From: Desulfomicrobium sp. ZS1
GTDB lineage: Bacteria; Desulfobacterota; Desulfovibrionia; Desulfovibrionales; Desulfomicrobiaceae
DNA length: 64,000 nucleotides
Direction: 5' to 3'
Assembly: GCF_024204645.1 (NCBI RefSeq)
Contig: NZ_CP100351.1
Span: forward strand, 992,001 to 1,056,000
In this document: positions 1-64,000 of the stretch, piece after piece
Position numbering within the stretch: position 1 is the stretch's first letter
Layout: every line of letters starts with the position of its first letter
Program-made: the position numbers and the translations under genes
The notes under the pieces: model-generated
Seen by the model: only the letters and a program-made list of their open reading frames with translations
Told to the model about the DNA's origin: nothing
Databases searched by the model: none

Positions 1-771
1 GAATCCGCTTTCGGTCCGGAATACCGGGACGCCATTTCCCGGCGCACCGAGTCTTCTCCCTTGACGACCCTGCTGGACATTGACGTGGTCAAGGAACAGC
101 AGAGCCTGACCGAGCACATCGGGCGGGTTCCTACGGAAGAAGAATTGATCATGTATCTGAACCATCCGGGCGATGCGCTGAATACCATCAAGTTCGTGGG
201 CAAATACGGGGACTGCAACCGCCTGCCTCTGCATGTCTGGTTTGAAGGTCTCAAAGCCGGCGACGAGGTCATGTTCAAAGACAGTCAGGGCAAACATCAT
301 GTCCTTTCCCTGCAGCATATCGCGCGTCCGGACGATCATGGCATGAGCCTTGTTTCTTATTCTCTTGATTCCGAATCCTTTTCCATGCAAATCAAGGTGG
401 CCGAGGCCTCCGGCAAGGATGATTCCGGCGTGGAAATGGCCGATTCCCGCAATCCGTATCATGTGGGCTCGCCGTCCAGCGGCGACCTCTGGGTCGTGCA
501 CGTCAAGCCCGGCGATTTGGTCAAGAAAGGTGAGGAGCTTTTCAATATTTCCATCATGAAGCAGGAAAAATCGATTCTTGCGCCAGTGGAAGGCATGGTC
601 CAGCGCGTGCTCAAATTTGCCGATTACCAGGAAGACAAAAAAATGGTACCGGTCAAGGAAGGGGAGCTTCTGGTCGAGCTTGTACCTGCTCCCCGCAAAT
701 GCCCGACCTGCGCGGCGCCGGTGACCAGGGATGATTTCAAGTTCTGCCCGTCTTGCGGTCAGAAGGTCTAG
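1..771 (+). CDS. pyc: Pyruvate carboxylase, C-terminal part (5' end outside window)
   Basis: The frame is open from base 1, so the gene is cut by the window edge. The visible part is the end of the carboxyltransferase region (PTEEELIMYLNHP) followed by a biotinyl domain. The biotin-accepting lysine lies in SIMKQEKS, around base 558; the usual MKM is MKQ here. The protein ends with a short zinc ribbon, CPTCAAP then CPSCGQKV, which is not part of the usual pyruvate carboxylase. The enzyme makes oxaloacetate from pyruvate, bicarbonate and ATP in the cytoplasm. It is followed by a hairpin terminator and then the PEP-synthase-like gene, a pairing known from Desulfovibrio. An oxaloacetate decarboxylase alpha-type protein is the alternative, but the PycA/PycB-like tail fits carboxylase better. 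Confidence 0.85.
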   Translation, partial: ESAFGPEYRDAISRRTESSPLTTLLDIDVVKEQQSLTEHIGRVPTEEELIMYLNHPGDALNTIKFVGKYGDCNRLPLHVWFEGLKAGDEVMFKDSQGKHHVLSLQHIARPDDHGMSLVSYSLDSESFSMQIKVAEASGKDDSGVEMADSRNPYHVGSPSSGDLWVVHVKPGDLVKKGEELFNISIMKQEKSILAPVEGMVQRVLKFADYQEDKKMVPVKEGELLVELVPAPRKCPTCAAPVTRDDFKFCPSCGQKV

Positions 772-773
772 GG

Positions 774-797
774 CAGGCCCGGGGGCCTGTTCTTTTC
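774..797 (+). terminator. Rho-independent terminator after pyc
   Basis: Perfect 7-bp stem CAGGCCC/GGGCCTG (774-780 and 783-789) followed by TTCTTTT, directly after the pyc stop codon. Confidence 0.75.
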
Positions 798-942
798 TGT
801 CAAGAACTTTTGCATATATTTTTTTCGTGTCATGAAGGTCCAGTTTTGTTGACGTACAAACGCGTCTACATGTACCCCAAGCCCAGTTTTTTTTCGGGCG
901 ATCACATTTGATTTCGATTTGCGCACGAAAGAGGAGGAGAAG

Positions 943-3900
943 ATGGCTGAAAGCGACAAGAAGAGTTCCAAAAAGAAAGCCGATACGCCTGCGGAGGCCG
1001 CAACACCTTCTGCCAGGATAGAGCAGATTCAAAAGCAGCTCGTCCTGACCGGAAAGGACATCGTGACCATTGGCGAAGATGCCGAGCTTCTGGTCGGCGG
1101 CAAGAACTACAACACTGCCATCATCAGCACCATTGAAGGCATCCGGGCTCCGCAATTCAGAGCCATCTCCTCCATCGCCTTCCATAAGCTTCTCGATGAA
1201 ACAAAGGTCAACGCCGCCCTGGTCCGCACTTCGGTGGACAGGGCGTACGATTCCATGGACTGGACAGATGCCGAGATCAACAAGGATTCGGAATTTCTGC
1301 AGAAGTTCGTCCGCAAGATCGCCCTCGATGTGAAGGAGGCCGCCAAGAAGCAGGAAGGTACCCTGATCCGCCTGCGCACCTTCATCAACAACGTGGTGGA
1401 AGGGTTCGCCGTTTCCCCCGAGGGCATTGATCAGCTGCGCAAAAGGTCCGTGCTTGTGCAGGCCGCCATCCTGTCCGTGGATCTCCCCAAGGATGTGGCT
1501 GAAGCCGTGCGCGGAGCCTACCTTGAAATCTGCAAGGAAGCGGGCCTGGAGAATGAACCTGTTGCCGTACGCTCTTCCGCAGCCGGCGAGGACAGCCGCA
1601 AGAAGGCTTTTGCCGGACTGCAGGACACGTACCTTAATATTGTCGGCGAGAATTATGTCGTGCAGGCCTATCACTGGGACTGTGCTTCCGCCTACAACCT
1701 GCGCTCCATGACCTACCGGCGCGAGGCCATCCTTGATGCCGTGGCCAAGGCCGAACAGACTGGCGATGACCAGATCGGGATCAAGGCCAAGCAGGAGTGG
1801 GCCATCGAGAACACCTCCCTGTCCGTGTGCATCATGCGCATGATCAATCCGGTCATTTCCGGCACGGCCTTTTCCGCCGACACGTCCACCGGGTGCCGGG
1901 GCACGTCGCGTCAGGATCTCGTGTCCATCGATGCCAGCTACGGCCTGGGCGAGGCCGTGGTCAGCGGCCTTGTGACCCCCGACAAGTTTTACGTGTTCCA
2001 GCGCGAGGACGGTCAGGAGATCGTCATCCGCTATATGGGCTGCAAGGACAAGCGCATCGTCTACAAGGAATCCGGACGCGGTACCAAGGTCGAAACCGTG
2101 GCCGAGGACATGGCTTTTCGGTGGTCCCTGTCTCTGGCTCAGGCTGAGTCCGTGGCCAAGGGCGTGCGCTGCATCAGCAAGGGCTACGGCGGAATGATCA
2201 TGGATTCGGAGTTCTGCATCGACCAGTGGGATCGCCTTTGGTTCGTGCAGGCCCGCCCTGAGACCCGCTGGAATGAAGACCTTGAGCATCACCCCCACAC
2301 CATTTTCATGCGTCGCAAGGAAGTGGATCCCGACGCCGCCAAGCATGCCGAAGTGCTGCTCGAAGGCAACGGCGCATCCCGTGGCGCGGGCCAGGGCTCG
2401 GTGCGTTATCTGCGTTCCGCCCTGGAACTGAACAAGATCAACAAAGGCAACATCCTGGCCGCCGAGCGTACCGATCCTGACATGGTGCCCGGCATGCGCA
2501 TCGCCGCGGCCATCATGGCCGACGCCGGCGGTGACACCAGCCACGCCGCCATCACCTCCCGCGAGCTGGGCATCCCGGCGGTCATCGGCATCAAGCGTCT
2601 GGAAAAACTGCGCACCCTGGACAACCACGAAGTGACCGTGGACGGCTCCCGGGGCAAGGTTTACCGGGGCCTCTTGCCGCTCATCGACGTGGGCGGCGAG
2701 ATTGATGTCAGCAAGTTGCCGGCTACCAAGACCAAGGTCGGCCTGATTCTGGCCGATGTGGGACAGTCCCTGTTTTTGTCACGGCTGCGCGATGTGCCTG
2801 ATTTTGAAGTGGGCCTGCTGCGTGCCGAGTTCATGCTCGGCAATATCGGCGTGCACCCATTGGCTCTTGAAGCCTACGATCTGGGCACCTTGGAAACCGT
2901 GGTCGGCACCAAGCTCGAAATTCTCGAGAACGATCTGACCAAGATCGTTTTTGAACAGATGGCTGCAGGCATCATCTCGCTGGATATCAAGTTGCGCAGT
3001 TACGTGGGTATCGTCACCGGACTGGCCCGCAAAATGGAAGAGCTGACCGAGAGGGAAGGAGCCAAGGGCACCGACGAGGTGCTGGCCATCCATCGTCAGT
3101 TGCGCGAGCTGGACAAGAAGCTTGACGAGCACCTGGAGTTTGCCACCCAGCGTTTTGAAGTGCTCAAAACATCCCATAATCTCAAGAATCATGTCGCGGT
3201 CATCATGGGCTATGCCGATGAGCTGGAGCTTTTGGGGACCGATCCCCGGTCTCAGCGCCGCCGTTTGGAGATTCAGGACGCCATCGCCAAGGACATGGCC
3301 CGCATCGAAAACGATCCGGTCATCGTCAGCACCATGGAAAAGATCTCCGCCATGCGCGAAGACGTGGCCAAGAAGGTCGGCCTGCAGCAGGAAATGGACA
3401 CCGTCCGCACCCTGCCCGAGAAAATTCAGGAGATTCTCAAGGCGCGCGGCTATCGTAGCGGCAAGGAGCTCTACATCCAGAGCCTGGCCCAGGGCCTGGC
3501 CCTTTTCTCCATGGCCTTCCACGGAAAAACCATTGTTTACCGCACCACGGACTACAAGACCAACGAGTATCGCAATCTGCTCGGCGGCCTGCTCTTCGAG
3601 GGACATGAAGACAATCCCATGCTCGGATATCGCGGTGTTTCCCGCAACATCCACGACTGGGAACTCGAGGCCTTCAAGCTGGCGCGCGGCGCATTCGGCG
3701 GCGGCAACCTGCACCTCATGCTACCCTTTGTGCGTACCCTGGAAGAAGCGCGATCCATGAAACGATATCTGGGGCAGGTGCACAACATTCATTCCGGCGA
3801 CTCGGGCCTCAAGATCATCCTCATGTCCGAGATTCCGAGCAACGCCGTGCTCGCCAAGGAATTCATAAAAGAGTTCGACGGGTTCTCCATCGGCTCCAAT

Positions 3901-4536
3901 GACATGACCCAGCTTGTGCTTGGCACGGACCGTGACAACGCCCGACTGCGCCACATCTATGACGAGGAAGATCCGGCCGTGGTCTGGGCCATCCTGACCA
4001 CCATCTTCACCGGTCAGAAGTTCGGCAAGAAGGTCGGCTTCTGCGGGCAGGGCGTGTCCAACTCCAAGATCATCCGTGGCCTGGTCTGCATCGCCGGAAT
4101 CGTCTCGGCTTCCGTCGTGCCGGATACCTACCAGCAGACCAAGTTTGACGTGGCCGAGGTGGAAGCCGAAAACATTCCGCTCGCGGGCCTTGGCGCGTGG
4201 CTCAAGGAACAGCACCTGGAGCGCCTGCACATGCTTTTGGCTGAAAATCGCTACGAGCACATTTTGAAGAAGAATACTTCCGGTCCGGACCTCATGGATT
4301 GGTATGAAGGGGAGCTGGCCCGTCTGCACGAGCAGCTGCAGTCCAATCTGGGCAGCGTGAAGGAAGATTTCTATCGTCAGGAGCTGGCTTCTTTTCGCAG
4401 CATCTTCCACAAGCCGGTCATCTATTCCAACTGGGATTGGGAGACCACGGTTCTTGATGCCTTGCATCAGGCCGGATTCTCGGGCTTTGACGAGCAGGTC
4501 CAAGCGCTGGCGACTCAACGCGAAAACATCTGGTAA
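943..4536 (+). CDS. PEP synthase-like phosphotransferase (PEP/pyruvate-binding, PEP-utiliser)
   Basis: 1197 residues. The ATG at 943 is chosen because a strong GAGGAGGAG ribosome site lies just upstream; an in-frame TTG at 919 would put that site inside the gene. Order: a Lys-rich N-terminal tail, an ATP-grasp PPDK_N-type domain (VAVRSSAAGEDS, ending FVQARPETRW), the swivelling phosphohistidine domain (GGDTSHAAITSRELGIPAV, catalytic His534), then a TIM-barrel PEP domain (GSNDMTQLVLGTDRD, GFCGQGVSN). About 150 residues of helical sequence (roughly 690-850) interrupt the barrel region, which makes the protein much longer than PpsA (about 790). It probably interconverts pyruvate and PEP for gluconeogenesis together with the neighbouring pyruvate carboxylase. 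The insertion could carry a regulatory role; I do not recognise it. A terminator closes the unit. Confidence 0.8.
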   Translation: MAESDKKSSKKKADTPAEAATPSARIEQIQKQLVLTGKDIVTIGEDAELLVGGKNYNTAIISTIEGIRAPQFRAISSIAFHKLLDETKVNAALVRTSVDRAYDSMDWTDAEINKDSEFLQKFVRKIALDVKEAAKKQEGTLIRLRTFINNVVEGFAVSPEGIDQLRKRSVLVQAAILSVDLPKDVAEAVRGAYLEICKEAGLENEPVAVRSSAAGEDSRKKAFAGLQDTYLNIVGENYVVQAYHWDCASAYNLRSMTYRREAILDAVAKAEQTGDDQIGIKAKQEWAIENTSLSVCIMRMINPVISGTAFSADTSTGCRGTSRQDLVSIDASYGLGEAVVSGLVTPDKFYVFQREDGQEIVIRYMGCKDKRIVYKESGRGTKVETVAEDMAFRWSLSLAQAESVAKGVRCISKGYGGMIMDSEFCIDQWDRLWFVQARPETRWNEDLEHHPHTIFMRRKEVDPDAAKHAEVLLEGNGASRGAGQGSVRYLRSALELNKINKGNILAAERTDPDMVPGMRIAAAIMADAGGDTSHAAITSRELGIPAVIGIKRLEKLRTLDNHEVTVDGSRGKVYRGLLPLIDVGGEIDVSKLPATKTKVGLILADVGQSLFLSRLRDVPDFEVGLLRAEFMLGNIGVHPLALEAYDLGTLETVVGTKLEILENDLTKIVFEQMAAGIISLDIKLRSYVGIVTGLARKMEELTEREGAKGTDEVLAIHRQLRELDKKLDEHLEFATQRFEVLKTSHNLKNHVAVIMGYADELELLGTDPRSQRRRLEIQDAIAKDMARIENDPVIVSTMEKISAMREDVAKKVGLQQEMDTVRTLPEKIQEILKARGYRSGKELYIQSLAQGLALFSMAFHGKTIVYRTTDYKTNEYRNLLGGLLFEGHEDNPMLGYRGVSRNIHDWELEAFKLARGAFGGGNLHLMLPFVRTLEEARSMKRYLGQVHNIHSGDSGLKIILMSEIPSNAVLAKEFIKEFDGFSIGSNDMTQLVLGTDRDNARLRHIYDEEDPAVVWAILTTIFTGQKFGKKVGFCGQGVSNSKIIRGLVCIAGIVSASVVPDTYQQTKFDVAEVEAENIPLAGLGAWLKEQHLERLHMLLAENRYEHILKKNTSGPDLMDWYEGELARLHEQLQSNLGSVKEDFYRQELASFRSIFHKPVIYSNWDWETTVLDALHQAGFSGFDEQVQALATQRENIW

Positions 4537-4542
4537 AACGGA

Positions 4543-4565
4543 GGGCGGCGCAAGCCGCCCTTTTT
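4543..4565 (+). terminator. Rho-independent terminator
   Basis: Perfect GC-rich 7-bp stem GGGCGGC/GCCGCCC with a GCAA tetraloop and a T5 run, eight bases after the PEP synthase-like stop codon. Confidence 0.92.
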
Positions 4566-4570
4566 CATTT

Positions 4571-5293
4571 ATGCACTGGCAATCCATTCCCGTTACCGTG
4601 ACCCGCAGTCTTCGCGCCCGTAAGGTCTGGCTCAAGATGCGTTCCTGTCAGGGGATCGAGGTTGTGCTGCCGTATCGTGTCTCGGCCTCCGAAGTGCCTT
4701 CCATTCTGGAGCGCCACCGGGCCTGGCTTCTTGCGCGACTGCGTGAACTCACGGACAGGGGGGAGGCGCCGGGGCAGAACCCGCTTCCGGACGAAGTCCG
4801 GCTTGATTTTCTGGACCGCCGATTTTCCGTACGTTATGAGGAAGGCTCCCGCGCCGAGCTGCATGCAGGTGAGCAGGGTCTGAACGTGTTTCTGCCATCC
4901 GGCAAGGTCGGGGCCGGAGCCACCCTGCTGCAGATGTGGCTGGTGGATCTGGGCAAGACGCATCTGGTTCCATTTTGCCGGGAGCTGGCCGCGCACCACG
5001 GCGTGCCCATCGGCGGCGTGCAGGTGCGCAATCAGGGTGGGCGCTGGGGCAGCTGTTCGGCGCGGCTGACGATCAGCCTTAACGCCAAGCTGCTCTTCTT
5101 GTCCGCGCCCCTGGTGCGCAATGTCGTCCTGCATGAGCTCTGCCATGTGGCGCACCGCAATCACGGGCCGACGTTTAAAGCCGCCCTGCGCACGCTCGAT
5201 CCGTTGACCGACGCCCACGAGGGGCAGATGCGAAAAGCCTGGGAGAATCTTCCGGCCTGGACCAAGTGGCGGCGCGGGGACGGGACGGACTGA
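4571..5293 (+). CDS. YgjP/SprT-like zinc metallopeptidase (DUF45)
   Basis: 240 residues, reading from the first ATG after the upstream terminator; longer in-frame starts would run back through the terminator and the previous gene. The C-terminal half contains HELCHVAHRNHG, the HExxH zinc motif plus a third His characteristic of the YgjP (M48-related, DUF45) family, preceded by the usual GRWGSCSARLTISLNAKL block. The protein has no signal peptide, so it is cytoplasmic. Substrates are unknown for the family. No clear ribosome site precedes the ATG, since the terminator T-run occupies that space, so the true start or its mode of translation is uncertain. Confidence 0.82.
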   Translation: MHWQSIPVTVTRSLRARKVWLKMRSCQGIEVVLPYRVSASEVPSILERHRAWLLARLRELTDRGEAPGQNPLPDEVRLDFLDRRFSVRYEEGSRAELHAGEQGLNVFLPSGKVGAGATLLQMWLVDLGKTHLVPFCRELAAHHGVPIGGVQVRNQGGRWGSCSARLTISLNAKLLFLSAPLVRNVVLHELCHVAHRNHGPTFKAALRTLDPLTDAHEGQMRKAWENLPAWTKWRRGDGTD

Positions 5294-5334
5294 GAGGCGT
5301 TTGTTTGTCGTCACGCACAGAGAATGGAGGAGTG

Positions 5335-5661
5335 ATGAAAAAACTATTGTTCGCGTTACTGCTGGCCGGTCTTTTCGGATGCACGCAGGAAGCCCAGAAT
5401 CAGCTGGGCCGGTCCATCCAGAACTGGACCGGGACCAATGGGGTGCTTGAAGTCTATTCCGGGGACACGCTTGTGCGCCGTTTTGTGAAGATCGACAAAC
5501 TCTCGACGGCCTACGGCACTTCCGACAGCCAGGCCCGGGGCTACCGTTTCGGATACGGCATCGCCGACATCAACTTGGACGGTTTGCCCAGCGCAGGCGA
5601 GAAAAAAGTCTATTTCGAGGTTTCGGAATTTTCGACCTACGTTTTTTACGAGCAACCGTAG
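5335..5661 (+). CDS. Small predicted lipoprotein
   Basis: 108 residues starting at ATG 5335 behind a GGAGG site. The N-terminus MKKLLFALLLAGLFGC is a lipoprotein signal with a LFGC lipobox, so Cys16 should be lipidated and the protein membrane-anchored in the periplasm. The mature part (WTGTNGVLEVYSG, KIDKLSTAYGTSD, FGYGIADINLDG) has no domain I recognise, but looks like a compact beta-rich protein. Its stop codon TAG lies inside the first arm of a palindromic repeat element, so the element abuts or has replaced the original 3' end. Confidence 0.7.
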   Translation: MKKLLFALLLAGLFGCTQEAQNQLGRSIQNWTGTNGVLEVYSGDTLVRRFVKIDKLSTAYGTSDSQARGYRFGYGIADINLDGLPSAGEKKVYFEVSEFSTYVFYEQP

Positions 5662-5783
5662 GGGCAGGCCCCCGTGCCTGCCCAATTTATGTGGGGACGG
5701 GCCGCCCGTACGGGATTGTGGCGTTGATGTGATGATTGATCCCGGGCGATACATTGTAGGGGCGAAAAATTTTTCGCCCCTAC
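5658..5783. repeat. MITE-like palindromic repeat element
   Basis: A 126-bp stretch opens with GTAGGGGC and closes with GCCCCTAC. Its left part folds as GGGGCAGGC...GCCTGCCCC-type arms, and its right end (5756-5783) is a perfect 28-bp palindrome of two 14-base arms. It carries no coding frame. The layout fits a dispersed non-autonomous palindromic element; on either strand it could also act as a terminator between the two converging genes. Confidence 0.6.
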
Positions 5784-5851
5784 GGAATTTTCGCAAATTT
5801 TCCACCCGCGAGAAATGGCAGAAAACCGAGGCAGCAAAGAAACCGCTCCGC

Positions 5852-7015
5852 CTACGCCTTTTGCAACGCCAAACCGACCAGGGCTGCGACGCCCCAGGTT
5901 AGGCAGTCCTCGTCCAGGTTGAAGCAGGCGTTGTGCAGGCCGCCCCGGCCGTCCGCCCCGCAGTGGCCGCAACCCATGAAGATGAAACAGCCTGGAACTT
6001 TGTTCAAGTAGTACGAGAAGTCCTCTCCCGCCATGACCGGCTCGATCCCCGCATCAACGTTGTCCGAGATGCCCCGTAGCACCTTTACGGCGCGGTCGGT
6101 GCTCGGCGCGTCGTTCACCACCACCGGATAGCCCCGTTGGTAATCCAGTTCCGCCCGCACGTTCATGCTCGCAGCCAGGCCGGAGACGAGTCTTTGCATT
6201 TCTGTTTGCACCAGGTCCCCGGTGCCCTCGTCCAGGGTGCGCACCGTGCCCTGCAGGAATGCCGTGTCCGGGATGATGTTGTAGCTGCTCCCGGCCTGAA
6301 AGCGGGTCACGCTCAGGACTGCCCGGTCATGCGGCGCAACCCGGCGGGAGACGATGCCCTGCAGGGCGGCGACCAGATGGCTGCCGGCCAGGATGGGGTC
6401 TATGCACTGGTGCGGGGCCGAGGCGTGTCCGCCCTTGCCGGTGAGTGTGATGGAAAAAACATCCGGCCTGGCCATGAGCGGGCCTTGACGCGTTCCGAAC
6501 CAGCCCGTGGGCTGTCCGGGCCAGACGTGCAGACCGTAGACTTCGCTCACGTCGTCAAGGCATCCGGCCTCTGTCATGGCCTTGGCCCCGCCCGGCTGGA
6601 ATTCCTCGTTGGGCTGAAAGAGAAAGCGGATTCCGGCGTGTGAAGTCCTGCCCCGGCCGGACGCCAGGCGCGCGGCGCCCAGAAGCATGGCCGTGTGTGC
6701 ATCGTGACCGCACATATGGCTCTGGCCTGAAATCTCGGAGGCGAACTCGAGCCCGGATTCTTCCTGGATCGGCAGCGCGTCCATGTCAGCGCGCAGGGCA
6801 ATGCGCGAGCTTCCCTTTTGACCATGAAGGTCGGCCACGATCCCGCCGCCCACGTCTTCGCGCACGCTCAGATTCAGTTTGCCCAATTCGCGCAGCACCA
6901 GCGCCCTGGTCCGGGGCAGGTCCGTCCCCACCTCGGGGAAGCGGTGCAGTTCACGGCGGATGGCGCGTACATAGTCCAGTTCTTCGCGGCTGCGGGCCAA
7001 CAGGTTTGCGATCAT
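5852..7015 (-). CDS. M20-family amidohydrolase (hippurate hydrolase-like)
   Basis: 387 residues, starting at the ATG complementary to 7013-7015, with GGAGG just upstream and a 4-base ATGA overlap with the preceding GNAT gene. An upstream in-frame ATG at 7072 lies within that gene and is less likely. Metal-binding motifs are plain: RADMDALPI, MCGHDAHTAM and FQPNEEFQPGG, followed by the dimerisation lid (GKGGHASAPHQCIDPI) and the late MAGEDFSYYLNKVPG block. It probably hydrolyses an N-acyl amino acid or an amide in the cytoplasm, using two divalent metals. The substrate cannot be read from sequence. Translational coupling to an acetyltransferase hints at a pair that adds and removes acyl groups, but this is inference. 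Confidence 0.88.
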   Translation of the reverse strand: MIANLLARSREELDYVRAIRRELHRFPEVGTDLPRTRALVLRELGKLNLSVREDVGGGIVADLHGQKGSSRIALRADMDALPIQEESGLEFASEISGQSHMCGHDAHTAMLLGAARLASGRGRTSHAGIRFLFQPNEEFQPGGAKAMTEAGCLDDVSEVYGLHVWPGQPTGWFGTRQGPLMARPDVFSITLTGKGGHASAPHQCIDPILAGSHLVAALQGIVSRRVAPHDRAVLSVTRFQAGSSYNIIPDTAFLQGTVRTLDEGTGDLVQTEMQRLVSGLAASMNVRAELDYQRGYPVVVNDAPSTDRAVKVLRGISDNVDAGIEPVMAGEDFSYYLNKVPGCFIFMGCGHCGADGRGGLHNACFNLDEDCLTWGVAALVGLALQKA

Positions 7016-7449
7016 TTCAACGCCTCCGCGATGGTGATGGAAACGACTCCGATGTCCGTGCGCCATGTCCACCCGATCTTATCCCAGAATCTGCGCCCTG
7101 ATTCGTTGTCCGTGAACAGGAAAGCGTGAGCCTTTTCCAGGCCGAGGGCGTCCAGCACCTTTAGGGCGCGTCTGACCAATTGACGTCCGACGCCCCGGTG
7201 CCTGAAGTCATCGCGTACGCAGAGGTGGTGCAGATATCCCCTGCGTCCGTCATGACCGGCCAGGACCGTGCCGATCAGAAGTTTGTTTGCCCAGGCGCAC
7301 TGGCTGAGGCCGGGATTACGCTTTAGATAGGACTGCATGGCCTCTGCTCCATCGGCTGCGGACAGACCGATGCCGGGGGTGTCTTGCCACAGCGCCATTG
7401 CCGCGGCGTGGTCGTTTATAGACATGGGGGATATAAGGATGTGCTGCAT
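7012..7449 (-). CDS. GNAT-family N-acetyltransferase
   Basis: 145 residues from the ATG at 7449, preceded by AAAGGA; an upstream ATG at 7524 would add 25 residues without a ribosome site. The acetyl-CoA-binding motif A is clear (LHHLCVRDDFRHRGVGRQLVRRAL, shortened here to its core RHRGVGRQL), as is the late ESGRRFWDKIGW segment. It starts a two-gene unit whose stop codon overlaps the start of the M20 hydrolase. Substrate unknown; cytoplasmic. Confidence 0.8.
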   Translation of the reverse strand: MQHILISPMSINDHAAAMALWQDTPGIGLSAADGAEAMQSYLKRNPGLSQCAWANKLLIGTVLAGHDGRRGYLHHLCVRDDFRHRGVGRQLVRRALKVLDALGLEKAHAFLFTDNESGRRFWDKIGWTWRTDIGVVSITIAEALK

Positions 7450-7655
7450 GAGGATGTCCTTTGAACTGCCAAGTCGCGAGTGAAAATAATTATTCATTGT
7501 GCGTATTTTGAGAGCGGGGATCAAGCGTCTATTCGTATTTAAGCTCGGTCTGATTTGGGCCGGCCATTGTCATTTTTCGCTGATTCCCTTACGAAAGCCG
7601 GAGCGGGCAATTGTCCGTAACCATCAAAGCCAAAGCCCCATGGGAGGAAGATCAT

Positions 7656-8837
7656 ATGCGATTTTTAGATGAACTGAACGTAAGCGGCAAACGGATTCTC
7701 ATGCGCGTCGATTACAACGTGCCACTCAAAGGCGGGAACATTGTCGACGATAACCGCATCAAGCAGAGTTTGCCGACCCTTAAGTTGGCCCTGGATAATG
7801 GCGCGTCTTTGGTGATTTGCTCGCATCTCGGCAGGCCCAAGGGCGCCCCTGCGCCGGAATTTTCTCTCAAGCCGGTGGCCGTGCGTCTGGCGGAATTGCT
7901 CGGACGCGAGGTGCGCATGGCTCCGGACTGCATCGGTCCCGAAGTCCAGGCCATGGCCGAGGCGCTCAAGCCCGGCGAGATCCTGCTGCTTGAAAATCTG
8001 CGCTTCCATCCCGGCGAGACCAAGAACGATCCGGATTTCAGCCGGGAGCTCGCCAAGCTGGGAGAGGTCTACGTCAATGACGCGTTCGGCGCTTCCCATC
8101 GCGCTCACGCCTCGGTGGTCGGCGTTACGGAATTCATCAAGGATTGCTGCGGTGGACTGCTGCTCAAGAAAGAGTGGCAGTACCTGGGTGAGGCGCTGGA
8201 AGATCCGGCGCGTCCATTCGTGGCCATCATTGGCGGCGCTAAAGTTTCTTCCAAGCTCGGCATTTTGAAAGCGTTGCTGGAAGAGGTCGATTCCATGATC
8301 GTGGGCGGGGCCATGGCCAACACGTTCCGCAAGGCCCAGGGTTTCGAGGTGGGTACGTCCCTGGTCGAGGACGACCTGCTCGAAGAAGCCATGGCCATCA
8401 TGGTCGAAGCGAGAGAAAAGGGCGTCAAATTTTATCTGCCCGTGGATTTCATTCTCGGCACCGACCCCAAGGGCGGCATCGCCTCGGGCGTGCGGACCTA
8501 TCAGGATATCCCGGCCGATGAGATGATCTTGGATACCGGGCCCGCTTCGCACACGCTTTTCGCCGAGGTCATCAAGAACGCCGGGACCGTGATCTGGAAC
8601 GGACCCCTGGGTGCCTTCGAAAACCCGGCCTTTGCCCAGGGCACCATCAATCTGTGCAGGGTGCTGGGAGCCGTTTCGGGGATGACCATTCTTGGCGGCG
8701 GTGACACCAACGTCATCGTGGAGCAGATGGGCATGGCGGATAAGTTTTCTTTCATTTCAACCGGAGGCGGTTCATTTTTGGAATTTTTGGAAGGCAAGGA
8801 ACTGCCTGCCTTCACCGCGCTGGAGAATAAGTCATGA
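7656..8837 (+). CDS. pgk: Phosphoglycerate kinase
   Basis: 393 residues, the normal family length, from ATG 7656 behind GGAGGA. Family motifs: RVDYNVPL near the N-terminus, CSHLGRPKG, LLLENLRFHPGE, NDAFGASHRAHAS, and the nucleotide-binding GPLGAFE and GGGDTN segments. The enzyme transfers phosphate between 1,3-bisphosphoglycerate and ADP in glycolysis and gluconeogenesis. Its last bases overlap tpiA (ATGA), so the two are translationally coupled; secG follows. Confidence 0.97.
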   Translation: MRFLDELNVSGKRILMRVDYNVPLKGGNIVDDNRIKQSLPTLKLALDNGASLVICSHLGRPKGAPAPEFSLKPVAVRLAELLGREVRMAPDCIGPEVQAMAEALKPGEILLLENLRFHPGETKNDPDFSRELAKLGEVYVNDAFGASHRAHASVVGVTEFIKDCCGGLLLKKEWQYLGEALEDPARPFVAIIGGAKVSSKLGILKALLEEVDSMIVGGAMANTFRKAQGFEVGTSLVEDDLLEEAMAIMVEAREKGVKFYLPVDFILGTDPKGGIASGVRTYQDIPADEMILDTGPASHTLFAEVIKNAGTVIWNGPLGAFENPAFAQGTINLCRVLGAVSGMTILGGGDTNVIVEQMGMADKFSFISTGGGSFLEFLEGKELPAFTALENKS

Positions 8838-9589
8838 GAAAACTGCTCATGGCTGCTAATTGGAAGATGTACAAGAGTGTGGAAGAGGGCGTGGCCACGG
8901 CCAGGGAACTGGTCTCGCTGCTCGACAAGCTGTCCGAGGACAGGGAAGTGCTCGTCTGTCCGTCTTTTATCATGATGCATTCTGTGTGCCCCATTCTTGC
9001 GCAGAAAGCGGGATGTTACGCCGGGGCCCAGAATTTTTATCCTGCCGCTCAGGGGGCTTTTACCGGCGAAGTCGCGCCTGAGCAGCTTATGGGTCTGGGC
9101 TGCACGCATGCCCTGGCAGGACACTCCGAACGGAGGCACGTCCTGGGCGAAATGGATGAGCTTATCGGACGCAAAGTGGCATTTGGACTGGATGCCGGGC
9201 TCAAGATGATCCTGTGTGTCGGTGAGACCATTGTCGAGCGGCGACTGGGGCAGATCGAGGAAGTTTTGGCGCGCCAACTCGAAAGCGGGCTGGCCGGAGT
9301 GCTGTCCACCGCCACGGCACAGAACTTGGCCGTGGCGTATGAGCCGGTCTGGGCCATCGGCACGGGCGAAGTCGCCGGACCCGATGAGATTCTGGCCGCG
9401 CATGCCTTTGTGCGTGCCACGCTCACGTCATTGTTGCCCAAGGAGGGCGCTCAAATACGCATTCTTTACGGCGGTTCCGTCAAGCCGGACAACGCCGCGA
9501 CCATCATCCGCCTTGACAATGTAGACGGTGTGCTGGTAGGCGGCGCAAGTCTCAAAGCGGACAGTTTCAGTCAGATCGTGCTCGCATAA
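8834..9589 (+). CDS. tpiA: Triosephosphate isomerase
   Basis: 251 residues. N-terminal AANWKMYKS carries the catalytic Asn-Lys; the electrophilic His lies in LAGHSERR and the catalytic Glu in VAYEPVWAIGTG; the phosphate loop is YGGSVKPDN. It interconverts dihydroxyacetone phosphate and glyceraldehyde 3-phosphate. The start overlaps the pgk stop by four bases, and secG follows 16 bases downstream behind its own strong ribosome site. Confidence 0.97.
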   Translation: MRKLLMAANWKMYKSVEEGVATARELVSLLDKLSEDREVLVCPSFIMMHSVCPILAQKAGCYAGAQNFYPAAQGAFTGEVAPEQLMGLGCTHALAGHSERRHVLGEMDELIGRKVAFGLDAGLKMILCVGETIVERRLGQIEEVLARQLESGLAGVLSTATAQNLAVAYEPVWAIGTGEVAGPDEILAAHAFVRATLTSLLPKEGAQIRILYGGSVKPDNAATIIRLDNVDGVLVGGASLKADSFSQIVLA

Positions 9590-9605
9590 TTTAGGAGGTA
9601 TTTTT

Positions 9606-9950
9606 TTGAACTCCCTGATGATAACCATACATGTCATTGCCTGTGTCACCCTTGTCGTTCTCGTCCTGCTGCAATCCGGCAAAGAGGGCATGGGAATAAT
9701 CTTCGGTGGTGGTGGAGGATCTGTTTTCGGATCCACCGGTGCCGGTAATTTGCTCAGCAAATTGACTGCCGGAGCGGCGACCGTATTTTTTCTGACCTCC
9801 ATGATTTTCACGTATGTGAGCACGCAGAAGCACGCTTCCCCCAAAGAATCCATCGTGATCGACATGCCTGTAACCCAGACTCCTGCCGCTCCTGCCGGAG
9901 TGACGACGGCCCCTGCCGAAGAACCTGCAGGCCAGGAAAAAAATCAGTAA
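9606..9950 (+). CDS. secG: Protein translocase subunit SecG (TTG start)
   Basis: 114 residues. The TTG at 9606 is chosen because a perfect AGGAGGT lies six bases upstream and the reading gives a typical SecG N-terminus (NSLMITIHVIACVTLVVLVLLQSG shortened: IACVTLVVLVLLQ). Two membrane helices flank the conserved GGGGGSVFGSTG loop; the tail is Pro/Ala/Glu-rich. SecG is the small non-essential partner of SecYE in the inner membrane. The tpiA-secG order is common in bacteria. Confidence 0.95.
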   Translation: MNSLMITIHVIACVTLVVLVLLQSGKEGMGIIFGGGGGSVFGSTGAGNLLSKLTAGAATVFFLTSMIFTYVSTQKHASPKESIVIDMPVTQTPAAPAGVTTAPAEEPAGQEKNQ

Positions 9951-10036
9951 AAAAATGCTGGACAAACTGGTTGAGCATCGCTAAAGACTGCTTCTCCGGT
10001 TTGCGGGATTAGTTACGCAAATTTGAATGCTTAGAT

Positions 10037-10121
10037 GTCGAAGTGGTGGAATTGGTAGACACGCTATCTTGAGGGGGTAGTGGGATTTCCCGTGGGGGTT
10101 CGAGTCCCCCCTTCGACACCA
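10037..10121 (+). tRNA. tRNA-Leu (anticodon GAG)
   Basis: 85 nt including encoded CCA. Acceptor GTCGAAG pairs with CTTCGAC, the D-arm contains TGGTAGAC, the anticodon stem CTATC/GGTAG holds loop TTGAGGG (anticodon GAG at 10071-10073), a long variable arm follows, and the T-arm is GGGGG-TTCGAGT-CCCCC. All class II leucine features are present. It stands at the junction between the housekeeping block and the mobile-element-rich region. Confidence 0.95.
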
Positions 10122-10130
10122 AGGAAATTC

Positions 10131-10170
10131 GGGCCTTACAGTCAACAAGCTGTAAGGCCCTTTTCTTTTT
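10131..10170 (+). terminator. Rho-independent terminator after tRNA-Leu
   Basis: 11-bp perfect stem GGGCCTTACAG/CTGTAAGGCCC, 8-base loop, then TTTTCTTTTT. It ends the tRNA transcript. Confidence 0.93.
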
Positions 10171-10346
10171 GTTTCAAAGGGTTGCGTCAGTAGCTTGAGG
10201 TCGCAAAACCCGCCAAAATGGCCTTTTGAACTGGGTCAAAAAGGTGGGTCAAAAATGCGCGAGGAGAGCACTGTATGGAGCACCCAACCCACGCCCTCAA
10301 AAATGACCTGGGTCAAGTCAAATCCCTTCCAAATTCCACGTCCTAT
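10171..10346. other. Non-coding flank with IS-end-like motifs
   Basis: No gene seen. Several GGGTCAAAAA / TGGGTCAA motifs (10224-10322) resemble sub-terminal repeats of IS21-type ends and may be debris of an earlier insertion next to the present IS21 copy. Confidence 0.4.
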
Positions 10347-10462
10347 TGTGAATCGGCATGGAATAATGACCCACCTATCACAGTAATCGGCATCGAAAAT
10401 TGACCCACCCCGGCAAGCCCTTCAAGGTCGTCCGACTGAACGACTTTGAGGGGGACGAGGAG

Positions 10463-11975
10463 ATGCTGACTGTGGAGACGATACGCAAGATTAAGCTGGC
10501 CCGTGGTCGAGACGAGAAATCGATCGGGCAGATAGCCAAGGACTTCAACTTGAGCCGGAACACGGTCCGCAAGGTCCTCAGGTCCGACGCGACCAGGTTT
10601 GAATATCATCGCACGGTCCAGCCCATGCCGAAGATGGACGGGTTCACGGGCTGGGTCGTTGAGCAGTTGGAGCACGACGCCAAGCAGCCCAAGAAGTACC
10701 GGCGTACGGCGAAGGTCCTGTTCGAGCAGCTTCAGGGACAGGGCTACGATGGTGGCTACGACGCCGTGAGACGGTTCATACGGGCTGGCGGGAGGAGGCG
10801 GGGCTCAAGGCGCCGGATGCCTACGTGCCTCTGGAATTCGCGCCGGGTCAGGCCTACCAGTTCAACTGGAGCCATGAGCAACTGGAGATCGGCGGGCTGC
10901 CCATGGTCGTCAAGGTGTCGCACATGCGCCTGTGCCATAGCCGCCTTCTCTTCTGCCAAGGCTTTCCCCGCGCGAGACCATGGAGATGGTCTTCGAGGCC
11001 CACAACCGTGGCTTCAACTTCATTGGTGGCGCATGCTGTCGCGGGATCTATGACAACATGACCACCGCCGTGTCGAAAGTGCTGCGCGGTAAGCTCCGGG
11101 AACTCAACCCGCGTTTCGAAGAGTTGTGCGCCCATTACCTCGTCGAACCGATCATGTGCACGCCTGCGGCCGGCTGGGAAAAGGGGCAGGTGGAGAACTC
11201 GGTCGGGCTCATGCGCAAACGCTTTCTGGCGGGTCGCACGAAGTTCGCCAGCATCGAGGAACTCAACGAATACCTGCTTGAGCGGGCCGTGGGTTGGGCC
11301 AAGACCCAAAAGCATCCGGAACTGCGTGAGAAGACGGTTTGGGAAGTCTTTGAAGCAGAGCGTGAGATGTTGATCCGGCCTCCCAAGAAGTTCGACGGGT
11401 ACCGCCTGGAGCATTGCCGGGTGTCTTCGACCTGTCTGGTGCAATTCGATCGCAACCGCTACAGCGTGCCGTGCGAAGCGGCCGGGAAAGTCGTGCAGGT
11501 CAAGGCTTACGCGGGAAGGCTCAAGGTCGTGGAAGCCGGCAAACTGATCGCCGAGCACAAGCGGGAGTTCGGCCGCGACAAGACCGTCTACGATCCCTGG
11601 CACTACGTCCCTCTGCTTGATCGCAAGCCAGGGGCGCTGCGCAACGGAGCCCCGTTTACGGCTTGGAAACTGCCCGAGGCCATCGAGCAGGTCCGGGAGG
11701 TCTTGCGACGTTACGACGACTGGGACCGCCAGTTCGCCGGGATTCTCACCGCCGTCCCCAGCCATGGCCTCGAGGTCGTCGCAGAAGCCTGCCGGATGGC
11801 GCTGAACCAGCGCACCGTGAGCAAGGACGCTGTTCTGAGCATCCTCAACCGTCAGCAGGATGACGAGCCTGCACCGGTGGTCAGCATCCCCTCGCGCCTG
11901 GAGCTCGGATGCATGCCTGTTGCCGACTGCGGTCGCTATGATCGTCTCCTGCGGGGTGCACATGCTGCGCAATGA
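10463..11975 (+). pseudogene. istA: IS21 transposase IstA, frameshifted
   Basis: The reading starts at ATG 10463 (GAGGAG upstream) with a helix-turn-helix (SIGQIAKDFNLSRNTVRKVL), then changes frame near 10786 (a base is missing before GGCGGGAGGAG) and again near 10970 (CGCGCGAG for CGCGAG). The three frames together give one continuous IstA: FNWSHEQLEIGG, FEAHNRGFNF, IYDNMTTAV, CTPAAGWEKGQVENSVG. The first catalytic Asp of the DDE triad (FDW in relatives) reads Asn (FNW). With two frameshifts and this change the transposase should be inactive. Programmed frameshifting is unlikely, because there are two events and no slippery heptamer. Confidence 0.85.
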
Positions 11976-12699
11976 CGTGTTGGGCATGCTCAAGGAACTG
12001 GGTCTGAACGGGGCTCACAGCGCCTATGACGAACTGCTTGAGCAAGGTCGCAGAACCGGCTCGACACCGGAGAAGATCCTGCTCGCGCTGCTCCGGGCGG
12101 AGAAGGCCGAGCGTCACATGCGCAGCATCCGGTATAGGCTGGGAATCGCCAAGTTTCCCGTGATGAAGGACTTGGAGGGCTTCGACTTCCCGTCCTCGTC
12201 GGTGAGCGAGGACAGGATCAAAACGCTGTGCCAAGGCGGCTTCATGGAGGCGCGGACAAACGTCGTCTTCGTCGGTGGCACAGGCACCGGCAAGACGCAC
12301 CTGAGTGTCGCCATCGGCATCCACTGCATCCGCAGCGAGGCCCGAGTGCGCTTCTTCAACCTTCTGGACTTGGTCAACAAGCTCGAACAGGAGAAGGCTG
12401 AGGGCAAGGCCGGACGCCTGGCCGACACCCTCGCCCGCTTCGATCTGATCATCCTGGACGAGCTTGGCTACCTGCCGTTCTCCAGGTCCAGCGGGCAACT
12501 GCTCTTCCATCTGCTGTCAAAGCTCTACGAGCAGACGTCGGTGATGATCACCACCAATCTGAGCTTTGGCGAATGGTCGCAGGTCTTCGGGGACGCCAAG
12601 ATGACGACGGCGCTCCTGGACCGCGTCACCCATCACTGCGAGATCATCGAAACCGGTAATGAGAGCTGGAGACTGAGGCAAAGGACATCCATCCAGTAA
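11962..12699 (+). CDS. istB: IS21 helper ATPase IstB
   Basis: 245 residues from ATG 11962, overlapping the end of istA by 14 bases as usual in IS21 elements. It is a DnaC/DnaA-like AAA+ ATPase with Walker [11 protein letters not shown] and Walker [13 protein letters not shown]; the sensor region is [11 protein letters not shown]. IstB loads on target DNA and stimulates IstA. With its partner broken it has no obvious job here, though it could act on another IS21 copy. Confidence 0.93.
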
Positions 12700-12806
12700 C
12701 GCTGATGCGGTCATCGCACAGCCCTCTGGCAGGATGCTTACAGACACGCCCGGAGGAGGTCAGAATTGGACGCCGATGGTGGGTCATTATTCGATGCTGT
12801 TTGACA

Positions 12807-13014
12807 GTCAGTCAGAACGCAAACTGCTTGAGGCTTTTCAAGAACGCACGAAGTGGGGCACAATTAAATTTTTAATGAAACAAGTTTGTTAGCTGCTAAC
12901 TGCTAATTTTGAGAGTCCAAGTATAAACCAATTTTTTCTCGGAACTTAGTGTCAACCTCCTGTCGTAACAAAATAAGCTTGCACTTATAAATCTGGCTAC
13001 CATATCCTCAACAT
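12807..13014. promoter_or_regulatory. Upstream region of the XRE-PAS gene, candidate promoter
   Basis: AT-rich leader without a gene. A sigma-70-like pair, TTGCAC (12979-12984) and TATCCT (13003-... in fact ending 13008 inside CATATCCTC) is suggested by an 18-base spacer, but the -10 box is weak and very close to the ATG at 13015, which would make a nearly leaderless mRNA. No Shine-Dalgarno is visible. Confidence 0.3.
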
Positions 13015-15309
13015 ATGAGCACCCTCGGACGTTATCTTAAGAATCGTAGAACAGCGCTAGCTGAAAAGCACTCTGGCTATTCAATACGTGCTGTGGCCAA
13101 GCATGTCGGTATTCATCATTCTTATTTGAGCAGATTAGAGCGTGGCGAATACGCGCCGTTAACCGAAGAGCGAATCCGAGCTTTGGCAAATTTATTTGGG
13201 GATGATCCGGAATTGCTGATGGCCGTAGGTGGTCGTCTGTCTGAACACACTACTAATCTTATTGCCTCGAACACAGATCAATTTTTACATTTTATTGCAA
13301 GCATGGAAGAGCAAGCAGAATATTCTAAAAGCGAATCTCTCAAAAGAATATCGCATAGAAATGAAGAGCTTGAAACTCTGACACGCTTATTAAGAGACGA
13401 AATTCGAAAAAATCAAGCCTTGCAAAACAAGGTTCGTGAGCAAGAAAAAATATATCGTACTATACTTAGTAATCTACACGACGTTTCTATCATACTATTT
13501 GATAATCAACTCAAAATTTTATGGTCAAACACGTCGCTCAGTGAAAACAAAAATGACTACATTCAAAATTTTCAAAGTGCATCTAGTCAAAAAAACTTTG
13601 AAAACGGTCTCTACTCCACAGTTTTAAGCGCTCTTCAGACAAAAAGCATTCAGAATGGAACTTATAAATCACCTAACAATAAAAATTGGTTAATCCGAAG
13701 TGTTCCGATTGTAGATAGAGATAACGATATAGTCCAGATAGTTCACATACAATTCGACGTGACCGAGTTGATGCAAGCTAAAAAAAATCTTGAAGAGAAT
13801 GAAGAGCTACTAAAATTAGCAATAGCAGGCTCACGTGAAAGTATTTGGGATTATGACATTCCTACAGACGTAGTTAAATATGAAGACTCTGGATTTACAA
13901 TGCTTGGTTATTCGAAAAATGAGATACCTTCAACTCGAACAGAATGGGTAAAATTAATCCATAAAGAAGACGTTAATCATGTAAAAAAGACGATAGAGTC
14001 GCATTTTCAAAATAATACTGAATTTTATAATTGTGAATATAGAGTTTTATGTAAAGATGGTAGCTATAAATGGATTCTATCCCGAGGCATGGTGGTAAAG
14101 CGAGATTTATTGAATTGTCCTTTGCGCATGATTGGAACTCATACTGATATAACAGATAGAAAAATTATAGAAAATAAAACAAAGTTGAATGAAATGTTTT
14201 TAGAAACACTCTTAACGAGCATTCAAGAAGGTATAGCCGTAATAAGTCCTGACCTTATGATTTTCTATGCAAATAAGTCTTTAGAGGACACATATAAAAA
14301 ATATAATCCCCTCGTGGGTAAAAAGTGTCATGAAGTTTACCATCAAAGTGATAGACCCTGTGAAAATTGTCCTGCTCTAAGAGCTTTAAATTCAGGCGAA
14401 AAGCACTTTGAAATTATAGAAATGAGAAAATCTTTAAAAGTAGAATGGATAGGTCTTCATGCATATCCCATAAAAAATATTACTACAGGAGAGACTACTG
14501 GTGTTGTGGTAGTTGCTCAAAATATAACTGAGCTGCATAATATTAAGCAACGTCATATATTACTGTCATCTATTGTAGAAAATTCACAAATGAACTGCGT
14601 AATAAAAGATCTCGATATGCGAATCATAGCAGCGAACAAATTTTTTGTTCATGCACTTGAAAAATCATCCGCCGACGAAATCATTGGCAAGACGGATGCT
14701 GAAATTTTTGACTTAGATCTCAATTGGGAAGCTGTGGCCGGATGTATGTGTGACGAACTGAAAGCTCAGGCACTTTCGCCAGGCGAATTTGTCGATCGCG
14801 AAGAAACGATCATTTTTCCTGATGGAAAAATTCGTGTTTTTTATACTCATAAATTTCCTATTTTTGATGATAACGGCGTTGTTATCTCTACAGCAAATAT
14901 TTCGAATGACATTACAGATAAAATTCATCTTCAAACTGCTTGTGCAAATATCGAAAAAAAATATCAAGACCTCTTTGAGTTAGCTCCAATTGGTATATGC
15001 ACAGCAAATTCAAAACATCAATACTTATCTATGAATTCAAGTTATGCATTTTTATATGGATACTCGTCTTCTGAAGAAATGATGAGCCAAAGATCTAATT
15101 TGTTAGAAAATTTTGCACTCGAAAGTGACAAGGAAAATATTCTAAAATTACTCGAAAAAGAAAAAAATGTAACGAGATTGGTGTGTCAAACGTTACGAAA
15201 AGATGGAACTATATTTTGGACAACTCGCACAATTCGTGCTGTTTATGACGGATACAATAAATTAGAATATTATGAAGCATTTGTAGAAGAAGTACACGGA
15301 AAAAAATAA
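13015..15309 (+). CDS. XRE-type HTH protein with tandem PAS domains
   Basis: 764 residues. Residues 1-70 form an XRE/Cro helix-turn-helix (SIRAVAKHVGIHHSYLSRLERGEY). A coiled coil (about 95-145) follows, then four or five PAS/PAC units to the C-terminus; no kinase, cyclase or sigma-54 output is present. It should be a cytoplasmic DNA-binding sensor. The third PAS contains a Cys cluster, C438-x10-C449-x2-C452 (KCHEVYHQSDRPCENCP), shared with the kinase at 18128. The gene is strongly AT-rich compared with the housekeeping block. It lies just upstream of MCP and cheW and could regulate them; this is inference. A redox, gas or small-ligand signal is possible. Confidence 0.8.
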   Translation: MSTLGRYLKNRRTALAEKHSGYSIRAVAKHVGIHHSYLSRLERGEYAPLTEERIRALANLFGDDPELLMAVGGRLSEHTTNLIASNTDQFLHFIASMEEQAEYSKSESLKRISHRNEELETLTRLLRDEIRKNQALQNKVREQEKIYRTILSNLHDVSIILFDNQLKILWSNTSLSENKNDYIQNFQSASSQKNFENGLYSTVLSALQTKSIQNGTYKSPNNKNWLIRSVPIVDRDNDIVQIVHIQFDVTELMQAKKNLEENEELLKLAIAGSRESIWDYDIPTDVVKYEDSGFTMLGYSKNEIPSTRTEWVKLIHKEDVNHVKKTIESHFQNNTEFYNCEYRVLCKDGSYKWILSRGMVVKRDLLNCPLRMIGTHTDITDRKIIENKTKLNEMFLETLLTSIQEGIAVISPDLMIFYANKSLEDTYKKYNPLVGKKCHEVYHQSDRPCENCPALRALNSGEKHFEIIEMRKSLKVEWIGLHAYPIKNITTGETTGVVVVAQNITELHNIKQRHILLSSIVENSQMNCVIKDLDMRIIAANKFFVHALEKSSADEIIGKTDAEIFDLDLNWEAVAGCMCDELKAQALSPGEFVDREETIIFPDGKIRVFYTHKFPIFDDNGVVISTANISNDITDKIHLQTACANIEKKYQDLFELAPIGICTANSKHQYLSMNSSYAFLYGYSSSEEMMSQRSNLLENFALESDKENILKLLEKEKNVTRLVCQTLRKDGTIFWTTRTIRAVYDGYNKLEYYEAFVEEVHGKK

Positions 15310-15368
15310 TTTTTAAATATATATAGCTCTAAAATTTATTTACATGATTCTAAGAACAAGGAGTGTTA

Positions 15369-17399
15369 ATGATGAAAAACATTAAATTAGGCATTAAGAT
15401 TGGAGGCGGATTTGGCATACTTATTCTTATCGCCTGCACTCTTGGAGGCTTAGCTGTTTTTAATATGAAAGCAGTAGAAAATGATTCAGTCCGTCTAGCT
15501 AGCGAATTTGTGCCTGAAGTCGGAATTGCGGGTGACATTGAACGTAACGCCCAGTTGGCAATGTACGCGTGGCGAGGTTATGCCTTCACTAAAAGCGCAG
15601 ATTTTCTTACAGAGGGTAAGAAAAAGCTTGATGATGTTCAAAGAACTCTCGACACAGCCAAAGCTCACGCGAACAAATATCCAGATTTGGTAAAATTACG
15701 TGAAAGCGTGGCTTCCGCTCAAGTCAAAGTAACAGAATACCTACAGCAAGCAGTGGAAACTGAACGGTTGCTTGCTGTTCAAGACGCAAGTCTCCTTGCC
15801 GCAAGGGATGCAGGTGACGTTTTTTTTCAAAATGCTGAAGCATTTCTTGCGAGTCAAAATACAGCAATGATCAATGAAATTGGCAGTGTAGCTTCACCAG
15901 AGAAATTAACTGAACGATTGCAAAAAATATCTCTGATCAATACTATCATTGATTTAGGAAATTCGGCCCGCATAACGACTTGGCGCGGTTTGGCTCTTCG
16001 AAATCCCAAACTTCTTGAAGAAGCGATACAGGTTTTTTCAAAAAATGCTGAGGTACTGGATAAGCTTCAAAGTACAACTCGCCAAGAAGCGAATCTTAAA
16101 CAAATTGAAAATATTCGAGGAGCTGGAGAAAAGTATAAAGAAAATTTAAATATTCTTCACAGTAGCTTTATAGAAGTTGATGAACTAAATAAGCTTCGCA
16201 CTAAAACAGGCGAAGAAGTGTTGGATACTGCTCAGATTATTTCTCTAGCCGGTATGGATCAAACACAAAGTATCGCCAACGAAGCCGTGACAAATCTTTC
16301 AACTGCTTCCACTGTTATGATAACAGGGCTTGGCATTGGTGTACTCATAGGTATTATTACTGCTATTTTTTTAACAAAAGGGATCACTGGACCTGTACAG
16401 CAGGGTGTTGATTTTGCTCGCAAGCTCGCCCAAGGCGATCTCACCGCTAAACTTGATGTTGAGCAAAAGGACGAAGTCGGCATCCTAGCCCAAGCCCTAC
16501 GCGACATGGTCGCAAAGTTGCGTGAGATCGTAACTGAGGTGCAATCAGCGTCCGACAATGTGGCTTCAGGCTCTGAGGAACTCAGCGCATCGGCCGAACA
16601 ACTTTCACAGGGGGCGACCGAACAGGCCGCATCCGTTGAAGAAGTGTCGTCAAGTATGGAGGAGATGGGGTCCAATATTCGCCAAAACGCTGATAATGCC
16701 TCACAGACCGAAAAGATCGCGCTAAAGGCTGCGACTGATGCCGAAGCTGGTGGTAAGGCTGTAGTACAAGCTGTTGGTGCGATGAAGAACATCGCTGAGA
16801 AAATTTCTATTGTAGAGGAGATCGCCCGACAAACCAACCTCCTAGCCCTGAATGCTGCGATCGAGGCTGCGCGAGCCGGAGAACATGGTAAGGGTTTCGC
16901 GGTAGTCGCCGCCGAAGTCCGTAAACTAGCCGAACGTAGCGGCAGTGCCGCTGCCGAGATCAGTGAATTATCTTCCTCCACCGTATCTGTAGCCGATCAG
17001 GCTGGTCAGATGCTTGTCAGGCTGGTTCCAGATATACAGCGCACGGCCGAACTGGTGCAAGAAATCTCAGCCGCATCCAACGAACAAAACGCCGGAGCTG
17101 AGCAGATTAATAAAGCTCTACAGCAGCTTGACCAAGTCATCCAGCAAAACGCCTCTGCTTCAGAGGAGATGGCCTCCACGTCTGAGGAGCTATCGAGTCA
17201 GGCCGAGCAGCTACAATCATCCATCTCCTTCTTCCAACTTGGTGCCACGGCTACCCGTATAACTCGCCAAGTTCCGCGTCAGAGCGCCTCTAAATCAGTG
17301 AGAAAGTTTGCAATACCGTTACCAACTAAAAGTCCAGCAACGGGTCTAGCGCTCAATATGGGGCGTGATGAGGAAGACAATGAATTTGAGCGGTTTTAA
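15369..17399 (+). CDS. Methyl-accepting chemotaxis protein
   Basis: 676 residues from ATG 15369 (AAGGAG five bases upstream; the next codon is also ATG). One membrane helix (about 12-34), a roughly 280-residue all-helical periplasmic domain of the HBM kind, a second helix (about 317-337), HAMP, then the signalling coiled coil. The hairpin tip [20 protein letters not shown] is fully conserved. The N-terminal two-thirds is AT-rich, whereas from about 16,400 onward the DNA is GC-richer. There is no C-terminal CheR-docking pentapeptide. It would signal through CheW, encoded 23 bases downstream, to a CheA elsewhere in the genome. Confidence 0.93.
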
Positions 17400-17422
17400 T
17401 TTGAAGGTTAACGAGGTAATAT

Positions 17423-17911
17423 ATGAGTGACGTTACGACATTGCAATACCTGACCTTCGGTCTTGGTGTAGAAGTCTTCGCGCTTGAAACTGGGTCAGTG
17501 CGTGAAGTAATCGAAATTGTATCTGTGACGCGTATCCCAAAAACTCCACCATTTATGCGGGGGGTGATTAATTTACGTGGACATGCAGTCCCCGTTGTCG
17601 ATTTGCGAATCAAATTTGATATACCCCAGGTTGCGGATACCGTGAACACTTGCATAATTATTGTTGATGTTGAGGTAGATGGTGAAAGTTGCTTCATGGG
17701 AGCCATAGTCGATTCAGTGCGTGAGGTCTTTGAAATGACGAGTGATCAGATTAAGCCGCCGCCACATATGGGTGCATCTATAAAAACAGATTTTATAAAA
17801 GGTATGGGCGAACAGAATGAACAATTTGTAATGATAATTGATATTGAAAAAGTTTTTTCTTCAGTTGAGTTACAACTTGTAGCCAATGTAAATCTTGATG
17901 AAGTAATCTAG
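17423..17911 (+). CDS. cheW: Chemotaxis coupling protein CheW
   Basis: 162 residues. Conserved CheW segments: LTFGLGVEVFALETGSVREV, TRIPKTPPFMRGVINLRG (core PFMRGVINLRG) and VPVVDLR, with the late VDSVREVFEM. It bridges receptors and CheA. It follows the MCP closely and both are probably one transcript ending at the hairpin at 17922. No CheA or CheY is in the window. Confidence 0.95.
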   Translation: MSDVTTLQYLTFGLGVEVFALETGSVREVIEIVSVTRIPKTPPFMRGVINLRGHAVPVVDLRIKFDIPQVADTVNTCIIIVDVEVDGESCFMGAIVDSVREVFEMTSDQIKPPPHMGASIKTDFIKGMGEQNEQFVMIIDIEKVFSSVELQLVANVNLDEVI

Positions 17912-17921
17912 TCTAACACAC

Positions 17922-17952
17922 AGCAGACCAATTTTTTGCAAATTGGTCTGCT
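17922..17952 (+). terminator. Hairpin terminator after cheW
   Basis: 12-bp perfect arms AGCAGACCAATT/AATTGGTCTGCT around a 7-base loop, 11 bases past the cheW stop. The T-tract is poor (CATTTAT). Confidence 0.6.
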
Positions 17953-18127
17953 CATTTATCATATTGATTAATAAATTTCAAATTTCATGTAATAATTAAT
18001 AATATGATATATTTTGATTTTATAATTAAATTTCAATAAAAATATTTAATTCTGATAATTTGTGTCATAAAAATTAAAACACATATTTTTCGTCATTTAA
18101 AATAATTCTATAATTTGGATATTTATA

Positions 18128-19621
18128 ATGTTTAAAAATTTAGAGCGCATGAAATTAGAATCTATTGATCAAATTTCAAATATAGTAAGTGCTTTTGATG
18201 AATCTTGTGACTTAGTTTCTTATTTGGATGTTAATTTTAAATATATATGTGCAAATAAAGCATATTGTTCATATGTTAACTTTGCAGAAAATGAAATTAT
18301 TGGAAAAACCCCTGCTATATTTGTAGGTAGTAAAAAATATTCAGAAGTTATAAAGCCAAATATGACTCGTTGCATATCTGGAGATGTTGTTAATTTTTCA
18401 TGTTGGATTAATTTTACATCTGATATGGGTCGTCGTTATATGAACGTTAAATATGTTCCGCAGCGCGATTCTTCTGGAAATGTTGTTGGTGTTCTTCATG
18501 TATCTCGTGACTTGACCAAGCAAAAGCGAAAAGAAGAAACTAAAGTCGAAGAAATATATTTATTAAAAGCTATTATTAACGCATTGCCTGGTGCATTGAG
18601 CGTAATAGATGTTAATTATAATATTATTGCAACTAATAAAGTAAAAAATATTGATATTGTAAAAGGTTTAAAGTGTTATAGTGTTTTCTATAAATCAAAT
18701 GTTCCATGTCCTTGGTGTAAAATGCTTAGTGTTTTGAAAGGTGAAAATCAAATATGTGAAATTACAAATACGAATGATCAACGTGAAAAAATTACAGGAA
18801 AAGCTTGGAAGATTTTTGTAGATCCAGTTAAGGATGGATTGGGAAATATTATTGGCTTAATTGAATATGGAGTAGATATTTCAGAGTTACGCAAAGCAAA
18901 AGAAGATGCATTGATAGCTGTTAGCGCTAAATCTAGATTTTTAGCGAATATGAGTCACGAAATCCGTACTCCACTGAATGGAATTATGGGCATGCTGCAA
19001 CTGATGGAGACGACTGTCCGTGATCAAGAGCAACTTGAATTTTGCACCCTTGCTCTCCAGGCAGCGACACGGCTGACGCGGTTGTTATCTGACATTATAG
19101 ATGTATCGCGAATCGAGGCTGGGATGATGATTTTACACGAGGATCCTTTTGATCTCAAGTCTATTTTAAAGCAAACAGTCGACCTCTACACCCCCCTTGC
19201 GTTACAAGCTGGAATCTCCTTGGAGCTTTATGTAGATTCAAGCCTTCCTACGCAACTACTGGGAGACTCCTTCCGACTCCAGCAGGTGCTGTCAAACCTC
19301 GTCGGAAACGCCTTGAAATTCACTCCTCACGGCCGAATCCAAGTGGAGGTATATTCTTTATCAAGTCTAACTGAAGACATGATAAGAGTTTATTTCACTA
19401 TCTCGGACACGGGTATCGGTATATCTGAAGACTCTCTAAAAACATTGTTTCAACCATTCAGCCAAGTCTCTCACGGCTATACGCGAAACCATCAGGGCGC
19501 AGGTCTCGGTCTGACAATCTGTAAAACCTTGGTCAAACTAATGGGGGGCACTATGTCCGTTGAGAGCGAGGTTGGTGTGGGGACTAATTTTCATTTATGC
19601 ATTAAATTTTCACAGCCATAA
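18128..19621 (+). CDS. PAS-domain histidine kinase that has lost its receiver
   Basis: 497 residues, no membrane segment, so cytoplasmic. PAS1 about 15-130, PAS2 about 140-255, HisKA with [15 protein letters not shown] (His277), then HATPase_c with NLVGNALKF, SDTGIGIS and GAGLGLTI. PAS2 has a Cys cluster C183-x10-C194-x2-C197 (KCYSVFYKSNVPCPWC), spaced exactly as in the XRE-PAS protein at 13015. The PAS half is extremely AT-rich, the kinase half less so. Immediately downstream lies a receiver domain broken by stops, suggesting this was once a hybrid kinase. It could now signal to a separate receiver. No clear ribosome site precedes the ATG. Confidence 0.85.
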   Translation: MFKNLERMKLESIDQISNIVSAFDESCDLVSYLDVNFKYICANKAYCSYVNFAENEIIGKTPAIFVGSKKYSEVIKPNMTRCISGDVVNFSCWINFTSDMGRRYMNVKYVPQRDSSGNVVGVLHVSRDLTKQKRKEETKVEEIYLLKAIINALPGALSVIDVNYNIIATNKVKNIDIVKGLKCYSVFYKSNVPCPWCKMLSVLKGENQICEITNTNDQREKITGKAWKIFVDPVKDGLGNIIGLIEYGVDISELRKAKEDALIAVSAKSRFLANMSHEIRTPLNGIMGMLQLMETTVRDQEQLEFCTLALQAATRLTRLLSDIIDVSRIEAGMMILHEDPFDLKSILKQTVDLYTPLALQAGISLELYVDSSLPTQLLGDSFRLQQVLSNLVGNALKFTPHGRIQVEVYSLSSLTEDMIRVYFTISDTGIGISEDSLKTLFQPFSQVSHGYTRNHQGAGLGLTICKTLVKLMGGTMSVESEVGVGTNFHLCIKFSQP

Positions 19622-19684
19622 TTAGGGTGTCTTCAGCAAATTAATACAAATGCAGAGATCGCATTTGCATATAATGTTTCGATG

Positions 19685-20034
19685 TGTATTATTTTAGCTG
19701 ATGATGATTAGGTGGATCAGTTCGTTATACGAAAATATTTGGAAAAAACTGGACACATCGTGTTTTTTGCATATAAAAAAAAAATTGTTATTAATTATCT
19801 TGTTAGCGAAAATTTTGACTGTATTATAACGTATATTTAAATGTTAATTATAGACGATATTGAGGCTACGATGATAATTTGAAAACTAAAATATAAAGTA
19901 AATTTAGTATTTTAATTATTGCTTTTAAATTACTGTGTATGACTGGTAATTGTGAAAAATTTTTGGCCGCAGGCATGGATTATTATATCAGTAAGAATGT
20001 CCGTTTTGATGATTTAAAGAAGATATTGTTGATA
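19685..20034 (+). pseudogene. Decayed response-regulator receiver domain
   Basis: Reading with stops and frameshifts gives receiver-like pieces: CIILADDD-stop-VDQFVIRKYLEKTGH, then LVSENFDCIITYI, DDIEATMII and finally FLAAGMDYYISKNVRFDDLKK. These match, in order, the acidic pocket, helix 1, the phospho-Asp strand and the C-terminal GMDxYxxKP region of receivers. It is AT-rich like the gene before it. Most likely the lost C-terminal domain of the kinase at 18128. Confidence 0.75.
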
Positions 20035-20177
20035 ATATTTTCAAATTTTAAGGTTGATTACTAGAAATCAACAGTATTTATATATTAAAATTATAATCGA
20101 ATTGCGTCTAGACTACGCACTCCGTCTCGAAAAGCCTGAAGCAGTCTGGATTTGCCTCAAAGGTCAGTTTGAACACG
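20035..20177. repeat. Copy 1 of a shared 44-bp sequence
   Basis: The segment 20162-20205 (GGTCAGTTTGAACACGTTAT and onward to GGTAGGACC) closely matches 33301-33341. Copy 2 lies just after an ISL3-like transposase tail, so copy 1 may be a stranded IS end. Nothing else is seen in this stretch. Confidence 0.5.
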
Positions 20178-20423
20178 TTATCCGCCCAGGGTTTCCGGTA
20201 GGACCTGGAATTCAGGCGCAAATATCTGCTGCGCAGCAATAACAAGTTCAATCGATTGGTCCGAATCGTTTCTGAATTTCGAGAATTGGTCAGCTTCAGA
20301 CGAGTAAATTTCATGGACGATTTCCAGTTCCGTGAAAAAATGAATCTCTTTTTTTGTCGCAACGTAATGTTTTATTTTGATAGAAAAATTCAGACTGAAC
20401 TGATGTAAAAATTCTTTAATCAT
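20178..20423 (-). CDS. Small hypothetical protein
   Basis: 81 residues, uninterrupted, with plausible codon choice (GAA, CTG, GAC, CAG). Sequence segments: KIKHYVATKKEIHFFTELE, SSEADQFSKFRND and IELVIAAQQIFAPEF. There is no signal, membrane segment or domain I recognise. No ribosome site is visible. Its last codons fall in the 44-bp repeat, so the 3' end may have been altered by insertion debris; a frame change near 20190 would continue as DNVFKLTFEANPDCFRLF. Could be a truncated gene rather than a functional one. Confidence 0.3.
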   Translation of the reverse strand: MIKEFLHQFSLNFSIKIKHYVATKKEIHFFTELEIVHEIYSSEADQFSKFRNDSDQSIELVIAAQQIFAPEFQVLPETLGG

Positions 20424-20631
20424 CTTGAACTAGGCGGATTTTTTTATTGGCCATTCTAAAAACATGGCAGGCGCTGATTTGCATCTTAAGCAACTTGCTT
20501 CTACTACGTATATGCGTATTTTGAATACTTAAACATTTTGCTTAATTAATAATATAAAAATAATATTATTACACTATAAAATTAAATTTATTATTTAATA
20601 ATATAAATTTGTATAAAAAAATGACAGAAAA

Positions 20632-23600
20632 ATGAAAAAAATCACAAAAAAAATTATAATTCGCCAGCTTTATATGCTTATCGCATGTTCTATTTTTCCA
20701 GCTTTATTAATTATTTTATATACAACGTTAACTCAGCGTGACTACGCTTTGAATGTGGCAATGAATGAGCTCGAAACAGCCACGTACAGCGTTGCACAAA
20801 TGCAAATTGATAAATCAAAGCAGGCACAACTGATATTGCAAACCCTTGCAGAGCTTCCTCAGGTTAAAAGTTTTCCTATTACAGAATGTAATAATTTGTT
20901 CAAATCAATTTTAAATAAAAATAAAGATGTTGCGAATATAGCTTTGATGAATTCTCATGGAGATGTTTTATCATCAGCTATTCCTTTTAGTAAAAATCAA
21001 AACTATAATTATCGAACTGCATTTACTGATGCAATTCACACAAATAGTTTTAGCGCAGGGGACTATGTGGTCAGCCGGATGGCTAAAGTTCCGGTAATAC
21101 AATATAGCTATCCCGTGATTAGTGACGGGGGGACCTTGTCTGGTGTGCTTTTCTTTACTTACAATTTAAATTTTTACCCTGATTTTTTTAGCAAAATCAA
21201 GCTCCCGAAGGGGAGTCGCTCCGTCTTGCTTGATCGAAATGGCCTCCGGTTGGTTGCTTTTGGAGATTTGAACAATATGGCAGAACTCGGCACTCCTATT
21301 GTATCCGAGAATTGGCGAACAATATCAGAGTCTAAGCTCGATAGTGGCCATTTTTTTGGTACGAGATACGATGGAACAGAAGTTCTTTTTTGCTACCACA
21401 AACTGCGCCTAAAACCTGAAATGCCGCCATATGTCGTTGTACTCACGAGTTCGCCTATCGTAGTCGCGCTCACAAGTGCGAACAATACTTTTTTGATAAA
21501 CCTCGGGCTGTTGTTGCTTGCCACGATTCTGGCTGCAATCATCGTCAACGCACTCGGACGATTTCTGTTTGGCCACCAAATTGATGCTCTACGTGAAGGT
21601 GAGAAGCGTTTTCGCATGTTGGCCTCCGAATGCCCTATTTCCATCATGGAATTTGACGCTAAGGGAAATGTGACCTTCGTCAGTAAGTGGCACCTAAAAA
21701 CTTTTTTAAAGGACCGACTGGGATCTGATTTCTTCCTGGGCCGTAAGATCTGGGAGTTACCAAGCATAACCAACTCAGGTCTGAGCAGCGAGGTTAAAAA
21801 AATTCTCGTCGGAGATACTCTGCATATAGCTGACATTCATATACCAAAGAACAGCATTGGAGAAGAAGCTTGTCAGTGTTTTAGAGGAGTTCCACTACGA
21901 CGCGAAGGAAAAATCATCGGTGGCGTGATTATTCGAGAGGACATTACTGAACACAAAAAAAACCTAGAAGAAATCAGGACAAATGAAGTTCATCTCTTTA
22001 ATCAAGTCAGTCTATTACAACACCCATTTACATCTGCGCAGTCTTTTTTAGACTATACTCTTGCGAAAGCCATCGACCTTACTAAAAGCAAAATTGGATA
22101 CATTTATCATTATGATGAAGAAAAGGAAGAATTTATTTTAAATACTTGGTCACGCGAAGTTATGCATGAATGTACAATTGCTAAACCTCTAACATGTTAC
22201 CAATTGGACAAAACGGGCATATGGGGAGAGGCTGTACGGCAGCGAAAACCAATTATTCTAAATGAATTCCAATCAATGAATCCACTAAAGAAGGGTTATC
22301 CAGAAGGGCATGTTAAACTAAAATCATTTATGACTGTTCCTATATTTAAAGAGGATAAAATAGTTTTAGTTGTAGGAATGGGTAACAAAGAATCTGAGTA
22401 CACGAACGCTGACGTATATCAGCTAACACTAATGATGGACTCCGCCTGGAAGGTTCTTGTCCAGAAAGAAGCAGATCATGCGCTACAAAAAAAGGAGGAA
22501 ATACTCCGAGCAGTCATTGAACAAACACCAATTGGCATGCACCGTTATGAACGGATCGATGGGCTGCTTGTTTTTTGCGATGCGAACCCAGCAGCGGATA
22601 ATATTTTAGGCGTGAACCATTTCGAATTGAAGGGAAAAGAGATCTGTGAAACATTTCCGATTCTCAATAAAGCAGACCTCACTGCTCGTTGCATGGAAGT
22701 GCTGGATACGGGTAAAACTTGGCACACGGAGCAGGTCGGATACGAAGATGTCGATGTAGTAGGGACATTTGAAATGCTTTGTTTTCGTCTCTCATTTGAG
22801 CAAATTGCTGTCATGTTCATGGATGTCACGTCACGGAAGCTTTTCGAGAAGGAGCTGCTTCTAGCCAAAGAGGCGGCCGAAGCTGCAAACCAAGCCAAGT
22901 CCGCGTTCCTTGCCAACATGAGTCATGAGATACGCACCCCGCTCAACGGGGTTCTCGGAATGCTCCAACTCATCCAGACAAGCGAGGTGCTCGATGAGGT
23001 GGAAATGTATGCCGAGATGGGTATTCGTGCCGGGCAAAGACTGACGAGTCTGCTGGGAGACATTCTCGACCTGTCTCGTATTGAGGCAGGCCGTATGCCT
23101 ATAGCGAACAAGCCTTTTGCTTTGGTCGACATCTTCTCGGCTTTGGCCGAGACTTTCTCACCCATGAACTTCAGTAAGAACCTGCCTCTAGTAATCAATG
23201 CCTCACCAGACATCCCCATTGACGTTGTCGGTGACGAAGTACGGGTCCGGCAGATCCTTTTCAACCTCGTGGGCAACGCCATGAAGTTTACCGACCAGGG
23301 CGAGGTACGGGTCGAAGTTTCAACACTCCTGCCTCATCCGTCGGGCATGGAGCGGCTGCTGTTCATCGTCAGCGATACGGGTCCTGGCATCCCCGACGAA
23401 AAGGTCGATCAGATTTGCACGCCATTCACCCAGGTCTCCGAAGACTTCACGCGCTCACACCAGGGCGCTGGCCTTGGCCTTGCCATCGTGCATAAGCTTA
23501 TCGACGCCATGGGGGGGACACTGACTTTTGATAGCACTGAGGGTCAGGGCACCTCTGTGTACTTGGTGCTGCCGTTCGTCATTCCTGAACGCTCAGCAAT

Positions 23601-24042
23601 GCCATTCACTGCAACGCCCGGGCCCAGTGCGGAAGGTGTTGCATCACTGCGCCTGCTCCTTGTCGAGGACGATGAGATATGCCGCGTTAGCGCTCGATTG
23701 AGCCTGGAGAAAATGGGCCACCAAGTTGTCACGACCAACAACGGGGAGGAAGCCCTGGAGGCGTTGCGGAGAAGTTCCTTCGACAGTGTCCTCATGGACG
23801 TCCAGATGGATGTCCTAGACGGCGTAGAGGCCACAGGGAAGATCAGAAGCGGTGATTCTGGCGTACTGGATACACAGGTCCCCATCATCGCCATGACCGC
23901 ATTTGCCATGCAAGGCGACCGTGAGAGATTTCTTGAAGCTGGCATGAACGACTACATCGCTAAACCGGTGCAGGTCGCAGAACTTAAGAAGGCGCTGGAG
24001 CGGGTGACAGAGAAGTTGGGCAAGGGTGGTGGTCAGTTCTAG
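20632..24042 (+). CDS. Membrane hybrid histidine kinase (Cache-PAS-GAF-PAS-HK-REC)
   Basis: 1136 residues. Membrane helix at about 14-32, a periplasmic Cache-type sensor (about 35-285), a second helix (about 288-312), PAS (325-440), GAF (465-610, containing [16 protein letters not shown]), PAS (620-740), HisKA with [10 protein letters not shown] (His765), HATPase_c ([25 protein letters not shown]) and a receiver whose phospho-Asp is D1056 (SVLMDVQMD). The sensor half is AT-rich; the kinase/receiver half (from about 22,850) is GC-richer. A close relative of its last 50 codons recurs as a fragment at 31121. The output partner is unknown; the receiver may pass phosphate to an HPt protein. Confidence 0.9.
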
Positions 24043-24255
24043 TCAAACGCTGTAGAACTCTCATAACTTGCTGAACGTTTGCGTGAGAAGACAGGAGGAC
24101 ATACTTCTAGCAATACCGTTTTGACAGAATTCCGGACATCCTCGGGTACGCTAGGTTCCTTTAGGGGGTGATCGTTCACCAGGAACAAACTTAAAGTAGC
24201 CATCGTACTTCTTTAACTATTTATGATGGTTCAAAAGTTACTTGAAGGAGTGCAA

Positions 24256-27200
24256 ATGACGTTTTATAGAGCCATCGTACTAGCCTTTGCTCTCTTCGCC
24301 ATGCTGTTTGCGCCACATGCAGCAGTGTCAGAACTACCTCCCAAGAAGGTTCTCCTGCTCACCTCCTATCATCAAGGTGACCGCTGGAACGACAGTGTTG
24401 TCGTGGGCGTACGGGAGTCCCTTGCGTCCCTTGAGTCAGTCAACCTGTCTATCGAGAATTTGGACATGCGCCGGTATGCCAACTTAGATAACACCCGACT
24501 TGCCAAAGAATACCTTTTAGCTAAGTACAGGGACAAGCCGCAGGATCTGGTCTTGGTCTCGGATGATCCAGCTCTGAGCTTCCTGCTTGTCGTACGGGAT
24601 GACCTGTTCCCCACTACTCCGGTGGTCTTCTGTGGCGTCAATAATTTCACTCCAGAGCACATTCAGGATCAGTCCAATATCACCGGGGTCAACGAGGCTC
24701 TGAGCTTGGAAGCCACTCTGGAGCTCGCCTTGAAGTTATTCCCCCACACCTCTCGGATCATGGCTGTGGTTAGTGATACTGATGCCAGTGGCCGCATCAA
24801 CCTGGAACAGTATCGGGCCGTAGCCGCTCGAATGAAGGGGCGGGTGCAGTTTGGCGAACTCCTTAACATGACCGACAAGAATGCACCGGACATCCTGACC
24901 CATCTGCCCGATGATAGCCTGGTCCTGCGCCTGATCAACCTCCTCAAGCCTGAAGGCGGGTATCTGTCCATCCAGGACAGTATCCGGATTCTTTCATCCC
25001 ATGCCTCGGTGCCGGTGTTCACTGCTTGGTCTTTCGACCTGGGTGATGGTGCATTAGGCGGCTACGTCTCTTCCGGCCAGGACCAGGGGCGCATGGCAGG
25101 CGATTTGGGGATCCGTATCTTGGAGGGTCAGAAAGCGGACCAGATTTCCGTGGTAATGGACAGCCCTAACGTGCCAATGTTCGACTTCAAAGTGATGGAA
25201 CGCTTCGGGATCAAGGAATCCGCCCTTTCTGAAGGGAGCATCGTCATTAACCGTCCAGTGTCACTGTGGGAGCAGTACTGGAGCTGGCTTCTTGGCATTA
25301 TTGTGATCGGAGGATTGCAGACAGGTTTAATCATAGTCTTTATCCACCTTTGGAAACGCTCAAAGAAGGATAGAGACGCATTGCAGAAGTCTGAATCTTT
25401 CTTGAGGGCTCTGAAAAACAATATCCCCGACCTTGTTTGGCTCAAAGATCAGAATGGCGTATACTTAAGCTGTAATCCCATGTTTGAGAAATTCTTCGGC
25501 TCCAAGGAGCAGTTGATTATCGGTCGGCGTGACCATGATTTTGTCTATGCTGAGCAGGCAGACAAATTTTTGGAGTATGACCAGAAGGCCATGGAAGCTG
25601 GGCGGACTGTGGTCTATGAAGAATGGCTTGTTTTCGCAGACACGGGGCAAAAATGCCTGTTTGAGACTATCAAGACGCCAATGTACGATGAAATGGGTAA
25701 AATTATGGGCGTACTAGGCCTCGCAAGAGACATCACCGAACGCAAGCATGTTGAGCAGGCCCTAAAAAACAGCGAGGAACGCTTCCGTGTTCTTTTCGAA
25801 CAATCACCAGATCCTTTGTTCATCTGGTGCATGGACGACAAACTATTAGATGCGAACTTCGCTGCGTGCCGCCTTCTGGGCTACGAGAAGGACGAGCTTT
25901 TGCAACTTTCAGTGGCTGACATTCAGGCTCCATCAGTTCGGAAAACTTCAGGGGTAAGCATTCTTGCCGAATTGAAGCGTTTACATTTCGAAGGTCTTGA
26001 TTTGCATAAAGACGGAACGGAAATTCCTGTGGAAATCATCACTGCGCCCATCCAGATCGGAGATCAGGAGTATGCCTTTTCTGCGGTTCGCGATATTACT
26101 GCTCGCAAACGTGCTGAGCAAGAGTTGCAACGGATGTCCCAGCTCATTGAAAACGCTGACAGTATCGCTGTTTTTAAGGATCCAGAATTGCGCTATCTCG
26201 CGGTGAACCAAGCATATCTTAGACTGGCGGGCAGGAAGAGCCTCGCTGATGTAACTGGCAAAACCGACAAAGATCTTTTCAAGGATATCGCCACGGTAGA
26301 GCAGATCGATACATACATGAATAATGATCGAGTAGCCCAGGAGTTACCTGCTGGCCAGGTGCTCACCGCGATAGAATCCTTGAGCATGGATGACGGGACC
26401 CATCGGACATTTCTGACTAAAAAATTTCCGGTGTATGACCGCGACGCAAAAACTCGCCTTGGCGTGGCCACCTTGGCAACCGAGATTACAGATCTCAAAC
26501 GCATGGAGTCCGCCTTGCTCGAAGCTAAAGAGAAGGCCGAAGCCGCCAGCAAGACTAAATCAGAGTTCCTAGCCAACATGAGTCATGAAATTCGTACCCC
26601 GCTCAACGGAATCATGGGTATGATGCAATTGCTTGAGTCTAGTCCACTGGATGAGGAACAGAAGCAATATGTTCTCATGGCTCTCAAATCGACCAATCGT
26701 TTGACAAGACTCCTTTCAGATATCCTGGACCTTTCCAGGGTCGAAGCTGGCAAGATGATCATACATGAGGCGGAATTCGTGCCCCACGAACTTGTGGACT
26801 CAGTATCCGAGTTGTTTCATGTCACTGTCAGAGAAAAGGGCATTCCTCTGAAGTGTTTCATTGATTCGGAAATCCCTATGAGACTTTTCGGCGATGATGC
26901 ACGTGTCAGGCAAATTCTTTTCAATCTCGTGGGTAATGCCCTTAAGTTCACGCTACAGGGGCATGTGCGTTTGGAAGTTTCACCCGTTAAAACAGATGAG
27001 GAGGGTGTCGTCAGGGTACTCTTTTCGGTTTCCGATACCGGGATCGGCATCCCAGATGACAAGCTGGATGGATTGTTCATGCCCTTTGCCCAAGTTGATA
27101 ATTCTTACACCCGCGACTTTCAGGGGGCAGGTTTAGGCTTGGCCATTGTAAAACGCCTCGTGGACCTGCTGGACGGGAAAATTTCAGTTGAAAGTACTCT

Positions 27201-27699
27201 CGGAACTGGAACTACCGTGAGTGTACTCTTGTCCTTCAAAATGCCTGAGGATAAACGCATTAACGTTGACCAAAGTCTCGGGCAATTGCTTCAAGTCAAG
27301 CATGGGCTGCGAATCTTGCTGGCTGAGGATGAGCCATTAAACTCTTACGTCACGACAAAACTACTGGAAAAAGGAGGGCATAGTGTGACTCTAGCCGAAA
27401 ATGGGCAGCAAGTCATAGAAATCCTCGCAATTCAGGACTTTGACGTGATACTGATGGACATTCAGATGCCGATAATGAACGGAGTGGAAACAACTAAAGC
27501 AATCCGTCAGTCCTCAACAGTGAGAGACAAGAAAGACATCTTTATCGTCGCTATGACCGCTTATGCCATGGCCGGTGACCGTGAGAAATTTCTTGACGCT
27601 GGCATGAACGACTATATCGCCAAGCCGATACAGATCGAAAAACTCAATAAGGCGCTGGAGCGTATAACAAAAAACTCGGGGATGGGTGGATTGCAGTAG
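24256..27699 (+). CDS. Hybrid histidine kinase with periplasmic ABC_sub_bind-type sensor
   Basis: 1147 residues from ATG 24256 (GAAGGAG upstream; an in-frame ATG at 24223 lacks one). Signal sequence/anchor (1-28, ending PHAAVS), then a substrate-binding-protein-like domain (about 35-330: KVLLLTSYHQGDRWN, LVLVSDDPALSFLL, VVFCGVNNF), a membrane helix (about 342-365), three PAS domains, HisKA ([10 protein letters not shown], His777), HATPase_c ([25 protein letters not shown]) and a receiver (VILMDIQMP, D1068). It is related to the kinase at 20632 in the core. The ligand class for this sensor type is not established. A small unknown gene follows. Confidence 0.9.
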   Translation: MTFYRAIVLAFALFAMLFAPHAAVSELPPKKVLLLTSYHQGDRWNDSVVVGVRESLASLESVNLSIENLDMRRYANLDNTRLAKEYLLAKYRDKPQDLVLVSDDPALSFLLVVRDDLFPTTPVVFCGVNNFTPEHIQDQSNITGVNEALSLEATLELALKLFPHTSRIMAVVSDTDASGRINLEQYRAVAARMKGRVQFGELLNMTDKNAPDILTHLPDDSLVLRLINLLKPEGGYLSIQDSIRILSSHASVPVFTAWSFDLGDGALGGYVSSGQDQGRMAGDLGIRILEGQKADQISVVMDSPNVPMFDFKVMERFGIKESALSEGSIVINRPVSLWEQYWSWLLGIIVIGGLQTGLIIVFIHLWKRSKKDRDALQKSESFLRALKNNIPDLVWLKDQNGVYLSCNPMFEKFFGSKEQLIIGRRDHDFVYAEQADKFLEYDQKAMEAGRTVVYEEWLVFADTGQKCLFETIKTPMYDEMGKIMGVLGLARDITERKHVEQALKNSEERFRVLFEQSPDPLFIWCMDDKLLDANFAACRLLGYEKDELLQLSVADIQAPSVRKTSGVSILAELKRLHFEGLDLHKDGTEIPVEIITAPIQIGDQEYAFSAVRDITARKRAEQELQRMSQLIENADSIAVFKDPELRYLAVNQAYLRLAGRKSLADVTGKTDKDLFKDIATVEQIDTYMNNDRVAQELPAGQVLTAIESLSMDDGTHRTFLTKKFPVYDRDAKTRLGVATLATEITDLKRMESALLEAKEKAEAASKTKSEFLANMSHEIRTPLNGIMGMMQLLESSPLDEEQKQYVLMALKSTNRLTRLLSDILDLSRVEAGKMIIHEAEFVPHELVDSVSELFHVTVREKGIPLKCFIDSEIPMRLFGDDARVRQILFNLVGNALKFTLQGHVRLEVSPVKTDEEGVVRVLFSVSDTGIGIPDDKLDGLFMPFAQVDNSYTRDFQGAGLGLAIVKRLVDLLDGKISVESTLGTGTTVSVLLSFKMPEDKRINVDQSLGQLLQVKHGLRILLAEDEPLNSYVTTKLLEKGGHSVTLAENGQQVIEILAIQDFDVILMDIQMPIMNGVETTKAIRQSSTVRDKKDIFIVAMTAYAMAGDREKFLDAGMNDYIAKPIQIEKLNKALERITKNSGMGGLQ

Positions 27700-27772
27700 T
27701 TATCAGCCTGTCTTTGATCGTAAAGAATGTGCGATCAGTAAATTTCAAGATGAATTTAAAGGAATATTGGTG

Positions 27773-28186
27773 ATGAGTTCAGATAACGTGATTAGTCCGC
27801 TGCGAAACCTTGCGATAAAGTTTTTTGAGATGCAAGATGTATATCATCAGAAACAGCTTGATGATAATATGAGTGGCGATTTAGTAATTTCCGAAAAAGA
27901 ATACAAAGAAATGCAAATATGTGAAGATAAACTTCGATATGTTCTTAACTGGCCAGCACTAAAGCAAGATTTTGGGTTAAAAAAAGATGTAGAAGATTTT
28001 TTAATAAAGCAAGCTATATTCTTTAATTTTAGATTAAAGGCGCATGAAATAGATGATGAATTTATTAATATTTTAAAATCTGTTTTTTTATCTTGGAAAG
28101 ATGCGCAAAATAAGATTAGAAAATCTTTATCATTTCAAGAATTTGAATTAACACTAAGAGAAATTGATGTAATATATGTAAATTAA
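27773..28186 (+). CDS. Hypothetical protein downstream of hybrid kinase
   Basis: 137 residues from ATG 27773, with AAAGGA about nine bases upstream; an open frame extends back to 27686 but overlaps the kinase stop. The protein is helical and charged (EKEYKEMQICEDKLRYVLNW, LKKDVEDFLIKQAIFFNF shortened), with no membrane segment and no motif I recognise. AT-rich. It could be a partner of the kinase (for example a phosphotransfer or adaptor protein), but no HPt His motif is evident. Confidence 0.55.
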   Translation: MSSDNVISPLRNLAIKFFEMQDVYHQKQLDDNMSGDLVISEKEYKEMQICEDKLRYVLNWPALKQDFGLKKDVEDFLIKQAIFFNFRLKAHEIDDEFINILKSVFLSWKDAQNKIRKSLSFQEFELTLREIDVIYVN

Positions 28187-28440
28187 ATTAATAAAGACGA
28201 ATATTTAGAAATTTATTTTTCGTTCATATTTTTTAAATATGATGGGATATTAATGGCCGGCCATGGATATAATAGTGGAAGAGAAATCTACAAAGATAAA
28301 CTCATAGAATCAAATATCAATTATGCAATTTGTTTTCAAATTATGGGCCAAATTCATTTTGGATGCTGAATCTTGTCAGAGCGGTCTTCCAATCTCGTAT
28401 CAGTATTGTCCATTTATGAGTGCTGCTCTGTAGGGCCCGA
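28187..28440. other. AT-rich gap without a convincing gene
   Basis: Contains only a 38-codon frame from 28253 (MAGHGYNSGREIYKDKL) starting at a 12-bp palindrome ATGGCCGGCCAT; it lacks a ribosome site and is probably a fragment. Confidence 0.4.
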
Positions 28441-28569
28441 TATAATCCGCTCCCAGTTCTTGCGCCAGGACTACCTGATAGGCACCAATGTCTGGTTCCA
28501 CTTCTCTTCAAACTCCGTTAGCCGTTGTTCTCCAGCCGCAACGGTTGTCGACATAAACTGGCTGGTGTG
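28441..28569 (-). pseudogene. IS256-family (Mutator-type) transposase fragment
   Basis: On the minus strand this reads AAGEQRLTEFEEKW NQTLVPIR, a stop, then SWRKNWERII. This matches the conserved stretch of IS256 transposases in which a KW...P.I..SW..NW..I run precedes the FF.YP..IR segment. Both ends are missing and one stop interrupts it, so only debris remains. Confidence 0.65.
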
Positions 28570-28721
28570 GTGCCTATTTCCTCTTCAATTTTCGCAGCTC
28601 AGCAGATTTTTGGTGTTTTTTTGGAGCCTGAAATTTTCATTTTTTCTAATTGGAAGAAAATATTTCGTCAGCAAGTTAGGCCTGTTTTTGCTGATTCGGG
28701 TTAATTGCAGTGAGATCTTCA

Positions 28722-30554
28722 ATGTCAAAATTTAGATGGATTTTTTTGCGAACAGTATTGGCTTCGATGGTTGCCGGATGTTTTTTGTTCACAGGGGGCA
28801 TAGGTTTCGCCTTGCAACTGAGTCCTGCTGAGGAAGCGTATCTTAGTTCTCTTGGGACAGTCAGTATATGCGTGGATCCGGATTGGGAACCATTCGAACA
28901 ACTCGATCAGGACGGCACTTATATTGGCATAGCCGCCGACCTGATTCGCCTCATTGGGAAAAAGGCCGGGGTTACGTTGCAGGTCATTCCGACTCGTGAC
29001 TGGGACCATAGCGTGGCTCTTTCCAAGGCTGGCCAGTGCGACATTCTCGCCTTTCTGAACAAGACCCCCGTTCGTGATCAATGGCTGATCTTCACGGAAC
29101 CATACTTTATCGATCCCAACGTCATTGTAACAAGGGCTGAGCACGACTACATTCATAACCTCGCGGCCATTTCCGATGAAACAATGGTTCTACCCAAAGG
29201 GACAAGTGTTGAGGAGCGTATTCGTAGAGATTACCCTAATGTGCGTCTGATCTTAGTCGATTCGGAGGCGGAGGCGTTTCGCTTGGTGGAAAACCGGAAA
29301 GCGGACATGACAATGCGTTCGCTGACAATGGCCGCGTACACCATCAAGAAAGAAGGGTGGTTCAACCTGAAGATTGCTGGCGAGATCGCGGCTTATGCCA
29401 ATCGGATGCGCATCGGGGTGACCAAGGAAAAGCCTTTGCTGCGGGATATCCTGGACAAGGCTGTGGCCATGCTAACGACCCAGGAAGTCAATGAAATTGT
29501 CAGCCGGCATGTTTCCATCTCCGTGACAACGCGAATCGATTACAGGCTGTTGTTCAAGGTCGTTTTCGGTTTTTTGGCAGTGGTCGGACTCGGTCTGGTC
29601 TGGATCACAGTCATGAGTCGGAAAAACCGGGATCTGGCCTTGCTGGGCGATCAGTTGCGTCGGGACATGATTGCTCGCACGGAGATGGAATCTGCCTTGC
29701 GTGAGAGTGAAGAGCGTTATCGTCTCCTGGTCGAAACCGCTCAGGAGGGGATCGTGGTGGTCCAGGAAGAAACTCTGGCCTACGTTAATCCAATAATGTC
29801 GGCCATCACGGGCTACACGGCTGATGAACTGAAAAGATGCCCTTTCATTCATCTTGTATTTACAGAAGACAGGGAGATGGCGCTGGAGAACCACAGGCTG
29901 CGCATGGAGGGCAATGTTGTACAGCGGTACCAGATGCGCATGTTGCGTAAGGACGGAGATAATGCATGGGTCGAGGTCAGCGGGGCCCGGATTGAATGGG
30001 CCGGTAGTCCGGCATCCCTGAACTTTCTGTCGGATATCACCGATCGCAAGGCAATTGAAGAGAAGATCCATTTTATGGCTCAGCACGACCCTCTGACCGC
30101 CTTGCCCAATCGAACTCTATTCTTTGATCGCCTAGAGCGAGCCTTAGCCCTAGCCAAGCGGGAACGGCGAAGTCTTGCTGTAATGTTCGTCGACTTGAAT
30201 GATTTCAAGCCGGTCAACGATACCTACGGTCATAGTGTTGGAGACCTCTTGCTTCAGTCGGTGGCCCGTAGAATCGAGTCTGCCTTACGCGCTTCGGATA
30301 CGGTGGCTCGCATCGGTGGAGATGAGTTCGTCGTCCTTCTACCGAACCTCGAAAATTCAATGGATGTCGAAGACGTGGCCGTGAAGCTCGGTCAGGTATT
30401 GTCCGAACCCTTCAATCTTGATGGCCAGATAGTGGCCATTTCAGCGAGTATTGGAACAGCGGTTTTTCCAGTTCACGGAAACGATGCAGCTTCATTATGC
30501 AGGCACGCCGACACGATGATGTATGAGGATAAAGCTCACTCCAAAAAGATTTGA
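28722..30554 (+). CDS. Diguanylate cyclase with SBP-like sensor and PAS
   Basis: 610 residues from ATG 28722; a GTG four codons earlier is also possible, and neither has a strong ribosome site. Signal/anchor (1-30), a type-3 periplasmic solute-binding domain (about 45-265: SICVDPDWEPFE, GIAADLIRLIGKKAG, DILAFLNKTPVR), a membrane helix (about 280-300), PAS (325-440) and GGDEF (450-610). The active site GGDEF (532-536) is intact and an RASD inhibitory site lies five residues before it, so it should make cyclic di-GMP and be feedback inhibited. It would respond to a periplasmic amino-acid-like or other small solute. Confidence 0.93.
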   Translation: MSKFRWIFLRTVLASMVAGCFLFTGGIGFALQLSPAEEAYLSSLGTVSICVDPDWEPFEQLDQDGTYIGIAADLIRLIGKKAGVTLQVIPTRDWDHSVALSKAGQCDILAFLNKTPVRDQWLIFTEPYFIDPNVIVTRAEHDYIHNLAAISDETMVLPKGTSVEERIRRDYPNVRLILVDSEAEAFRLVENRKADMTMRSLTMAAYTIKKEGWFNLKIAGEIAAYANRMRIGVTKEKPLLRDILDKAVAMLTTQEVNEIVSRHVSISVTTRIDYRLLFKVVFGFLAVVGLGLVWITVMSRKNRDLALLGDQLRRDMIARTEMESALRESEERYRLLVETAQEGIVVVQEETLAYVNPIMSAITGYTADELKRCPFIHLVFTEDREMALENHRLRMEGNVVQRYQMRMLRKDGDNAWVEVSGARIEWAGSPASLNFLSDITDRKAIEEKIHFMAQHDPLTALPNRTLFFDRLERALALAKRERRSLAVMFVDLNDFKPVNDTYGHSVGDLLLQSVARRIESALRASDTVARIGGDEFVVLLPNLENSMDVEDVAVKLGQVLSEPFNLDGQIVAISASIGTAVFPVHGNDAASLCRHADTMMYEDKAHSKKI

Positions 30555-30748
30555 GATGTGCTTCGCGTCAAAGTACCCAACGATTGATTGATAGGGGCAC
30601 GAGTTCCTTGATGCCTTGGGAAAGTTTGATGAGGATTGAATTCGAGTGGTCAAAAGTGTGTTCAAGCGGGGGTGGTAAATTCGCACACATGTCGACACCT
30701 GGCTCTGATCATCGCGCTGGTTGCCGAGTTACACAACAAGTTTGGTGT

Positions 30749-30976
30749 CTATTGGTGTTGTGAGACAGACACCCTTGCGATCGTGATGTTGCGCAAGTTC
30801 CCGCCGCATACGGCGCAGGTGATCGAAGAGCGACTCTGCAAGGCCATGCACCAGGGGCATGCTACTGGCGTTCTGGATATCCAAAATTTAAAACCAACGC
30901 AGGCCGTTACGACCAGCGCTGCAATGGCCATGATAGCCACGGGGATGATGGAGACAAGGGATATATTCTGGTACAT
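30749..30976 (-). CDS. Small membrane-anchored zinc-ribbon protein
   Basis: 75 residues on the minus strand. The N-terminus (SIIPVAIMAIAALVVTACVG) is a membrane anchor and the C-terminal part has two Cys pairs, CPWC and CAVC, spaced as a zinc ribbon. Codon choice (ATC, CTG, GCC, TGC) looks coding, more so than the overlapping plus-strand frame 30636-30989. No good ribosome site is seen, and an in-frame stop lies four codons before the ATG. It could be genuine or a relic; family not recognised. Confidence 0.45.
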   Translation of the reverse strand: MYQNISLVSIIPVAIMAIAALVVTACVGFKFWISRTPVACPWCMALQSRSSITCAVCGGNLRNITIARVSVSQHQ

Positions 30977-31039
30977 GGGCCGCCACTAACACATTGTCGG
31001 GGTGTTGGTCTGCAAGAAATGCTGTCATACGGGGAACAA

Positions 31040-31276
31040 TGTTTTGGGGTGATTAGGGGGAGCGTCTGACGGTGCTGGAAGCGCAAACTGAGCATTAGAG
31101 TGGACTGCGATTGCTATCCAGGCGACCGTGAGAGATTTCTTGAAGCTGGCATGAACGACTATATCGCTAAGCCGGTGCAGGTCGCAGAACTTAAGAAAAC
31201 GCTGGGGCGGGTGACAGAGAATTTGGGGAAAGGCGGTGACCGGCTTGGCTGCTACCGACCAAAAACGCTGAGCTGA
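31040..31276 (+). pseudogene. Receiver-domain fragment, duplicate of the 20632 kinase end
   Basis: Bases 31121-31235 are nearly identical to 23917-24031, reading [20 protein letters not shown] and on to the end of a receiver. Upstream of 31121 the similarity continues with a frameshift (an AMTAFAMQ-like stretch at 31101-31120) and more weakly back to about 31040. There is no kinase in front of it. This looks like the last remains of a second hybrid kinase, or a product of recombination between paralogues. Confidence 0.8.
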
Positions 31277-31313
31277 TATAACCTGGATGATGAGGCAGAG
31301 AGGAGATTTTTGG

Positions 31314-32810
31314 ATGAATAAGCTGTTCTGCTTGGCCGGCACGTTGTTGTCGTTAATTCTCGTTTTGTTGTTCATTTGCGGCCCGGCGAATGCTAAGGGT
31401 GAACCATACGCGTGGCCCTATGCGGACCTACAAGTGTTGCGAACCCAACGGGTGGGCCAGCTAGAAGACATCCTCAGCCGATTTGAGGAGAAAGCCCGTG
31501 CGGCGGCCTCGGACAAGGTGGTCGTGTCGGTGCTTGAACTTTCCGCTTTCCATGCCCAGGCACTGCGCCAGGGGGCGGTTGATGGTGAGTTTGAAGCCAA
31601 AATTCGCGAGGTGGAACAAAGTTTTCGCCGATATTACGTGGAGAATTATTTTCTCTTTTACGATATTCTTTTTATCGACACGACCGGATCCGTGGTCCAC
31701 AGCGTGAGGGGAGAAAGCGATCTTCACACAACTCTGACCGTCGGAAAGGACGCTTCCTCGCCTTTGGGAACCTGCATAGCCCAGCATCCAAATAGCGCGG
31801 TGTTCATTGACTACCATGACTATAGGCCCTCGTCAGAACCTGCCGCCTTCCTGGTGGAACCGATCCGAAAAGAGGATCGATTGTTGGGATGGATCGCCCT
31901 GCAGTGCTCGGTTAACAAGATCAACGCCTTGTTCGCCCCAACCGGAGAAAAATATGAAACCATGGAGACCCTGCTCGTCAACGAGCAGGGTCTCATGCTC
32001 ACGGACTCCCAGTTTTTCAGTGGGTCCAGTGTATTCCGAGCACACCTAAACTTTTCCAATGTTCCGTCAAAGTTCGCACAAGGCCAAGGACGAATGGAGG
32101 TAACAGACTACCGGGGCCAGGAATGCCTAACGACTTTTCAGGTTGTGAACTTTAAGGGCGCGCGATGGCTGGTGGTGGTCAAGGTGGACAAAGACGAAAT
32201 TGTCACCAAGGAATTCGCCTTGCATGAGCGATTCTATACCCAACGGCTGCTCCAGGCGTTGTCCGAGGAAGCCTGCCCGGCGATGAGTACACCGGCGGAA
32301 GGGGCAAAAAAAACGGCTGTGCGAGTGGACATGGACGAATTCTATCGCGCCGAACGCAGCCAGGGTCTTCGGACCTTTGGCATAGCCACCTGCACGGGCG
32401 TTCTTGCCGTCCCGCCCGGTGAATTCGCCTATCTGGCGCATGTCAGCAACAGGGACCGGACATACGGCGGAACGGAGACCAACTTGTTGGCTCAAATACT
32501 AGAAAACATTGAGCGTTTTGACGTGTCCCGTAGCGGAAAGCGTCAGTTGTCCTTCCTAATCGTGGCCCCGCGTCTCGAAGGCCTAGAGGGCTCGCTGAAT
32601 CAAATCCTGGACGGAGGCTACCTGCTTTCCCAGGTCAACATTCTCTCATGTCCGCAGGCCCGAACGGGCGAAATCTGCTACGATTGCAAAGGCACTGTGA
32701 TCACTTGGACCGGCCCTGACCTCAACCCTTTGGGCGCACACTATATCGAAGACGCAGCCAACCTGGGGGAACTCATGGAGACAATCATCACTCAGGGTCC
32801 GCCGGAATGA
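31314..32810 (+). CDS. Exported Cache-domain protein with CheD-like domain
   Basis: 498 residues from ATG 31314 (GAGGAG upstream). Signal sequence (1-27, ending GPANA), a periplasmic double-Cache-like region (about 30-300) and a C-terminal domain (about 345-470) that resembles CheD receptor glutamine deamidase. TFGIATC aligns with the CheD TLGLGSC block and AYLAHV with its AMAHV block, giving Thr354, Cys360 and His376 with nearly the same spacing as the CheD triad; the tail PQARTGEICYDCKGTVITW parallels the GRR.....TG.V end. No second membrane helix is visible, so the CheD-like part should sit in the periplasm. Its target is unknown. The preceding receiver fragment suggests the locus once held more signalling parts. 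Confidence 0.75.
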   Translation: MNKLFCLAGTLLSLILVLLFICGPANAKGEPYAWPYADLQVLRTQRVGQLEDILSRFEEKARAAASDKVVVSVLELSAFHAQALRQGAVDGEFEAKIREVEQSFRRYYVENYFLFYDILFIDTTGSVVHSVRGESDLHTTLTVGKDASSPLGTCIAQHPNSAVFIDYHDYRPSSEPAAFLVEPIRKEDRLLGWIALQCSVNKINALFAPTGEKYETMETLLVNEQGLMLTDSQFFSGSSVFRAHLNFSNVPSKFAQGQGRMEVTDYRGQECLTTFQVVNFKGARWLVVVKVDKDEIVTKEFALHERFYTQRLLQALSEEACPAMSTPAEGAKKTAVRVDMDEFYRAERSQGLRTFGIATCTGVLAVPPGEFAYLAHVSNRDRTYGGTETNLLAQILENIERFDVSRSGKRQLSFLIVAPRLEGLEGSLNQILDGGYLLSQVNILSCPQARTGEICYDCKGTVITWTGPDLNPLGAHYIEDAANLGELMETIITQGPPE

Positions 32811-32917
32811 TTCTCATAAAATACGGTCCTTCCGAAAAAGACGACTTATTTTCATCATATATTTTAGAAGAGGGTCATGACTAGAACAGCGGATAGCAAA
32901 TCTGCTAGGATCAAGTC
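32811..32917. other. Short intergenic stretch
   Basis: No gene or clear signal. It leads into the transposase fragment that follows. Confidence 0.3.
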
Positions 32918-33170
32918 ATGGCAACGGTTAACAAGTACGCAAATCGTTCAAAAATTTCAGAGGCCAAATTCAGGCAATTCCTGAAGCTCTTTTCCTTTGA
33001 TCTGGATGCCTCCCAGATCGCCCTAGTGACTGGCCTAAACAGAAATACCGTAAACAGGAATCTCATGGCCTTGCTCCAACGAATCGCTGAGTACTGCGAG
33101 CGACAAGCCCCAGTTCTCGGAGAAATCGAAGTTGATGAAAGCTACTTCGGGCCTCGCCGTATCAAAGGAC
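32918..33170 (+). pseudogene. IS1595-family transposase, N-terminal fragment
   Basis: Starts MATVNKYANRSKISEAKFRQ, followed by an HTH-like region (ASQIALVTGLNRNTVNRNL) and GEIEVDESYFGPRRIKG, the beginning of the IS1595/ISXO2 catalytic domain (VDESYFG). After RRIKG the homology stops at about 33170 and the frame runs on into unrelated IS DNA. Only the first third of a transposase is present. Confidence 0.7.
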
Positions 33171-33312
33171 TCCAACGGCGTCGCCGAAGGCTTGAACAGC
33201 AAGATCATGAGCATCAAGCGAAAGGCGTGTGGGTACAGCAACAAGGATCATTTCAAGACGGCGATCCATTTTTTCTGCGGTGGACTCGATCTGTACCCGA
33301 GGTCAGTTTGAA
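33171..33312 (+). pseudogene. ISL3-like transposase, C-terminal tail
   Basis: In a second frame (reading SNGVAEGLNSKIMSIKRKAC, then GYSNKDHFKTAIHFFCGGLD and LYPRSV-stop) this is the typical end of an ISL3-type transposase. It is fused directly to the IS1595 fragment, showing a deletion between two insertion sequences or one element inserted into another. Confidence 0.65.
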
Positions 33313-33341
33313 CACGTTATCCACAGAGTTTCCGGAAGGAC
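33301..33341. repeat. Copy 2 of a shared 44-bp sequence
   Basis: Matches 20162-20205 over GGTCAGTTTGAACACGTTAT and the following CC...GTTTCCGG.AGGACC, with a few differences. It overlaps the stop of the ISL3-like tail, so it may be the 3' end of that element. Confidence 0.55.
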
Positions 33342-33624
33342 CATATTTACCTCATGACATGGTTTCTCATAGCGTTTTCAGGTAATTTTTACTTGGACTA
33401 AGAAGATTATCAGGCCGTATGGGGTGAAGATCACAGGTCAATCAGCTTTTTTTTACAAGAAAATTGATATATAATTGTGCATCCATGGCTACAATTTCGA
33501 TTTTTGATAATTGATTATTGTATAGAGTAATTCCATAGATTATATTTTTCGTGTTGCAAAATTGTATACTTATATTAAACATAATCATTTATTGCGTCTA
33601 AAATAATCGTTGAGATTAATTTTT
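33342..33624. other. AT-rich upstream region of kinase 33625
   Basis: No gene seen. Very AT-rich leader; promoter boxes cannot be picked with any certainty. Confidence 0.3.
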
Positions 33625-36351
33625 ATGAAAATTATATTGTACTTATGCATATGTATAAAATTTTTTTTTATATGTAATATTGTTTTTGCATTAAACAATC
33701 AAATAAATGTCGTAATTTTGCACTCATATCACAAGGGTTTTGGCTGGACAGATACACTTGATGAAAGTATTCGTTCAAATTTAAGTAAAATTTTTTCAAA
33801 TATTCAATTTGTAACAGAGTATATGGATTCAAAACGACATTCAGATGGTGATTACATTGAATCACTTGCCAATCTTTATTTTGTTAAGTACAATAATGAT
33901 AAGCCATCTGTTGTTATAGTAACAGACGATGATGCATTTAATTTTTTACGTATTCATGGACAGAAAATTTTTGGAAAAATTCCCATAGTATTTTGTGGGG
34001 TCAATTTTTTTCAAGACGAAATGCTTGACGATCTTGATAATTTTTCTGGAGTTGTTGAGACAATTGATGTACATAGTACTCTTTCTGCTGCGTTGTTATT
34101 ACATCCGAGAGCACGAAATGTTGCAATTGTTGTAGATCGTACTCCGACCGGAAGACACACTTCCATGCTTTTGTCTGATTTTTCTCCTGCATTAGAAAAA
34201 AAGATCAAATTTATCATGCTTGATGAGTTATCCATGCATGAGTTGCTGGAAAAAATCAAAACGCTGCCTCAAGATAGCGTTGTCTTGCTTTTGAATTTCA
34301 ATCGTGACGCCGAGGGGCGCGTTTTTAGTCACCTTGAAACCATCAAGCTGCTGCGCGAAGCAACAGCTCTCCCAATCTACGGAGTATGGGATTTTTTTTT
34401 AGGTGAAGGCATCGTGGGGGGAATGATCACCAGCGGCAAGGAACAGGGAGCGGCCGCCGCTGCCATAGCTCTTCGTATCATCAATGGTCAGACACCGAAA
34501 GAGGTAGGTGTAAACAAACAAAGTCCCAACCAGTGGATGTTTGACTACAAGGAACTGAAGCGTCTGGGATTGAACGAGACTAGGCTTCCCCTAGACAGTC
34601 TAGTCCTAAACCGACCTCCATCGTTTTATGAGATAAACAAGAAGATCATATGGAGTCTGGTTGCTGTGGTGCTGTTTCTGACGGTCGTTACTGCCGTGAT
34701 GGCGCTGAACATTCTGCAGCGACGCCGGGTTCAGGCCGAACTCCGCGACACGGCGGAAAAGCTGTCCAACCTGTTGGAGGCCCTTCCCATCGTTCCGTTC
34801 ACCACCACGCCGGAACCAATGGGGCGTTTTACCTATGTCAGTCAGAATGTCATCAACATCACGGGGTTTAAGCCGGAAGATTTTTTGAAAGACAAAAATT
34901 TCTGGCGCAGACTCATCCATCCGGATGACATCGGCGCAGTGATGGATCGAGTGGATAAAGCACTACATGTGCAGAAGGAAAAAGAGATCGGTTTGGATGA
35001 CGAACGCCTCACCTATCGGTTTCAGACCTTGCGAGGGGATTACCGCTGGTTTAGCGACGTCAGAAGGGTCGTGAATTACCCCGAAAGCCAAGTTCGCCGG
35101 GTGGCCGGATTCTGGCAGGATATCACGGACGAGGTGGAATTGCGTCAGGAAACGGAGCGCAGCCTGCAACAGGTCATCCAGGCCGACAAGCTGGCCTCTT
35201 TGGGAGAGTTGGTCGCCGGCGTGGCGCATGAAATACGAAATCCGAACGTCTTTATCAGTACGAACGTGCCACTGTTGCGAGAGACTTGGGAAATTTTAGA
35301 ACCTCTTCTGCGCCGGGCCGAAACCGAAGGCTGGGATTTGGGCGCAGGAAATATGAGCGTTGCGGAATTGTCCAAGGATATGGACGAAATGCTCAACGAC
35401 ATTATGGTCGGCAGTGAGCGCATAGATCGGGTTGTGCGGGAACTAAGAGATTTTGCCAGTTCCAGCGAACGCAGTCAGCCGCAGGCAGTTCAGCTGAACG
35501 ATGTGGTGAAAAAGACCCTGTCTCTTGTAGGCGCGCAGATTCGAAAGAAATTCAAAAAATTCACGCTGGAATTGGATCCGAACCTTCCCTTGGCAGAAGG
35601 CTTTCCCTCCAAGCTGGAGCAGGTCATCGCCAATCTGGTAGTCAACGCAACCCATGCAGTGCGTCCCGAGGTCGAGAGTGTGTTGCAGATATCCACACGG
35701 CGTCTCGAAAATCCGCAAGCAGTCATTTTACAGGTGCTGGACAATGGTCATGGCATCGCCCCCGAATTGCGGGAAAAGATTTTTGAACCGTTTTTCACCA
35801 CCCGACGGGAGAAAGGCGGAACCGGCCTGGGGTTGAGTGTCAGTTACCGCTTGGCCAACGACCATAACGGTGTGATTTTTCCGGTTTCGAGGCCGGGATT
35901 GGGGACTTGCTTCACCATGGCCTTGCCCCTGCATCTTGATCGATGTCTGCGAATGAGGCCTGGTCTAATCTGGATGGATCGCGACGAAACGAGGCTGGAG
36001 CGTTTAGCGCATGTGTCCCAAGGTCCACCCGCTCTGGAACTTATCGGAGTGCGATCTTTGGGTGAGTTGCCAGGGATGCTTTCGGAACATCCAAACATCG
36101 TTGCCGCGTGTGTGGATTACGGCGCGTTCGAAGCAGAAATGCAGGACGTGTTGAGGTTCTTCGCCGACAGCGCCCCGTTGTTGGTACGGACGGTCTACTC
36201 GGAGAACATGGCTGAACGCGTGACCCGTCATGTGAGTGGGTCTTTGGTGGACTTTGTGGTCTCAGGACCGCCTGATGTCGATCTGCTGCGGCGCATAATG
36301 CGTTTGAATGTCGCGCAGACTGATGCAGGACCCACAAACTACGGGAGGTGA
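33625..36351 (+). CDS. Sensor histidine kinase with ABC_sub_bind-type periplasmic domain
   Basis: 908 residues, ATG 33625 (a TTG five codons earlier is in frame). Signal/anchor (1-22), solute-binding-like sensor (about 25-330: VVILHSYHKGFGWTD, VVIVTDDDAFNFL, IVFCGVNFF), membrane helix (about 342-365), PAS (385-505), HisKA with GVAHEIRNP, and HATPase_c (NLVVNATHA, DNGHGIA, GGTGLGLSV). After the ATPase domain about 135 residues form a divergent receiver-like domain with no clear phospho-Asp. The first 600 bases are AT-rich, the rest GC-rich. Its stop overlaps the ribosome site of the sigma-54 regulator at 36354, so the two form a cognate pair. Confidence 0.92.
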   Translation: MKIILYLCICIKFFFICNIVFALNNQINVVILHSYHKGFGWTDTLDESIRSNLSKIFSNIQFVTEYMDSKRHSDGDYIESLANLYFVKYNNDKPSVVIVTDDDAFNFLRIHGQKIFGKIPIVFCGVNFFQDEMLDDLDNFSGVVETIDVHSTLSAALLLHPRARNVAIVVDRTPTGRHTSMLLSDFSPALEKKIKFIMLDELSMHELLEKIKTLPQDSVVLLLNFNRDAEGRVFSHLETIKLLREATALPIYGVWDFFLGEGIVGGMITSGKEQGAAAAAIALRIINGQTPKEVGVNKQSPNQWMFDYKELKRLGLNETRLPLDSLVLNRPPSFYEINKKIIWSLVAVVLFLTVVTAVMALNILQRRRVQAELRDTAEKLSNLLEALPIVPFTTTPEPMGRFTYVSQNVINITGFKPEDFLKDKNFWRRLIHPDDIGAVMDRVDKALHVQKEKEIGLDDERLTYRFQTLRGDYRWFSDVRRVVNYPESQVRRVAGFWQDITDEVELRQETERSLQQVIQADKLASLGELVAGVAHEIRNPNVFISTNVPLLRETWEILEPLLRRAETEGWDLGAGNMSVAELSKDMDEMLNDIMVGSERIDRVVRELRDFASSSERSQPQAVQLNDVVKKTLSLVGAQIRKKFKKFTLELDPNLPLAEGFPSKLEQVIANLVVNATHAVRPEVESVLQISTRRLENPQAVILQVLDNGHGIAPELREKIFEPFFTTRREKGGTGLGLSVSYRLANDHNGVIFPVSRPGLGTCFTMALPLHLDRCLRMRPGLIWMDRDETRLERLAHVSQGPPALELIGVRSLGELPGMLSEHPNIVAACVDYGAFEAEMQDVLRFFADSAPLLVRTVYSENMAERVTRHVSGSLVDFVVSGPPDVDLLRRIMRLNVAQTDAGPTNYGR

Positions 36352-36353
36352 AC

Positions 36354-37739
36354 ATGAAATTAATGGTGGTTGATGACGAACCCGTGGTGTTGAGCACCAT
36401 GAAGCGCCTGCTGCGCAGACGCGGCTACGATGACTGCGTACTTTGCTCCAGCGGGAGGGAGGCCCTTGAGCAACTTGAAGTCTCTTCCGTGAACATCGTG
36501 CTGCTGGACCTGCTCATGCCTGAAATTGACGGCTTGGCTGTGCTGAAGCAGGCCAAGCCACGTCATCCCAGGACGGAGTTCATCATAATCTCTGCTCTTG
36601 AAGACGTGGAACAGGCTGTAACGGCCTTGCATTTGGGAGCCTACGACTATCTCATCAAGCCTGTGGATCAGCAAAGGCTTTTGCTGACCATCGAACGCGC
36701 CTACGAGCGACTGAGCATGCGGGCCGGATTAGAAGGTGTCGCGGTCAGCGATGTGCCCGAGGTTTTTTCCGGCGTGCTGACGGTAAATTCTCGCATGAAA
36801 GAGCAGCTGGCCTACGCGACAGCCTTGGCTCGCGGCGGCCGTTCCGTGTTGATTTCGGGCGAGAGCGGTACCGGCAAGGAACTTGTGGCCCGGGGGATCC
36901 ACGCTGCAGGCCGCAGGCCCGAAGGACCTTTTGTAGCCGTGAATGTTGCGGCTGTGCCTGAAAACCTATTCGAGAGCCAGTTTTTCGGACACCAGAAGGG
37001 TTCCTTCACCGGCGCCTATGTCGATCACGATGGTTTTTTCCAGCAGGCCCACAGGGGCACGCTTTTTCTGGACGAGGTGGGCGAGTTGCCGCTGCATTTA
37101 CAGCCCAAGCTGTTGCGTGTTCTGGAAGAACGCACAGTCCCTCCCATTGGTGGCCGCAAGGAGATTGTCGTGGATGTATGCGTCATCTCGGCCACAAACT
37201 GTGACTTGGACAAGGCCTGCGCAGAGGGGCGTTTCCGCTTGGATCTGCTGTATCGCCTCCGTGGGGGGCATATCATTCTTCCCCCTTTACGGGTGCGCGA
37301 CGGAGACATCGCATTGTTGGCGCGGCATTTTTTGGAAAAGGCCTGCCAAGATATGGACCGCCCCTCGCTTGAATTGAGTACAGAAGCTCTGGCTTGGCTA
37401 GAAGCTTACGAATTCCCGGGAAATATTCGAGAGCTGGTTAATTTGATGCACAATGTGACGGTTCGGAGTCTGGAAGCCAGGAGCAACGTAGTCACGGTGG
37501 AGGCTTTGATTCTCGGAAGATCCGGGGTTGCGGTCGGCGCATCCGACAACTATGCGCCCAGCAGGCTATGCAGCCTGCGGGAAAATGAAGCGCGTCACGT
37601 GGCTTATATCCTTCAGGCCGTACATGGTGACCGCCATGAGACCGCACGTATCCTTGGAATTAGCCTGCGCCAAGTTCAACGCAAAATTGTGGCGTTACAA
37701 GAAGATCCACGTTTGCGTGTTTTCCTCGGCGACATATAG
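36354..37739 (+). CDS. NtrC-family sigma-54-dependent response regulator
   Basis: 461 residues from ATG 36354 behind GGGAGG, three bases after the kinase stop. Receiver (1-120; acidic pair D7/D8, phospho-Asp D52 in LLDLLMP), AAA+ domain (about 140-370; Walker A GESGTGKE at 169-176, sigma-54 contact loop GSFTGA at 216-221 in place of GAFTGA, Walker B TLFLDEVGELP) and a Fis-type HTH at the end (ARILGISLRQVQRKI). It should bind an upstream site and open sigma-54 promoters. A perfect palindrome (37751) and a sigma-54 promoter (37932) lie directly downstream, so the MBL/membrane operon is the obvious target. Confidence 0.95.
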   Translation: MKLMVVDDEPVVLSTMKRLLRRRGYDDCVLCSSGREALEQLEVSSVNIVLLDLLMPEIDGLAVLKQAKPRHPRTEFIIISALEDVEQAVTALHLGAYDYLIKPVDQQRLLLTIERAYERLSMRAGLEGVAVSDVPEVFSGVLTVNSRMKEQLAYATALARGGRSVLISGESGTGKELVARGIHAAGRRPEGPFVAVNVAAVPENLFESQFFGHQKGSFTGAYVDHDGFFQQAHRGTLFLDEVGELPLHLQPKLLRVLEERTVPPIGGRKEIVVDVCVISATNCDLDKACAEGRFRLDLLYRLRGGHIILPPLRVRDGDIALLARHFLEKACQDMDRPSLELSTEALAWLEAYEFPGNIRELVNLMHNVTVRSLEARSNVVTVEALILGRSGVAVGASDNYAPSRLCSLRENEARHVAYILQAVHGDRHETARILGISLRQVQRKIVALQEDPRLRVFLGDI

Positions 37740-37750
37740 GTCATTCATCA

Positions 37751-37764
37751 CGACATATATGTCG
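37751..37764. promoter_or_regulatory. Palindromic candidate activator site
   Basis: Perfect 14-bp palindrome CGACATATATGTCG, about 200 bp upstream of the expected sigma-54 start. A half-match GCGACATATAG sits at 37729-37739, over the end of the regulator gene, and GTCGC recurs in the downstream hairpin. Distance and symmetry fit an upstream activator sequence for the adjacent NtrC-type protein; binding is inferred. Confidence 0.5.
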
Positions 37765-37827
37765 CATTTTTTTACCTTTTAAAATCATTTAGTTAGAATT
37801 ATCGAAACAGGTTTGCTGTCTTTGTTT

Positions 37828-37868
37828 AGCCCACGTCGCGTCATCCGTGTCGCATAACGTGGGCTTTT
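37828..37868 (+). terminator. Hairpin terminator after the response regulator
   Basis: AGCCCACGT (37828-37836) pairs perfectly with ACGTGGGCT (37857-37865), then a short TTT run. The 20-base loop is long for a terminator. Confidence 0.6.
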
Positions 37869-37931
37869 CATATGCTTTGGTATTATAAATAAGTATCTAA
37901 ATTTGTAGTAATAATGAAATAGTTAGGGCAT

Positions 37932-37948
37932 TGGTACAGCCCGTGCTT
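37932..37948 (+). promoter_or_regulatory. Sigma-54 (-24/-12) promoter
   Basis: TGGTACA-GCCC-GTGCT has the required GG (37933-37934) and GC (37945-37946) with exactly ten bases between them, close to the consensus TGGCACG-N4-TTGCW. It lies 106 bases before the start of the MBL-fold gene and downstream of a sigma-54 activator gene. Confidence 0.75.
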
Positions 37949-38053
37949 TACGATCTCAAGCCATGGCAGTGTCTCGCTATCCTGGAGTTATTTCCAATGA
38001 CTTTTGGAAAGAATGGATAGCCATTATTATTCACAGCATAAGGAGATTGGAAA

Positions 38054-39121
38054 ATGCAAAGAAGAAATTTCTTAAAGAATCTCGGCATCGGGATGGCCGG
38101 CGTTGGTGCGGTAAGCATGAGTGGACCGATGGTCAGTATGGCAAAAGCAGGTGAGAAAAGTGACATTGGTGAATGCAAGTCTGTAAAAATTCACTGTATT
38201 TCAGAGACAAGCTGGTTCGATAGCCCGCAGATGCTAAAGGACATTAAAGACGCTGGCGGCGCCATGGTCAGCATGTATGAAATTCCTTGGACCCAAGACA
38301 ATATCGGTGGCTATCTGGCACTCATTGAAGTGGAACAACTAGATGGCAGCAAGCATATTATTCAGATGGATACAGGTTGGCACCAAGGCTGGACAGACTA
38401 TGTAATGGAAAAATCTGGCCTCGACAAACTCCTTGAAGAAAAAAAAGTAGACATGCTGGTCGTCAGTCACGAGCATGAAGACCATTACTGGGGATTGAAG
38501 TCAACGCTGAAGCGCTATCCTGACATACCGATGGTCATTCCGAACACTTTTTACCCTGAAGGCAAGGCCCTGTTGCAAGGGAAATACAAGAACGACGTGG
38601 CCAAGGTTGAGAATGACATTCCTCATACCGGAAAATTGCTGGAACTGGGGCCGGACGATCTCTACAACCCTTATCCCGGCGTGGCCATCAAGATGTTTGA
38701 CATCCCAATCCTGCTCAAGTGTCGTGGTGAACAGAACCTCTTTTTTAATGTCAAGGACAAGGGCGTCGTAGCGGTTTCCGGATGCTGTCATCAGGGCGTG
38801 CTGACCATGATGCATTGGGCCCGCCGCAACATTGAAGGCTTCAAACCATACGGCCTGTATGGCGGTCTACACATCGCGGCGTTTGAGAACTGGGATCCCA
38901 AATTTGATGACATCGTTCGCGGATTGCAGCAAATGGGGTTGCAAAAAATCGGGTGCAATCACTGCACTGGATGGATCTGGGCCTCCAAGGCACGAGAGGC
39001 TGGTCTGCCAATTGTATTGGGTACGGACAAGTATCGTGAATATAACAAGCTACCAACAACCGGAGTGGGCGCCCCGGAAAATGTTTATTTGAGAAATGGG
39101 GATGTTATAACATTTGGCTAG
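38054..39121 (+). CDS. Tat-exported metallo-beta-lactamase-fold hydrolase
   Basis: 355 residues, ATG 38054 behind AAGGAG. The N-terminus MQRRNFLKNLGIGMAGVGAV is a twin-arginine signal, so the folded, metal-loaded enzyme should go to the periplasm. The metal motif HEHEDH (139-144) is intact, with later ligands probable in SGCCHQG and YGGLHIAAF, the arrangement seen in the dihydropteridine-type MBL group (COG1237-like). The signal region is not followed by a lipobox. It is first in a sigma-54-driven operon with an integral membrane protein and two small proteins. The substrate is not known. Confidence 0.85.
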   Translation: MQRRNFLKNLGIGMAGVGAVSMSGPMVSMAKAGEKSDIGECKSVKIHCISETSWFDSPQMLKDIKDAGGAMVSMYEIPWTQDNIGGYLALIEVEQLDGSKHIIQMDTGWHQGWTDYVMEKSGLDKLLEEKKVDMLVVSHEHEDHYWGLKSTLKRYPDIPMVIPNTFYPEGKALLQGKYKNDVAKVENDIPHTGKLLELGPDDLYNPYPGVAIKMFDIPILLKCRGEQNLFFNVKDKGVVAVSGCCHQGVLTMMHWARRNIEGFKPYGLYGGLHIAAFENWDPKFDDIVRGLQQMGLQKIGCNHCTGWIWASKAREAGLPIVLGTDKYREYNKLPTTGVGAPENVYLRNGDVITFG

Positions 39122-39153
39122 TTCGGTTCAATAAGATTCGTGATTATCATCAT

Positions 39154-39174
39154 ATGCATTTTTATCAAATGCAT
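39154..39174. repeat. Small inverted repeat between MBL and membrane gene
   Basis: ATGCATTT-TTATC-AAATGCAT, 8-bp perfect arms. It lies 33 bases after the MBL stop; it could be an attenuating hairpin or an operator. No T-run follows. Confidence 0.4.
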
Positions 39175-39283
39175 GCAATGATTTTAGTTTGATCGTAGAA
39201 GATGAATATAAAATATTTTTGTAAATTATAATTATAGTTATCTTCTTTTCGTTTATAGTGAAATTTATACAAGGAGTTTGATA

Positions 39284-40540
39284 ATGAGCAAAGCGGCACA
39301 TGTGATGCTCTCCGTGTCACCGGACGCAACAGATAGTGCGCAAAAAGTAAAAGAGGGGAGCCTCCTCTTTGGCGGTGCGCTGAACTTGATTTTGATTCTG
39401 TTGCTGGCGCAGGCGTGCTGGTATGTCGTATTTTCCCCACAGGGACCCTTGCGACTCTATACTCCTAACGTTGGCGTTTCCTTCGTCATAACCGTACTCA
39501 TGGTAATTCACTGGGGTGTCGATGTTTTTGGATATTGGCCATTTAGTCGTCGCTGGTTGAATGAGACATCGTCCCCTGTACGTGGCATAGTTCTCTTGGC
39601 CACTTATGTAGTTCTTAGCTTTTTTGTCATGTTTGTGTTTTATTACCAACTTCTTGGTATGTATGGCCCCGTATTCTTTAGCGGTCCTGGACTTCTTTCC
39701 GGCGGCGGACTTGGGCAGTATCCGCAAACTGCCACCGAGAACGCTTGTTTTGCCCAAGTAATGATGAACACATCCATCATTTTTTTTACGATGCTTTGGC
39801 TTATGGTGCTGGGCTTTCGTCCGTGGGAATCCCTCGGACGCTTTGCGCGGGGGTTGGGCGTTTTCTTTGCCGGTTTGGTTCTGGCGGTGTTGGCCTTCTG
39901 TGTCTTGTTTTTTCCGCATATCGCCTATCAGTTCTATCCGGCACAGATTTTCATGGGTGCCAAGCCTTGGTGGATCGATCAAGCCATGACCATGAGCAGT
40001 CAGTTTCACTTCGGTTGGATCGTTCCTGCCTTGGTGTTGTTGTACTGGACGGATTTGCTTTGGGAGGGGCGCCCCTGGTCTCTCATTTCCGTGACTTGGG
40101 TGCGCGCGATTGTGATGACGGCAACGGTCATAGTTTTGGGCTATGTCATCATGATAGGTGGCAATATGATCATGGACTGGTGGTGGGACATCGAGGCCTT
40201 TGAAGGTGGGTCAACGCTAGAGAATCCGGCCTGGCGATGGAATCATGTGGCCGAAATGGCCATGTTTTGCCATGCGGCAGCATTTATTTTAGCAAATTAT
40301 TTCAACAATTTGCCCAGCATGGGCGGTATAGCAATGCGCGCGGTGTTGCGAACTTTAATTTCTTTGGTCGGCGGTATAGTGATAGCATATCTGTATTATG
40401 AACTTGGTCCGATACTGCTTGGAACCGTTCCAGGCATAGCCCAAGAGGGTGATACGACTTTAGCATGGACTGTAATGTTTTTGATTTTGATGTTTTCACA
40501 TCAAAAATTATTTCGTGGCTGGCCATTTCAGAATAAATAA
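39284..40540 (+). CDS. Polytopic inner-membrane protein of unknown function
   Basis: 418 residues from ATG 39284 (AAGGAG upstream; the in-frame TTG two codons earlier is less likely). About ten or eleven hydrophobic helices fill the protein. Loops are rich in aromatic residues and Gly (HWGVDVFGYWPFSRRW, GPGLLSGGGLGQYPQT, MDWWWDIEAFEGG, PAWRWNHVAEMAMFCHAAAF). I cannot assign a transporter family with confidence. Position between the Tat-exported hydrolase and two unknown genes, under one sigma-54 promoter, suggests uptake or export of the hydrolase substrate or product, but no motif proves it. Confidence 0.75.
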   Translation: MSKAAHVMLSVSPDATDSAQKVKEGSLLFGGALNLILILLLAQACWYVVFSPQGPLRLYTPNVGVSFVITVLMVIHWGVDVFGYWPFSRRWLNETSSPVRGIVLLATYVVLSFFVMFVFYYQLLGMYGPVFFSGPGLLSGGGLGQYPQTATENACFAQVMMNTSIIFFTMLWLMVLGFRPWESLGRFARGLGVFFAGLVLAVLAFCVLFFPHIAYQFYPAQIFMGAKPWWIDQAMTMSSQFHFGWIVPALVLLYWTDLLWEGRPWSLISVTWVRAIVMTATVIVLGYVIMIGGNMIMDWWWDIEAFEGGSTLENPAWRWNHVAEMAMFCHAAAFILANYFNNLPSMGGIAMRAVLRTLISLVGGIVIAYLYYELGPILLGTVPGIAQEGDTTLAWTVMFLILMFSHQKLFRGWPFQNK

Positions 40541-40552
40541 ATTAAAATTTTA

Positions 40553-40594
40553 GATGCTGGCCGGTTTCATGTTCTTTAAAAACCGGCCAGCATC
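40553..40594 (+). terminator. Strong hairpin after membrane gene
   Basis: 15-bp perfect arms GATGCTGGCCGGTTT/AAACCGGCCAGCATC, 12-base loop, no T-run afterwards. Probably mRNA-stabilising or a partial terminator, since the next genes follow 18 bases later on the same strand. Confidence 0.55.
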
Positions 40595-40611
40595 GTAATA
40601 TGGAGTTATTT

Positions 40612-40881
40612 ATGACATCATGTATAAATATGTCCAGGCGAAATATATTAAAAAATGCGTTTCATGAAGCTTTTTGCGCCTTCAATGAAGCTCGAAACGT
40701 AGTTCGGCAGGCCACTGATACAAGAGATTTTTTCATATCCCAAGACAAAGGATTTACCATGTCGCGTCATTATCCGCGCGAACTGTTCGAGGACGATGCC
40801 AAGCGGCTAGGCATCGATATTGACAAGGTCGGTATCGATGAGGCCGTACGCATAATTTTCGAGAGTAAAAGTTATGAATAA
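40612..40881 (+). CDS. Small protein with Tat-like RRNILK motif
   Basis: 89 residues from ATG 40612 (GGAG upstream; a second ATG at 40630 is possible). The N-terminus has SRRNILKNAFHEAF, which echoes the RRNFLKN of the MBL protein, but no hydrophobic stretch follows, so it is not a working Tat signal. The rest is charged and helical (NEARNVVRQATDTRDFF, PRELFEDDAKRLGIDIDKVG). Family not recognised. Its stop overlaps the start of the next gene by eight bases, indicating a coupled pair. Confidence 0.6.
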   Translation: MTSCINMSRRNILKNAFHEAFCAFNEARNVVRQATDTRDFFISQDKGFTMSRHYPRELFEDDAKRLGIDIDKVGIDEAVRIIFESKSYE

Positions 40882-41602
40882 GACGCTTGTGAAGAATATT
40901 GATGATGGTTTGGCTGCATTTTCCCTTTTTGAGAAAGCTCTACGAGTAATCGTTCCTAATCCGTCGGCACGGGAGATCCTGGGTTTAAAGTGTATTAGCG
41001 AGAAGCTTTACGAGCCGTTGGGTTGGTATATTTGGTTGGAAGAATCTCAGGGTGTATATGCGCTTGAGTTATTAGATGCGGCCACGAAAAAGGGCCGCTT
41101 TGTGATTCGATTTTTTCCGTTTACGGATGGGAAATTATTTAATTGTCTCTCTGAAGATGAACAGCGAGTTCGAAAGTCAAAAGTGTTTGATTTTACGGGT
41201 ACGCCTGATCAATGTAGTGGATTAAACTTTGCGTCAGAACTGTTTGTAGTTGGAGTATTAAGTTTAGTTTGGCACGGGAATGTTGAGAATGGACTTGAAA
41301 TTTCTTTGGAGTCGATACCTGGTTGGGCTCGGTATGTGTCATGGAAATTGTATGATGTATTAATTAATTCTTTATGTCATTATTATGGTATTTCAGCTAA
41401 GAATGGTAATGTTTCTGATGATTGTAAAAATAATCCTTGGCGTGTTCATTATGTATTTACGAAATGCATAGATAAAGAACAAGAAATTTGTAATGTGCAT
41501 TTATCATCTTTGTATAGTAATTTATATCCGTGGTTAAATCCTATATGGTGGAGTCCAAAAAATTTGAATATCTGTAATCTAAATGTAGATTATCCGGAAT
41601 AG
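40874..41602 (+). CDS. Unknown protein coupled to 40612
   Basis: 242 residues, overlapping the previous gene by eight bases. It looks soluble (EILGLKCISEKLYEPLGWYI, AATKKGRFVIRFFPFTDG, CHYYGISAKNGN, NPIWWSPKNLN) and rich in Trp, Tyr and Cys. No domain is recognised. AT-rich towards its end. Its position last in the sigma-54-linked cluster suggests a role with the MBL and membrane proteins, perhaps in maturation or regulation; not demonstrable from sequence. Confidence 0.6.
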   Translation: MNKTLVKNIDDGLAAFSLFEKALRVIVPNPSAREILGLKCISEKLYEPLGWYIWLEESQGVYALELLDAATKKGRFVIRFFPFTDGKLFNCLSEDEQRVRKSKVFDFTGTPDQCSGLNFASELFVVGVLSLVWHGNVENGLEISLESIPGWARYVSWKLYDVLINSLCHYYGISAKNGNVSDDCKNNPWRVHYVFTKCIDKEQEICNVHLSSLYSNLYPWLNPIWWSPKNLNICNLNVDYPE

Positions 41603-41634
41603 TTTAGTTTAAATGTGTTTTATAATAGAGTAAC

Positions 41635-41663
41635 TCGACTTTATGTATTGTTAGTAAAGTCGA
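41635..41663 (+). terminator. Weak hairpin after 40874 gene
   Basis: TCGACTTTA/TAAAGTCGA arms around an 11-base loop, 32 bases past the stop, poor T-tract. Likely marks the end of the operon. Confidence 0.4.
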
Positions 41664-41885
41664 TTAAACTGAAATCTATCCAGAGTGATTGAATATTTTG
41701 ATTGAGGGGGGCATCTTCTGTAGTAGTTGTTTTGTTGCCACACATTCAAACAACAAAACAAGAATCTCCACATGCAAATTACAAACAATGCCATCGAGTT
41801 GCAACTCATTAAAAACGAGTGTGAGCAGAATCGATTCGATTTTCAGCCAGTTCGGAATTGCGAACATAGCGCGAAATTCAAGCAT
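41664..41885. other. Gap with no intact gene
   Basis: Open frames here (e.g. 41727 onward) run into the transposase fragment that follows and show no homology of their own. Confidence 0.35.
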
Positions 41886-42011
41886 CGAGAAGGCAAGAGG
41901 TCATCGACAGAACTGATCGAACCCAGGATAGTGCGTGCACTGAAGGCCGGCATCAAGGCCAAGTACCTGCTCATGGACAGTTGGTTCGCCATGCCCGCCC
42001 TGAAGGTGGAG
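41886..42011 (+). pseudogene. IS4-like transposase fragment
   Basis: Reads REGKRSSTELIEPRIVRALK then AGIKAKYLLMDSWFAMPALK, the DSWF block of IS4-group DDE transposases in which the second catalytic Asp lies. Both ends are missing, and the right end fuses with the SRAP gene remnant on the other strand. Confidence 0.65.
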
Positions 42012-42014
42012 CTT

Positions 42015-42213
42015 CTTTCTCCCACCAGTGGGGGATGAGCCCCCAACGTGCACCATTAAGTTCTAGTAGAGCGTCATCTGCGATGGTGATAATTGGGACA
42101 CGGGTTGTCGGAGCGACGTTGAAACGCGGCTCAGGCCAATGCCAATTCCAGCGGTCAATTTTCAGGATTTTTGAAACCGCGACTTCGTCTGGGAGAGCAA
42201 ATCGTCCGCACAT
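42015..42213 (-). pseudogene. SRAP/YedK-type abasic-site protein, truncated
   Basis: Starts MCGRFALPDEVAV with the catalytic Cys2, followed by RFNVAPTTRVPII and GARWGLIPHWWEKE, the first 65 or so residues of an SOS response-associated peptidase (HMCES/YedK) of normally about 220 residues. After WWEKE the frame enters the IS4-like fragment. The substrate-binding Glu and His are lost, so it cannot cross-link abasic DNA properly. Confidence 0.75.
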
Positions 42214-42340
42214 GGCTTTCTCGTGCGCTTGGGCGTCTCGAAAGTGAACCCCGAAGAAGGTTTCACGAGCAAATAAAAAAGAGGCCGGTTCCCAGATAGG
42301 GATGACCGGCCTGACATTTTCAGCTTTACGTCACTACCAG

Positions 42341-42742
42341 CTACTCGGCCTTGGGTGCCTTCTTGCGCTTCTCCCACAACTTCATGTCCTGCATGGTCTT
42401 CCGGCGACTCCGGGCCAAAGATTTTGCTACGAGTGAAGTGCCTTTCTTGTAGCCGTATTTTTCCTTGTACTGTTCTGGAGTGAGTCCGTGGGTTATAAGG
42501 TGGCGCTTTGTCAAAACTTTGAATGACTTCCCACACTCGCAGCAGATGACGCTTTTCTCTCTGATGGCGTTTTTGGGGTCGACAGCTGGTTCGGTTTCGA
42601 CAGTTGGTGCAACACCATCGGCGACTCCGCGAATGCTGCCAGCCAAGGCTTTGATCATGGATGTGATCTCTTCCTCGTTCATGTTGCGTACAGATGCTTG
42701 GGCTTTTACGATCTCGATTGCTTGCTTAAGATAATCTTCCAT
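42341..42742 (-). CDS. Ros/MucR-family transcriptional regulator
   Basis: 133 residues, start at ATG 42742 with AAGGAG upstream. The N-terminal half is helical (VRNMNEEEITSMIKALAGSI); the C-terminal half has the zinc-finger-like CCECGKSFKVLTKRHLITHG, spaced C-x2-C-x9-H-x3-H, and ends with GLTPEQYKEKYG and a basic tail. MucR proteins are global repressors of polysaccharide, motility and cell-envelope genes, and bind AT-rich DNA. It lies close to the capsule region and could control it, but no direct link is seen. Confidence 0.9.
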   Translation of the reverse strand: MEDYLKQAIEIVKAQASVRNMNEEEITSMIKALAGSIRGVADGVAPTVETEPAVDPKNAIREKSVICCECGKSFKVLTKRHLITHGLTPEQYKEKYGYKKGTSLVAKSLARSRRKTMQDMKLWEKRKKAPKAE

Positions 42743-42897
42743 GTTTTCTCCTTAAGGATCTATGGGAATTTGATTGATAGCTCTTAGCACAAATTGTGCC
42801 TGCGCCGATTTAAAGGCGCCATTGTAGAAGCTACACCCAAATAGCAAGAAGGTAAATGCCGACTAAATGCTGCCACACTGATTGAATTTGAGTTCTT

Positions 42898-43473
42898 TTA
42901 CTGCGCTTCCCCGTAAATAACTCGCTGGACGCTGGACAGGCTACATCCGAGTTGTTCTGCAATCTTTCGAAATGAGACTCCTTGTTCTCTCAGGGTGCGC
43001 ACCTTGACCCGGTCAACACTCTTTTTTCTACCACCCTTACCATGGGCATATTTGCCTGCGGCCTTGGCCTTCTCAATACCCTCACGTTGGCGTTCTCTAA
43101 GTATATTTCTCTCGAATTCCGCAAAGCTGCCCAGGACATCAAACAGTAATTTGGTGAACGGGTCGTGGTTGTCCCTGGTGAACGTAAGGTTTTCCTTCAC
43201 GAATTTTACGGTAACGCCTTTTACGATCAACTGGCTGATGATGTTTTGCAGATCCTGAAGGCTGCGAGCAAGCCTATCAATGGAGTGGATCCACAAGGTG
43301 TCGCCTTCATCCAAACGAGAGAGGCAGTCTTGAAGCTCGGGTCTGTCAGTGTTTTTACCGGAAGCCTTCTCTTCATAAATCTTCCAGAAATCGACCTTGC
43401 AATCGGCCAGTTGGCGAACTGTATTTTGCTCGTGGGTGCTCACCCTGACATATCCGACGTTGCGTCCATTCAT
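42898..43473 (-). CDS. Serine recombinase (resolvase/invertase family)
   Basis: 191 residues. Catalytic Ser lies in GYVRVSTHEQN; the Arg-rich active site is HSIDRLARSL; a long helix E (GSFAEFERNILRERQREG) leads to a Hin-like HTH (EQGVSFRKIAEQLGCSLSSVQRVI). Size and order fit Tn3-type resolvases and Hin/Pin invertases. Just upstream lie repeated GTGCCCA motifs and a long palindrome, a probable recombination or operator site. No second element that it would move is apparent. Confidence 0.93.
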   Translation of the reverse strand: MNGRNVGYVRVSTHEQNTVRQLADCKVDFWKIYEEKASGKNTDRPELQDCLSRLDEGDTLWIHSIDRLARSLQDLQNIISQLIVKGVTVKFVKENLTFTRDNHDPFTKLLFDVLGSFAEFERNILRERQREGIEKAKAAGKYAHGKGGRKKSVDRVKVRTLREQGVSFRKIAEQLGCSLSSVQRVIYGEAQ

Positions 43474-43506
43474 TGATGTCTCCGGTATTGAAATTTGGGT
43501 CTCTTG

Positions 43507-43610
43507 CCAGAAATCGTGCCCAATAAAGATCTAGATGTAAACATCAAGTGTGCCCAAAAACCCGAAAACAAATAGTTATGGGCACGATTTCTCGTGCCCA
43601 TAACTGTGCC
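43507..43610. promoter_or_regulatory. Probable recombinase site: palindrome and repeated GTGCCCA
   Basis: 43574-43605 is a perfect palindrome with 14-base arms (AGTTATGGGCACGA/TCGTGCCCATAACT) and a 4-base spacer. AGAAATCGTGCCCA occurs once at 43509-43522 on the plus strand and once inverted in the palindrome, and three more GTGCCC copies lie in between or just after. This spacing of subsites upstream of the recombinase gene resembles a res region. Confidence 0.55.
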
Positions 43611-43690
43611 CGGAAAGGGTATGCCGGTTGTGGAGAGTGCGTGCTACTTGCCATTTGGATTCACACGGGTAAGCCTGTTCGTACTTCACT

Positions 43691-43962
43691 GATTTCCACA
43701 ACACACAGTTGAGTGATCCGGTGCGGCTGGAGATAGTGCTGCAACTCGCCGGTGCCGGCTAAATCGCGTGTGTGTGTTCGGTTTGGTTATTCCAAAGTCA
43801 TCTTTATCTCACCATTTCAATGTGTTGAGGAGTTCCGGAGTGTTTCTCGCCACGCGTGAAGGTAAGGAGTGGGTCAACAGCTTGCGAAGAGAAGATCTCG
43901 ATCAAGATTTCGCTGTCTGTTTTGATAATAACTGGATACGGATATTATCTTTTTGGAGGTAA
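43691..43962 (+). pseudogene. ArsR-type HTH regulator, broken
   Basis: A first frame gives HNTQLSDPVRLEIVLQLAGAG then a stop; a second gives FGLVIPKSSLSHHFNVLRSS and GVFLATREGKEWVNSLRRED. Together they make the winged helix of an ArsR-family regulator (DPVRLEIL...SKSSLSHHFKVLR) with a small deletion near 43760. Remaining flanks hold nothing recognised. Confidence 0.65.
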
Positions 43963-43979
43963 AATATTTCTGCAAACAC

Positions 43980-45506
43980 TCATTTGGTGTCATCAAAAAT
44001 AGTATGAATGAGCTTATTGGCTAACAGTTCGGGGCGCAAATCAAGGTGATTTTTTGATTTTATAGAACTTCTTGATGACCAGAAAAAATAGTCCGTGGCT
44101 TTGGATGCAGATGAATTGTCGAGCACTGCGTCAAGGCTTGGAACATGGTCACCGTATAGTGCAAGCACCATCTCACGCTCAAGTTGCTTGCTTTGCCGCA
44201 TCATTTCTCCGACTCCCTCGTCTAGACTTGCAAGATGGCGAAGGTAATGTCCAAGCGAGGTGCCCGTTTTTTGTCCTTCTTTTGAAAATCTGTCTGGGAG
44301 CCAAGGACCGTGGGCTTCCATGGTGATTACAAATACAAAAAGGGGTTCTGTGGAGTTCTTCATCAAGTTTAAGGCCACATCCAAAACTTTTCTGTCACTG
44401 ACATAGGGGCCGTTTCTATCCGAGACTGAAAAGTGTTCCATACCCATGAATTGATCGAATCCTAAATTATTCATAACCATGTCGCGTCGGAAAAACTTGG
44501 GGTCATAAGGATGCAGGCAGATCGAGTGGTATCCGAGTTTTCGTAGACGGTGTGCCATGGACGTGATCGGTCTTTGCGCCGCAAGAAGATAGGGATCGAA
44601 GCTAAAAGTCTCCATCCGGCGGAGGTCAAGCCCCGTGAGTACGGAGAATTCCGTTCGCATAGTGTAGGCTCCACTCCATTCGAGCAGGAGATTTCCATAT
44701 GTCCCTTGTGACATCGCCAACCGGATGTTGGGCATGATTTCAGAACTCACTGAAGGGATAAAGCGACGGATGTCACAAAAGGATTCTGCCTGCACAATGA
44801 GCACGTGAGGCTTGATATCTGATTCTAGTTTTACATTTTGAATGTCTTTTGTTGTATATTGTACTGTGCGGAGAAGATCATCTACTCCATTTTTAAGTCT
44901 TTTGTTGTGATGTACAGCATGAAGTAGTGATGCGCCAATAGGTGTGAATCGTGCAGCATCTATGCTTGGATTAAAGCTCAAATTATTTTTTTCAAGCATT
45001 TTTTTAAGTGGGTGTCGAATCAGTCCGATCAGCATGGCTCCAAAGACGGACCATGGTATAATCGCGCAAATTCCCAGAATCATCCGCGTGTAGTTGTTCA
45101 GAGCTGTATTTTTAGCTTCCAGGAAAAGAATTCCCAAAAAAATTGTGACCCACAGACCTGCAATAATGCGCGGTGGAGTTGTGGCGTGCGCTATGTAAAG
45201 GTGGGGATGTCCAATCACCTGTCCAGCCAGAAATATATCCGAGAAGACAAGAGGTTCATGTAGAACATCCATTTTGAGCCGGTTTGTCGCCCACAAAAGC
45301 CCACTTACTCCTGTAGTTAGCCAAAGAGCGAGGAATGGGCGAGCGCTTATTGCAGCAAAGCACGCGAAGAGGGAGGAAGCCAGAGCCAAGGCAACCAAAT
45401 GGCCTATTAACATTTGTCTCTGTGGAGATGGAAGCGCCATGGCGGCTTGGCGGTTGATGAGCACGGTGAAAATGGCAGCCAGTAGAAATGCGATCAGAAA
45501 AGTCAT
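43980..45506 (-). CDS. Membrane sulfatase-fold transferase (LTA synthase-like; RkpI-like)
   Basis: 508 residues. Five hydrophobic helices (1-165) precede a large extracytoplasmic domain of the alkaline phosphatase/sulfatase superfamily: HVLIVQAESFCDIRRF, SGAYTMRTEFSVLTGL (nucleophile Thr), and the metal-binding LALYGDHVPSLD. Such enzymes move phosphoglycerol or phosphoethanolamine-type groups to glycans or lipids outside the membrane. It begins two bases after the SDR stop and ends the capsule operon. Rhizobial rkpI also encodes a membrane protein in this position, so an RkpI-like role in capsule lipid assembly is inferred. Confidence 0.82.
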   Translation of the reverse strand: MTFLIAFLLAAIFTVLINRQAAMALPSPQRQMLIGHLVALALASSLFACFAAISARPFLALWLTTGVSGLLWATNRLKMDVLHEPLVFSDIFLAGQVIGHPHLYIAHATTPPRIIAGLWVTIFLGILFLEAKNTALNNYTRMILGICAIIPWSVFGAMLIGLIRHPLKKMLEKNNLSFNPSIDAARFTPIGASLLHAVHHNKRLKNGVDDLLRTVQYTTKDIQNVKLESDIKPHVLIVQAESFCDIRRFIPSVSSEIMPNIRLAMSQGTYGNLLLEWSGAYTMRTEFSVLTGLDLRRMETFSFDPYLLAAQRPITSMAHRLRKLGYHSICLHPYDPKFFRRDMVMNNLGFDQFMGMEHFSVSDRNGPYVSDRKVLDVALNLMKNSTEPLFVFVITMEAHGPWLPDRFSKEGQKTGTSLGHYLRHLASLDEGVGEMMRQSKQLEREMVLALYGDHVPSLDAVLDNSSASKATDYFFWSSRSSIKSKNHLDLRPELLANKLIHTIFDDTK

Positions 45507-45508
45507 GC

Positions 45509-46333
45509 TTAAGAATCCTTGGAGGCAAGCGGTGATTCTTGATCAGGTTCCACATCAAATGCAAAGCCAGCGAGAAAAAAATGTGCAAGTCTATCCGGGA
45601 GGAAATGCAGGGCCTTGAGGCCAATGACTAGGGGCCATGGAAATGCGTATTCCGGGGTGTCCTTTTCCAGTGCGCGCACAATACGACGTGCAGCATGAAA
45701 CGCTGTCCAGCGCAGGGGCTGTGCTCCCTTGAGGCGTTGACTCATGGGCGTGTCAACATATCCAGGACATATCACGTTGACGCGAATTCCTTGAGGGCGG
45801 AGCAGGTGTCTTAAGGATTGACCGTAAATGCGAATAGCGGCCTTTGATGCACAATAGGCAGGGGAGCTTGGTAGACCGTAGTAGGATGCAATGGAACTGA
45901 TCAACACGATTTGGCCCTGTTTGTGCGGAAGCATCGCGTCGGCGGCAAGGGCTGCGAGGTGCATCGTGGCCACGGCGTTTGTCTCCATGACGCGCAATGT
46001 GTCAGCCAGCGTTTCATGAATTTTTTTTCCGTTTTTGCTGCGTGATGACGCGGAGACTCCCGCACAAGCGATGACCAAATCCAGAGGAGCCGTAGATGCG
46101 CACGAGTTAAGCCAGTCTGTGACGAATTCCTGGTTGCGCATATCCACCAGTGTTGAACTGACTTTAGCTCCCCTGTTCTCACATTCGCGCACGGTTTCAT
46201 TCAGGCGTCCAGACGAGCGTGCCGCAAGAAAAAGGTGACGATTCGGACCTGCATATTCCAGCGCCAAGGCTCTGCCGATTCCACTGCTGGCTCCAGTTAT
46301 CACGATATGGCGTGAGAGAGAAGATGTACTCAT
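45509..46333 (-). CDS. Short-chain dehydrogenase/reductase (RkpH-like)
   Basis: 274 residues from the ATG at 46333, which overlaps the previous stop as ATGA; an ATG nine bases earlier is also in frame. Classical SDR: cofactor motif TGASSGIGRAL, ISSIASYYG and the catalytic YCASK, with NVICPGYVDTPM. It should reduce a keto group with NAD(P)H in the cytoplasm. Sitting in the operon with the polyketide synthase and the alpha-oxoamine synthase, it is placed to reduce the 3-keto product, as in sphingoid-base pathways; rkpH in rhizobia is the nearest parallel. Reaction inferred. Confidence 0.88.
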   Translation of the reverse strand: MSTSSLSRHIVITGASSGIGRALALEYAGPNRHLFLAARSSGRLNETVRECENRGAKVSSTLVDMRNQEFVTDWLNSCASTAPLDLVIACAGVSASSRSKNGKKIHETLADTLRVMETNAVATMHLAALAADAMLPHKQGQIVLISSIASYYGLPSSPAYCASKAAIRIYGQSLRHLLRPQGIRVNVICPGYVDTPMSQRLKGAQPLRWTAFHAARRIVRALEKDTPEYAFPWPLVIGLKALHFLPDRLAHFFLAGFAFDVEPDQESPLASKDS

Positions 46334-46932
46334 GACAGCCATGTCTTGGCCATAATAATGCTCCCTAACGGATGCCTTTGAGTCAGCGTTTCACAAGCGG
46401 CTATGGTCTGATGTTGTGAAAATCCATGACGCTTATAGAAAGCGAGGGCGCGGGCGTTATCTGCCCAAGTATGCAAGGATATGCCGGTGAGACACATATC
46501 GCGAGCGCACATTTCGCTATAATCCATAAGAACGTCGGCTAGGCCGCCTCCCCGCCAAGATGGATGTACCCAGATGGTATTCACATAAAAGGTAGCGGGA
46601 ATACTTGTGGTGAGAATGCCTCGCACTGCCTCGACGCGGGCAGGAGAAAGAAACTTTTCCATGATGGGAGGGATAGTGTGCTGGGATGCGGGATAAGCGA
46701 AAATGAGCCCCGCAAGCTGTTCTTGGTGTCTAATGAGTGTGATATTGTTTATCTGAAAGTATGTGTTGCCTTCGCGTAGGATCATAGCCAGAAGTTGCTC
46801 GGTGGCAATGTCAGGGAAAAGTCCTGCAAAAAGGTGATCCACAATTCCTTCGGATGTTTTGCGAATGCATTCAGCGGCGATTTCGGCATCGTCCAGCGTG
46901 GCGCGGTGGAATTCCAAGTCCAGAGCTTTCAT
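46330..46932 (-). CDS. GNAT-family acyltransferase in capsule operon
   Basis: 200 residues. The acetyl-CoA-binding core is IWVHPSWRGGGLADVLM followed by NARALAFYKRHGF, typical for GNAT enzymes. GAGG precedes the start. It lies between KpsS and the SDR with a 4-base overlap into the latter. In sphingolipid-producing bacteria the N-acylation step is done by a GNAT-like enzyme, so an N-acyl or N-acetyl transfer to the amino lipid is possible; transfer to a capsule amino sugar is the alternative. Confidence 0.8.
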   Translation of the reverse strand: MKALDLEFHRATLDDAEIAAECIRKTSEGIVDHLFAGLFPDIATEQLLAMILREGNTYFQINNITLIRHQEQLAGLIFAYPASQHTIPPIMEKFLSPARVEAVRGILTTSIPATFYVNTIWVHPSWRGGGLADVLMDYSEMCARDMCLTGISLHTWADNARALAFYKRHGFSQHQTIAACETLTQRHPLGSIIMAKTWLS

Positions 46933-46946
46933 GTATGCACCCTCGT

Positions 46947-48254
46947 TTATGGTGTTGTCCAGATTGGTTTGGGTTCTGCATTGAAGCTGGACGGAATTTC
47001 ATCGGGGCAGGTTAACTGCATGCAAGTCGGTTGCACCATGCCTAATCGAACCATGCAATGTGCGATGGCGGTTCTGATGCCTAAAGAAGTATAAAAGTTG
47101 CCGTTGACCAATGTGCGAACCTTGAGAACCTTGAGGAAAGCGTCGAGTACGATTTTGTTCGGCTCGATAGGTAATGTCCAAAAACTGTTTAAAGGCTGAT
47201 CTATATTGCTCAAAGCAAGTCCTTGCATGGCATAAATAGACTTTCCTATGCAGTAAACTGGTCTTCCAAGTTCTAGTGCAGAGAGTCCTATGGTGCTGTT
47301 TAGAAGGACAACTCCGCTTGAGTGCTTAATCATTCGTGTTGTATTTCCATGATCAACAAAATGAACACGCTCCGAAACACCGCAAGCACGGGTAAAATCT
47401 TCAATGAATCCGGCGTAGTCGATAAGGCCGTTGTCCAAGGGATGATTTTTGATTAAAAGATGAGTGTTCTGTTCAGCATATGCTGCGAAGGAAGCAATCA
47501 CATGTCCGATCCCCTCGCGCATTCCACTAAACGGGGAATATCGTCGTACTTGCGCATCAGCATCAAGTTGAAGAGGAAAGAGAAAATACGGGTGCTTATG
47601 GTGAAAAAAATTTCTTAAAATGACCTGAGATTTTTTTTCACGTTTTTTCCGACCAAGATATCTAGGAATCCAGCCGCAGAGCTCTCTGGCGATGTTGTGT
47701 GGACGATGCGTCCTGTAACGAAAGAAGGCGGGTAACATGATTCCGTTGCAGACGTGATGAATAATTGCGTCGTACACGCGTTGTCGTATGGGATTGGGAA
47801 CCGATGTCGGAGGAAGGGGCTCGGGAAAAAGTCCAGCCGCTTCGAGCACCGCTTGAGAGTTGGTTGGCATGGTGGAATTGCCGTTTACCCCGCCTTCTTC
47901 CATGGTGATGTAGTCGGGGCGTAGGTAGCCTTCCTCAAAAACAAAGACCCGAATTCTAAAATGGCGGGCCAAAAGGACTGCTTCCCAGTGCAAAGGGCGC
48001 CAATCGCCAAAAAGAAGCAAATCAGTGACCTTTTCTTCTTGCATGATACGCGAAATCCAACTCGACCATTCCCGATTTCCGCCAAGGTAAAGTCTGGATT
48101 CTTGTCCTGGCCAATGGGCGATGTCACCACCGCAAAAATTGATTTTAATGACTGATGCGCCATAACGGCGTAAGGTGCGCCCAAGTCTGCGAAAAAAAGC
48201 GCTTTGGGGTCCCTGCAGAAACAGAAATGTGCGTTTTGTGGATGCAAGTGTCAT
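46947..48254 (-). CDS. kpsS: Capsule polysaccharide protein KpsS/RkpJ-like (beta-Kdo transferase)
   Basis: 435 residues from ATG 48254, seven bases after the alpha-oxoamine synthase stop; an in-frame ATG much further up lies inside that gene. Family features: TFLFLQGPQSAFFRRLGRTL at the start, then DLLLFGDWRPLHWEA, FVFEEGYLRPDYITMEEGGV, LLIKNHPLDNG, FVDHGNTTRMIKHSSGVVLL and NSTIGLSALELGRPVYCIG. KpsS adds the first Kdo of the poly-Kdo linker to the lipid anchor of group 2-type capsules, at the cytoplasmic face of the membrane. Its place inside the PKS operon argues that the lipid it acts on is made by this cluster. rkpJ is the rhizobial counterpart. Confidence 0.9.
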   Translation of the reverse strand: MTLASTKRTFLFLQGPQSAFFRRLGRTLRRYGASVIKINFCGGDIAHWPGQESRLYLGGNREWSSWISRIMQEEKVTDLLLFGDWRPLHWEAVLLARHFRIRVFVFEEGYLRPDYITMEEGGVNGNSTMPTNSQAVLEAAGLFPEPLPPTSVPNPIRQRVYDAIIHHVCNGIMLPAFFRYRTHRPHNIARELCGWIPRYLGRKKREKKSQVILRNFFHHKHPYFLFPLQLDADAQVRRYSPFSGMREGIGHVIASFAAYAEQNTHLLIKNHPLDNGLIDYAGFIEDFTRACGVSERVHFVDHGNTTRMIKHSSGVVLLNSTIGLSALELGRPVYCIGKSIYAMQGLALSNIDQPLNSFWTLPIEPNKIVLDAFLKVLKVRTLVNGNFYTSLGIRTAIAHCMVRLGMVQPTCMQLTCPDEIPSSFNAEPKPIWTTP

Positions 48255-48261
48255 GATATGT

Positions 48262-49620
48262 TTACCGAACAATGGCTTCCGCCCGGTCGAGGGCTTTGGG
48301 AAGTTCTTCCGCAACGGCATCAAGAGCTTGACGTACACACTCTTCCCCGTGAGCGGCCGAAAGAAAGAAGCGCAGGCGGGCGGAGCCTTCCTCAACGACG
48401 GGATAGATGATGGGCAGTACGTTCACCTTTAATTCAAACAGAGCTGTGGCTAGAAGTCCGGCAACCAGAGAACTGCCGAGTTTGATGGGCACAATCGCGT
48501 AACCATCGGCATCTCCGGTATTAAGTTGTTTATCTTTGGCGTAAGATAGAAAAAAACGGCTGATGGACTGCAATTTTTCAACCCGCCAAGGTTCTCGTAG
48601 CATTATTTCAAGGGCGGTCTTCGAGGCAGCCGCCAGTGGCGGGGACATTCCTACGCTGTATACAAAGCCGGATGCCGTGAATTTTAGCAATTCAATAAGC
48701 GATTTGCTTCCGGCTATGAATCCTCCACAACCGCATAGGGTTTTACTCAGCGTCCCCATCCAAATGTCCACATTTTGGGGATTGATGCCGAAATGCTCGG
48801 CAACTCCGCAGCCTGTTTTGCCCAGTACGCCAAAGCCATGTGCATCATCGACCATCAAAAAGCATTTATGGCGTTTTTTGAGTGCGATCAGTCCGGGTAA
48901 ATCCGCGATATGCCCGTCCATGCTAAAAAGTCCTTCCGTGACAATGAGTGCCCTCTGATATTGACCGCGATGTTCGTGCAGAAGACGTTCAAGGGCATCT
49001 AGATCATTATGAGGGAAACATATCCGATAGGCTCCGGAAGCAGTTGCGCCTTGTACAATAGAATTATGTGCAAGCGAATCTTGAAAGATGATGTCCTTGC
49101 GTCCAAATAGCTGTGAGATGGTGGAGACATTCGTTGCATGTCCGCTGACAAATGTCAGGCAGGCATCTACGTTGTATAGTTGTGCCAAAGCTTTTTCGAG
49201 TGCTCGGTGTGGTGGACGCTCCCCAGATACAAGTCTGCTGGCCGACGCCGAAGTCCCGTACCTTCGCATGGCCTCCCCGGCGGCAGCGATTATTTCCGGA
49301 TGTCCGTTCAAGTCCAAATAGTCATAGGTCGAAAAATTTAGATATGATACGCCATCAATGCTCGTGACATCTTTGGCAATGCCATCGTGGCAGGCAAAAA
49401 ATGGATTTAAGATGCCAGTCTGATTCGCCACTGCGTGCTGGATACGCAATTGTTTGTATCCGGGAAGCTCTTCAAATTGCAAATATTTATCAGGTACGTT
49501 CACGGAATCGACCCGTTCGCGCGCTTGGAAGCCGTTTTGCCCCTGCTTCATCTTGGCCAACAGATTTCGTTTGGCATCTTCCGAGAGTCCAAACAGATTA
49601 TCATGCTTGGCATCAGTCAT
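48262..49620 (-). CDS. PLP-dependent alpha-oxoamine synthase (RkpG-like)
   Basis: 452 residues from ATG 49620 with AAGGAG upstream, overlapping the PKS stop by eight bases. Fold-type I PLP enzyme: VSGHATNVSTISQLFG, DDAHGFGVLGKTGCG, and the lysine for PLP in GTLSKTLCGCGG. The N-terminal 80 residues (ELPGYKQLRIQHAV, GILNPFFACHDG, NFSTYDYLDLNGHPE) are longer than in BioF and resemble serine palmitoyltransferase and PKS-associated members. The family condenses an amino acid with an acyl thioester, releasing CO2. Coupled translation with a thioesterase-free PKS suggests it takes the chain directly from the PKS carrier domain, giving an amino ketone. The amino acid cannot be told. Confidence 0.9.
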   Translation of the reverse strand: MTDAKHDNLFGLSEDAKRNLLAKMKQGQNGFQARERVDSVNVPDKYLQFEELPGYKQLRIQHAVANQTGILNPFFACHDGIAKDVTSIDGVSYLNFSTYDYLDLNGHPEIIAAAGEAMRRYGTSASASRLVSGERPPHRALEKALAQLYNVDACLTFVSGHATNVSTISQLFGRKDIIFQDSLAHNSIVQGATASGAYRICFPHNDLDALERLLHEHRGQYQRALIVTEGLFSMDGHIADLPGLIALKKRHKCFLMVDDAHGFGVLGKTGCGVAEHFGINPQNVDIWMGTLSKTLCGCGGFIAGSKSLIELLKFTASGFVYSVGMSPPLAAASKTALEIMLREPWRVEKLQSISRFFLSYAKDKQLNTGDADGYAIVPIKLGSSLVAGLLATALFELKVNVLPIIYPVVEEGSARLRFFLSAAHGEECVRQALDAVAEELPKALDRAEAIVR

Positions 49621-52600
49621 GGCTGGTCTCCTTGGCTCTGCTTTCATCCTTCAGACTGCTTGTCACGTTCTGAGGTATGATTGTCCCATGTTGTACTTGC
49701 ATGGTTTGTAAAATATGTGCTTCGTCATCAAGATGTTGAGTGCCGTCCAGCGTCTCGTAAAAGCGTTCGGCAATGGTTGTGATGCTGGCTCCTCCGGAGA
49801 GGGAGATCGTAGGAGTTTCAAGCCCAAATCGTTCTTCCAATGCAATTCCAAGCTCCACAGCCATGAGGGAATCCATCCCGAAATCTGCCACGGGTGTGGT
49901 GAGCGCCAGTCGGCCAGAGGGAATGCGTAGGATACTTGCGACCTCTTCGGCTATGCATTCGGAGAGGAATTGGACAGCCTCTTTGCGGTTTTTGCCTTTG
50001 ATTTGTTCCAAAAGTGAATCGCTGGTTCGCTCATCTTCATGCCCGCTTCCCGGACGCATGTTCTCAAAACGGTTTGAAGCGGCATTGGGCAGACGCTTAG
50101 CTTTGTTCCAGTCAATTTTGAATATGGCGGGAATGGTCACGCCCCGCCAATGCAAACGTTCAAGAAGATCTAATGCATCCGTTGCCTTGATGGCCGTTAC
50201 GCCAAGAATGGTTCGTAAGGATTCCAGGGCATTGGGGTCGCGCACAAGCATTCCAGCATCGGCGATAGGCCCCCAAGCAATCGCCACAGCAGGTAGACCA
50301 CGGGAACGTCGGTACCCTGCCAAGGTTTCCAGTGCACAGTTGGCAGCGACATAATTTGCCTGGCCAGGGTTACCCATCAGAGTTGTTGCCGAAGAGTAGA
50401 GAATAAAGAACTCAAGGTCGTAGGTCAGGGAATAGGTGTGGAGGTTCCAGGCACCTACGGCTTTTGCCTTGAGTACCTGCTTAAATCGCTCTGGATTTTG
50501 GTTCATGATGATCGCATCGTCCAGGACCGCTGCCGCATGAATGATACCTTTGAGGGGCTTGGTATTACGAAGTGCCTCGTCCAGCGCGGAACGCATGGCG
50601 AGTTCGTCCGATACATCCGCTTTGATGATGCTTACAGTAGCACCTTTTTTACGCAGGGACGCTAGTACCGTGTCCGCTTCAGGTGCACCCTTTCCGCTAC
50701 GACCAAGGAGCAGAAGGTGCTTTGCCCCACGCTCCACAAGACGTTCGGCTGTCTTGAGTCCAAACCCTCCAAGTCCTCCACTGATCAGGTACGAACCCTT
50801 GGCAGTGATAGGTAATTCCGCTGAGATCTTGGGCGCTGGGCGGACTCCGCGAACATGCTCATCAAAAGTAACCACCAGTTTTCCGATATGTCGAGATTGT
50901 TGCATGGTGCGAAAGGCTTCGCTTGCGTTGGCACGGGAGAAAATTCGGTGAGGAAGCGGGCGCAGAATTTTTTTGGAGAAGAGGTCCATGAGGTCGGAAA
51001 AAAGCTGTCGTGCCATTCTTGGTCTTGCTGTGAGCAACTGGTCGACATCGATTCCGAAGTAGCTGATGTTGTTGCGAAACGGTCTTAAGAACATGGGGCT
51101 GTCCCCATAGAAGTCTCGTTTGCCCAATTCGAGAAAGCGTCCAAAGGGCCGCAACACCGAGAGGCCCTTGGCAATGGCTTCGCCGTGAAGGGAATTGAGG
51201 ACCATATCCACGCCATCGCCTTCCGTTTTCTCCATGATGTCATCAGCGAATCGATACGAGCGCGAGTCAAGGATATGCTTGACCCCCAAGAGTTTCAGAA
51301 AATCGCGTTTTTCATCGGACCCGGCCGTCGCAAACACTTCCAGGCCAAGGTGGTTTGCAATTTGAATGGCAGCCAGTCCGACACCACCTGCCGCGCCATG
51401 CACAAGCACACGTTCGCCGGGAAGCGCTCTCGCCAGATGTTTCAGCGCATAAAAGGCCGTGAAGAATGCAACGGGAATTGTTGCAGCCTCTTCATGCGAC
51501 AAACCATGGGGTTTCTGAACCACGGCCGCTTCACTGGTGGTAACAAAGGAACTAAAACAGGACGGGGCAAAGCAAACAACATCGTCGCCGACCTGGAAAT
51601 CTATCACGCCTTCGCCAACGGCGGAGACGACACCGCTACATTCCAAACCCATTGTTGGGCCGGAAAAACCGTTTTCCAGGGCTTCATCCGGTAGCATTCC
51701 CATTGCCCACATGACATCGCGGAAGTTAAGTCCCGTGGCCATTGTCTGGATTTGAATCTGGCCGGGGCCAGGCAAACAGCGAGAAATCTGACGCCAGTAA
51801 AGGCGGTCAAACTTGCCCGGCACGTCAAACATCAACCGAATAGCATCAGCAACATCGGGTGTGTTGGGACGAGCAGGCGTGGAATCAAAGGATTCAATTT
51901 TGGCGCGATAGCGGCGATCATCGATGAGGACGAGCTCTTGATCCGGTCCCGGCGATAACAGTTCCTGTGCAAGCCCGTCGAGCTGGGCTTTGCTCGGAAT
52001 TCCTCCCGCCAAATCGATAAGTCGAGTGTCCAAGCCGGGCATCTCGTTTTGCAATACTCTGCCAAATCCCCACAGAGGAGCTTGCGACATGACTGGTCTA
52101 ATCTGCTCCCCCGCAACTTCCTGGCATCCCCCGTTGATGAACCAGAACCGGCAGGAGGGATGGTCAGCCATATTCCAGCCCTGAGCCATAGCTGTCGCCA
52201 CGCATGTTCTGCGCATGGCGACATCAAGAAGATGTTGCGCAGAACATTCTGGCTGAAATTCGAGCCCCAGCAGGTGGACGCATTCGACACGCTCCCGATC
52301 CCGCAAAGAAGCCCAAACATTGCGCCAGTCATCGGCATTTTCAGGATCAAAATTTACCCGTCCATTTTTTACGGGAAATTGCTCCCCAGTGCTCGCCAAA
52401 ATTATATCGGCTCCTGCCTTGTCCAAAGATTTGGCGAGGGTATCACGGACCAAAAATTCGTCAGGATTGGAATCATCGGCAAGCAAGAGCCATGTTGTCC
52501 GCGCATCTGGGGGCGTATTGCGTGGCTGATAATCGACTTCGGCAGGTCGCTGTCCCAGGAGAATAAAACTGTCCGGAGCATACCCGTTGCAGGGTTCGTG

Positions 52601-55600
52601 CAGGACACAAGCATCCGCATAACCGGCTAGTTGCAAAGCTCGCACCCAGCTTGAACAGGAGAGGAGGCGGGAAGACGGTTCTTCAGGCGAAGAAGAGCGT
52701 GTCCACCAGTGCGGATCAGTTCCTTGAATCATGTTTTCGAGGCTTGAAGGACTTCGTTCGATACATACCAAAACGCCTCCAGGTGCCAATAAGGAAAGAC
52801 AGCCTTGGAGTGCCTCTTCTATTCGGTCCACTGCATGCAGTGCCTGACCCGACAGGATCACATCATACTTCTCGAATTCCGATGCGTCGGGATGTTCAAC
52901 GTCGAGGACAGAAAAAGAGATACCATGCTGGTTTTCCCAAGTTGCTTTAAGCAATTCCAATGCGCTTGGTTCTTTCTCTGAGACCACGTAGTCGCAAACT
53001 CCGGCATCAAGAACAGGAATGATTGTGCTTAAGAGTCCACCTGGCGCAGCACCGACTTCCAAAATGCGCAGACGTCTGCCGGGAGGGCAGCGTACCACGC
53101 ATTCGCGCACCAATGTAGCCACTACTTCGTTGACCAAGCGAATCGAGGGCGCGTTGGCATATAAGTGTTCGATGGTTGCCCCTTGCTCTTGGCCGAGTAT
53201 GGCTTGCGGGAGCATTGCCCCGCTGAGCAATTGGCGCAGGTGCAATCCGACCCTTCCAATAAGAACCGCTTCAGGGAGATGGGCGGGATAGTCGGCGATT
53301 ATTGTCCTCCACAAGGTCACGGAAGGGGGGAGGCCGCTCTCGTGTTCGACGATCCAGGAACCTTGCGCATGTCGGGCAAGATCATGGCTTGCCAGCAGTT
53401 CGAGAATGAAAACAAGGTAGGGGATGTTTTCCTGTGTGACGAGGCCCATGGTGACACCGTCGGACACTTTGAATGAGCCGATTTTAGCCAGTGGTTTGAT
53501 CGCTTCATGAGCCAGAGCAATGGTCGCCGCTTGGCAGAGTGCAAGAACTGTATCAAAATAAGCTTTCCGATCAAGTAATTGCGCCTTGTCTTCCACAACC
53601 GGGGTGAGGATTTTCTTGAGGTCCAGGGGAGAAGGCACTGCCGCAATTTTGCGTGCCATTGGATGCGGCTGGGCTATAAAAACAGTTCTGTAGGCATCCA
53701 ACTCCCGCTCAGACGCGGCTCGCAAGTCCACACGTCGAAATCTGCAATCATCAAGGGTCGCCAAAACAAGTCCTTGAGCATCATACAGTATGAAGGAAGC
53801 CACAATGGAACGAGTCGAGATTCGGAGTAGACTTGCTCTGGCATAGCGAACATTCCCTGGGGCAAAAAAGATCGAGCGTCCAAACCAGGACGGTAGGAAA
53901 GCGGAACGGTTATTTTTAGGGAGTCGCTCTGCCAGAAGTATAAAAAGAGCCTGAAACGCGCCATCGACCAACGGGGGAGCCAGATGCAAATTCTGGCCTG
54001 CCAAGGGATCAGACAGCTTCATTTCGACAATGACGCTTTCTCCATCGCGCCATGCCCCATGAATCGGGGTGAAAGGTGGAGCATAGTGCAGCCCCATTGT
54101 TCGTGCAGTATTGTACAAAGAGGCAACAGGAAGCGCTTCCGCATCACGGCAACGCAATTCGATATTTTCCGGGGCGGGGCGTTGAGCGTCGCAAGCACAG
54201 ACACGGCCGTTGCCATGAACAATCCAGTCTTCGGTGGTCAGAACGGTTTTGCTCGCAATGCGCAGTAGTCCATCTTTCTCAAGAGAGGTGCGGACTTTTT
54301 TGGGTGAAGTACTGCTCAGCACAAAGGGGCGACGAATGTCGAGATTGACGATTTCGATGACGTCTGAATCCGGAGCATGCAACCGTCCTGCTGCATGGCA
54401 AAGTTCGAGAAAACCGGCAGCAGGGAAAAGAATCGTTTCTCCGATAATATGCCCCGCAAGCCAAGGATAAAGTTGTGTATCAAGAGTGTTTTCGTACGTT
54501 TCCAGTTCATTTCCCAATACTCTGCCCAGTAGGGGATGCACGGGCCTGCCTGACAGGAGTCCCGCGCTCTCGGCTGTTGATGACAGCCAAAGCCGCTCTC
54601 GATCCCAAGGATAAGTCGGTAAGGAAATTCGTTTGGGTTGGCGAGGGAAGATGTGTTGAACGTCCATGGGCCAACCTGAAGTGTAGGCTCTGCGCCATGC
54701 CGCTTCGAACATGACCGCGTCATCTGCATTCCGCTTGAGGGTCGGTACGACACAGGCGCGTATGCCGGAGGTACGGATGGCGTCTTTGACGTAGTATTGC
54801 AGTACTCCGTGTGCACCGATTTCAAGAAAAATTCTGGCTCCGTTGTTCAGCAGCGTCTGTGTTGCAGTCAAAAATTGTACCGGCTGGCGGATATTTTGCC
54901 ACCAGTAAGCCGCCCCCAAGTCTGTCCCTTCGGTATCCTCCCCCGTTACTGTTGAAACAAAACGAGTATGTCCAGGACGAGGGGTTATGTCCGCAAGCGC
55001 ATTCTGTAACGGCAGTTTGAGGCCGTCCATGTATCGACTGTGAAAGGGATAGGCCAAAGGCAGGACCTTACAGAAGCCCTTTTCGGCGGCAATCTCTTCC
55101 TCAATGGCCCTCAGCGCCTTGAGGTCACCGGCCAAGGTCACCGAACCGGCTGAATTGATAGCTGCAATTTCGATTTTTCCGTTTGCGGCTTTGGCTAGGG
55201 TCATGGCCCTTTGCATGTCGATGTTGACCGCAGCCATGCCTCCGCTACCATGAGTGAGGCCTTGAAGGGCGCTGCGGTGGTAAATGACGGTACAGGCGTC
55301 TTTCAAGTCAAGAGCCCCGCTTGCGTAGGCTGCGGCAACCTCGCCCACGCTGTGTCCGTAGACAGCGCGGGGGATGATGCCCTTGGCTTTGAGGGCGGCC
55401 ACAAGTCCAATCTGTACGGCAAAGAGCAGCGGTTGGGCCACTTCGGTACGGTCCAGCTCCCAGGTTTGTGTCGACATGCGTATGCGTTCGGCCACGGACC
55501 AACCTTGGAGCGGAGCCAGATAGTCATCGACTTCTCCCAACGCATCGCTGAAAGCGGTGTTCGTTTTCAACAGGGCCGCACCCATTCCTGGCCATTGGCA

Positions 55601-57247
55601 ACCATTGCCCGAAAACACGAATACGGAATCTCCCTTTGCGCAGGCAACATCACCCTGCTCGATCTGGTATGAAGCTGTGTATTTTTCGATCGGCTGTTCC
55701 TGCTCAAACGTTGTCAGCGCGGTGATCATGCTTGAGCGATCGGCAGCCGTGACGATCATCCGATTTTCGAGATGATCGCGCCGCATGGCTGTGGCAGCTG
55801 CCAGATCATAGACAGACGTGCTTTCGTCTTCTGCCAATCTCCGAGCATAGATACCAGCCAGATGAGCCAAGCTCGGGTGGCTACGGGCGCTGAGCAGGAG
55901 AGTGGGCCACGAAGGAACCGGATGCTCAGTATTCTGCTCGGTCTGACAAGAATTGATACCTTCGAGCACTACATGTGCATTGGTTCCTCCGAATCCAAAG
56001 GAATTAACGCCAATGAGCGGTGGTTCATCTCCGGTGGGCAGGAGCACTGGAGCGGTAGGGACACAGAGATTTTGTCCCATGAAATCAATGGAGGGATTGG
56101 GTGTCTCTAAATGCAAATTGGCCGGGATTGTGCCATTTTTGAGAATGGTGAGGGCTTTCAAAAGTCCGGCCATGCCTGACCCTGTTTCCAGATGTCCAAG
56201 GTTTCCTTTGACCGAACCAACGTAGAGCGGACGGTCCTTGGGTCGGGACAAGCCAAGAACAGTCCCGATAGATGCGGCTTCGATCGGATCTCCAGCAGCG
56301 GTGCCAGTGCCATGCGCTTCCATGTAAGCCAGACGCGCGAGGTCAATTCCTTCGGTCGAGTAGATCTTGCGCAACAGATCTTCCTGGGCGGCCCCATTGG
56401 GCAGGGCGATGCCGGTGGTACGGCCATCTGAATTGACAGCGGTGGCACGGATGACGGCATGGATTTGATCACCGTCGGTCAAGGCTTGCTCCAAACGCTT
56501 GATGAGAACAACTCCTCCTCCCTCGGCACGGACATACCCATTGCCCGATGAATCAAAAACTTTACACCGTCCGTCCTTGGACAGCATGTGCGCCTTGGAA
56601 AAACCGATAAAGGGGAAGGGCGTCAGCAAGATGTTCACGCCTCCGGCAACGGCCAGTGGCAAATCGTCATCAAGAACCGCTCGACAGGCCTGATGCAATG
56701 CGACCAAAGCTGAAGAACAAGCGGTATCGATTGTCATGCTCGGGCCGTGCAGATCAAAAAAATAGGAAACCCGGTTGGAGATGATGCCAAGGGATGTGCC
56801 TGTCATGGAATATGGTCCCATGATGCAGGGGTCTTCGGCCCGACACATGCCCATGTCGGTTGAGGCTGCACCGATAAACACGGCAGTACGTGACCCGGCC
56901 ATTGAAGATGGCGGAATTCCCGCGTCTTCAAAAGCCTCCCATGTCATTTCCAGAACCAAGCGTTGCTGCGGATCGAGGTTTTCAGCTTCCTTGCGGGAAA
57001 TTCCGAAAAAACCAGCATCAAAGCCTGTGATGTCCTCCAGTACGCCGGCAGCGAAAGTGCAGGAGCGCCCAGGGGCTTTACGGTCCGGATGGATAAATCT
57101 CTCCAAGTCGAATCTGTCGGGAGGGATGCTGGTTACGGCGTCGCGGCCGTCAATGAGAAGTTGCCACAGGTCATCCAGAGAGTTGACCTTTCCGGGGAGA
57201 CGGCATCCGACACCGATGATGGCGAGAGAATTTTGGTTTGAGTTCAT
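49613..57247 (-). CDS. Highly reducing type I polyketide synthase (RkpA-like)
   Basis: 2544 residues. Domains: KS 6-430 (Cys177 in DTACSSA, His312, His352), AT about 545-860 (Ser633 in GHSVGE; YPFH at 733-736), DH about 903-1175 (His933, Asp1095), C-methyltransferase-like 1230-1560 (EVGAAPGG), ER about 1808-2127 (VHGAAGGVGLAA), KR about 2150-2350 (GGLGGFG, Tyr2299) and ACP with Ser2460 (GMDSLMAV). No thioesterase follows. This set is that of an iterative, fully reducing, fungal-like synthase, so it should make a saturated, perhaps methyl-branched chain. RkpA of rhizobia is of comparable size and placing. No ribosome site is evident before the ATG; the upstream 230 bases are AT-rich and probably hold the promoter. 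Confidence 0.95.
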   Translation of the reverse strand: MNSNQNSLAIIGVGCRLPGKVNSLDDLWQLLIDGRDAVTSIPPDRFDLERFIHPDRKAPGRSCTFAAGVLEDITGFDAGFFGISRKEAENLDPQQRLVLEMTWEAFEDAGIPPSSMAGSRTAVFIGAASTDMGMCRAEDPCIMGPYSMTGTSLGIISNRVSYFFDLHGPSMTIDTACSSALVALHQACRAVLDDDLPLAVAGGVNILLTPFPFIGFSKAHMLSKDGRCKVFDSSGNGYVRAEGGGVVLIKRLEQALTDGDQIHAVIRATAVNSDGRTTGIALPNGAAQEDLLRKIYSTEGIDLARLAYMEAHGTGTAAGDPIEAASIGTVLGLSRPKDRPLYVGSVKGNLGHLETGSGMAGLLKALTILKNGTIPANLHLETPNPSIDFMGQNLCVPTAPVLLPTGDEPPLIGVNSFGFGGTNAHVVLEGINSCQTEQNTEHPVPSWPTLLLSARSHPSLAHLAGIYARRLAEDESTSVYDLAAATAMRRDHLENRMIVTAADRSSMITALTTFEQEQPIEKYTASYQIEQGDVACAKGDSVFVFSGNGCQWPGMGAALLKTNTAFSDALGEVDDYLAPLQGWSVAERIRMSTQTWELDRTEVAQPLLFAVQIGLVAALKAKGIIPRAVYGHSVGEVAAAYASGALDLKDACTVIYHRSALQGLTHGSGGMAAVNIDMQRAMTLAKAANGKIEIAAINSAGSVTLAGDLKALRAIEEEIAAEKGFCKVLPLAYPFHSRYMDGLKLPLQNALADITPRPGHTRFVSTVTGEDTEGTDLGAAYWWQNIRQPVQFLTATQTLLNNGARIFLEIGAHGVLQYYVKDAIRTSGIRACVVPTLKRNADDAVMFEAAWRRAYTSGWPMDVQHIFPRQPKRISLPTYPWDRERLWLSSTAESAGLLSGRPVHPLLGRVLGNELETYENTLDTQLYPWLAGHIIGETILFPAAGFLELCHAAGRLHAPDSDVIEIVNLDIRRPFVLSSTSPKKVRTSLEKDGLLRIASKTVLTTEDWIVHGNGRVCACDAQRPAPENIELRCRDAEALPVASLYNTARTMGLHYAPPFTPIHGAWRDGESVIVEMKLSDPLAGQNLHLAPPLVDGAFQALFILLAERLPKNNRSAFLPSWFGRSIFFAPGNVRYARASLLRISTRSIVASFILYDAQGLVLATLDDCRFRRVDLRAASERELDAYRTVFIAQPHPMARKIAAVPSPLDLKKILTPVVEDKAQLLDRKAYFDTVLALCQAATIALAHEAIKPLAKIGSFKVSDGVTMGLVTQENIPYLVFILELLASHDLARHAQGSWIVEHESGLPPSVTLWRTIIADYPAHLPEAVLIGRVGLHLRQLLSGAMLPQAILGQEQGATIEHLYANAPSIRLVNEVVATLVRECVVRCPPGRRLRILEVGAAPGGLLSTIIPVLDAGVCDYVVSEKEPSALELLKATWENQHGISFSVLDVEHPDASEFEKYDVILSGQALHAVDRIEEALQGCLSLLAPGGVLVCIERSPSSLENMIQGTDPHWWTRSSSPEEPSSRLLSCSSWVRALQLAGYADACVLHEPCNGYAPDSFILLGQRPAEVDYQPRNTPPDARTTWLLLADDSNPDEFLVRDTLAKSLDKAGADIILASTGEQFPVKNGRVNFDPENADDWRNVWASLRDRERVECVHLLGLEFQPECSAQHLLDVAMRRTCVATAMAQGWNMADHPSCRFWFINGGCQEVAGEQIRPVMSQAPLWGFGRVLQNEMPGLDTRLIDLAGGIPSKAQLDGLAQELLSPGPDQELVLIDDRRYRAKIESFDSTPARPNTPDVADAIRLMFDVPGKFDRLYWRQISRCLPGPGQIQIQTMATGLNFRDVMWAMGMLPDEALENGFSGPTMGLECSGVVSAVGEGVIDFQVGDDVVCFAPSCFSSFVTTSEAAVVQKPHGLSHEEAATIPVAFFTAFYALKHLARALPGERVLVHGAAGGVGLAAIQIANHLGLEVFATAGSDEKRDFLKLLGVKHILDSRSYRFADDIMEKTEGDGVDMVLNSLHGEAIAKGLSVLRPFGRFLELGKRDFYGDSPMFLRPFRNNISYFGIDVDQLLTARPRMARQLFSDLMDLFSKKILRPLPHRIFSRANASEAFRTMQQSRHIGKLVVTFDEHVRGVRPAPKISAELPITAKGSYLISGGLGGFGLKTAERLVERGAKHLLLLGRSGKGAPEADTVLASLRKKGATVSIIKADVSDELAMRSALDEALRNTKPLKGIIHAAAVLDDAIIMNQNPERFKQVLKAKAVGAWNLHTYSLTYDLEFFILYSSATTLMGNPGQANYVAANCALETLAGYRRSRGLPAVAIAWGPIADAGMLVRDPNALESLRTILGVTAIKATDALDLLERLHWRGVTIPAIFKIDWNKAKRLPNAASNRFENMRPGSGHEDERTSDSLLEQIKGKNRKEAVQFLSECIAEEVASILRIPSGRLALTTPVADFGMDSLMAVELGIALEERFGLETPTISLSGGASITTIAERFYETLDGTQHLDDEAHILQTMQVQHGTIIPQNVTSSLKDESRAKETSHD

Positions 57248-57483
57248 TATATTATTTTATAATTGGTAGTGTTAACTTTTAAGAAATTGTTATTTTTTAC
57301 AGTTTTCAAAAATATTAAAAATTAACTTTATTAAATTCACTGAATGAAGGTCGCGAAAGAATCTAACCGCCATTCTTACGAATATGAAATATATATTTTT
57401 TCAGGTAGTTAAACGGACACGTGGTCTTTCAATGGGATGATAAATTTTGCATTGCTACAATTGTAGATGAAAATAAATTCCAG
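57248..57483. other. AT-rich intergenic region between kpsC and PKS genes
   Basis: Non-coding, AT-rich, in sharp contrast to both flanking genes. Probably carries the promoter of the PKS operon (minus strand), but no box is convincing. Confidence 0.35.
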
Positions 57484-59508
57484 TTACTTATTTTCGCATT
57501 GCTTCCATATTTCGCGTAGGTTCCAGAGCAGGCGAACCCAAAATTTTCCTTGCATTTTGGATGAAGGGTCCCTCAAGCGAGAGCATACTTCCTCGGGACC
57601 GCAGAACATCCCCGTCCGCCAATCGAAATAAGTTGGGTAGAGGATGAGGGTGCCCGCGACCAATTCATCTATGGCGAGTCTTCGCTCGCGACGTGGAAAA
57701 TCTAACCGGTCCCGTGTCATGCCCCATCCGGCATAGAACGGTCCTCCATAGGTGTGGACCGGCACATCGCGCAGCAGGGCCTCGAACCCTGTCAGCGAAG
57801 TTAAGGTATGAACCTCGTCCACGGTGTTCAAAAGATGGTGCATGTTGGCATCTCGCAGCACCTGATCTGCATGGCGCAGTGCCTGCACGTCGAGAATTTT
57901 ACCTTGGCGGTTACTGCGCTCCACATCAGGATGAGGCTTGTACAGGATGAACGCATCTGGACATGTCCGCCTGACCTCTGCCAAAAGCTCAAGGTTGGAG
58001 GTGATGTCCCCGCCGCCGAGGCGTACGGAAGCATCGTCTTCGACTTGACCAGGCACCAGGACGATCCTGCGATTCTTGGGAAATGAAGCGGTAATTAGGG
58101 AATTAGCCGAAACATTGTATTTGGTAATGCCCTGAGCCAAGATGTGGAGACGAAGCGCCTTGGCCCGATCCTGTAGTTCTGGCGAAAATTCATTGAATTG
58201 CAAAATGGTTTCAAGTCTGCTTGGTCGTGAGGGATCATAATAGATGCCTTGTTCATCAAGAACCAGCGAATAGGGCCAGTGAAAATCCGACCCGAGACCT
58301 GCTGAACGGATGAATCCGTCTTCCATGCGTACAAGCCTAATTCCAGCCGTTTTACACTCCTGTTCAAGATCTTCGCTGGCCCGTGAGGACCAGACCACAA
58401 TCCGACCGCTGTTTTTTGCGGCATGAGTGATAGCTTTGTGCTGGGAAGAAAAAAAACGGGTTGCTCCGTTAGTTGATGAAAGAAATGCCTGTGCATGGGG
58501 GTGCTTCCAGCGGGAGAAATTGAGGCAAGCCGTGTACCCGGCGTTGCGTTCGTTTATTTCTCGCTGCCGGGCGAGAATGCGGATGATTTCATGGATGTCG
58601 CAGCGTTGTCCGGTAAACGGATTCACATAGCGAGCATAAATGATGTATGCGGCGGCGAAGATTTCGAGCGTCGACCGTTTTCGAGTGCGGCGTTGGCAGG
58701 ACAGTTCGTCCCTAGTTACGCCCCAACCCGCATAAAAAGGCAGTCCGAAGCAATGAACGTCCTTGCCTAAGAGCAAAGCTTCAAAACCCATCTGCGAGGT
58801 GACGGTGAATACGGCGTCTGCCTGGGCCAAGAGGGATAACGGCGCGAAGTCCTCGGCGATGACGGTTATTCCGTCCAAAGCAGCAGAAGTTGTAAGATAT
58901 CCTTTTTTCTTTCCGGCAATGACATCCGGATGGGTTTTCACGAAAAAGCGTCCCTTGGGAAATCGTGACTTTGCTGCTTTCACCATGCTTTGGAATGATG
59001 ATGCGTCAGCCGCACCCAAGCCTACGCTCATGTCACCGACGGTCTGGTCAATGAGTAAAATGCGCGGACGAGATGAATCGCCTAAAAGCTCATTTGGTGC
59101 CGTTGGGGCATGATTGTATTTACTCAGGCAAAATCTCAAGATGGACGCGAGGGCTTTTTCACTCTCTTGGAGAAATTCGGCATTCAGTTCTCCTTGCTCC
59201 AGTAATTGTTCTAAATCTGAGGGTTGACGTGCATCGTAGTAGATGCCCTGTCCGTCAACCACTAGGGAGAGAGGAGGCGCACCGTTGCAGCCAAGATCCA
59301 AGGAACGTAAAAAACCATCTTCGAGGCGCAGGATCGGCAATCCGTGCCTGCGAGCAAAATCTTCGCCTTTTTGGGATGTGGGGCGTCGTCCCCAAACCGC
59401 GATGGAGGATAACGCTATCGTCGTTTTATCAGGATTTATCACCGAATCGCCTAAAAAGACTGAAAGCAAAGAAATGGACCTTATGCCAGGGGAACAGACT
59501 CCGATCAT
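57484..59508 (-). CDS. kpsC: Capsule polysaccharide beta-Kdo transferase KpsC
   Basis: 674 residues made of two homologous halves: the first half carries LRLEDGFLRSLDLG, PPLSLVVDGQGIYYDARQPS, FFVKTHPDV and SQMGFEALLLGKDVHCFGLPFYAGWG; the second repeats these as VRMEDGFIRSAGLG, YSLVLDEQGIYYDPSRPS, LYKPHPDV and TGFEALLRDVPVHTYGGPFYAGWG. This is the double Kdo-transferase design of KpsC, which extends the poly-Kdo linker on the lipid anchor. It starts six bases after the KdsB-KdsC stop, so all Kdo genes are in one unit. Confidence 0.95.
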   Translation of the reverse strand: MIGVCSPGIRSISLLSVFLGDSVINPDKTTIALSSIAVWGRRPTSQKGEDFARRHGLPILRLEDGFLRSLDLGCNGAPPLSLVVDGQGIYYDARQPSDLEQLLEQGELNAEFLQESEKALASILRFCLSKYNHAPTAPNELLGDSSRPRILLIDQTVGDMSVGLGAADASSFQSMVKAAKSRFPKGRFFVKTHPDVIAGKKKGYLTTSAALDGITVIAEDFAPLSLLAQADAVFTVTSQMGFEALLLGKDVHCFGLPFYAGWGVTRDELSCQRRTRKRSTLEIFAAAYIIYARYVNPFTGQRCDIHEIIRILARQREINERNAGYTACLNFSRWKHPHAQAFLSSTNGATRFFSSQHKAITHAAKNSGRIVVWSSRASEDLEQECKTAGIRLVRMEDGFIRSAGLGSDFHWPYSLVLDEQGIYYDPSRPSRLETILQFNEFSPELQDRAKALRLHILAQGITKYNVSANSLITASFPKNRRIVLVPGQVEDDASVRLGGGDITSNLELLAEVRRTCPDAFILYKPHPDVERSNRQGKILDVQALRHADQVLRDANMHHLLNTVDEVHTLTSLTGFEALLRDVPVHTYGGPFYAGWGMTRDRLDFPRRERRLAIDELVAGTLILYPTYFDWRTGMFCGPEEVCSRLRDPSSKMQGKFWVRLLWNLREIWKQCENK

Positions 59509-59514
59509 AATAAT

Positions 59515-60789
59515 CTATTGCGTTGCAGAGGTGAGAATTTTTTCAATTCCCTGTGCTGTGTTCAGATTGTCGAGCAAGCCTTTGGCTGCAAGAATCAATT
59601 CGGCAGCTTCTCGAAAAGCCCCTCTCCCGCCATTAGTCGAAAGAACGCAAGTGGCATTCTGTTTGATTGAGTCTACAGCATCGCCTACGGCAAAAGAAAA
59701 GCCGCAGGATGCAAAGGCGGGCAAGTCGATGACGTCATCTCCAATAAAAGCGGTATCGGATAGAGACACTCCATGAGTGGCGGCGAGAATTTCACACCCT
59801 TCGCGTTTGCAAAGTGTTCCGAGAAGGTGCTTGTCAATTTTCAAGTCTTGGAGGCGTTTTCGAAGAGCAGGGCAGTCACGTCCCGACAGCACGCTAACTG
59901 GAATTCCAGCAGAATTGAGCATTTTCATGCCCAAACCATCACGAGCATTGAACGACTTTAGTTCTTCCCCATTTTCCCCATAGTGCAACAACCCGTCCGT
60001 GAACACGCCGTCAACATCGGTAATGACGAGTTTGATCTCAGCAAGTGAGCGAGGCAAATCGCGGGATGTACCTGAGATGATAGCTCGGACCTGTTTCAGA
60101 TCTTCAAGTGTATCGACTCCGGGAAATGCGCTTGATGTCTCCAGTACTTTAATGGAAATCCCGGCCTGAAGATAACGCAATTGCTCCAATTTTTCGCAAT
60201 CTTCCAGCGGTGATGATGGAAGATGTTGAAACTGAAGAAGTGCGTCTTTTCGGTACCCATACAGGCCAATATGTTTGAATTTTGGAGGATTTTCAGATTT
60301 GTCACGATTGCAAGGAATCGCGCAGCGGCTGAAATAGAGTGCATCGCGGTTGTGTCTGAGCACAACCTTGACGACATTCGTATCCCTCGCAGTCAGGTCG
60401 TCAATAGGGGCGCAGAGGGTCGCGACCTGCACAGAGTCATCAGTCAGGAAGGCATTAATAACAAGATCAATGTCTTGAGGGCGGATCAAGGGTTCGTCGC
60501 CTTGTACATTGATGAACACGTCGGCGGAAGATTTTTTGGCCACTTCGATCAGGCGATCCGTGCCAGAAGCGCAATTCAGTGGTGTCATTACGGCTTTGCC
60601 GCCAAAGTTTGCCACTGTGTCAAAAATCCGCGCATCATCTGTCGCAACAACGACGTCGTGCGCAAGTGCGGAAAGGGAAGCTTTGCGGTAAACGTGTTCG
60701 ATCATGGGTTTGCCCAAGATGTCGAGCAATGGTTTTCCGGGAAGTCTGGATGATCCGTAACGAGCAGGGATGACAATGAGAACGCGCAT
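59515..60789 (-). CDS. kdsB-kdsC: Fused CMP-Kdo synthetase / Kdo-8-phosphate phosphatase
   Basis: 424 residues. Residues 1-240 are KdsB: IPARYGSSRLPGKPL, FINVQGDEPL, and KHIGLYGYRK; this makes CMP-Kdo from Kdo and CTP. Residues 250-424 are the HAD phosphatase KdsC: ITDVDGVFTDG (D258, D260), SGRDCPALRKR and FIGDDVIDLP; this removes phosphate from Kdo-8-phosphate. Usually these are separate genes. The fusion joins the last two steps of Kdo activation. AAGGCGG precedes the start; kdsA lies three bases upstream. As an alternative the phosphatase half could act on a different keto acid, but the neighbours favour Kdo. Confidence 0.93.
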   Translation of the reverse strand: MRVLIVIPARYGSSRLPGKPLLDILGKPMIEHVYRKASLSALAHDVVVATDDARIFDTVANFGGKAVMTPLNCASGTDRLIEVAKKSSADVFINVQGDEPLIRPQDIDLVINAFLTDDSVQVATLCAPIDDLTARDTNVVKVVLRHNRDALYFSRCAIPCNRDKSENPPKFKHIGLYGYRKDALLQFQHLPSSPLEDCEKLEQLRYLQAGISIKVLETSSAFPGVDTLEDLKQVRAIISGTSRDLPRSLAEIKLVITDVDGVFTDGLLHYGENGEELKSFNARDGLGMKMLNSAGIPVSVLSGRDCPALRKRLQDLKIDKHLLGTLCKREGCEILAATHGVSLSDTAFIGDDVIDLPAFASCGFSFAVGDAVDSIKQNATCVLSTNGGRGAFREAAELILAAKGLLDNLNTAQGIEKILTSATQ

Positions 60790-60792
60790 TAT

Positions 60793-61614
60793 TTAATCCG
60801 CCTTGATCGCGGCGTGGATGGCCTTGAGTTCTTCCAAAAGTTTGGGGAGTTGCTTGAAAGACAACATGTTTGGGCCATCACAGGGCGCTTTGTCAGGGTC
60901 GGGGTGAACTTCCAGGAAGATGCCGGAAATGGCACCACTGGCCATGGCGGAACGAGCAAGGAGAGGAACGAATTCTCGTTGTCCACCACTGGAGTCGCCG
61001 TTGGCGCCAGGCAGTTGGACTGAATGAGTCGCGTCAAAAATTACCGGACAACCAGTAGTCTCCTTCATGATTTGAAGGCCGCGCATATCGACCACAAGAT
61101 TGCCGTAGCCAAAAGATGTGCCGCGTTCGCAGACGAAAAATTGCGTATCGGGATAGCCAGCATCAGCAGCAGCTTGACGCGCCTTCTCGATAACGTTTTT
61201 CATGTCCCAAGGGGCAAGGAATTGTCCTTTTTTAATGTTAACGGGCTTTCCCGTGGATGCGACGGCGGAAATGAAGTCGCTTTGGCGGCAAAGAAAAGCG
61301 GGGGTTTGAAGATAGTCCACCACCTCTGAGACAGGCTGAGCCTGCCAAGCTTCGTGCACATCGGTAATAACCGGGATGCCGAATTTTGATTTAATCTCTG
61401 CGAGGATTGAAAGACCCTTGTCGAGTCCTACGCCACGAAAGCTGTTCCCAGAGCTGCGGTTGGCTTTGTCGAAGGAGGATTTATAAATAATTTGCAATTC
61501 CTCTTTTGCAAAGATGTCTTTGAGCTGTTGAGCAATTTCGAGTGCGAAAGAATGAGACTCTATGGCGCATGGGCCAATAACAAAGAAAAACTTTGCTGTT
61601 GAATCTTTCTGCAT
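60793..61614 (-). CDS. kdsA: Kdo-8-phosphate synthase
   Basis: 273 residues, the usual size. Motifs: [65 protein letters not shown] and the late [15 protein letters not shown]. It joins PEP and arabinose-5-phosphate in the first step of Kdo synthesis. AAGGA lies six bases before the ATG. It stands at the head of the kds part, which runs kdsA, kdsB-kdsC, kpsC. Confidence 0.97.
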
Positions 61615-61631
61615 ATGTATCCTTGTCTAAA

Positions 61632-63782
61632 TTAGCCAGTGATATTAAAGTATATTTTTAATAGTCGGTGCTTGCTGTCTAAGAAATATTCGTGACGATT
61701 TCGTAAATATTTAGCATATAATTTATCTGAAGTGAATTGCCTGATTATAAAACTCTCAAACTTTCTTATTACACCGATACGGTTGGTCTGAACTTCTACA
61801 TGATTTGGTTTTTCCTCTTTAAAGTTTATTCTATTCTTTTTTTTCTTCATTGCAATAACTGCTTTTTTCGCAGCTATAGATCCTTGATTCCATACAATGT
61901 TTTTTTGAATGCTGCCATTAGTTAGTAAATTTAGAGGAGGAACAATATAACGAAGAGTTTTAGGGCCAGCAGAATCTTCAAACAACACTCCCTCAAACAT
62001 TAAAGCATCAACTGGATGAGGATTTTTAAAGAAAAGATCTAGCTGATAAGTTGCAAAATCAGGAGGGAGGTAGAAAAAAGGCATCTCATTCTTACAGGCA
62101 GCCAAAATATCAGCTGCAAAAACTTTAGCACCGGCGTGAATATCTAAGACCAAATATTGGCGCTTAATATCGTCGTGGTCTAAATTTTTTACAGTAATAA
62201 TATTGTCTAAATTGTCATGTTCATAACAAATAAAACTGTTGTCAGCATCGCAAAAAATTGTTTCATAAAGGAAACGATGAGTACATATCCCTGATTTTGT
62301 GCAATTTGGGTGACCAACATCTATTACGTAGCCTTTGGAAGAATTCTTTACAGCTGAAGATTCTTCAATAGTGTTAAAAGTTGCAAAATAATATCCATTT
62401 ATTTCTTTATTCAATAAATTAATGAAATAATTTTGCATGGTTCCTGCATATCCAATGTCAACAATAGCAGTTTTTCCTGTCAAGCCCATGCTAGAAAATG
62501 CATCAATTAATGAATTTCGCTCAGCAATAGCTCTCTCAAATATCAGTTTTTTGTGAAAAAGTACTATTGAAAGCAGCGTTTCTCGAGAAAATTTTGCTCC
62601 AATGTTAGCATCGAGTCCACTCAAATTGTGATTTTGTAAAATTTCAGTGTCAATATATTCAGAGTCTAATCCGAATTTATCTTTAAAAAAATCTTGAATA
62701 GTTGTAGAGTATATAGGGCTTAGTGTAATATTTATGATGTCTGCATCATTTTTTATCCCTGCTACCCGTAGCGCCCTTCTTGATGCATAGAAGTAGTTTG
62801 TGCTAACGTTGCAGTTATGGTAGAGTAAGTCAAAAATATCTTTGACAATTTTTCCGTCTCTTGAAAGAAAAACGAGATGGTTGATCATGTCTGATTTAAC
62901 CATCCTGTTGAGCCACGAGGCGAAGCCGACTACTGCTGGGCCAAATGCGGCATATCCAAAAGCAAATGGACAGCCTCCAAAATCGGTATTTTTTTGCGGA
63001 AGATCATATTGATTATCAAATAATTTTTGTGCGACTAGCCCTAGTGACAAGCTTTGAGAAAAAGTTCGTGATTTTTTTGATGACTCACAGACAGTTCTCC
63101 AGTTGTCAGACTGTGAGGCCATAAGCTCTATAGCTCTGGGTGTTTGGAAGGTATTTATCCCTAAAGATTTGGGAATAGATATATCGCCGACTGCATTGTC
63201 GCCTATATGTAATAATTTTTCAGCAGGACATTTTGTTTTGGACAAAACATATTTAAAAAGATCTCCTTCTCTCTTTCGTAAGCCAACCTCTGACGATAAG
63301 TAAAATTCAATAAAATTATCAAATTCATATTCAGTCATTAAATTTGAAATGAATTCACGATCTAGATACATGTCTGAAACAAGAATAATGTCTTTATAAT
63401 AGATTGATGCTAATTTATAAAGAATTTTTCCTGATTGTCGAGGAATTAGCAGCTTTTTTTCTACATATTTTTCTATATTGAGTAATGATTTGGACTCTTC
63501 ATTAGATAATTTGTATATACTAGCTATGTAAATATAGATTTCATCAAGCGTAACATCCTGTCTCTTCTCGTTCACTAAAGCGTTTTTTCTGCATGAATCT
63601 TCACAGTGTATTCTAATTTTTTTAAAACCGAGTAGCTGCTTGCCGTGTCGCTCAAAAAAAAGGTCAGCTATATGATCGAAAGTATCGAATGGAGAGAATA
63701 GTGGTCGTGAAATTAGTGTATCAAAAATATCAAAAGAAATAATTTCTGATTTATAAAGTATATTTATGAATTGACTATACAT
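61632..63782 (-). CDS. HAD-fold protein, putative glycan biosynthesis
   Basis: 716 residues. The first 230 form a HAD domain: SFDIFDTLISRPL (motif I), VSDMYLDREF, and KLLHIGDNAVGDI (motif IV). The rest (about 260-716) is a poorly known region with LVFLSRDGKI, FYASRRALRVAG and IVDIGYAGTMQNYF, seen in HAD proteins encoded in capsule and LPS loci. It is clearly AT-richer than the kds genes, as sugar-specific capsule genes usually are. It may act as a phosphatase or as part of a glycosyl transfer enzyme; not decided by sequence. GAGGGG precedes the ATG. Confidence 0.7.
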   Translation of the reverse strand: MYSQFINILYKSEIISFDIFDTLISRPLFSPFDTFDHIADLFFERHGKQLLGFKKIRIHCEDSCRKNALVNEKRQDVTLDEIYIYIASIYKLSNEESKSLLNIEKYVEKKLLIPRQSGKILYKLASIYYKDIILVSDMYLDREFISNLMTEYEFDNFIEFYLSSEVGLRKREGDLFKYVLSKTKCPAEKLLHIGDNAVGDISIPKSLGINTFQTPRAIELMASQSDNWRTVCESSKKSRTFSQSLSLGLVAQKLFDNQYDLPQKNTDFGGCPFAFGYAAFGPAVVGFASWLNRMVKSDMINHLVFLSRDGKIVKDIFDLLYHNCNVSTNYFYASRRALRVAGIKNDADIINITLSPIYSTTIQDFFKDKFGLDSEYIDTEILQNHNLSGLDANIGAKFSRETLLSIVLFHKKLIFERAIAERNSLIDAFSSMGLTGKTAIVDIGYAGTMQNYFINLLNKEINGYYFATFNTIEESSAVKNSSKGYVIDVGHPNCTKSGICTHRFLYETIFCDADNSFICYEHDNLDNIITVKNLDHDDIKRQYLVLDIHAGAKVFAADILAACKNEMPFFYLPPDFATYQLDLFFKNPHPVDALMFEGVLFEDSAGPKTLRYIVPPLNLLTNGSIQKNIVWNQGSIAAKKAVIAMKKKKNRINFKEEKPNHVEVQTNRIGVIRKFESFIIRQFTSDKLYAKYLRNRHEYFLDSKHRLLKIYFNITG

Positions 63783-63999
63783 GACTAATGCCCCTCATGG
63801 TGCTTATAGTCTTCTTTAATGACTCTAATTTGTCTATATCACGATATCCCCAATAGAAAGACAGCGTGTCTCTTATCTTATCTTTTTTGCTGTCATAAGA
63901 AACTGGAGCGCATTTCTCTGTTTTTATGAGAGGAGTGAGAATTTTACTCCAAAAATATGAAGTAAATAAATCATGACTAACTGTCGTATATCGTTTTTC
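63775..63999 (-). CDS. C-terminal end of a further capsule-region protein (partial)
   Basis: An open minus-strand frame enters from the window edge and reads about 74 residues (SHDLFTSYFWSKILTPLI, DTLSFYWGYRDIDKLESLKK), ending with TAG eight bases inside the next gene. Overlap with the 61632 gene shows they are one operon. AT-rich. Too little remains to name it. Confidence 0.55.
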   Translation of the reverse strand, partial: EKRYTTVSHDLFTSYFWSKILTPLIKTEKCAPVSYDSKKDKIRDTLSFYWGYRDIDKLESLKKTISTMRGISHV

Positions 64000-64000
64000 A

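Follow-up and report, generated by a model that had tools for sequence, protein, structure and literature searches.

A polyketide synthase module of the rkp-1/wcb type in a Desulfomicrobium capsule locus, with a proposed pathway to its lipid

What do a polyketide synthase and an alpha-oxoamine synthase contribute to a capsule locus? This question is raised by six genes on the minus strand, between positions 43980 and 57247, of a 64,000-nucleotide stretch of the Desulfomicrobium sp. ZS1 genome (termed here the window; all positions refer to it). In transcription order these encode a polyketide synthase (PKS), an alpha-oxoamine synthase, a KpsS-family protein, a GNAT, a short-chain dehydrogenase (SDR) and a sulfatase-fold protein. 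The anchor known for group 2 capsules is (lyso)phosphatidylglycerol, or (lyso)PG, carrying Kdo on the glycerol (PMC7694667, PMC11041684); KpsS is the enzyme that attaches the first Kdo (PMC7694667, PMC11041684, PMC12220298), and a review describes ABC-transporter capsules as starting on a conserved beta-Kdo-PG terminus, the Vi antigen excepted (PMC12220298). Synthesis of a lipid carrier or anchor has been ascribed to the rkp-1 products (PMC3557214, PMC4881576), and the homology between wcb and rkp has likewise been noted (PMC3908369); the module type, along with the proposal of such a carrier or anchor, is therefore known. New here are the assignment of the sulfatase-fold protein, its occurrence, within this bacterial class, only together with the PKS, the strict membership of the GNAT in the same class, and a second type of locus that has neither KpsC nor KpsS.

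The six genes and the capsule locus around them

The features concerned are these:

49613..57247, minus strand: iterative highly reducing type I PKS (RkpA/WcbR type), 2544 aa, KS-AT-DH-MT-ER-KR-ACP (from Pfam domains and catalytic motifs)
48262..49620, minus strand: alpha-oxoamine synthase (RkpG/WcbT type), 452 aa, PLP lysine K293
46947..48254, minus strand: KpsS-family Kdo transferase (RkpJ type), 435 aa (Pfam PF05159; NCBIfam NF050054 below its cut-off)
46330..46932, minus strand: GNAT acyltransferase, 200 aa (AlphaFold2 model, pLDDT 93.5)
45509..46342, minus strand: short-chain dehydrogenase, SDR (RkpH type, by homology)
43980..45506, minus strand: membrane phosphoglycerol-transferase-like sulfatase-fold enzyme (RkpI type), 508 aa, five predicted membrane helices (below, the transferase)
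57484..59508, minus strand: KpsC, dual-module Kdo transferase, 674 aa (PF05159, two stretches)
59515..60789, minus strand: CMP-Kdo synthetase fused to a HAD phosphatase (likely a Kdo-8-phosphatase)
60793..61614, minus strand: Kdo-8-phosphate synthase
61632..63782, minus strand: 716-aa capsule-operon protein with an N-terminal HAD-like motif (SFDIFDTLISRP)

The initial annotation, which had described six same-strand genes with tiny overlaps or gaps in a probable sulfate reducer, holds on both points: the open reading frames lie on the minus strand where it placed them, and the host genus is Desulfomicrobium. Successive junctions from PKS to transferase measure -8, +7, +14, about -13 and +2 bases. 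Read directly from the DNA, the synthase gene has its likely Met start at 49620 and its stop at 48262, and the KpsS gene runs from a likely Met start at 48254 to a stop at 46947; the TTG start listed for KpsS at 48395 is unlikely, because it would run into the synthase gene. The gap between KpsC and the PKS is 236 bases, so that the six genes may form a transcription unit of their own. A promoter match at 57275-57246 was set aside because it overlaps the PKS start codon, and an RNA family search found none in the region.

The set sits within a complete group-2-like ABC capsule locus. The genes for KpsC, the CMP-Kdo synthetase-HAD fusion and Kdo-8-phosphate synthase lie upstream of the PKS on the same strand, and KpsD-, KpsE-, KpsT-, KpsM- and KpsF-like genes follow just outside, past the window end; a search of the whole genome found one KpsS and one KpsC. 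The gene content that marks group 2 (ABC-transporter, Kdo-linked) systems--KpsC, KpsS, Kdo supply and KpsMTED-like export--is all present, as in the E. coli kps locus, which, however, uses (lyso)PG and is without a PKS, oxoamine synthase, GNAT or phosphoglycerol transferase. The 716-aa protein, for which Pfam gave no match, is probably a glycan-specific enzyme.

On the other flank, a 14-base inverted repeat (AGTTATGGGCACGA / TCGTGCCCATAACT) at 43574-43605, between the transferase gene and a resolvase gene (42898-43473) and with further GGGCACGA copies close to it, would be either a terminator or a resolvase site. Farther away, sensory genes are densely packed over positions 13015-37739 (PAS/GAF/Cache histidine kinases, an HTH-PAS protein, a chemotaxis receptor, a GGDEF enzyme and a sigma-54 response regulator), partly in low-GC DNA.

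Relatives of the module and its conservation

A Sinorhizobium meliloti locus (CP090106.1, termed here L044), the record of which carries no rkp gene names and which is therefore assigned to rkp-1 by order and homology, encodes a PKS, oxoamine synthase, SDR, sulfatase-fold protein and KpsS beside KpsF, in agreement with the published order rkpA-G-H-I-J. (The open reading frame in the rkpI position, 16382-17917, is omitted from the plasmid-database gene table, with its frame and its motif RTEFAVLSG intact.) The likeness to rkp-1 that had been claimed for the window is borne out by these five proteins, which occur together, are co-directional as in the window and are each homologous to their counterparts there, at identities of 49% (KS), 46% (synthase), 30% (SDR), 28% (sulfatase-fold protein) and 35% (KpsS). 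Thus the window holds what characterizes an rkp-1/wcb-type module: a mono-modular reducing PKS of the RkpA/WcbR type, an adjacent RkpG-type synthase, an SDR, a sulfatase-fold protein and KpsS. The rkp-1 gene order is not kept: KpsS directly follows the synthase in the window but comes last in rkp-1, and the window adds the inserted GNAT, a methyltransferase domain in the PKS, and adjoining Kdo synthesis and KpsC genes. Order was not taken as defining, because it varies widely within such modules. The same five functions, KpsS included, occur in Burkholderia wcb (wcbR, wcbT) and in rearranged, GNAT-carrying versions on plasmids of Pseudomonas (L045) and Paraburkholderia (L046); unlike the window, these have other orders, an extra LpxC-like deacetylase or phytanoyl-CoA-dioxygenase-like gene, and distant GNATs.

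Relatives of the synthase are encoded at no fewer than 591 places in public genomes. Among the best 80 of these at least 591 loci, 61 have a PKS in the same locus, and at least 21 of the 61 have KpsS or KpsC nearby (a lower bound, because many flanks are short). This type of capsule lipid module is widespread in Proteobacteria.

Within the class, 199 genomes were surveyed, a PKS being counted at a KS identity of at least 50%. Conserved order in other Desulfovibrionales, which the initial annotation had proposed as a check, is found: the full order PKS-synthase-KpsS-GNAT-SDR-transferase recurs in seven other genomes, and at least four more share it minus the SDR (four such clusters coming from gut Desulfovibrio), so that the arrangement is not due to chance. 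Two genomes, G117 and G141, have PKS-synthase-GNAT with SDR and transferase, KpsS being missing between. A strong transferase match occurs in 22 of the 199 genomes, a PKS in 26 and the GNAT in 17. All 22 transferase genomes have the PKS; the transferase never occurs without it in the class (Fisher p about 1e-25, a value that is too strong, as are the survey's Fisher p-values generally, because the genomes are related, the one-sidedness still being clear). PF05159 proteins (KpsC/KpsS) occur in 28 of the 199 genomes, 16 of them with a PKS.

The GNAT, too, is confined to PKS genomes (17/17) and lies within the module in every case; in this class it is a strict member of the module, which rules out a one-off intruder. 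The initial annotation's view of it as an extra gene marking a notable departure consequently falls, since it is shared by all 17 of these genomes and other GNATs accompany the Pseudomonas and Paraburkholderia versions. A comparison of the latter with the window GNAT gave no match, and the S. meliloti locus has no GNAT. The AlphaFold2 model is an ordinary GNAT fold, for which a fold search matched general acetyltransferases only.

Enzymes of the predicted pathway

The PKS retains its catalytic motifs (DTACSS, EAHGTGT, NLGH, GHSVGE, HIIGETILFP, DGAFQ, HGAAGGVG, YVAAN, DSL). Its earlier description as a reducing PKS stands as regards the reducing domains and needs one correction: Pfam also finds a C-methyltransferase-like domain, which it does not find in the S. 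meliloti PKS. The domains are otherwise alike, and KS identity to the Paraburkholderia enzyme is 58%. A sponge PKS of the Swf type was considered and rejected, inasmuch as SwfA has been set apart from RkpA/WcbR and the HGTGT motif, present in the window PKS, assigned to the latter (PMC3908369).

The synthase, whose gene overlaps that of the PKS by 8 bases, is 46-53% identical to those of L044, L045 and L046. Both marks of an alpha-oxoamine synthase are found: the PLP lysine, K293 within GTLSK, is invariant among homologues, and profile matches to Kbl and serine palmitoyltransferase (SPT) fall below 1e-90, the enzyme lying near serine palmitoyltransferase and Kbl/BioF. PKS-linked synthases share an N-terminal helix-like extension that is absent from seven PKS-less Desulfovibrio synthases (60-64% core identity), a hint, from sequence, that the extension would suit docking to the PKS. 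Those seven come from gut and rumen Desulfovibrio (L050, L051, L053, L054, L057, L060, L061), where the oxoamine synthase stands alone; in L061 glycosyltransferases come after it. They possibly belong to a separate sphingoid-type glycolipid pathway.

For the RkpI homologue the best match in the PDB is the phosphoglycerol transferase GacH (3e-22 with the single sequence, 1e-39 when a 31-sequence profile was used); LtaP and then LtaS come next. In an AlphaFold2 model (pLDDT 86) a sulfatase domain is accompanied by five long N-terminal helices, and in a fold search with this model GacH, LtaP and LtaS rank above MCR-1/EptA; no phosphoethanolamine transferase is among the PDB sequence and profile matches, and that assignment is not supported by the sequence, profile and fold searches. 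The nucleophile T282 and the metal ligands E241, D453 and H454 are invariant among 26-31 homologues. Thus the structural features of the GacH/LtaS type (sulfatase fold, Thr nucleophile, metal ligands and membrane anchor) are all present, and by sequence, modelled fold and catalytic residues the protein is a GacH/LtaS-type phosphoglycerol transferase, its activity being predicted. It shares with GacH, LtaP and LtaS the fold, the nucleophile, the metal ligands and the five membrane helices, and differs from them in accompanying a lipid-making PKS module in Gram-negatives. Outside the class it was found in 16 of 28 PKS-synthase genomes (picked because it mostly is not seen near the PKS there) and, as a strong match, in none of five PKS-less controls; the other 12 of the 28, some of them metagenome assemblies, gave no match to a single-sequence query.

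In a second type of locus, seen in G004, G067, G111, G114 and G197 (and, in pieces, in G188), the PKS and synthase come first, an outer-membrane exporter and KpsM/KpsT/KpsE homologues next, and glycan genes after these. The same stretch or genome has a conserved glycosyltransferase pair, a GT2 glycosyltransferase, an SDR and the transferase; this GT4-GT-GT2-SDR-transferase tail is conserved at about 45-65% identity, and three of the loci have an SDR-GT2 fusion beside the transferase. The loci are:

G067: L133/L132
G114: L130/L042
G111: L131/L041
G004: L134/L135
G197: L136/L040 (the two halves on different contigs)

Searches of these genomes for PF05159 proteins (at E 1e-15) and for GNATs of the window's family found neither. 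Because the same core occurs both in Kdo loci and in loci without KpsC and KpsS, PKS, synthase, SDR and transferase constitute a lipid core that can be separated from its sugar starter, which is Kdo in some loci and non-Kdo in others. Of the earlier idea of a lipid for a Kdo-linked capsule, the capsule link, visible in the adjoining capsule genes, is therefore retained and the tie to Kdo is not. G117, in which KpsMTED homologues adjoin the module, likewise gave no PF05159 match, which may be a gap in a genome that is 97% complete.

A putative lipid anchor and the alternatives

Gene content and order, homology, catalytic residues, co-occurrence and the enzyme class at the fifth step below are observations; the substrates and products, the sequence of the second to fifth steps, and a role of the lipid as anchor rather than helper are what the model proposes in addition. 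According to this best model, which is held tentatively and stands just short of an even chance of being right, the six genes would supply an ABC-transporter capsule with its lipid anchor and first sugar, and an N-acylated, sphingoid-like phosphoglycerol lipid replaces lyso-PG as the acceptor. The PKS would build a reduced, possibly methyl-branched acyl chain iteratively on its ACP. The synthase, perhaps docked to it through the N-terminal extension, would then free the chain by decarboxylative condensation with an amino acid, yielding an alpha-amino ketone like 3-ketosphinganine, which the SDR would turn into an amino alcohol and the GNAT would N-acylate at the amine. Fifth, the transferase would move glycerol phosphate from phosphatidylglycerol to a hydroxyl of this lipid, the product resembling lyso-PG; finally KpsS would place the first Kdo on that glycerol and KpsC would lengthen the poly-Kdo linker, on which the capsule glycan would be built for export by KpsMTED. 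The early steps have a counterpart in serine palmitoyltransferase, bacterial sphingolipid synthesis and fumonisin-type PKS-synthase pairs, where an acyl chain is joined to an amino acid and an SDR acts next; unlike sphingolipid synthesis, this pathway would draw its chain from a PKS dedicated to it, and its cluster is linked to capsule export. That a phosphoglycerol transferase is coupled to PKS, synthase and SDR suggests that the amino lipid is given the same glycerol-phosphate head as lyso-PG. By analogy with LtaS, the transferase domain would be periplasmic, whereas KpsS is cytosolic; the lipid would then need to flip back, a point against the model.

The main rival, unlikely though to be taken seriously, is that the amino lipid is a carrier, chaperone or membrane component for export and that ordinary lyso-PG serves as the covalent anchor, as it does in E. 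coli. A KpsS specialized for a different acceptor might form a clade specific to the module, and the KpsS tree has none: the window KpsS groups with KpsS from Desulfovibrionales that have no module (e.g., G167, 53% identity), and module and non-module KpsS overlap in their NF050054 scores, so that KpsS seems to move between systems unspecialised. On sequence grounds, this would be expected if both kinds of KpsS accept a glycerol head group, and would fit equally well if KpsS never meets the module's lipid. Two published points can be claimed for the anchor model and for this rival alike: rkp-1 is described as needed for K-antigen secretion (PMC4881576), and the S. meliloti 1021 K polysaccharide is reported, as cited in PMC5539429, to have a phospholipid anchor. 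Should that anchor be an acyl phospholipid of the ordinary kind, the lipid of rkp-1 would become a helper. Yet the transferase's confinement to PKS genomes suggests that the lipid gains a PG-like head, and the core also occurs in loci without KpsC and KpsS, where Kdo priming on lyso-PG is unavailable. Other points that weigh against the anchor model are the SDR missing from four gut Desulfovibrio clusters, the outside genomes lacking a transferase match, and the S. meliloti locus without a GNAT.

It is improbable that the transferase and SDR instead decorate the capsule glycan with phosphoglycerol on a sugar, the lipid being made by PKS, synthase and GNAT only. GacH, the nearest solved relative, does act on a polysaccharide, putting phosphoglycerol on a streptococcal carbohydrate, and the SDR-GT2 fusions lie beside the transferase; nonetheless the transferase stays with the PKS across loci of very different glycan genes and is absent from module-less capsule genomes in the class. 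Highly improbable is that these are secondary-metabolite genes which merely adjoin capsule genes. Fungal pairs of PKS and oxoamine synthase make secreted metabolites and, in Planktothrix, a PKS has a related synthase fused to it, but KpsS falls within the gene order, and PKS-synthase pairs have capsule genes as neighbours in Desulfovibrionales, Pseudomonas, Shinella, Sinorhizobium and Paraburkholderia, among others.

If the anchor model is right, capsules would be anchored differently in a large proteobacterial group that includes nitrogen-fixing symbionts, and the identity of the rkp-1 lipid and the role of RkpI would become testable through a named enzyme activity. A broader and more doubtful extension is that the core's phosphoglycerol-headed, sphingoid-like lipid is an interchangeable primer--extended either with Kdo through KpsS and KpsC, with a GNAT, or by GT4-GT-GT2 without Kdo--and that many proteobacterial ABC-transporter capsules hang from a sphingolipid-like anchor rather than from lyso-PG. 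The loci without KpsC and KpsS amount to a natural experiment on exporter recognition.

Other versions of the module carry further candidate lipid-modifying genes. In Paraburkholderia (L046, 12887-13801) and Ralstonia (L103) an LpxC-like deacetylase gene lies between PKS and synthase and a different GNAT is also present, which may point to N-deacylation and re-acylation; more speculatively, the PhyH-like genes beside some versions would suit hydroxylation of a sphingoid chain.

Follow-up and report, generated by a model that had tools for sequence, protein, structure and literature searches.

In Sinorhizobium meliloti, the capsule requires the rkp-1 genes, according to papers that cite the mutant work, and these genes have been credited with making a lipid carrier for it since the 1990s. 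No chemical identity of the carrier was found in the literature searched. In Pseudomonas fluorescens MYb115, a polyketide synthase (PKS) and an alpha-oxoamine synthase (AOS), together SgaAB, are required for the production of C24-28 sphinganines; SgaB is nearly exclusive for L-serine, which it converts to 3-ketosphinganine, and phosphoglycerol forms (+154 Da) are also produced (PMC12134224). The products were reported as free lipids with effects on the host and assigned to a secondary-metabolite cluster, and the main text of that paper is silent on capsules (PMC12134224). KpsS, in turn, primes (lyso-)phosphatidylglycerol (PG) in published work. No paper stating that a PKS-made sphingolipid anchors a capsule was found in the open-licence PMC literature.

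Our analysis of a 64,000-nucleotide stretch of the Desulfomicrobium sp. ZS1 genome (the window) points toward a gene block that we read, with a probability of roughly 0.6, as a module of the rkp-1/wcb type that makes the lipid anchor, sphinganine-phosphoglycerol, of a Kdo-type capsule exported by an ABC transporter. Its genes lie on the minus strand. A PKS with one module, of the iterative kind (RkpA/WcbR/SgaA type; 49613..57247), is followed by a PLP-dependent AOS (RkpG/WcbT type; 48262..49647, with a further ATG at 49620 and the PLP lysine at K302), a KpsS-like first beta-Kdo transferase (46947..48254; PF05159, 3.4e-72; NF050054, 238 bits against a cut-off of 600), a small, accessory GNAT N-acyltransferase/acetyltransferase (46330..46932; Acetyltransf_1, 6.8e-11), a classical SDR that we propose as the 3-ketosphinganine reductase (RkpH/WcbP type; 45509..46342; PF00106 adh_short, 2.8e-44) and, finally, a membrane-anchored, sulfatase-fold protein resembling the phosphoglycerol transferases LtaS and GacH (RkpI/WcbQ type; PF00884, 6e-31). 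The kpsS open reading frame was called from 48395; the ATG at 48254 is the likely start and agrees with the homologues. The GNAT and SDR genes overlap by 13 bp, and 2 bp separate the SDR gene from the LtaS-like gene. The start codon of the AOS gene sits within the 3′ end of the PKS gene, and therefore the coupling of an oxoamine synthase to the PKS, as proposed in the first-pass annotation, is correct; the enzyme family is borne out by Pfam (Aminotran_1_2, E = 2e-41) and by matches to AOS-family NCBIfam models. Pfam also confirmed the SDR and the GNAT that had been seen after the AOS, with KpsS lying between AOS and GNAT. The LtaS-like gene (43980..45506), which is next in the set, was absent from that scheme.

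On the other side of the PKS gene, and also on the minus strand, follow a KpsC-like dual-module beta-Kdo transferase (57484..59508; PF05159, 7e-97, in two stretches), a KdsB-KdsC fusion for CMP-Kdo synthesis (59515..60789), the Kdo-8-phosphate synthase KdsA (60793..61614; NF003543, 401 bits, above cut-off) and a 716-aa protein with a HAD-like N-terminus, the remainder of which is without assignment (61632..63782), in the same operon direction. With kpsD/E/T/M/F located just past the window end (kpsF to kpsD), the group 2 (Kdo-linked, ABC-dependent) capsule set of kpsS, kpsC, Kdo supply and kpsD/E/M/T/F is complete. Indeed, the block has the features of an rkp-1/wcb-type module: a one-module PKS adjoining an RkpG-type AOS, and an SDR, a sulfatase-fold membrane protein and KpsS in one locus.

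The AOS stays under the cut-off of every NCBIfam family tried. BioF scored best (349.6 bits; cut-off, 426.45), Kbl reached 288.7 bits (cut-off, 460), and none of three SPT models was passed (277.8, 235, and 170 bits; cut-offs, 640, 500, and 670). In a careful tree of 47 of the 92 rows (the long branches L003, L116, L117, L118, L126, and L177 were kept in the quick tree only), the AOS clade is separate from BioF, Kbl, and canonical SPT with a support of 100/100, and the window AOS falls beside, not inside, the canonical SPT clade. The predicted fold is closest to that of SPT 3A2B (Z 52.2, rmsd 1.8, 392 residues), and the PLP lysine is preceded by Ser in 74/75 AOS sequences and 6/6 SPT, compared to Gly in 3/4 BioF and 2/2 Kbl. 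The grouping of the synthase with BioF or Kbl, which the first-pass annotation regarded as incompatible with a sphingoid-like product, was thus not found, since the enzyme forms its own clade, SPT has the nearest predicted fold and a grouping with Kbl is marginally rejected in the AU test (p = 0.048; a grouping with BioF is not rejected, p = 0.128). Although fold and family scores are in common with BioF and Kbl, an ordinary primary-metabolism function of this kind is hardly credible for an enzyme with the scores and the clade described, in a genome that also encodes its own Kbl (672 bits, above cut-off) and a separate BioF-type protein; plain BioF or Kbl identity was dropped. A profile search of this genome gave no canonical Spt above cut-off. 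The SPT-like N-terminal part noted earlier was not recovered: the first 115 residues alone had no PDB match at E ≤ 10, and small hints are left, namely, that the SPT profile NF047599 aligns from residue 64, whereas the BioF and Kbl profiles begin at 92 to 93, and that a TYDY motif is present.

The PKS has the domains KS-AT-DH-MT-ER-KR-ACP and no thioesterase according to Pfam, and therefore the acyl chain would stay on the ACP. The domain order is identical in the homologues of S. meliloti, Pseudomonas, and Paraburkholderia; among these four proteins, the MT domain was matched only in those of the window and Paraburkholderia. In our model, the PKS, whose domains are observed, would iteratively produce a long, mostly reduced acyl chain retained on the ACP, and the AOS would join acyl-ACP and an amino acid, likeliest L-serine, to 3-ketosphinganine and CO2, as suggested by its clade and the precedent of SgaB. 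SgaB is probably a homolog of the window AOS and a member of its clade, judging from the Pseudomonas plasmid locus L102 (51%) and an equal AOS-to-SDR locus-tag spacing of 25. With glycine, alanine, or another amino acid as the substrate, an aminoketone or a 1-deoxysphingoid base would be formed instead. The best NCBIfam score, that of the alanine-using BioF, and the active-site signature that the clade has for itself (S133, E143, N195, and C307) are in line with such a substrate, but the PKS-partnered SgaB, with its near-exclusive use of L-serine, the SPT-like Ser before the lysine and the nearest predicted fold make it improbable. The SDR may then reduce 3-ketosphinganine to sphinganine. It shares 41 to 42% identity with its counterparts in the Pseudomonas and Paraburkholderia loci and 30% with that of S. 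meliloti, and its listed PDB matches are generic SDRs, with no ketosphinganine reductase among them. Next, the LtaS/GacH-like enzyme might move phosphoglycerol from phosphatidylglycerol onto sphinganine, and the resulting sphinganine-phosphoglycerol would mimic lyso-PG. Judging from homology, KpsS would then attach the first Kdo to the head group, KpsC would extend the linker and KpsMTED would export the product. The amino-alcohol base that the first-pass annotation derived from the PKS via the AOS, with reduction by the SDR and use by KpsS, is supported, with chemistry and amino acid as predictions for which SgaAB with L-serine gives the precedent in the first steps (PMC12134224).

Phosphoglycerol transfer is the least certain core step, and the phosphoglycerol transferase is the piece that was missing from the earlier scheme. 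All seven PDB matches of the LtaS-like protein are GacH/LTA synthase or primase entries, with GacH as the closest solved relative. The protein aligns with GacH, and E241, T282, H332, R341, H399, D453, and H454 are invariant in 12 of 12 sequences; we take them to be the metal-binding Glu, the Thr nucleophile, the Asp-His and the substrate Arg/His. A Kyte-Doolittle scan revealed four clear hydrophobic segments at the N-terminus (the family layout is five helices and a periplasmic catalytic domain). Counted by genome, uncorrected for phylogeny, the LtaS-like gene accompanies the AOS much more often than chance would allow: it was found in 10/19 AOS-positive versus 1/281 AOS-negative genomes, in 8/13 versus 4/356 and in 8/9 versus 0/52, including genomes in which the two genes are on different contigs or 24 to 640 kb apart. 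This co-occurrence, even when unlinked, ties the LtaS-like gene to the lipid module. A match was missing in 9 of the 19 AOS-carrying Burkholderiales genomes, and a rhizobial-type sulfatase-fold query (L115) rescued none of these, as it matched the same 11 genomes. LtaS-type catalytic domains are usually on the periplasmic side and KpsS acts in the cytoplasm, and therefore the transfer step requires a flip back or another order of reactions. It is imaginable that PKS, AOS, and SDR make the lipid, that the LtaS-like enzyme puts phosphoglycerol on the capsule polymer or linker in the periplasm and that KpsS takes bare sphinganine or ordinary lyso-PG, consistent with this topology and with GacH, which acts on wall polysaccharide. 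However, the co-occurrence with the AOS and the phosphoglycerol-sphinganines of the SgaAB strain argue against it, as does CPS I of Burkholderia, a deoxyheptose homopolymer not known to contain phosphoglycerol although its locus type has the LtaS-like gene. Hence, we consider decoration of the polymer rather unlikely and retain sphinganine-phosphoglycerol as the anchor.

In some of the lineages, the GNAT might act on the amine or on another target. The first-pass annotation envisaged N-acylation to a ceramide, in which the GNAT would transfer a long chain to the base as bCerS does. A window-type GNAT is indeed near the AOS in 14/23 PKS-type loci but in 0/57 others among the 80 named loci, as counted by a BLAST that is blind to the unrelated GNATs of the L102 (Pseudomonas) and L103 loci. 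However, its fold is of the small acetyltransferase type (nearest, 1u6m), which establishes GNAT superfamily membership only, and when the GNATs from the window and from the Pseudomonas and Paraburkholderia loci are compared, they match in short pieces, with no detectable homology beyond these. Furthermore, a GNAT is absent among the genes listed for the S. meliloti and Shinella loci. The impression of rarity given by 61 relatives, of which 9 had a match of any strength and 3 a strong one, was corrected by the 14/23 PKS-type loci. The products described in print comprise free sphinganines and phosphoglycerol-sphinganines. A ceramide is therefore doubtful, and the role of the GNAT as ceramide synthase is unsupported.

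The block is syntenic with rkp-1 of S. meliloti and with loci of Pseudomonas, Paraburkholderia, Caballeronia, and Shinella. Even sampling of Gammaproteobacteria and Burkholderiales genomes, excluding the two center genomes, gave 32 AOS hits in all; of the regions around them, 26 have a PKS within 1.2 kb, 18 a Kps gene and 22 a PKS together with Kps or LtaS. A capsule locus of Acidisoma has AOS, SDR, a fatty-acid hydroxylase, and LtaS, with no adjoining PKS. In the genome scan (80 of 324 confirmed relatives listed), the PKS is missing at 57/80 named AOS loci, nearly all from Desulfovibrio, and some AOS of the clade are outside capsule loci, in PKS fusions, an apparent AMP-ligase fusion, and the Desulfovibrio type. 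These contexts, and the free, host-active SgaAB lipids, would fit a free sphingolipid or secondary metabolite whose genes just happen to lie among those for the capsule. This seems very improbable to us, since the genes are interleaved with kpsS/kpsC in one operon, an arrangement kept over several phyla, and the capsule requires rkp-1, according to papers citing the mutant work.

If true, our model answers a thirty-year-old question on the anchor of related rhizobial and Burkholderia capsules. It joins rkp-1, the SgaAB sphingolipids of 2025 and the phosphoglycerol transferase into a concrete, testable anchor structure, accounts for the presence of a PKS and an amino-acid-condensing enzyme in capsule operons and provides a function in the cell for lipids that have been regarded as host-active secondary metabolites. 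Under the model, sphingolipids are also to be expected in Sutterella, Succinivibrionaceae, and Desulfovibrio relatives, in rhizobia and in Burkholderia. More tentatively, and at somewhat less than even odds, the whole capsule class, rhizobia and Burkholderia included, may be anchored on polyketide-made sphinganine-phosphoglycerol imitating lyso-PG, and not on phosphatidylglycerol; such bacteria would be overlooked sphingolipid producers and the SgaAB lipids capsule-anchor precursors.

Compared to the known systems, the window shares a one-module PKS, an AOS, and an SDR with SgaAB(C), and SPT activity and sphinganines are proven for SgaAB; SgaAB is framed as a secondary-metabolite cluster, whereas the set described here is inside a capsule locus. 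The rkp-1 locus (rkpA, G, H, I, and J; names that we assign to L101 tentatively, by synteny) has the PKS, the AOS (49% identical to the window AOS, 399 aa), the SDR, the sulfatase-fold protein, and the KpsS homolog, but differs in gene order, has no listed GNAT and no matched MT in the PKS, and its SDR, only 30% identical, and its sulfatase-fold protein, from a more distant branch, are less similar. In relatives of Burkholderia, loci of the wcb (CPS I) type (L103 and L106; presumably wcbO-T, gene by gene) have the same KpsS-SDR-LtaS-PKS-AOS set, with an LpxC homolog between PKS and AOS that the window does not have. The canonical sphingolipid pathway (Spt, bCerS, and CerR) has AOS chemistry and a nearby reductase and GNAT-type enzyme in common with the window, in which the AOS is of a separate clade, the PKS replaces the stand-alone ACP/ACS and the SDR is classical. 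KpsS, KpsC, Kdo supply, and KpsMTED homologues are shared with the group 2 system of Escherichia coli, in which KpsS and KpsC act on lyso-PG; in contrast, the window has dedicated genes apparently able to make a lipid acceptor of its own.

In the capsule operon, all genes named in the first-pass annotation are present on the minus strand with correct coordinates, and the order of transcription is KdsA, KdsB-KdsC fusion, KpsC, polyketide synthase (PKS), alpha-oxoamine synthase (AOS; 48262..49647), KpsS, GNAT, SDR, and an LtaS-like membrane protein. The PKS (2544 aa; KS-AT-DH-MT-ER-KR-ACP) has no thioesterase among its domains, and the AOS reading frame begins before the PKS gene ends, which bears out the coupling claimed for the two. 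The GNAT and SDR genes overlap, and 2 bp separate SDR from the LtaS-like gene. Just past the window end, the same genome (record L107) continues in this orientation with genes resembling KpsD (SLBB/Poly_export), KpsE, KpsT, KpsM, and KpsF. Together these genes make up a complete Kdo-linked, ABC-transporter capsule locus into which a lipid-making module is inserted; the locus belongs to the rkp-1 (Sinorhizobium)/wcb (Burkholderia) kind. KdsB and KdsC form one fused protein (59515-60789); a 716-aa protein of the operon (61632-63782) has a HAD-like N-terminus as its sole match and no Pfam family; and a serine resolvase (42898-43473) lies immediately downstream of the operon. The GC content is ~0.58-0.60 at 1-12 kb of the window and drops to 0.39-0.54 beyond. 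The locus looks horizontally acquired, since the nearest AOS (76%) comes from a Spartobacteria MAG, whereas those of same-genus relatives reach 55-60%.

Besides the window AOS, the genome has two genes of the AOS family, one of which clearly encodes Kbl (672 bits) and the other a BioF-type protein, making three in all; it has no serine palmitoyltransferase (SPT) over the cut-off. None of the NCBIfam AOS models scores the window AOS above its cut-off: BioF leads with 349.6 bits (cut-off 426.45), ahead of Kbl with 288.7 and SPT with 277.8 (cut-off 640). In a careful, midpoint-rooted tree of 47 rows, it falls in a 33-row clade (support 100/100) together with enzymes of S. meliloti, Shinella, Pseudomonas, and Paraburkholderia; the clade is separate from BioF, Kbl, and SPT, and a 97/91 branch sets this clade on the SPT side under that rooting. 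AU tests marginally reject its grouping with Kbl (p 0.048) but reject neither grouping with BioF (p 0.128) nor grouping with SPT alone (p 0.068). The PLP lysine, H194, D267, H270, and R426 are unchanged across 75 clade rows; the residue preceding the lysine is Ser in 74 of these and in 6/6 SPT, and Gly in 3/4 BioF and 2/2 Kbl. The AlphaFold2 model (pLDDT 87.9) is closest to 3A2B, the Sphingobacterium SPT with L-serine (Z 52.2, rmsd 1.8 over 392 residues), followed by 8guh (Z 51.6) and Kbl (49.9). The predicted fold leans toward SPT, which is not proof, since the compared folds are all close.

Among the best 80 of 324 AOS relatives in genome contigs, many at loci interrupted by contig ends, a PKS lies near the AOS in 23, accompanied by an SDR in 16, a GNAT in 14, a Kps gene in 13, and an LtaS/AP-type gene in 11. 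The other 57 loci of these 80, almost all from Desulfovibrio, have no PKS; SDR, GNAT, or LtaS was found near the AOS in none of them and a KpsT-like ABC match in two. In a second set of 32 AOS matches, from evenly drawn genomes of Gammaproteobacteria and Burkholderiales with the two centre genomes excluded, a PKS lies within 1.2 kb in 26 and a Kps gene is present in 18. The gene set recurs in S. meliloti (L101), a Pseudomonas plasmid (L102: PKS, AOS, PhyH, KpsC-like, GNAT, LtaS, SDR, KpsS), Paraburkholderia (L103), Caballeronia (L106), and Shinella (L115). In Acidisoma (L116), the SDR and AOS genes occur with those for KpsS, KpsC, LtaS, transport, and a fatty acid hydroxylase, and no PKS adjoins them. 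Both the PhyH dioxygenase (L102:13441-14484) and the fatty acid hydroxylase (L116:13280-13825) neighbour the AOS and are candidates for hydroxylating the long-chain base. Burkholderia-type capsule loci have an LpxC (UDP-acyl-GlcNAc deacetylase) homologue between PKS and AOS (L103:10887-11801, PF03331, 220 bits; L106:11042-11968). Desulfovibrio (D. piger, L050:5921-12517; L079:5947-15578) has a second type of AOS from this clade, located away from PKS and Kps genes; its neighbours are GT4 glycosyltransferases, an asparagine-synthase-like protein, and a divergent acyltransferase-plus-weak-ACP protein, and it may make another aminolipid. Clade AOS also occur within longer genes in non-capsule settings, with a PKS in Planktothrix (L104:5602-13200), in a 1,600-aa protein in Streptomyces (L105:8308-13131), and apparently behind an AMP-ligase-like N-terminus in L174 (genome G156).

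The LtaS-like gene (43980-45506) had no place in the first-pass scheme. At E<=0.001, seven different PDB sequences match its product, every one a GacH/phosphoglycerol transferase, LTA synthase, or LTA primase (best, GacH, 3e-22), and seven putative catalytic residues are identical in 12/12 aligned homologues from different loci. The gene tracks the AOS genome by genome: with phylogeny ignored, it occurs in 10/19 AOS-positive versus 1/281 AOS-negative genomes of 300 Burkholderiales (p 7e-13), in 8/13 versus 4/356 of 369 Gammaproteobacteria (p 8e-11), and, in the window's order, in 8/9 genomes with PKS-type AOS versus 0/52 others (p 3e-9), values little changed without the centre genomes (1e-11, 1.5e-9, and 2e-8). 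The association persists where the genes are unlinked, on separate contigs (G002, G005, G013, G014, G222, G396) or ~24 kb (G491), ~84 kb (G536), and ~640 kb (G636) apart. Counting against the association, no LtaS-like match was found in 9/19 AOS-bearing Burkholderiales, the rhizobial-type query included. In S. meliloti Ak57, a sulfatase-fold gene at the rkpI position (L101, 14122-15797), unlisted in the PLSDB table, matches in two overlapping frames; this record is labelled pSymB yet measures 3.7 Mb and may be a mislabelled chromosome.

In our model, the PKS would build a chain that the AOS, by analogy, would free by condensation with an amino acid, probably serine; the SDR would then perform the reduction, phosphoglycerol would be transferred onto the reduced base, and KpsS/KpsC would act last, on the phosphoglycerol-bearing lipid. 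A phosphoglycerol-sphinganine would fit KpsS because its glycerol-phosphate head is the same as in lyso-PG, the requirement of this enzyme. One weak point is topology: LtaS-type domains face the periplasm, whereas KpsS is cytoplasmic, and the LtaS-like enzyme may act on the polymer instead. N-acylation by the GNAT to a ceramide-like Kdo acceptor, as first proposed, is unsupported by the structure prediction: the model (pLDDT 92) is one small GNAT domain with acetyltransferases as closest structures. The GNATs of the window, Pseudomonas, and Paraburkholderia loci align in short pieces only, and we read the protein as a lineage-specific modifier.

The PKS/AOS pair SgaAB of Pseudomonas fluorescens MYb115 has described products. 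According to PMC12134224, SgaB makes 3-ketosphinganines from acyl-CoAs and L-serine, virtually exclusively over Ala and Gly; C24-28 sphinganines require SgaAB; the SgaAB strain also yields lipids of +154 Da, read as phosphoglycerol-sphingolipids; and 6,101 homologous clusters are dominated by Burkholderia. Over-expression of sgaAB in MYb115 raised sphinganine and not the phosphoglycerol form (PMC12134224), a result that would follow if the phosphoglycerol form came from a separate enzyme. The strings "capsul" and "kps" are absent from the main text of PMC12134224. In MYb115, the locus tags of AOS and SDR (RS19800 and RS19775) are as far apart as in the Pseudomonas plasmid L102 (RS26440 and RS26415), where PhyH, KpsC-like, GNAT, and LtaS genes lie in between. 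This hints, short of proof, that the MYb115 cluster too is a locus of the capsule type.

PMC3557214 and PMC4881576 describe the rkp-1 genes as producing and modifying a specific lipid carrier, or lipophilic molecule, for the K polysaccharide. In the open-licence PMC literature, we found no work joining this carrier, the SgaAB sphingolipids, and KpsS/KpsC capsule anchoring, and "sphingo" and "polyketide" are absent from the text of a 2025 capsule-attachment review (PMC12220298). In the known system (PMC7694667), KpsS adds the first Kdo to (lyso-)PG, and extension is the work of KpsC; a sphinganine-type anchor made by a PKS and headed by phosphoglycerol would, if true, be a new form of capsule anchor.
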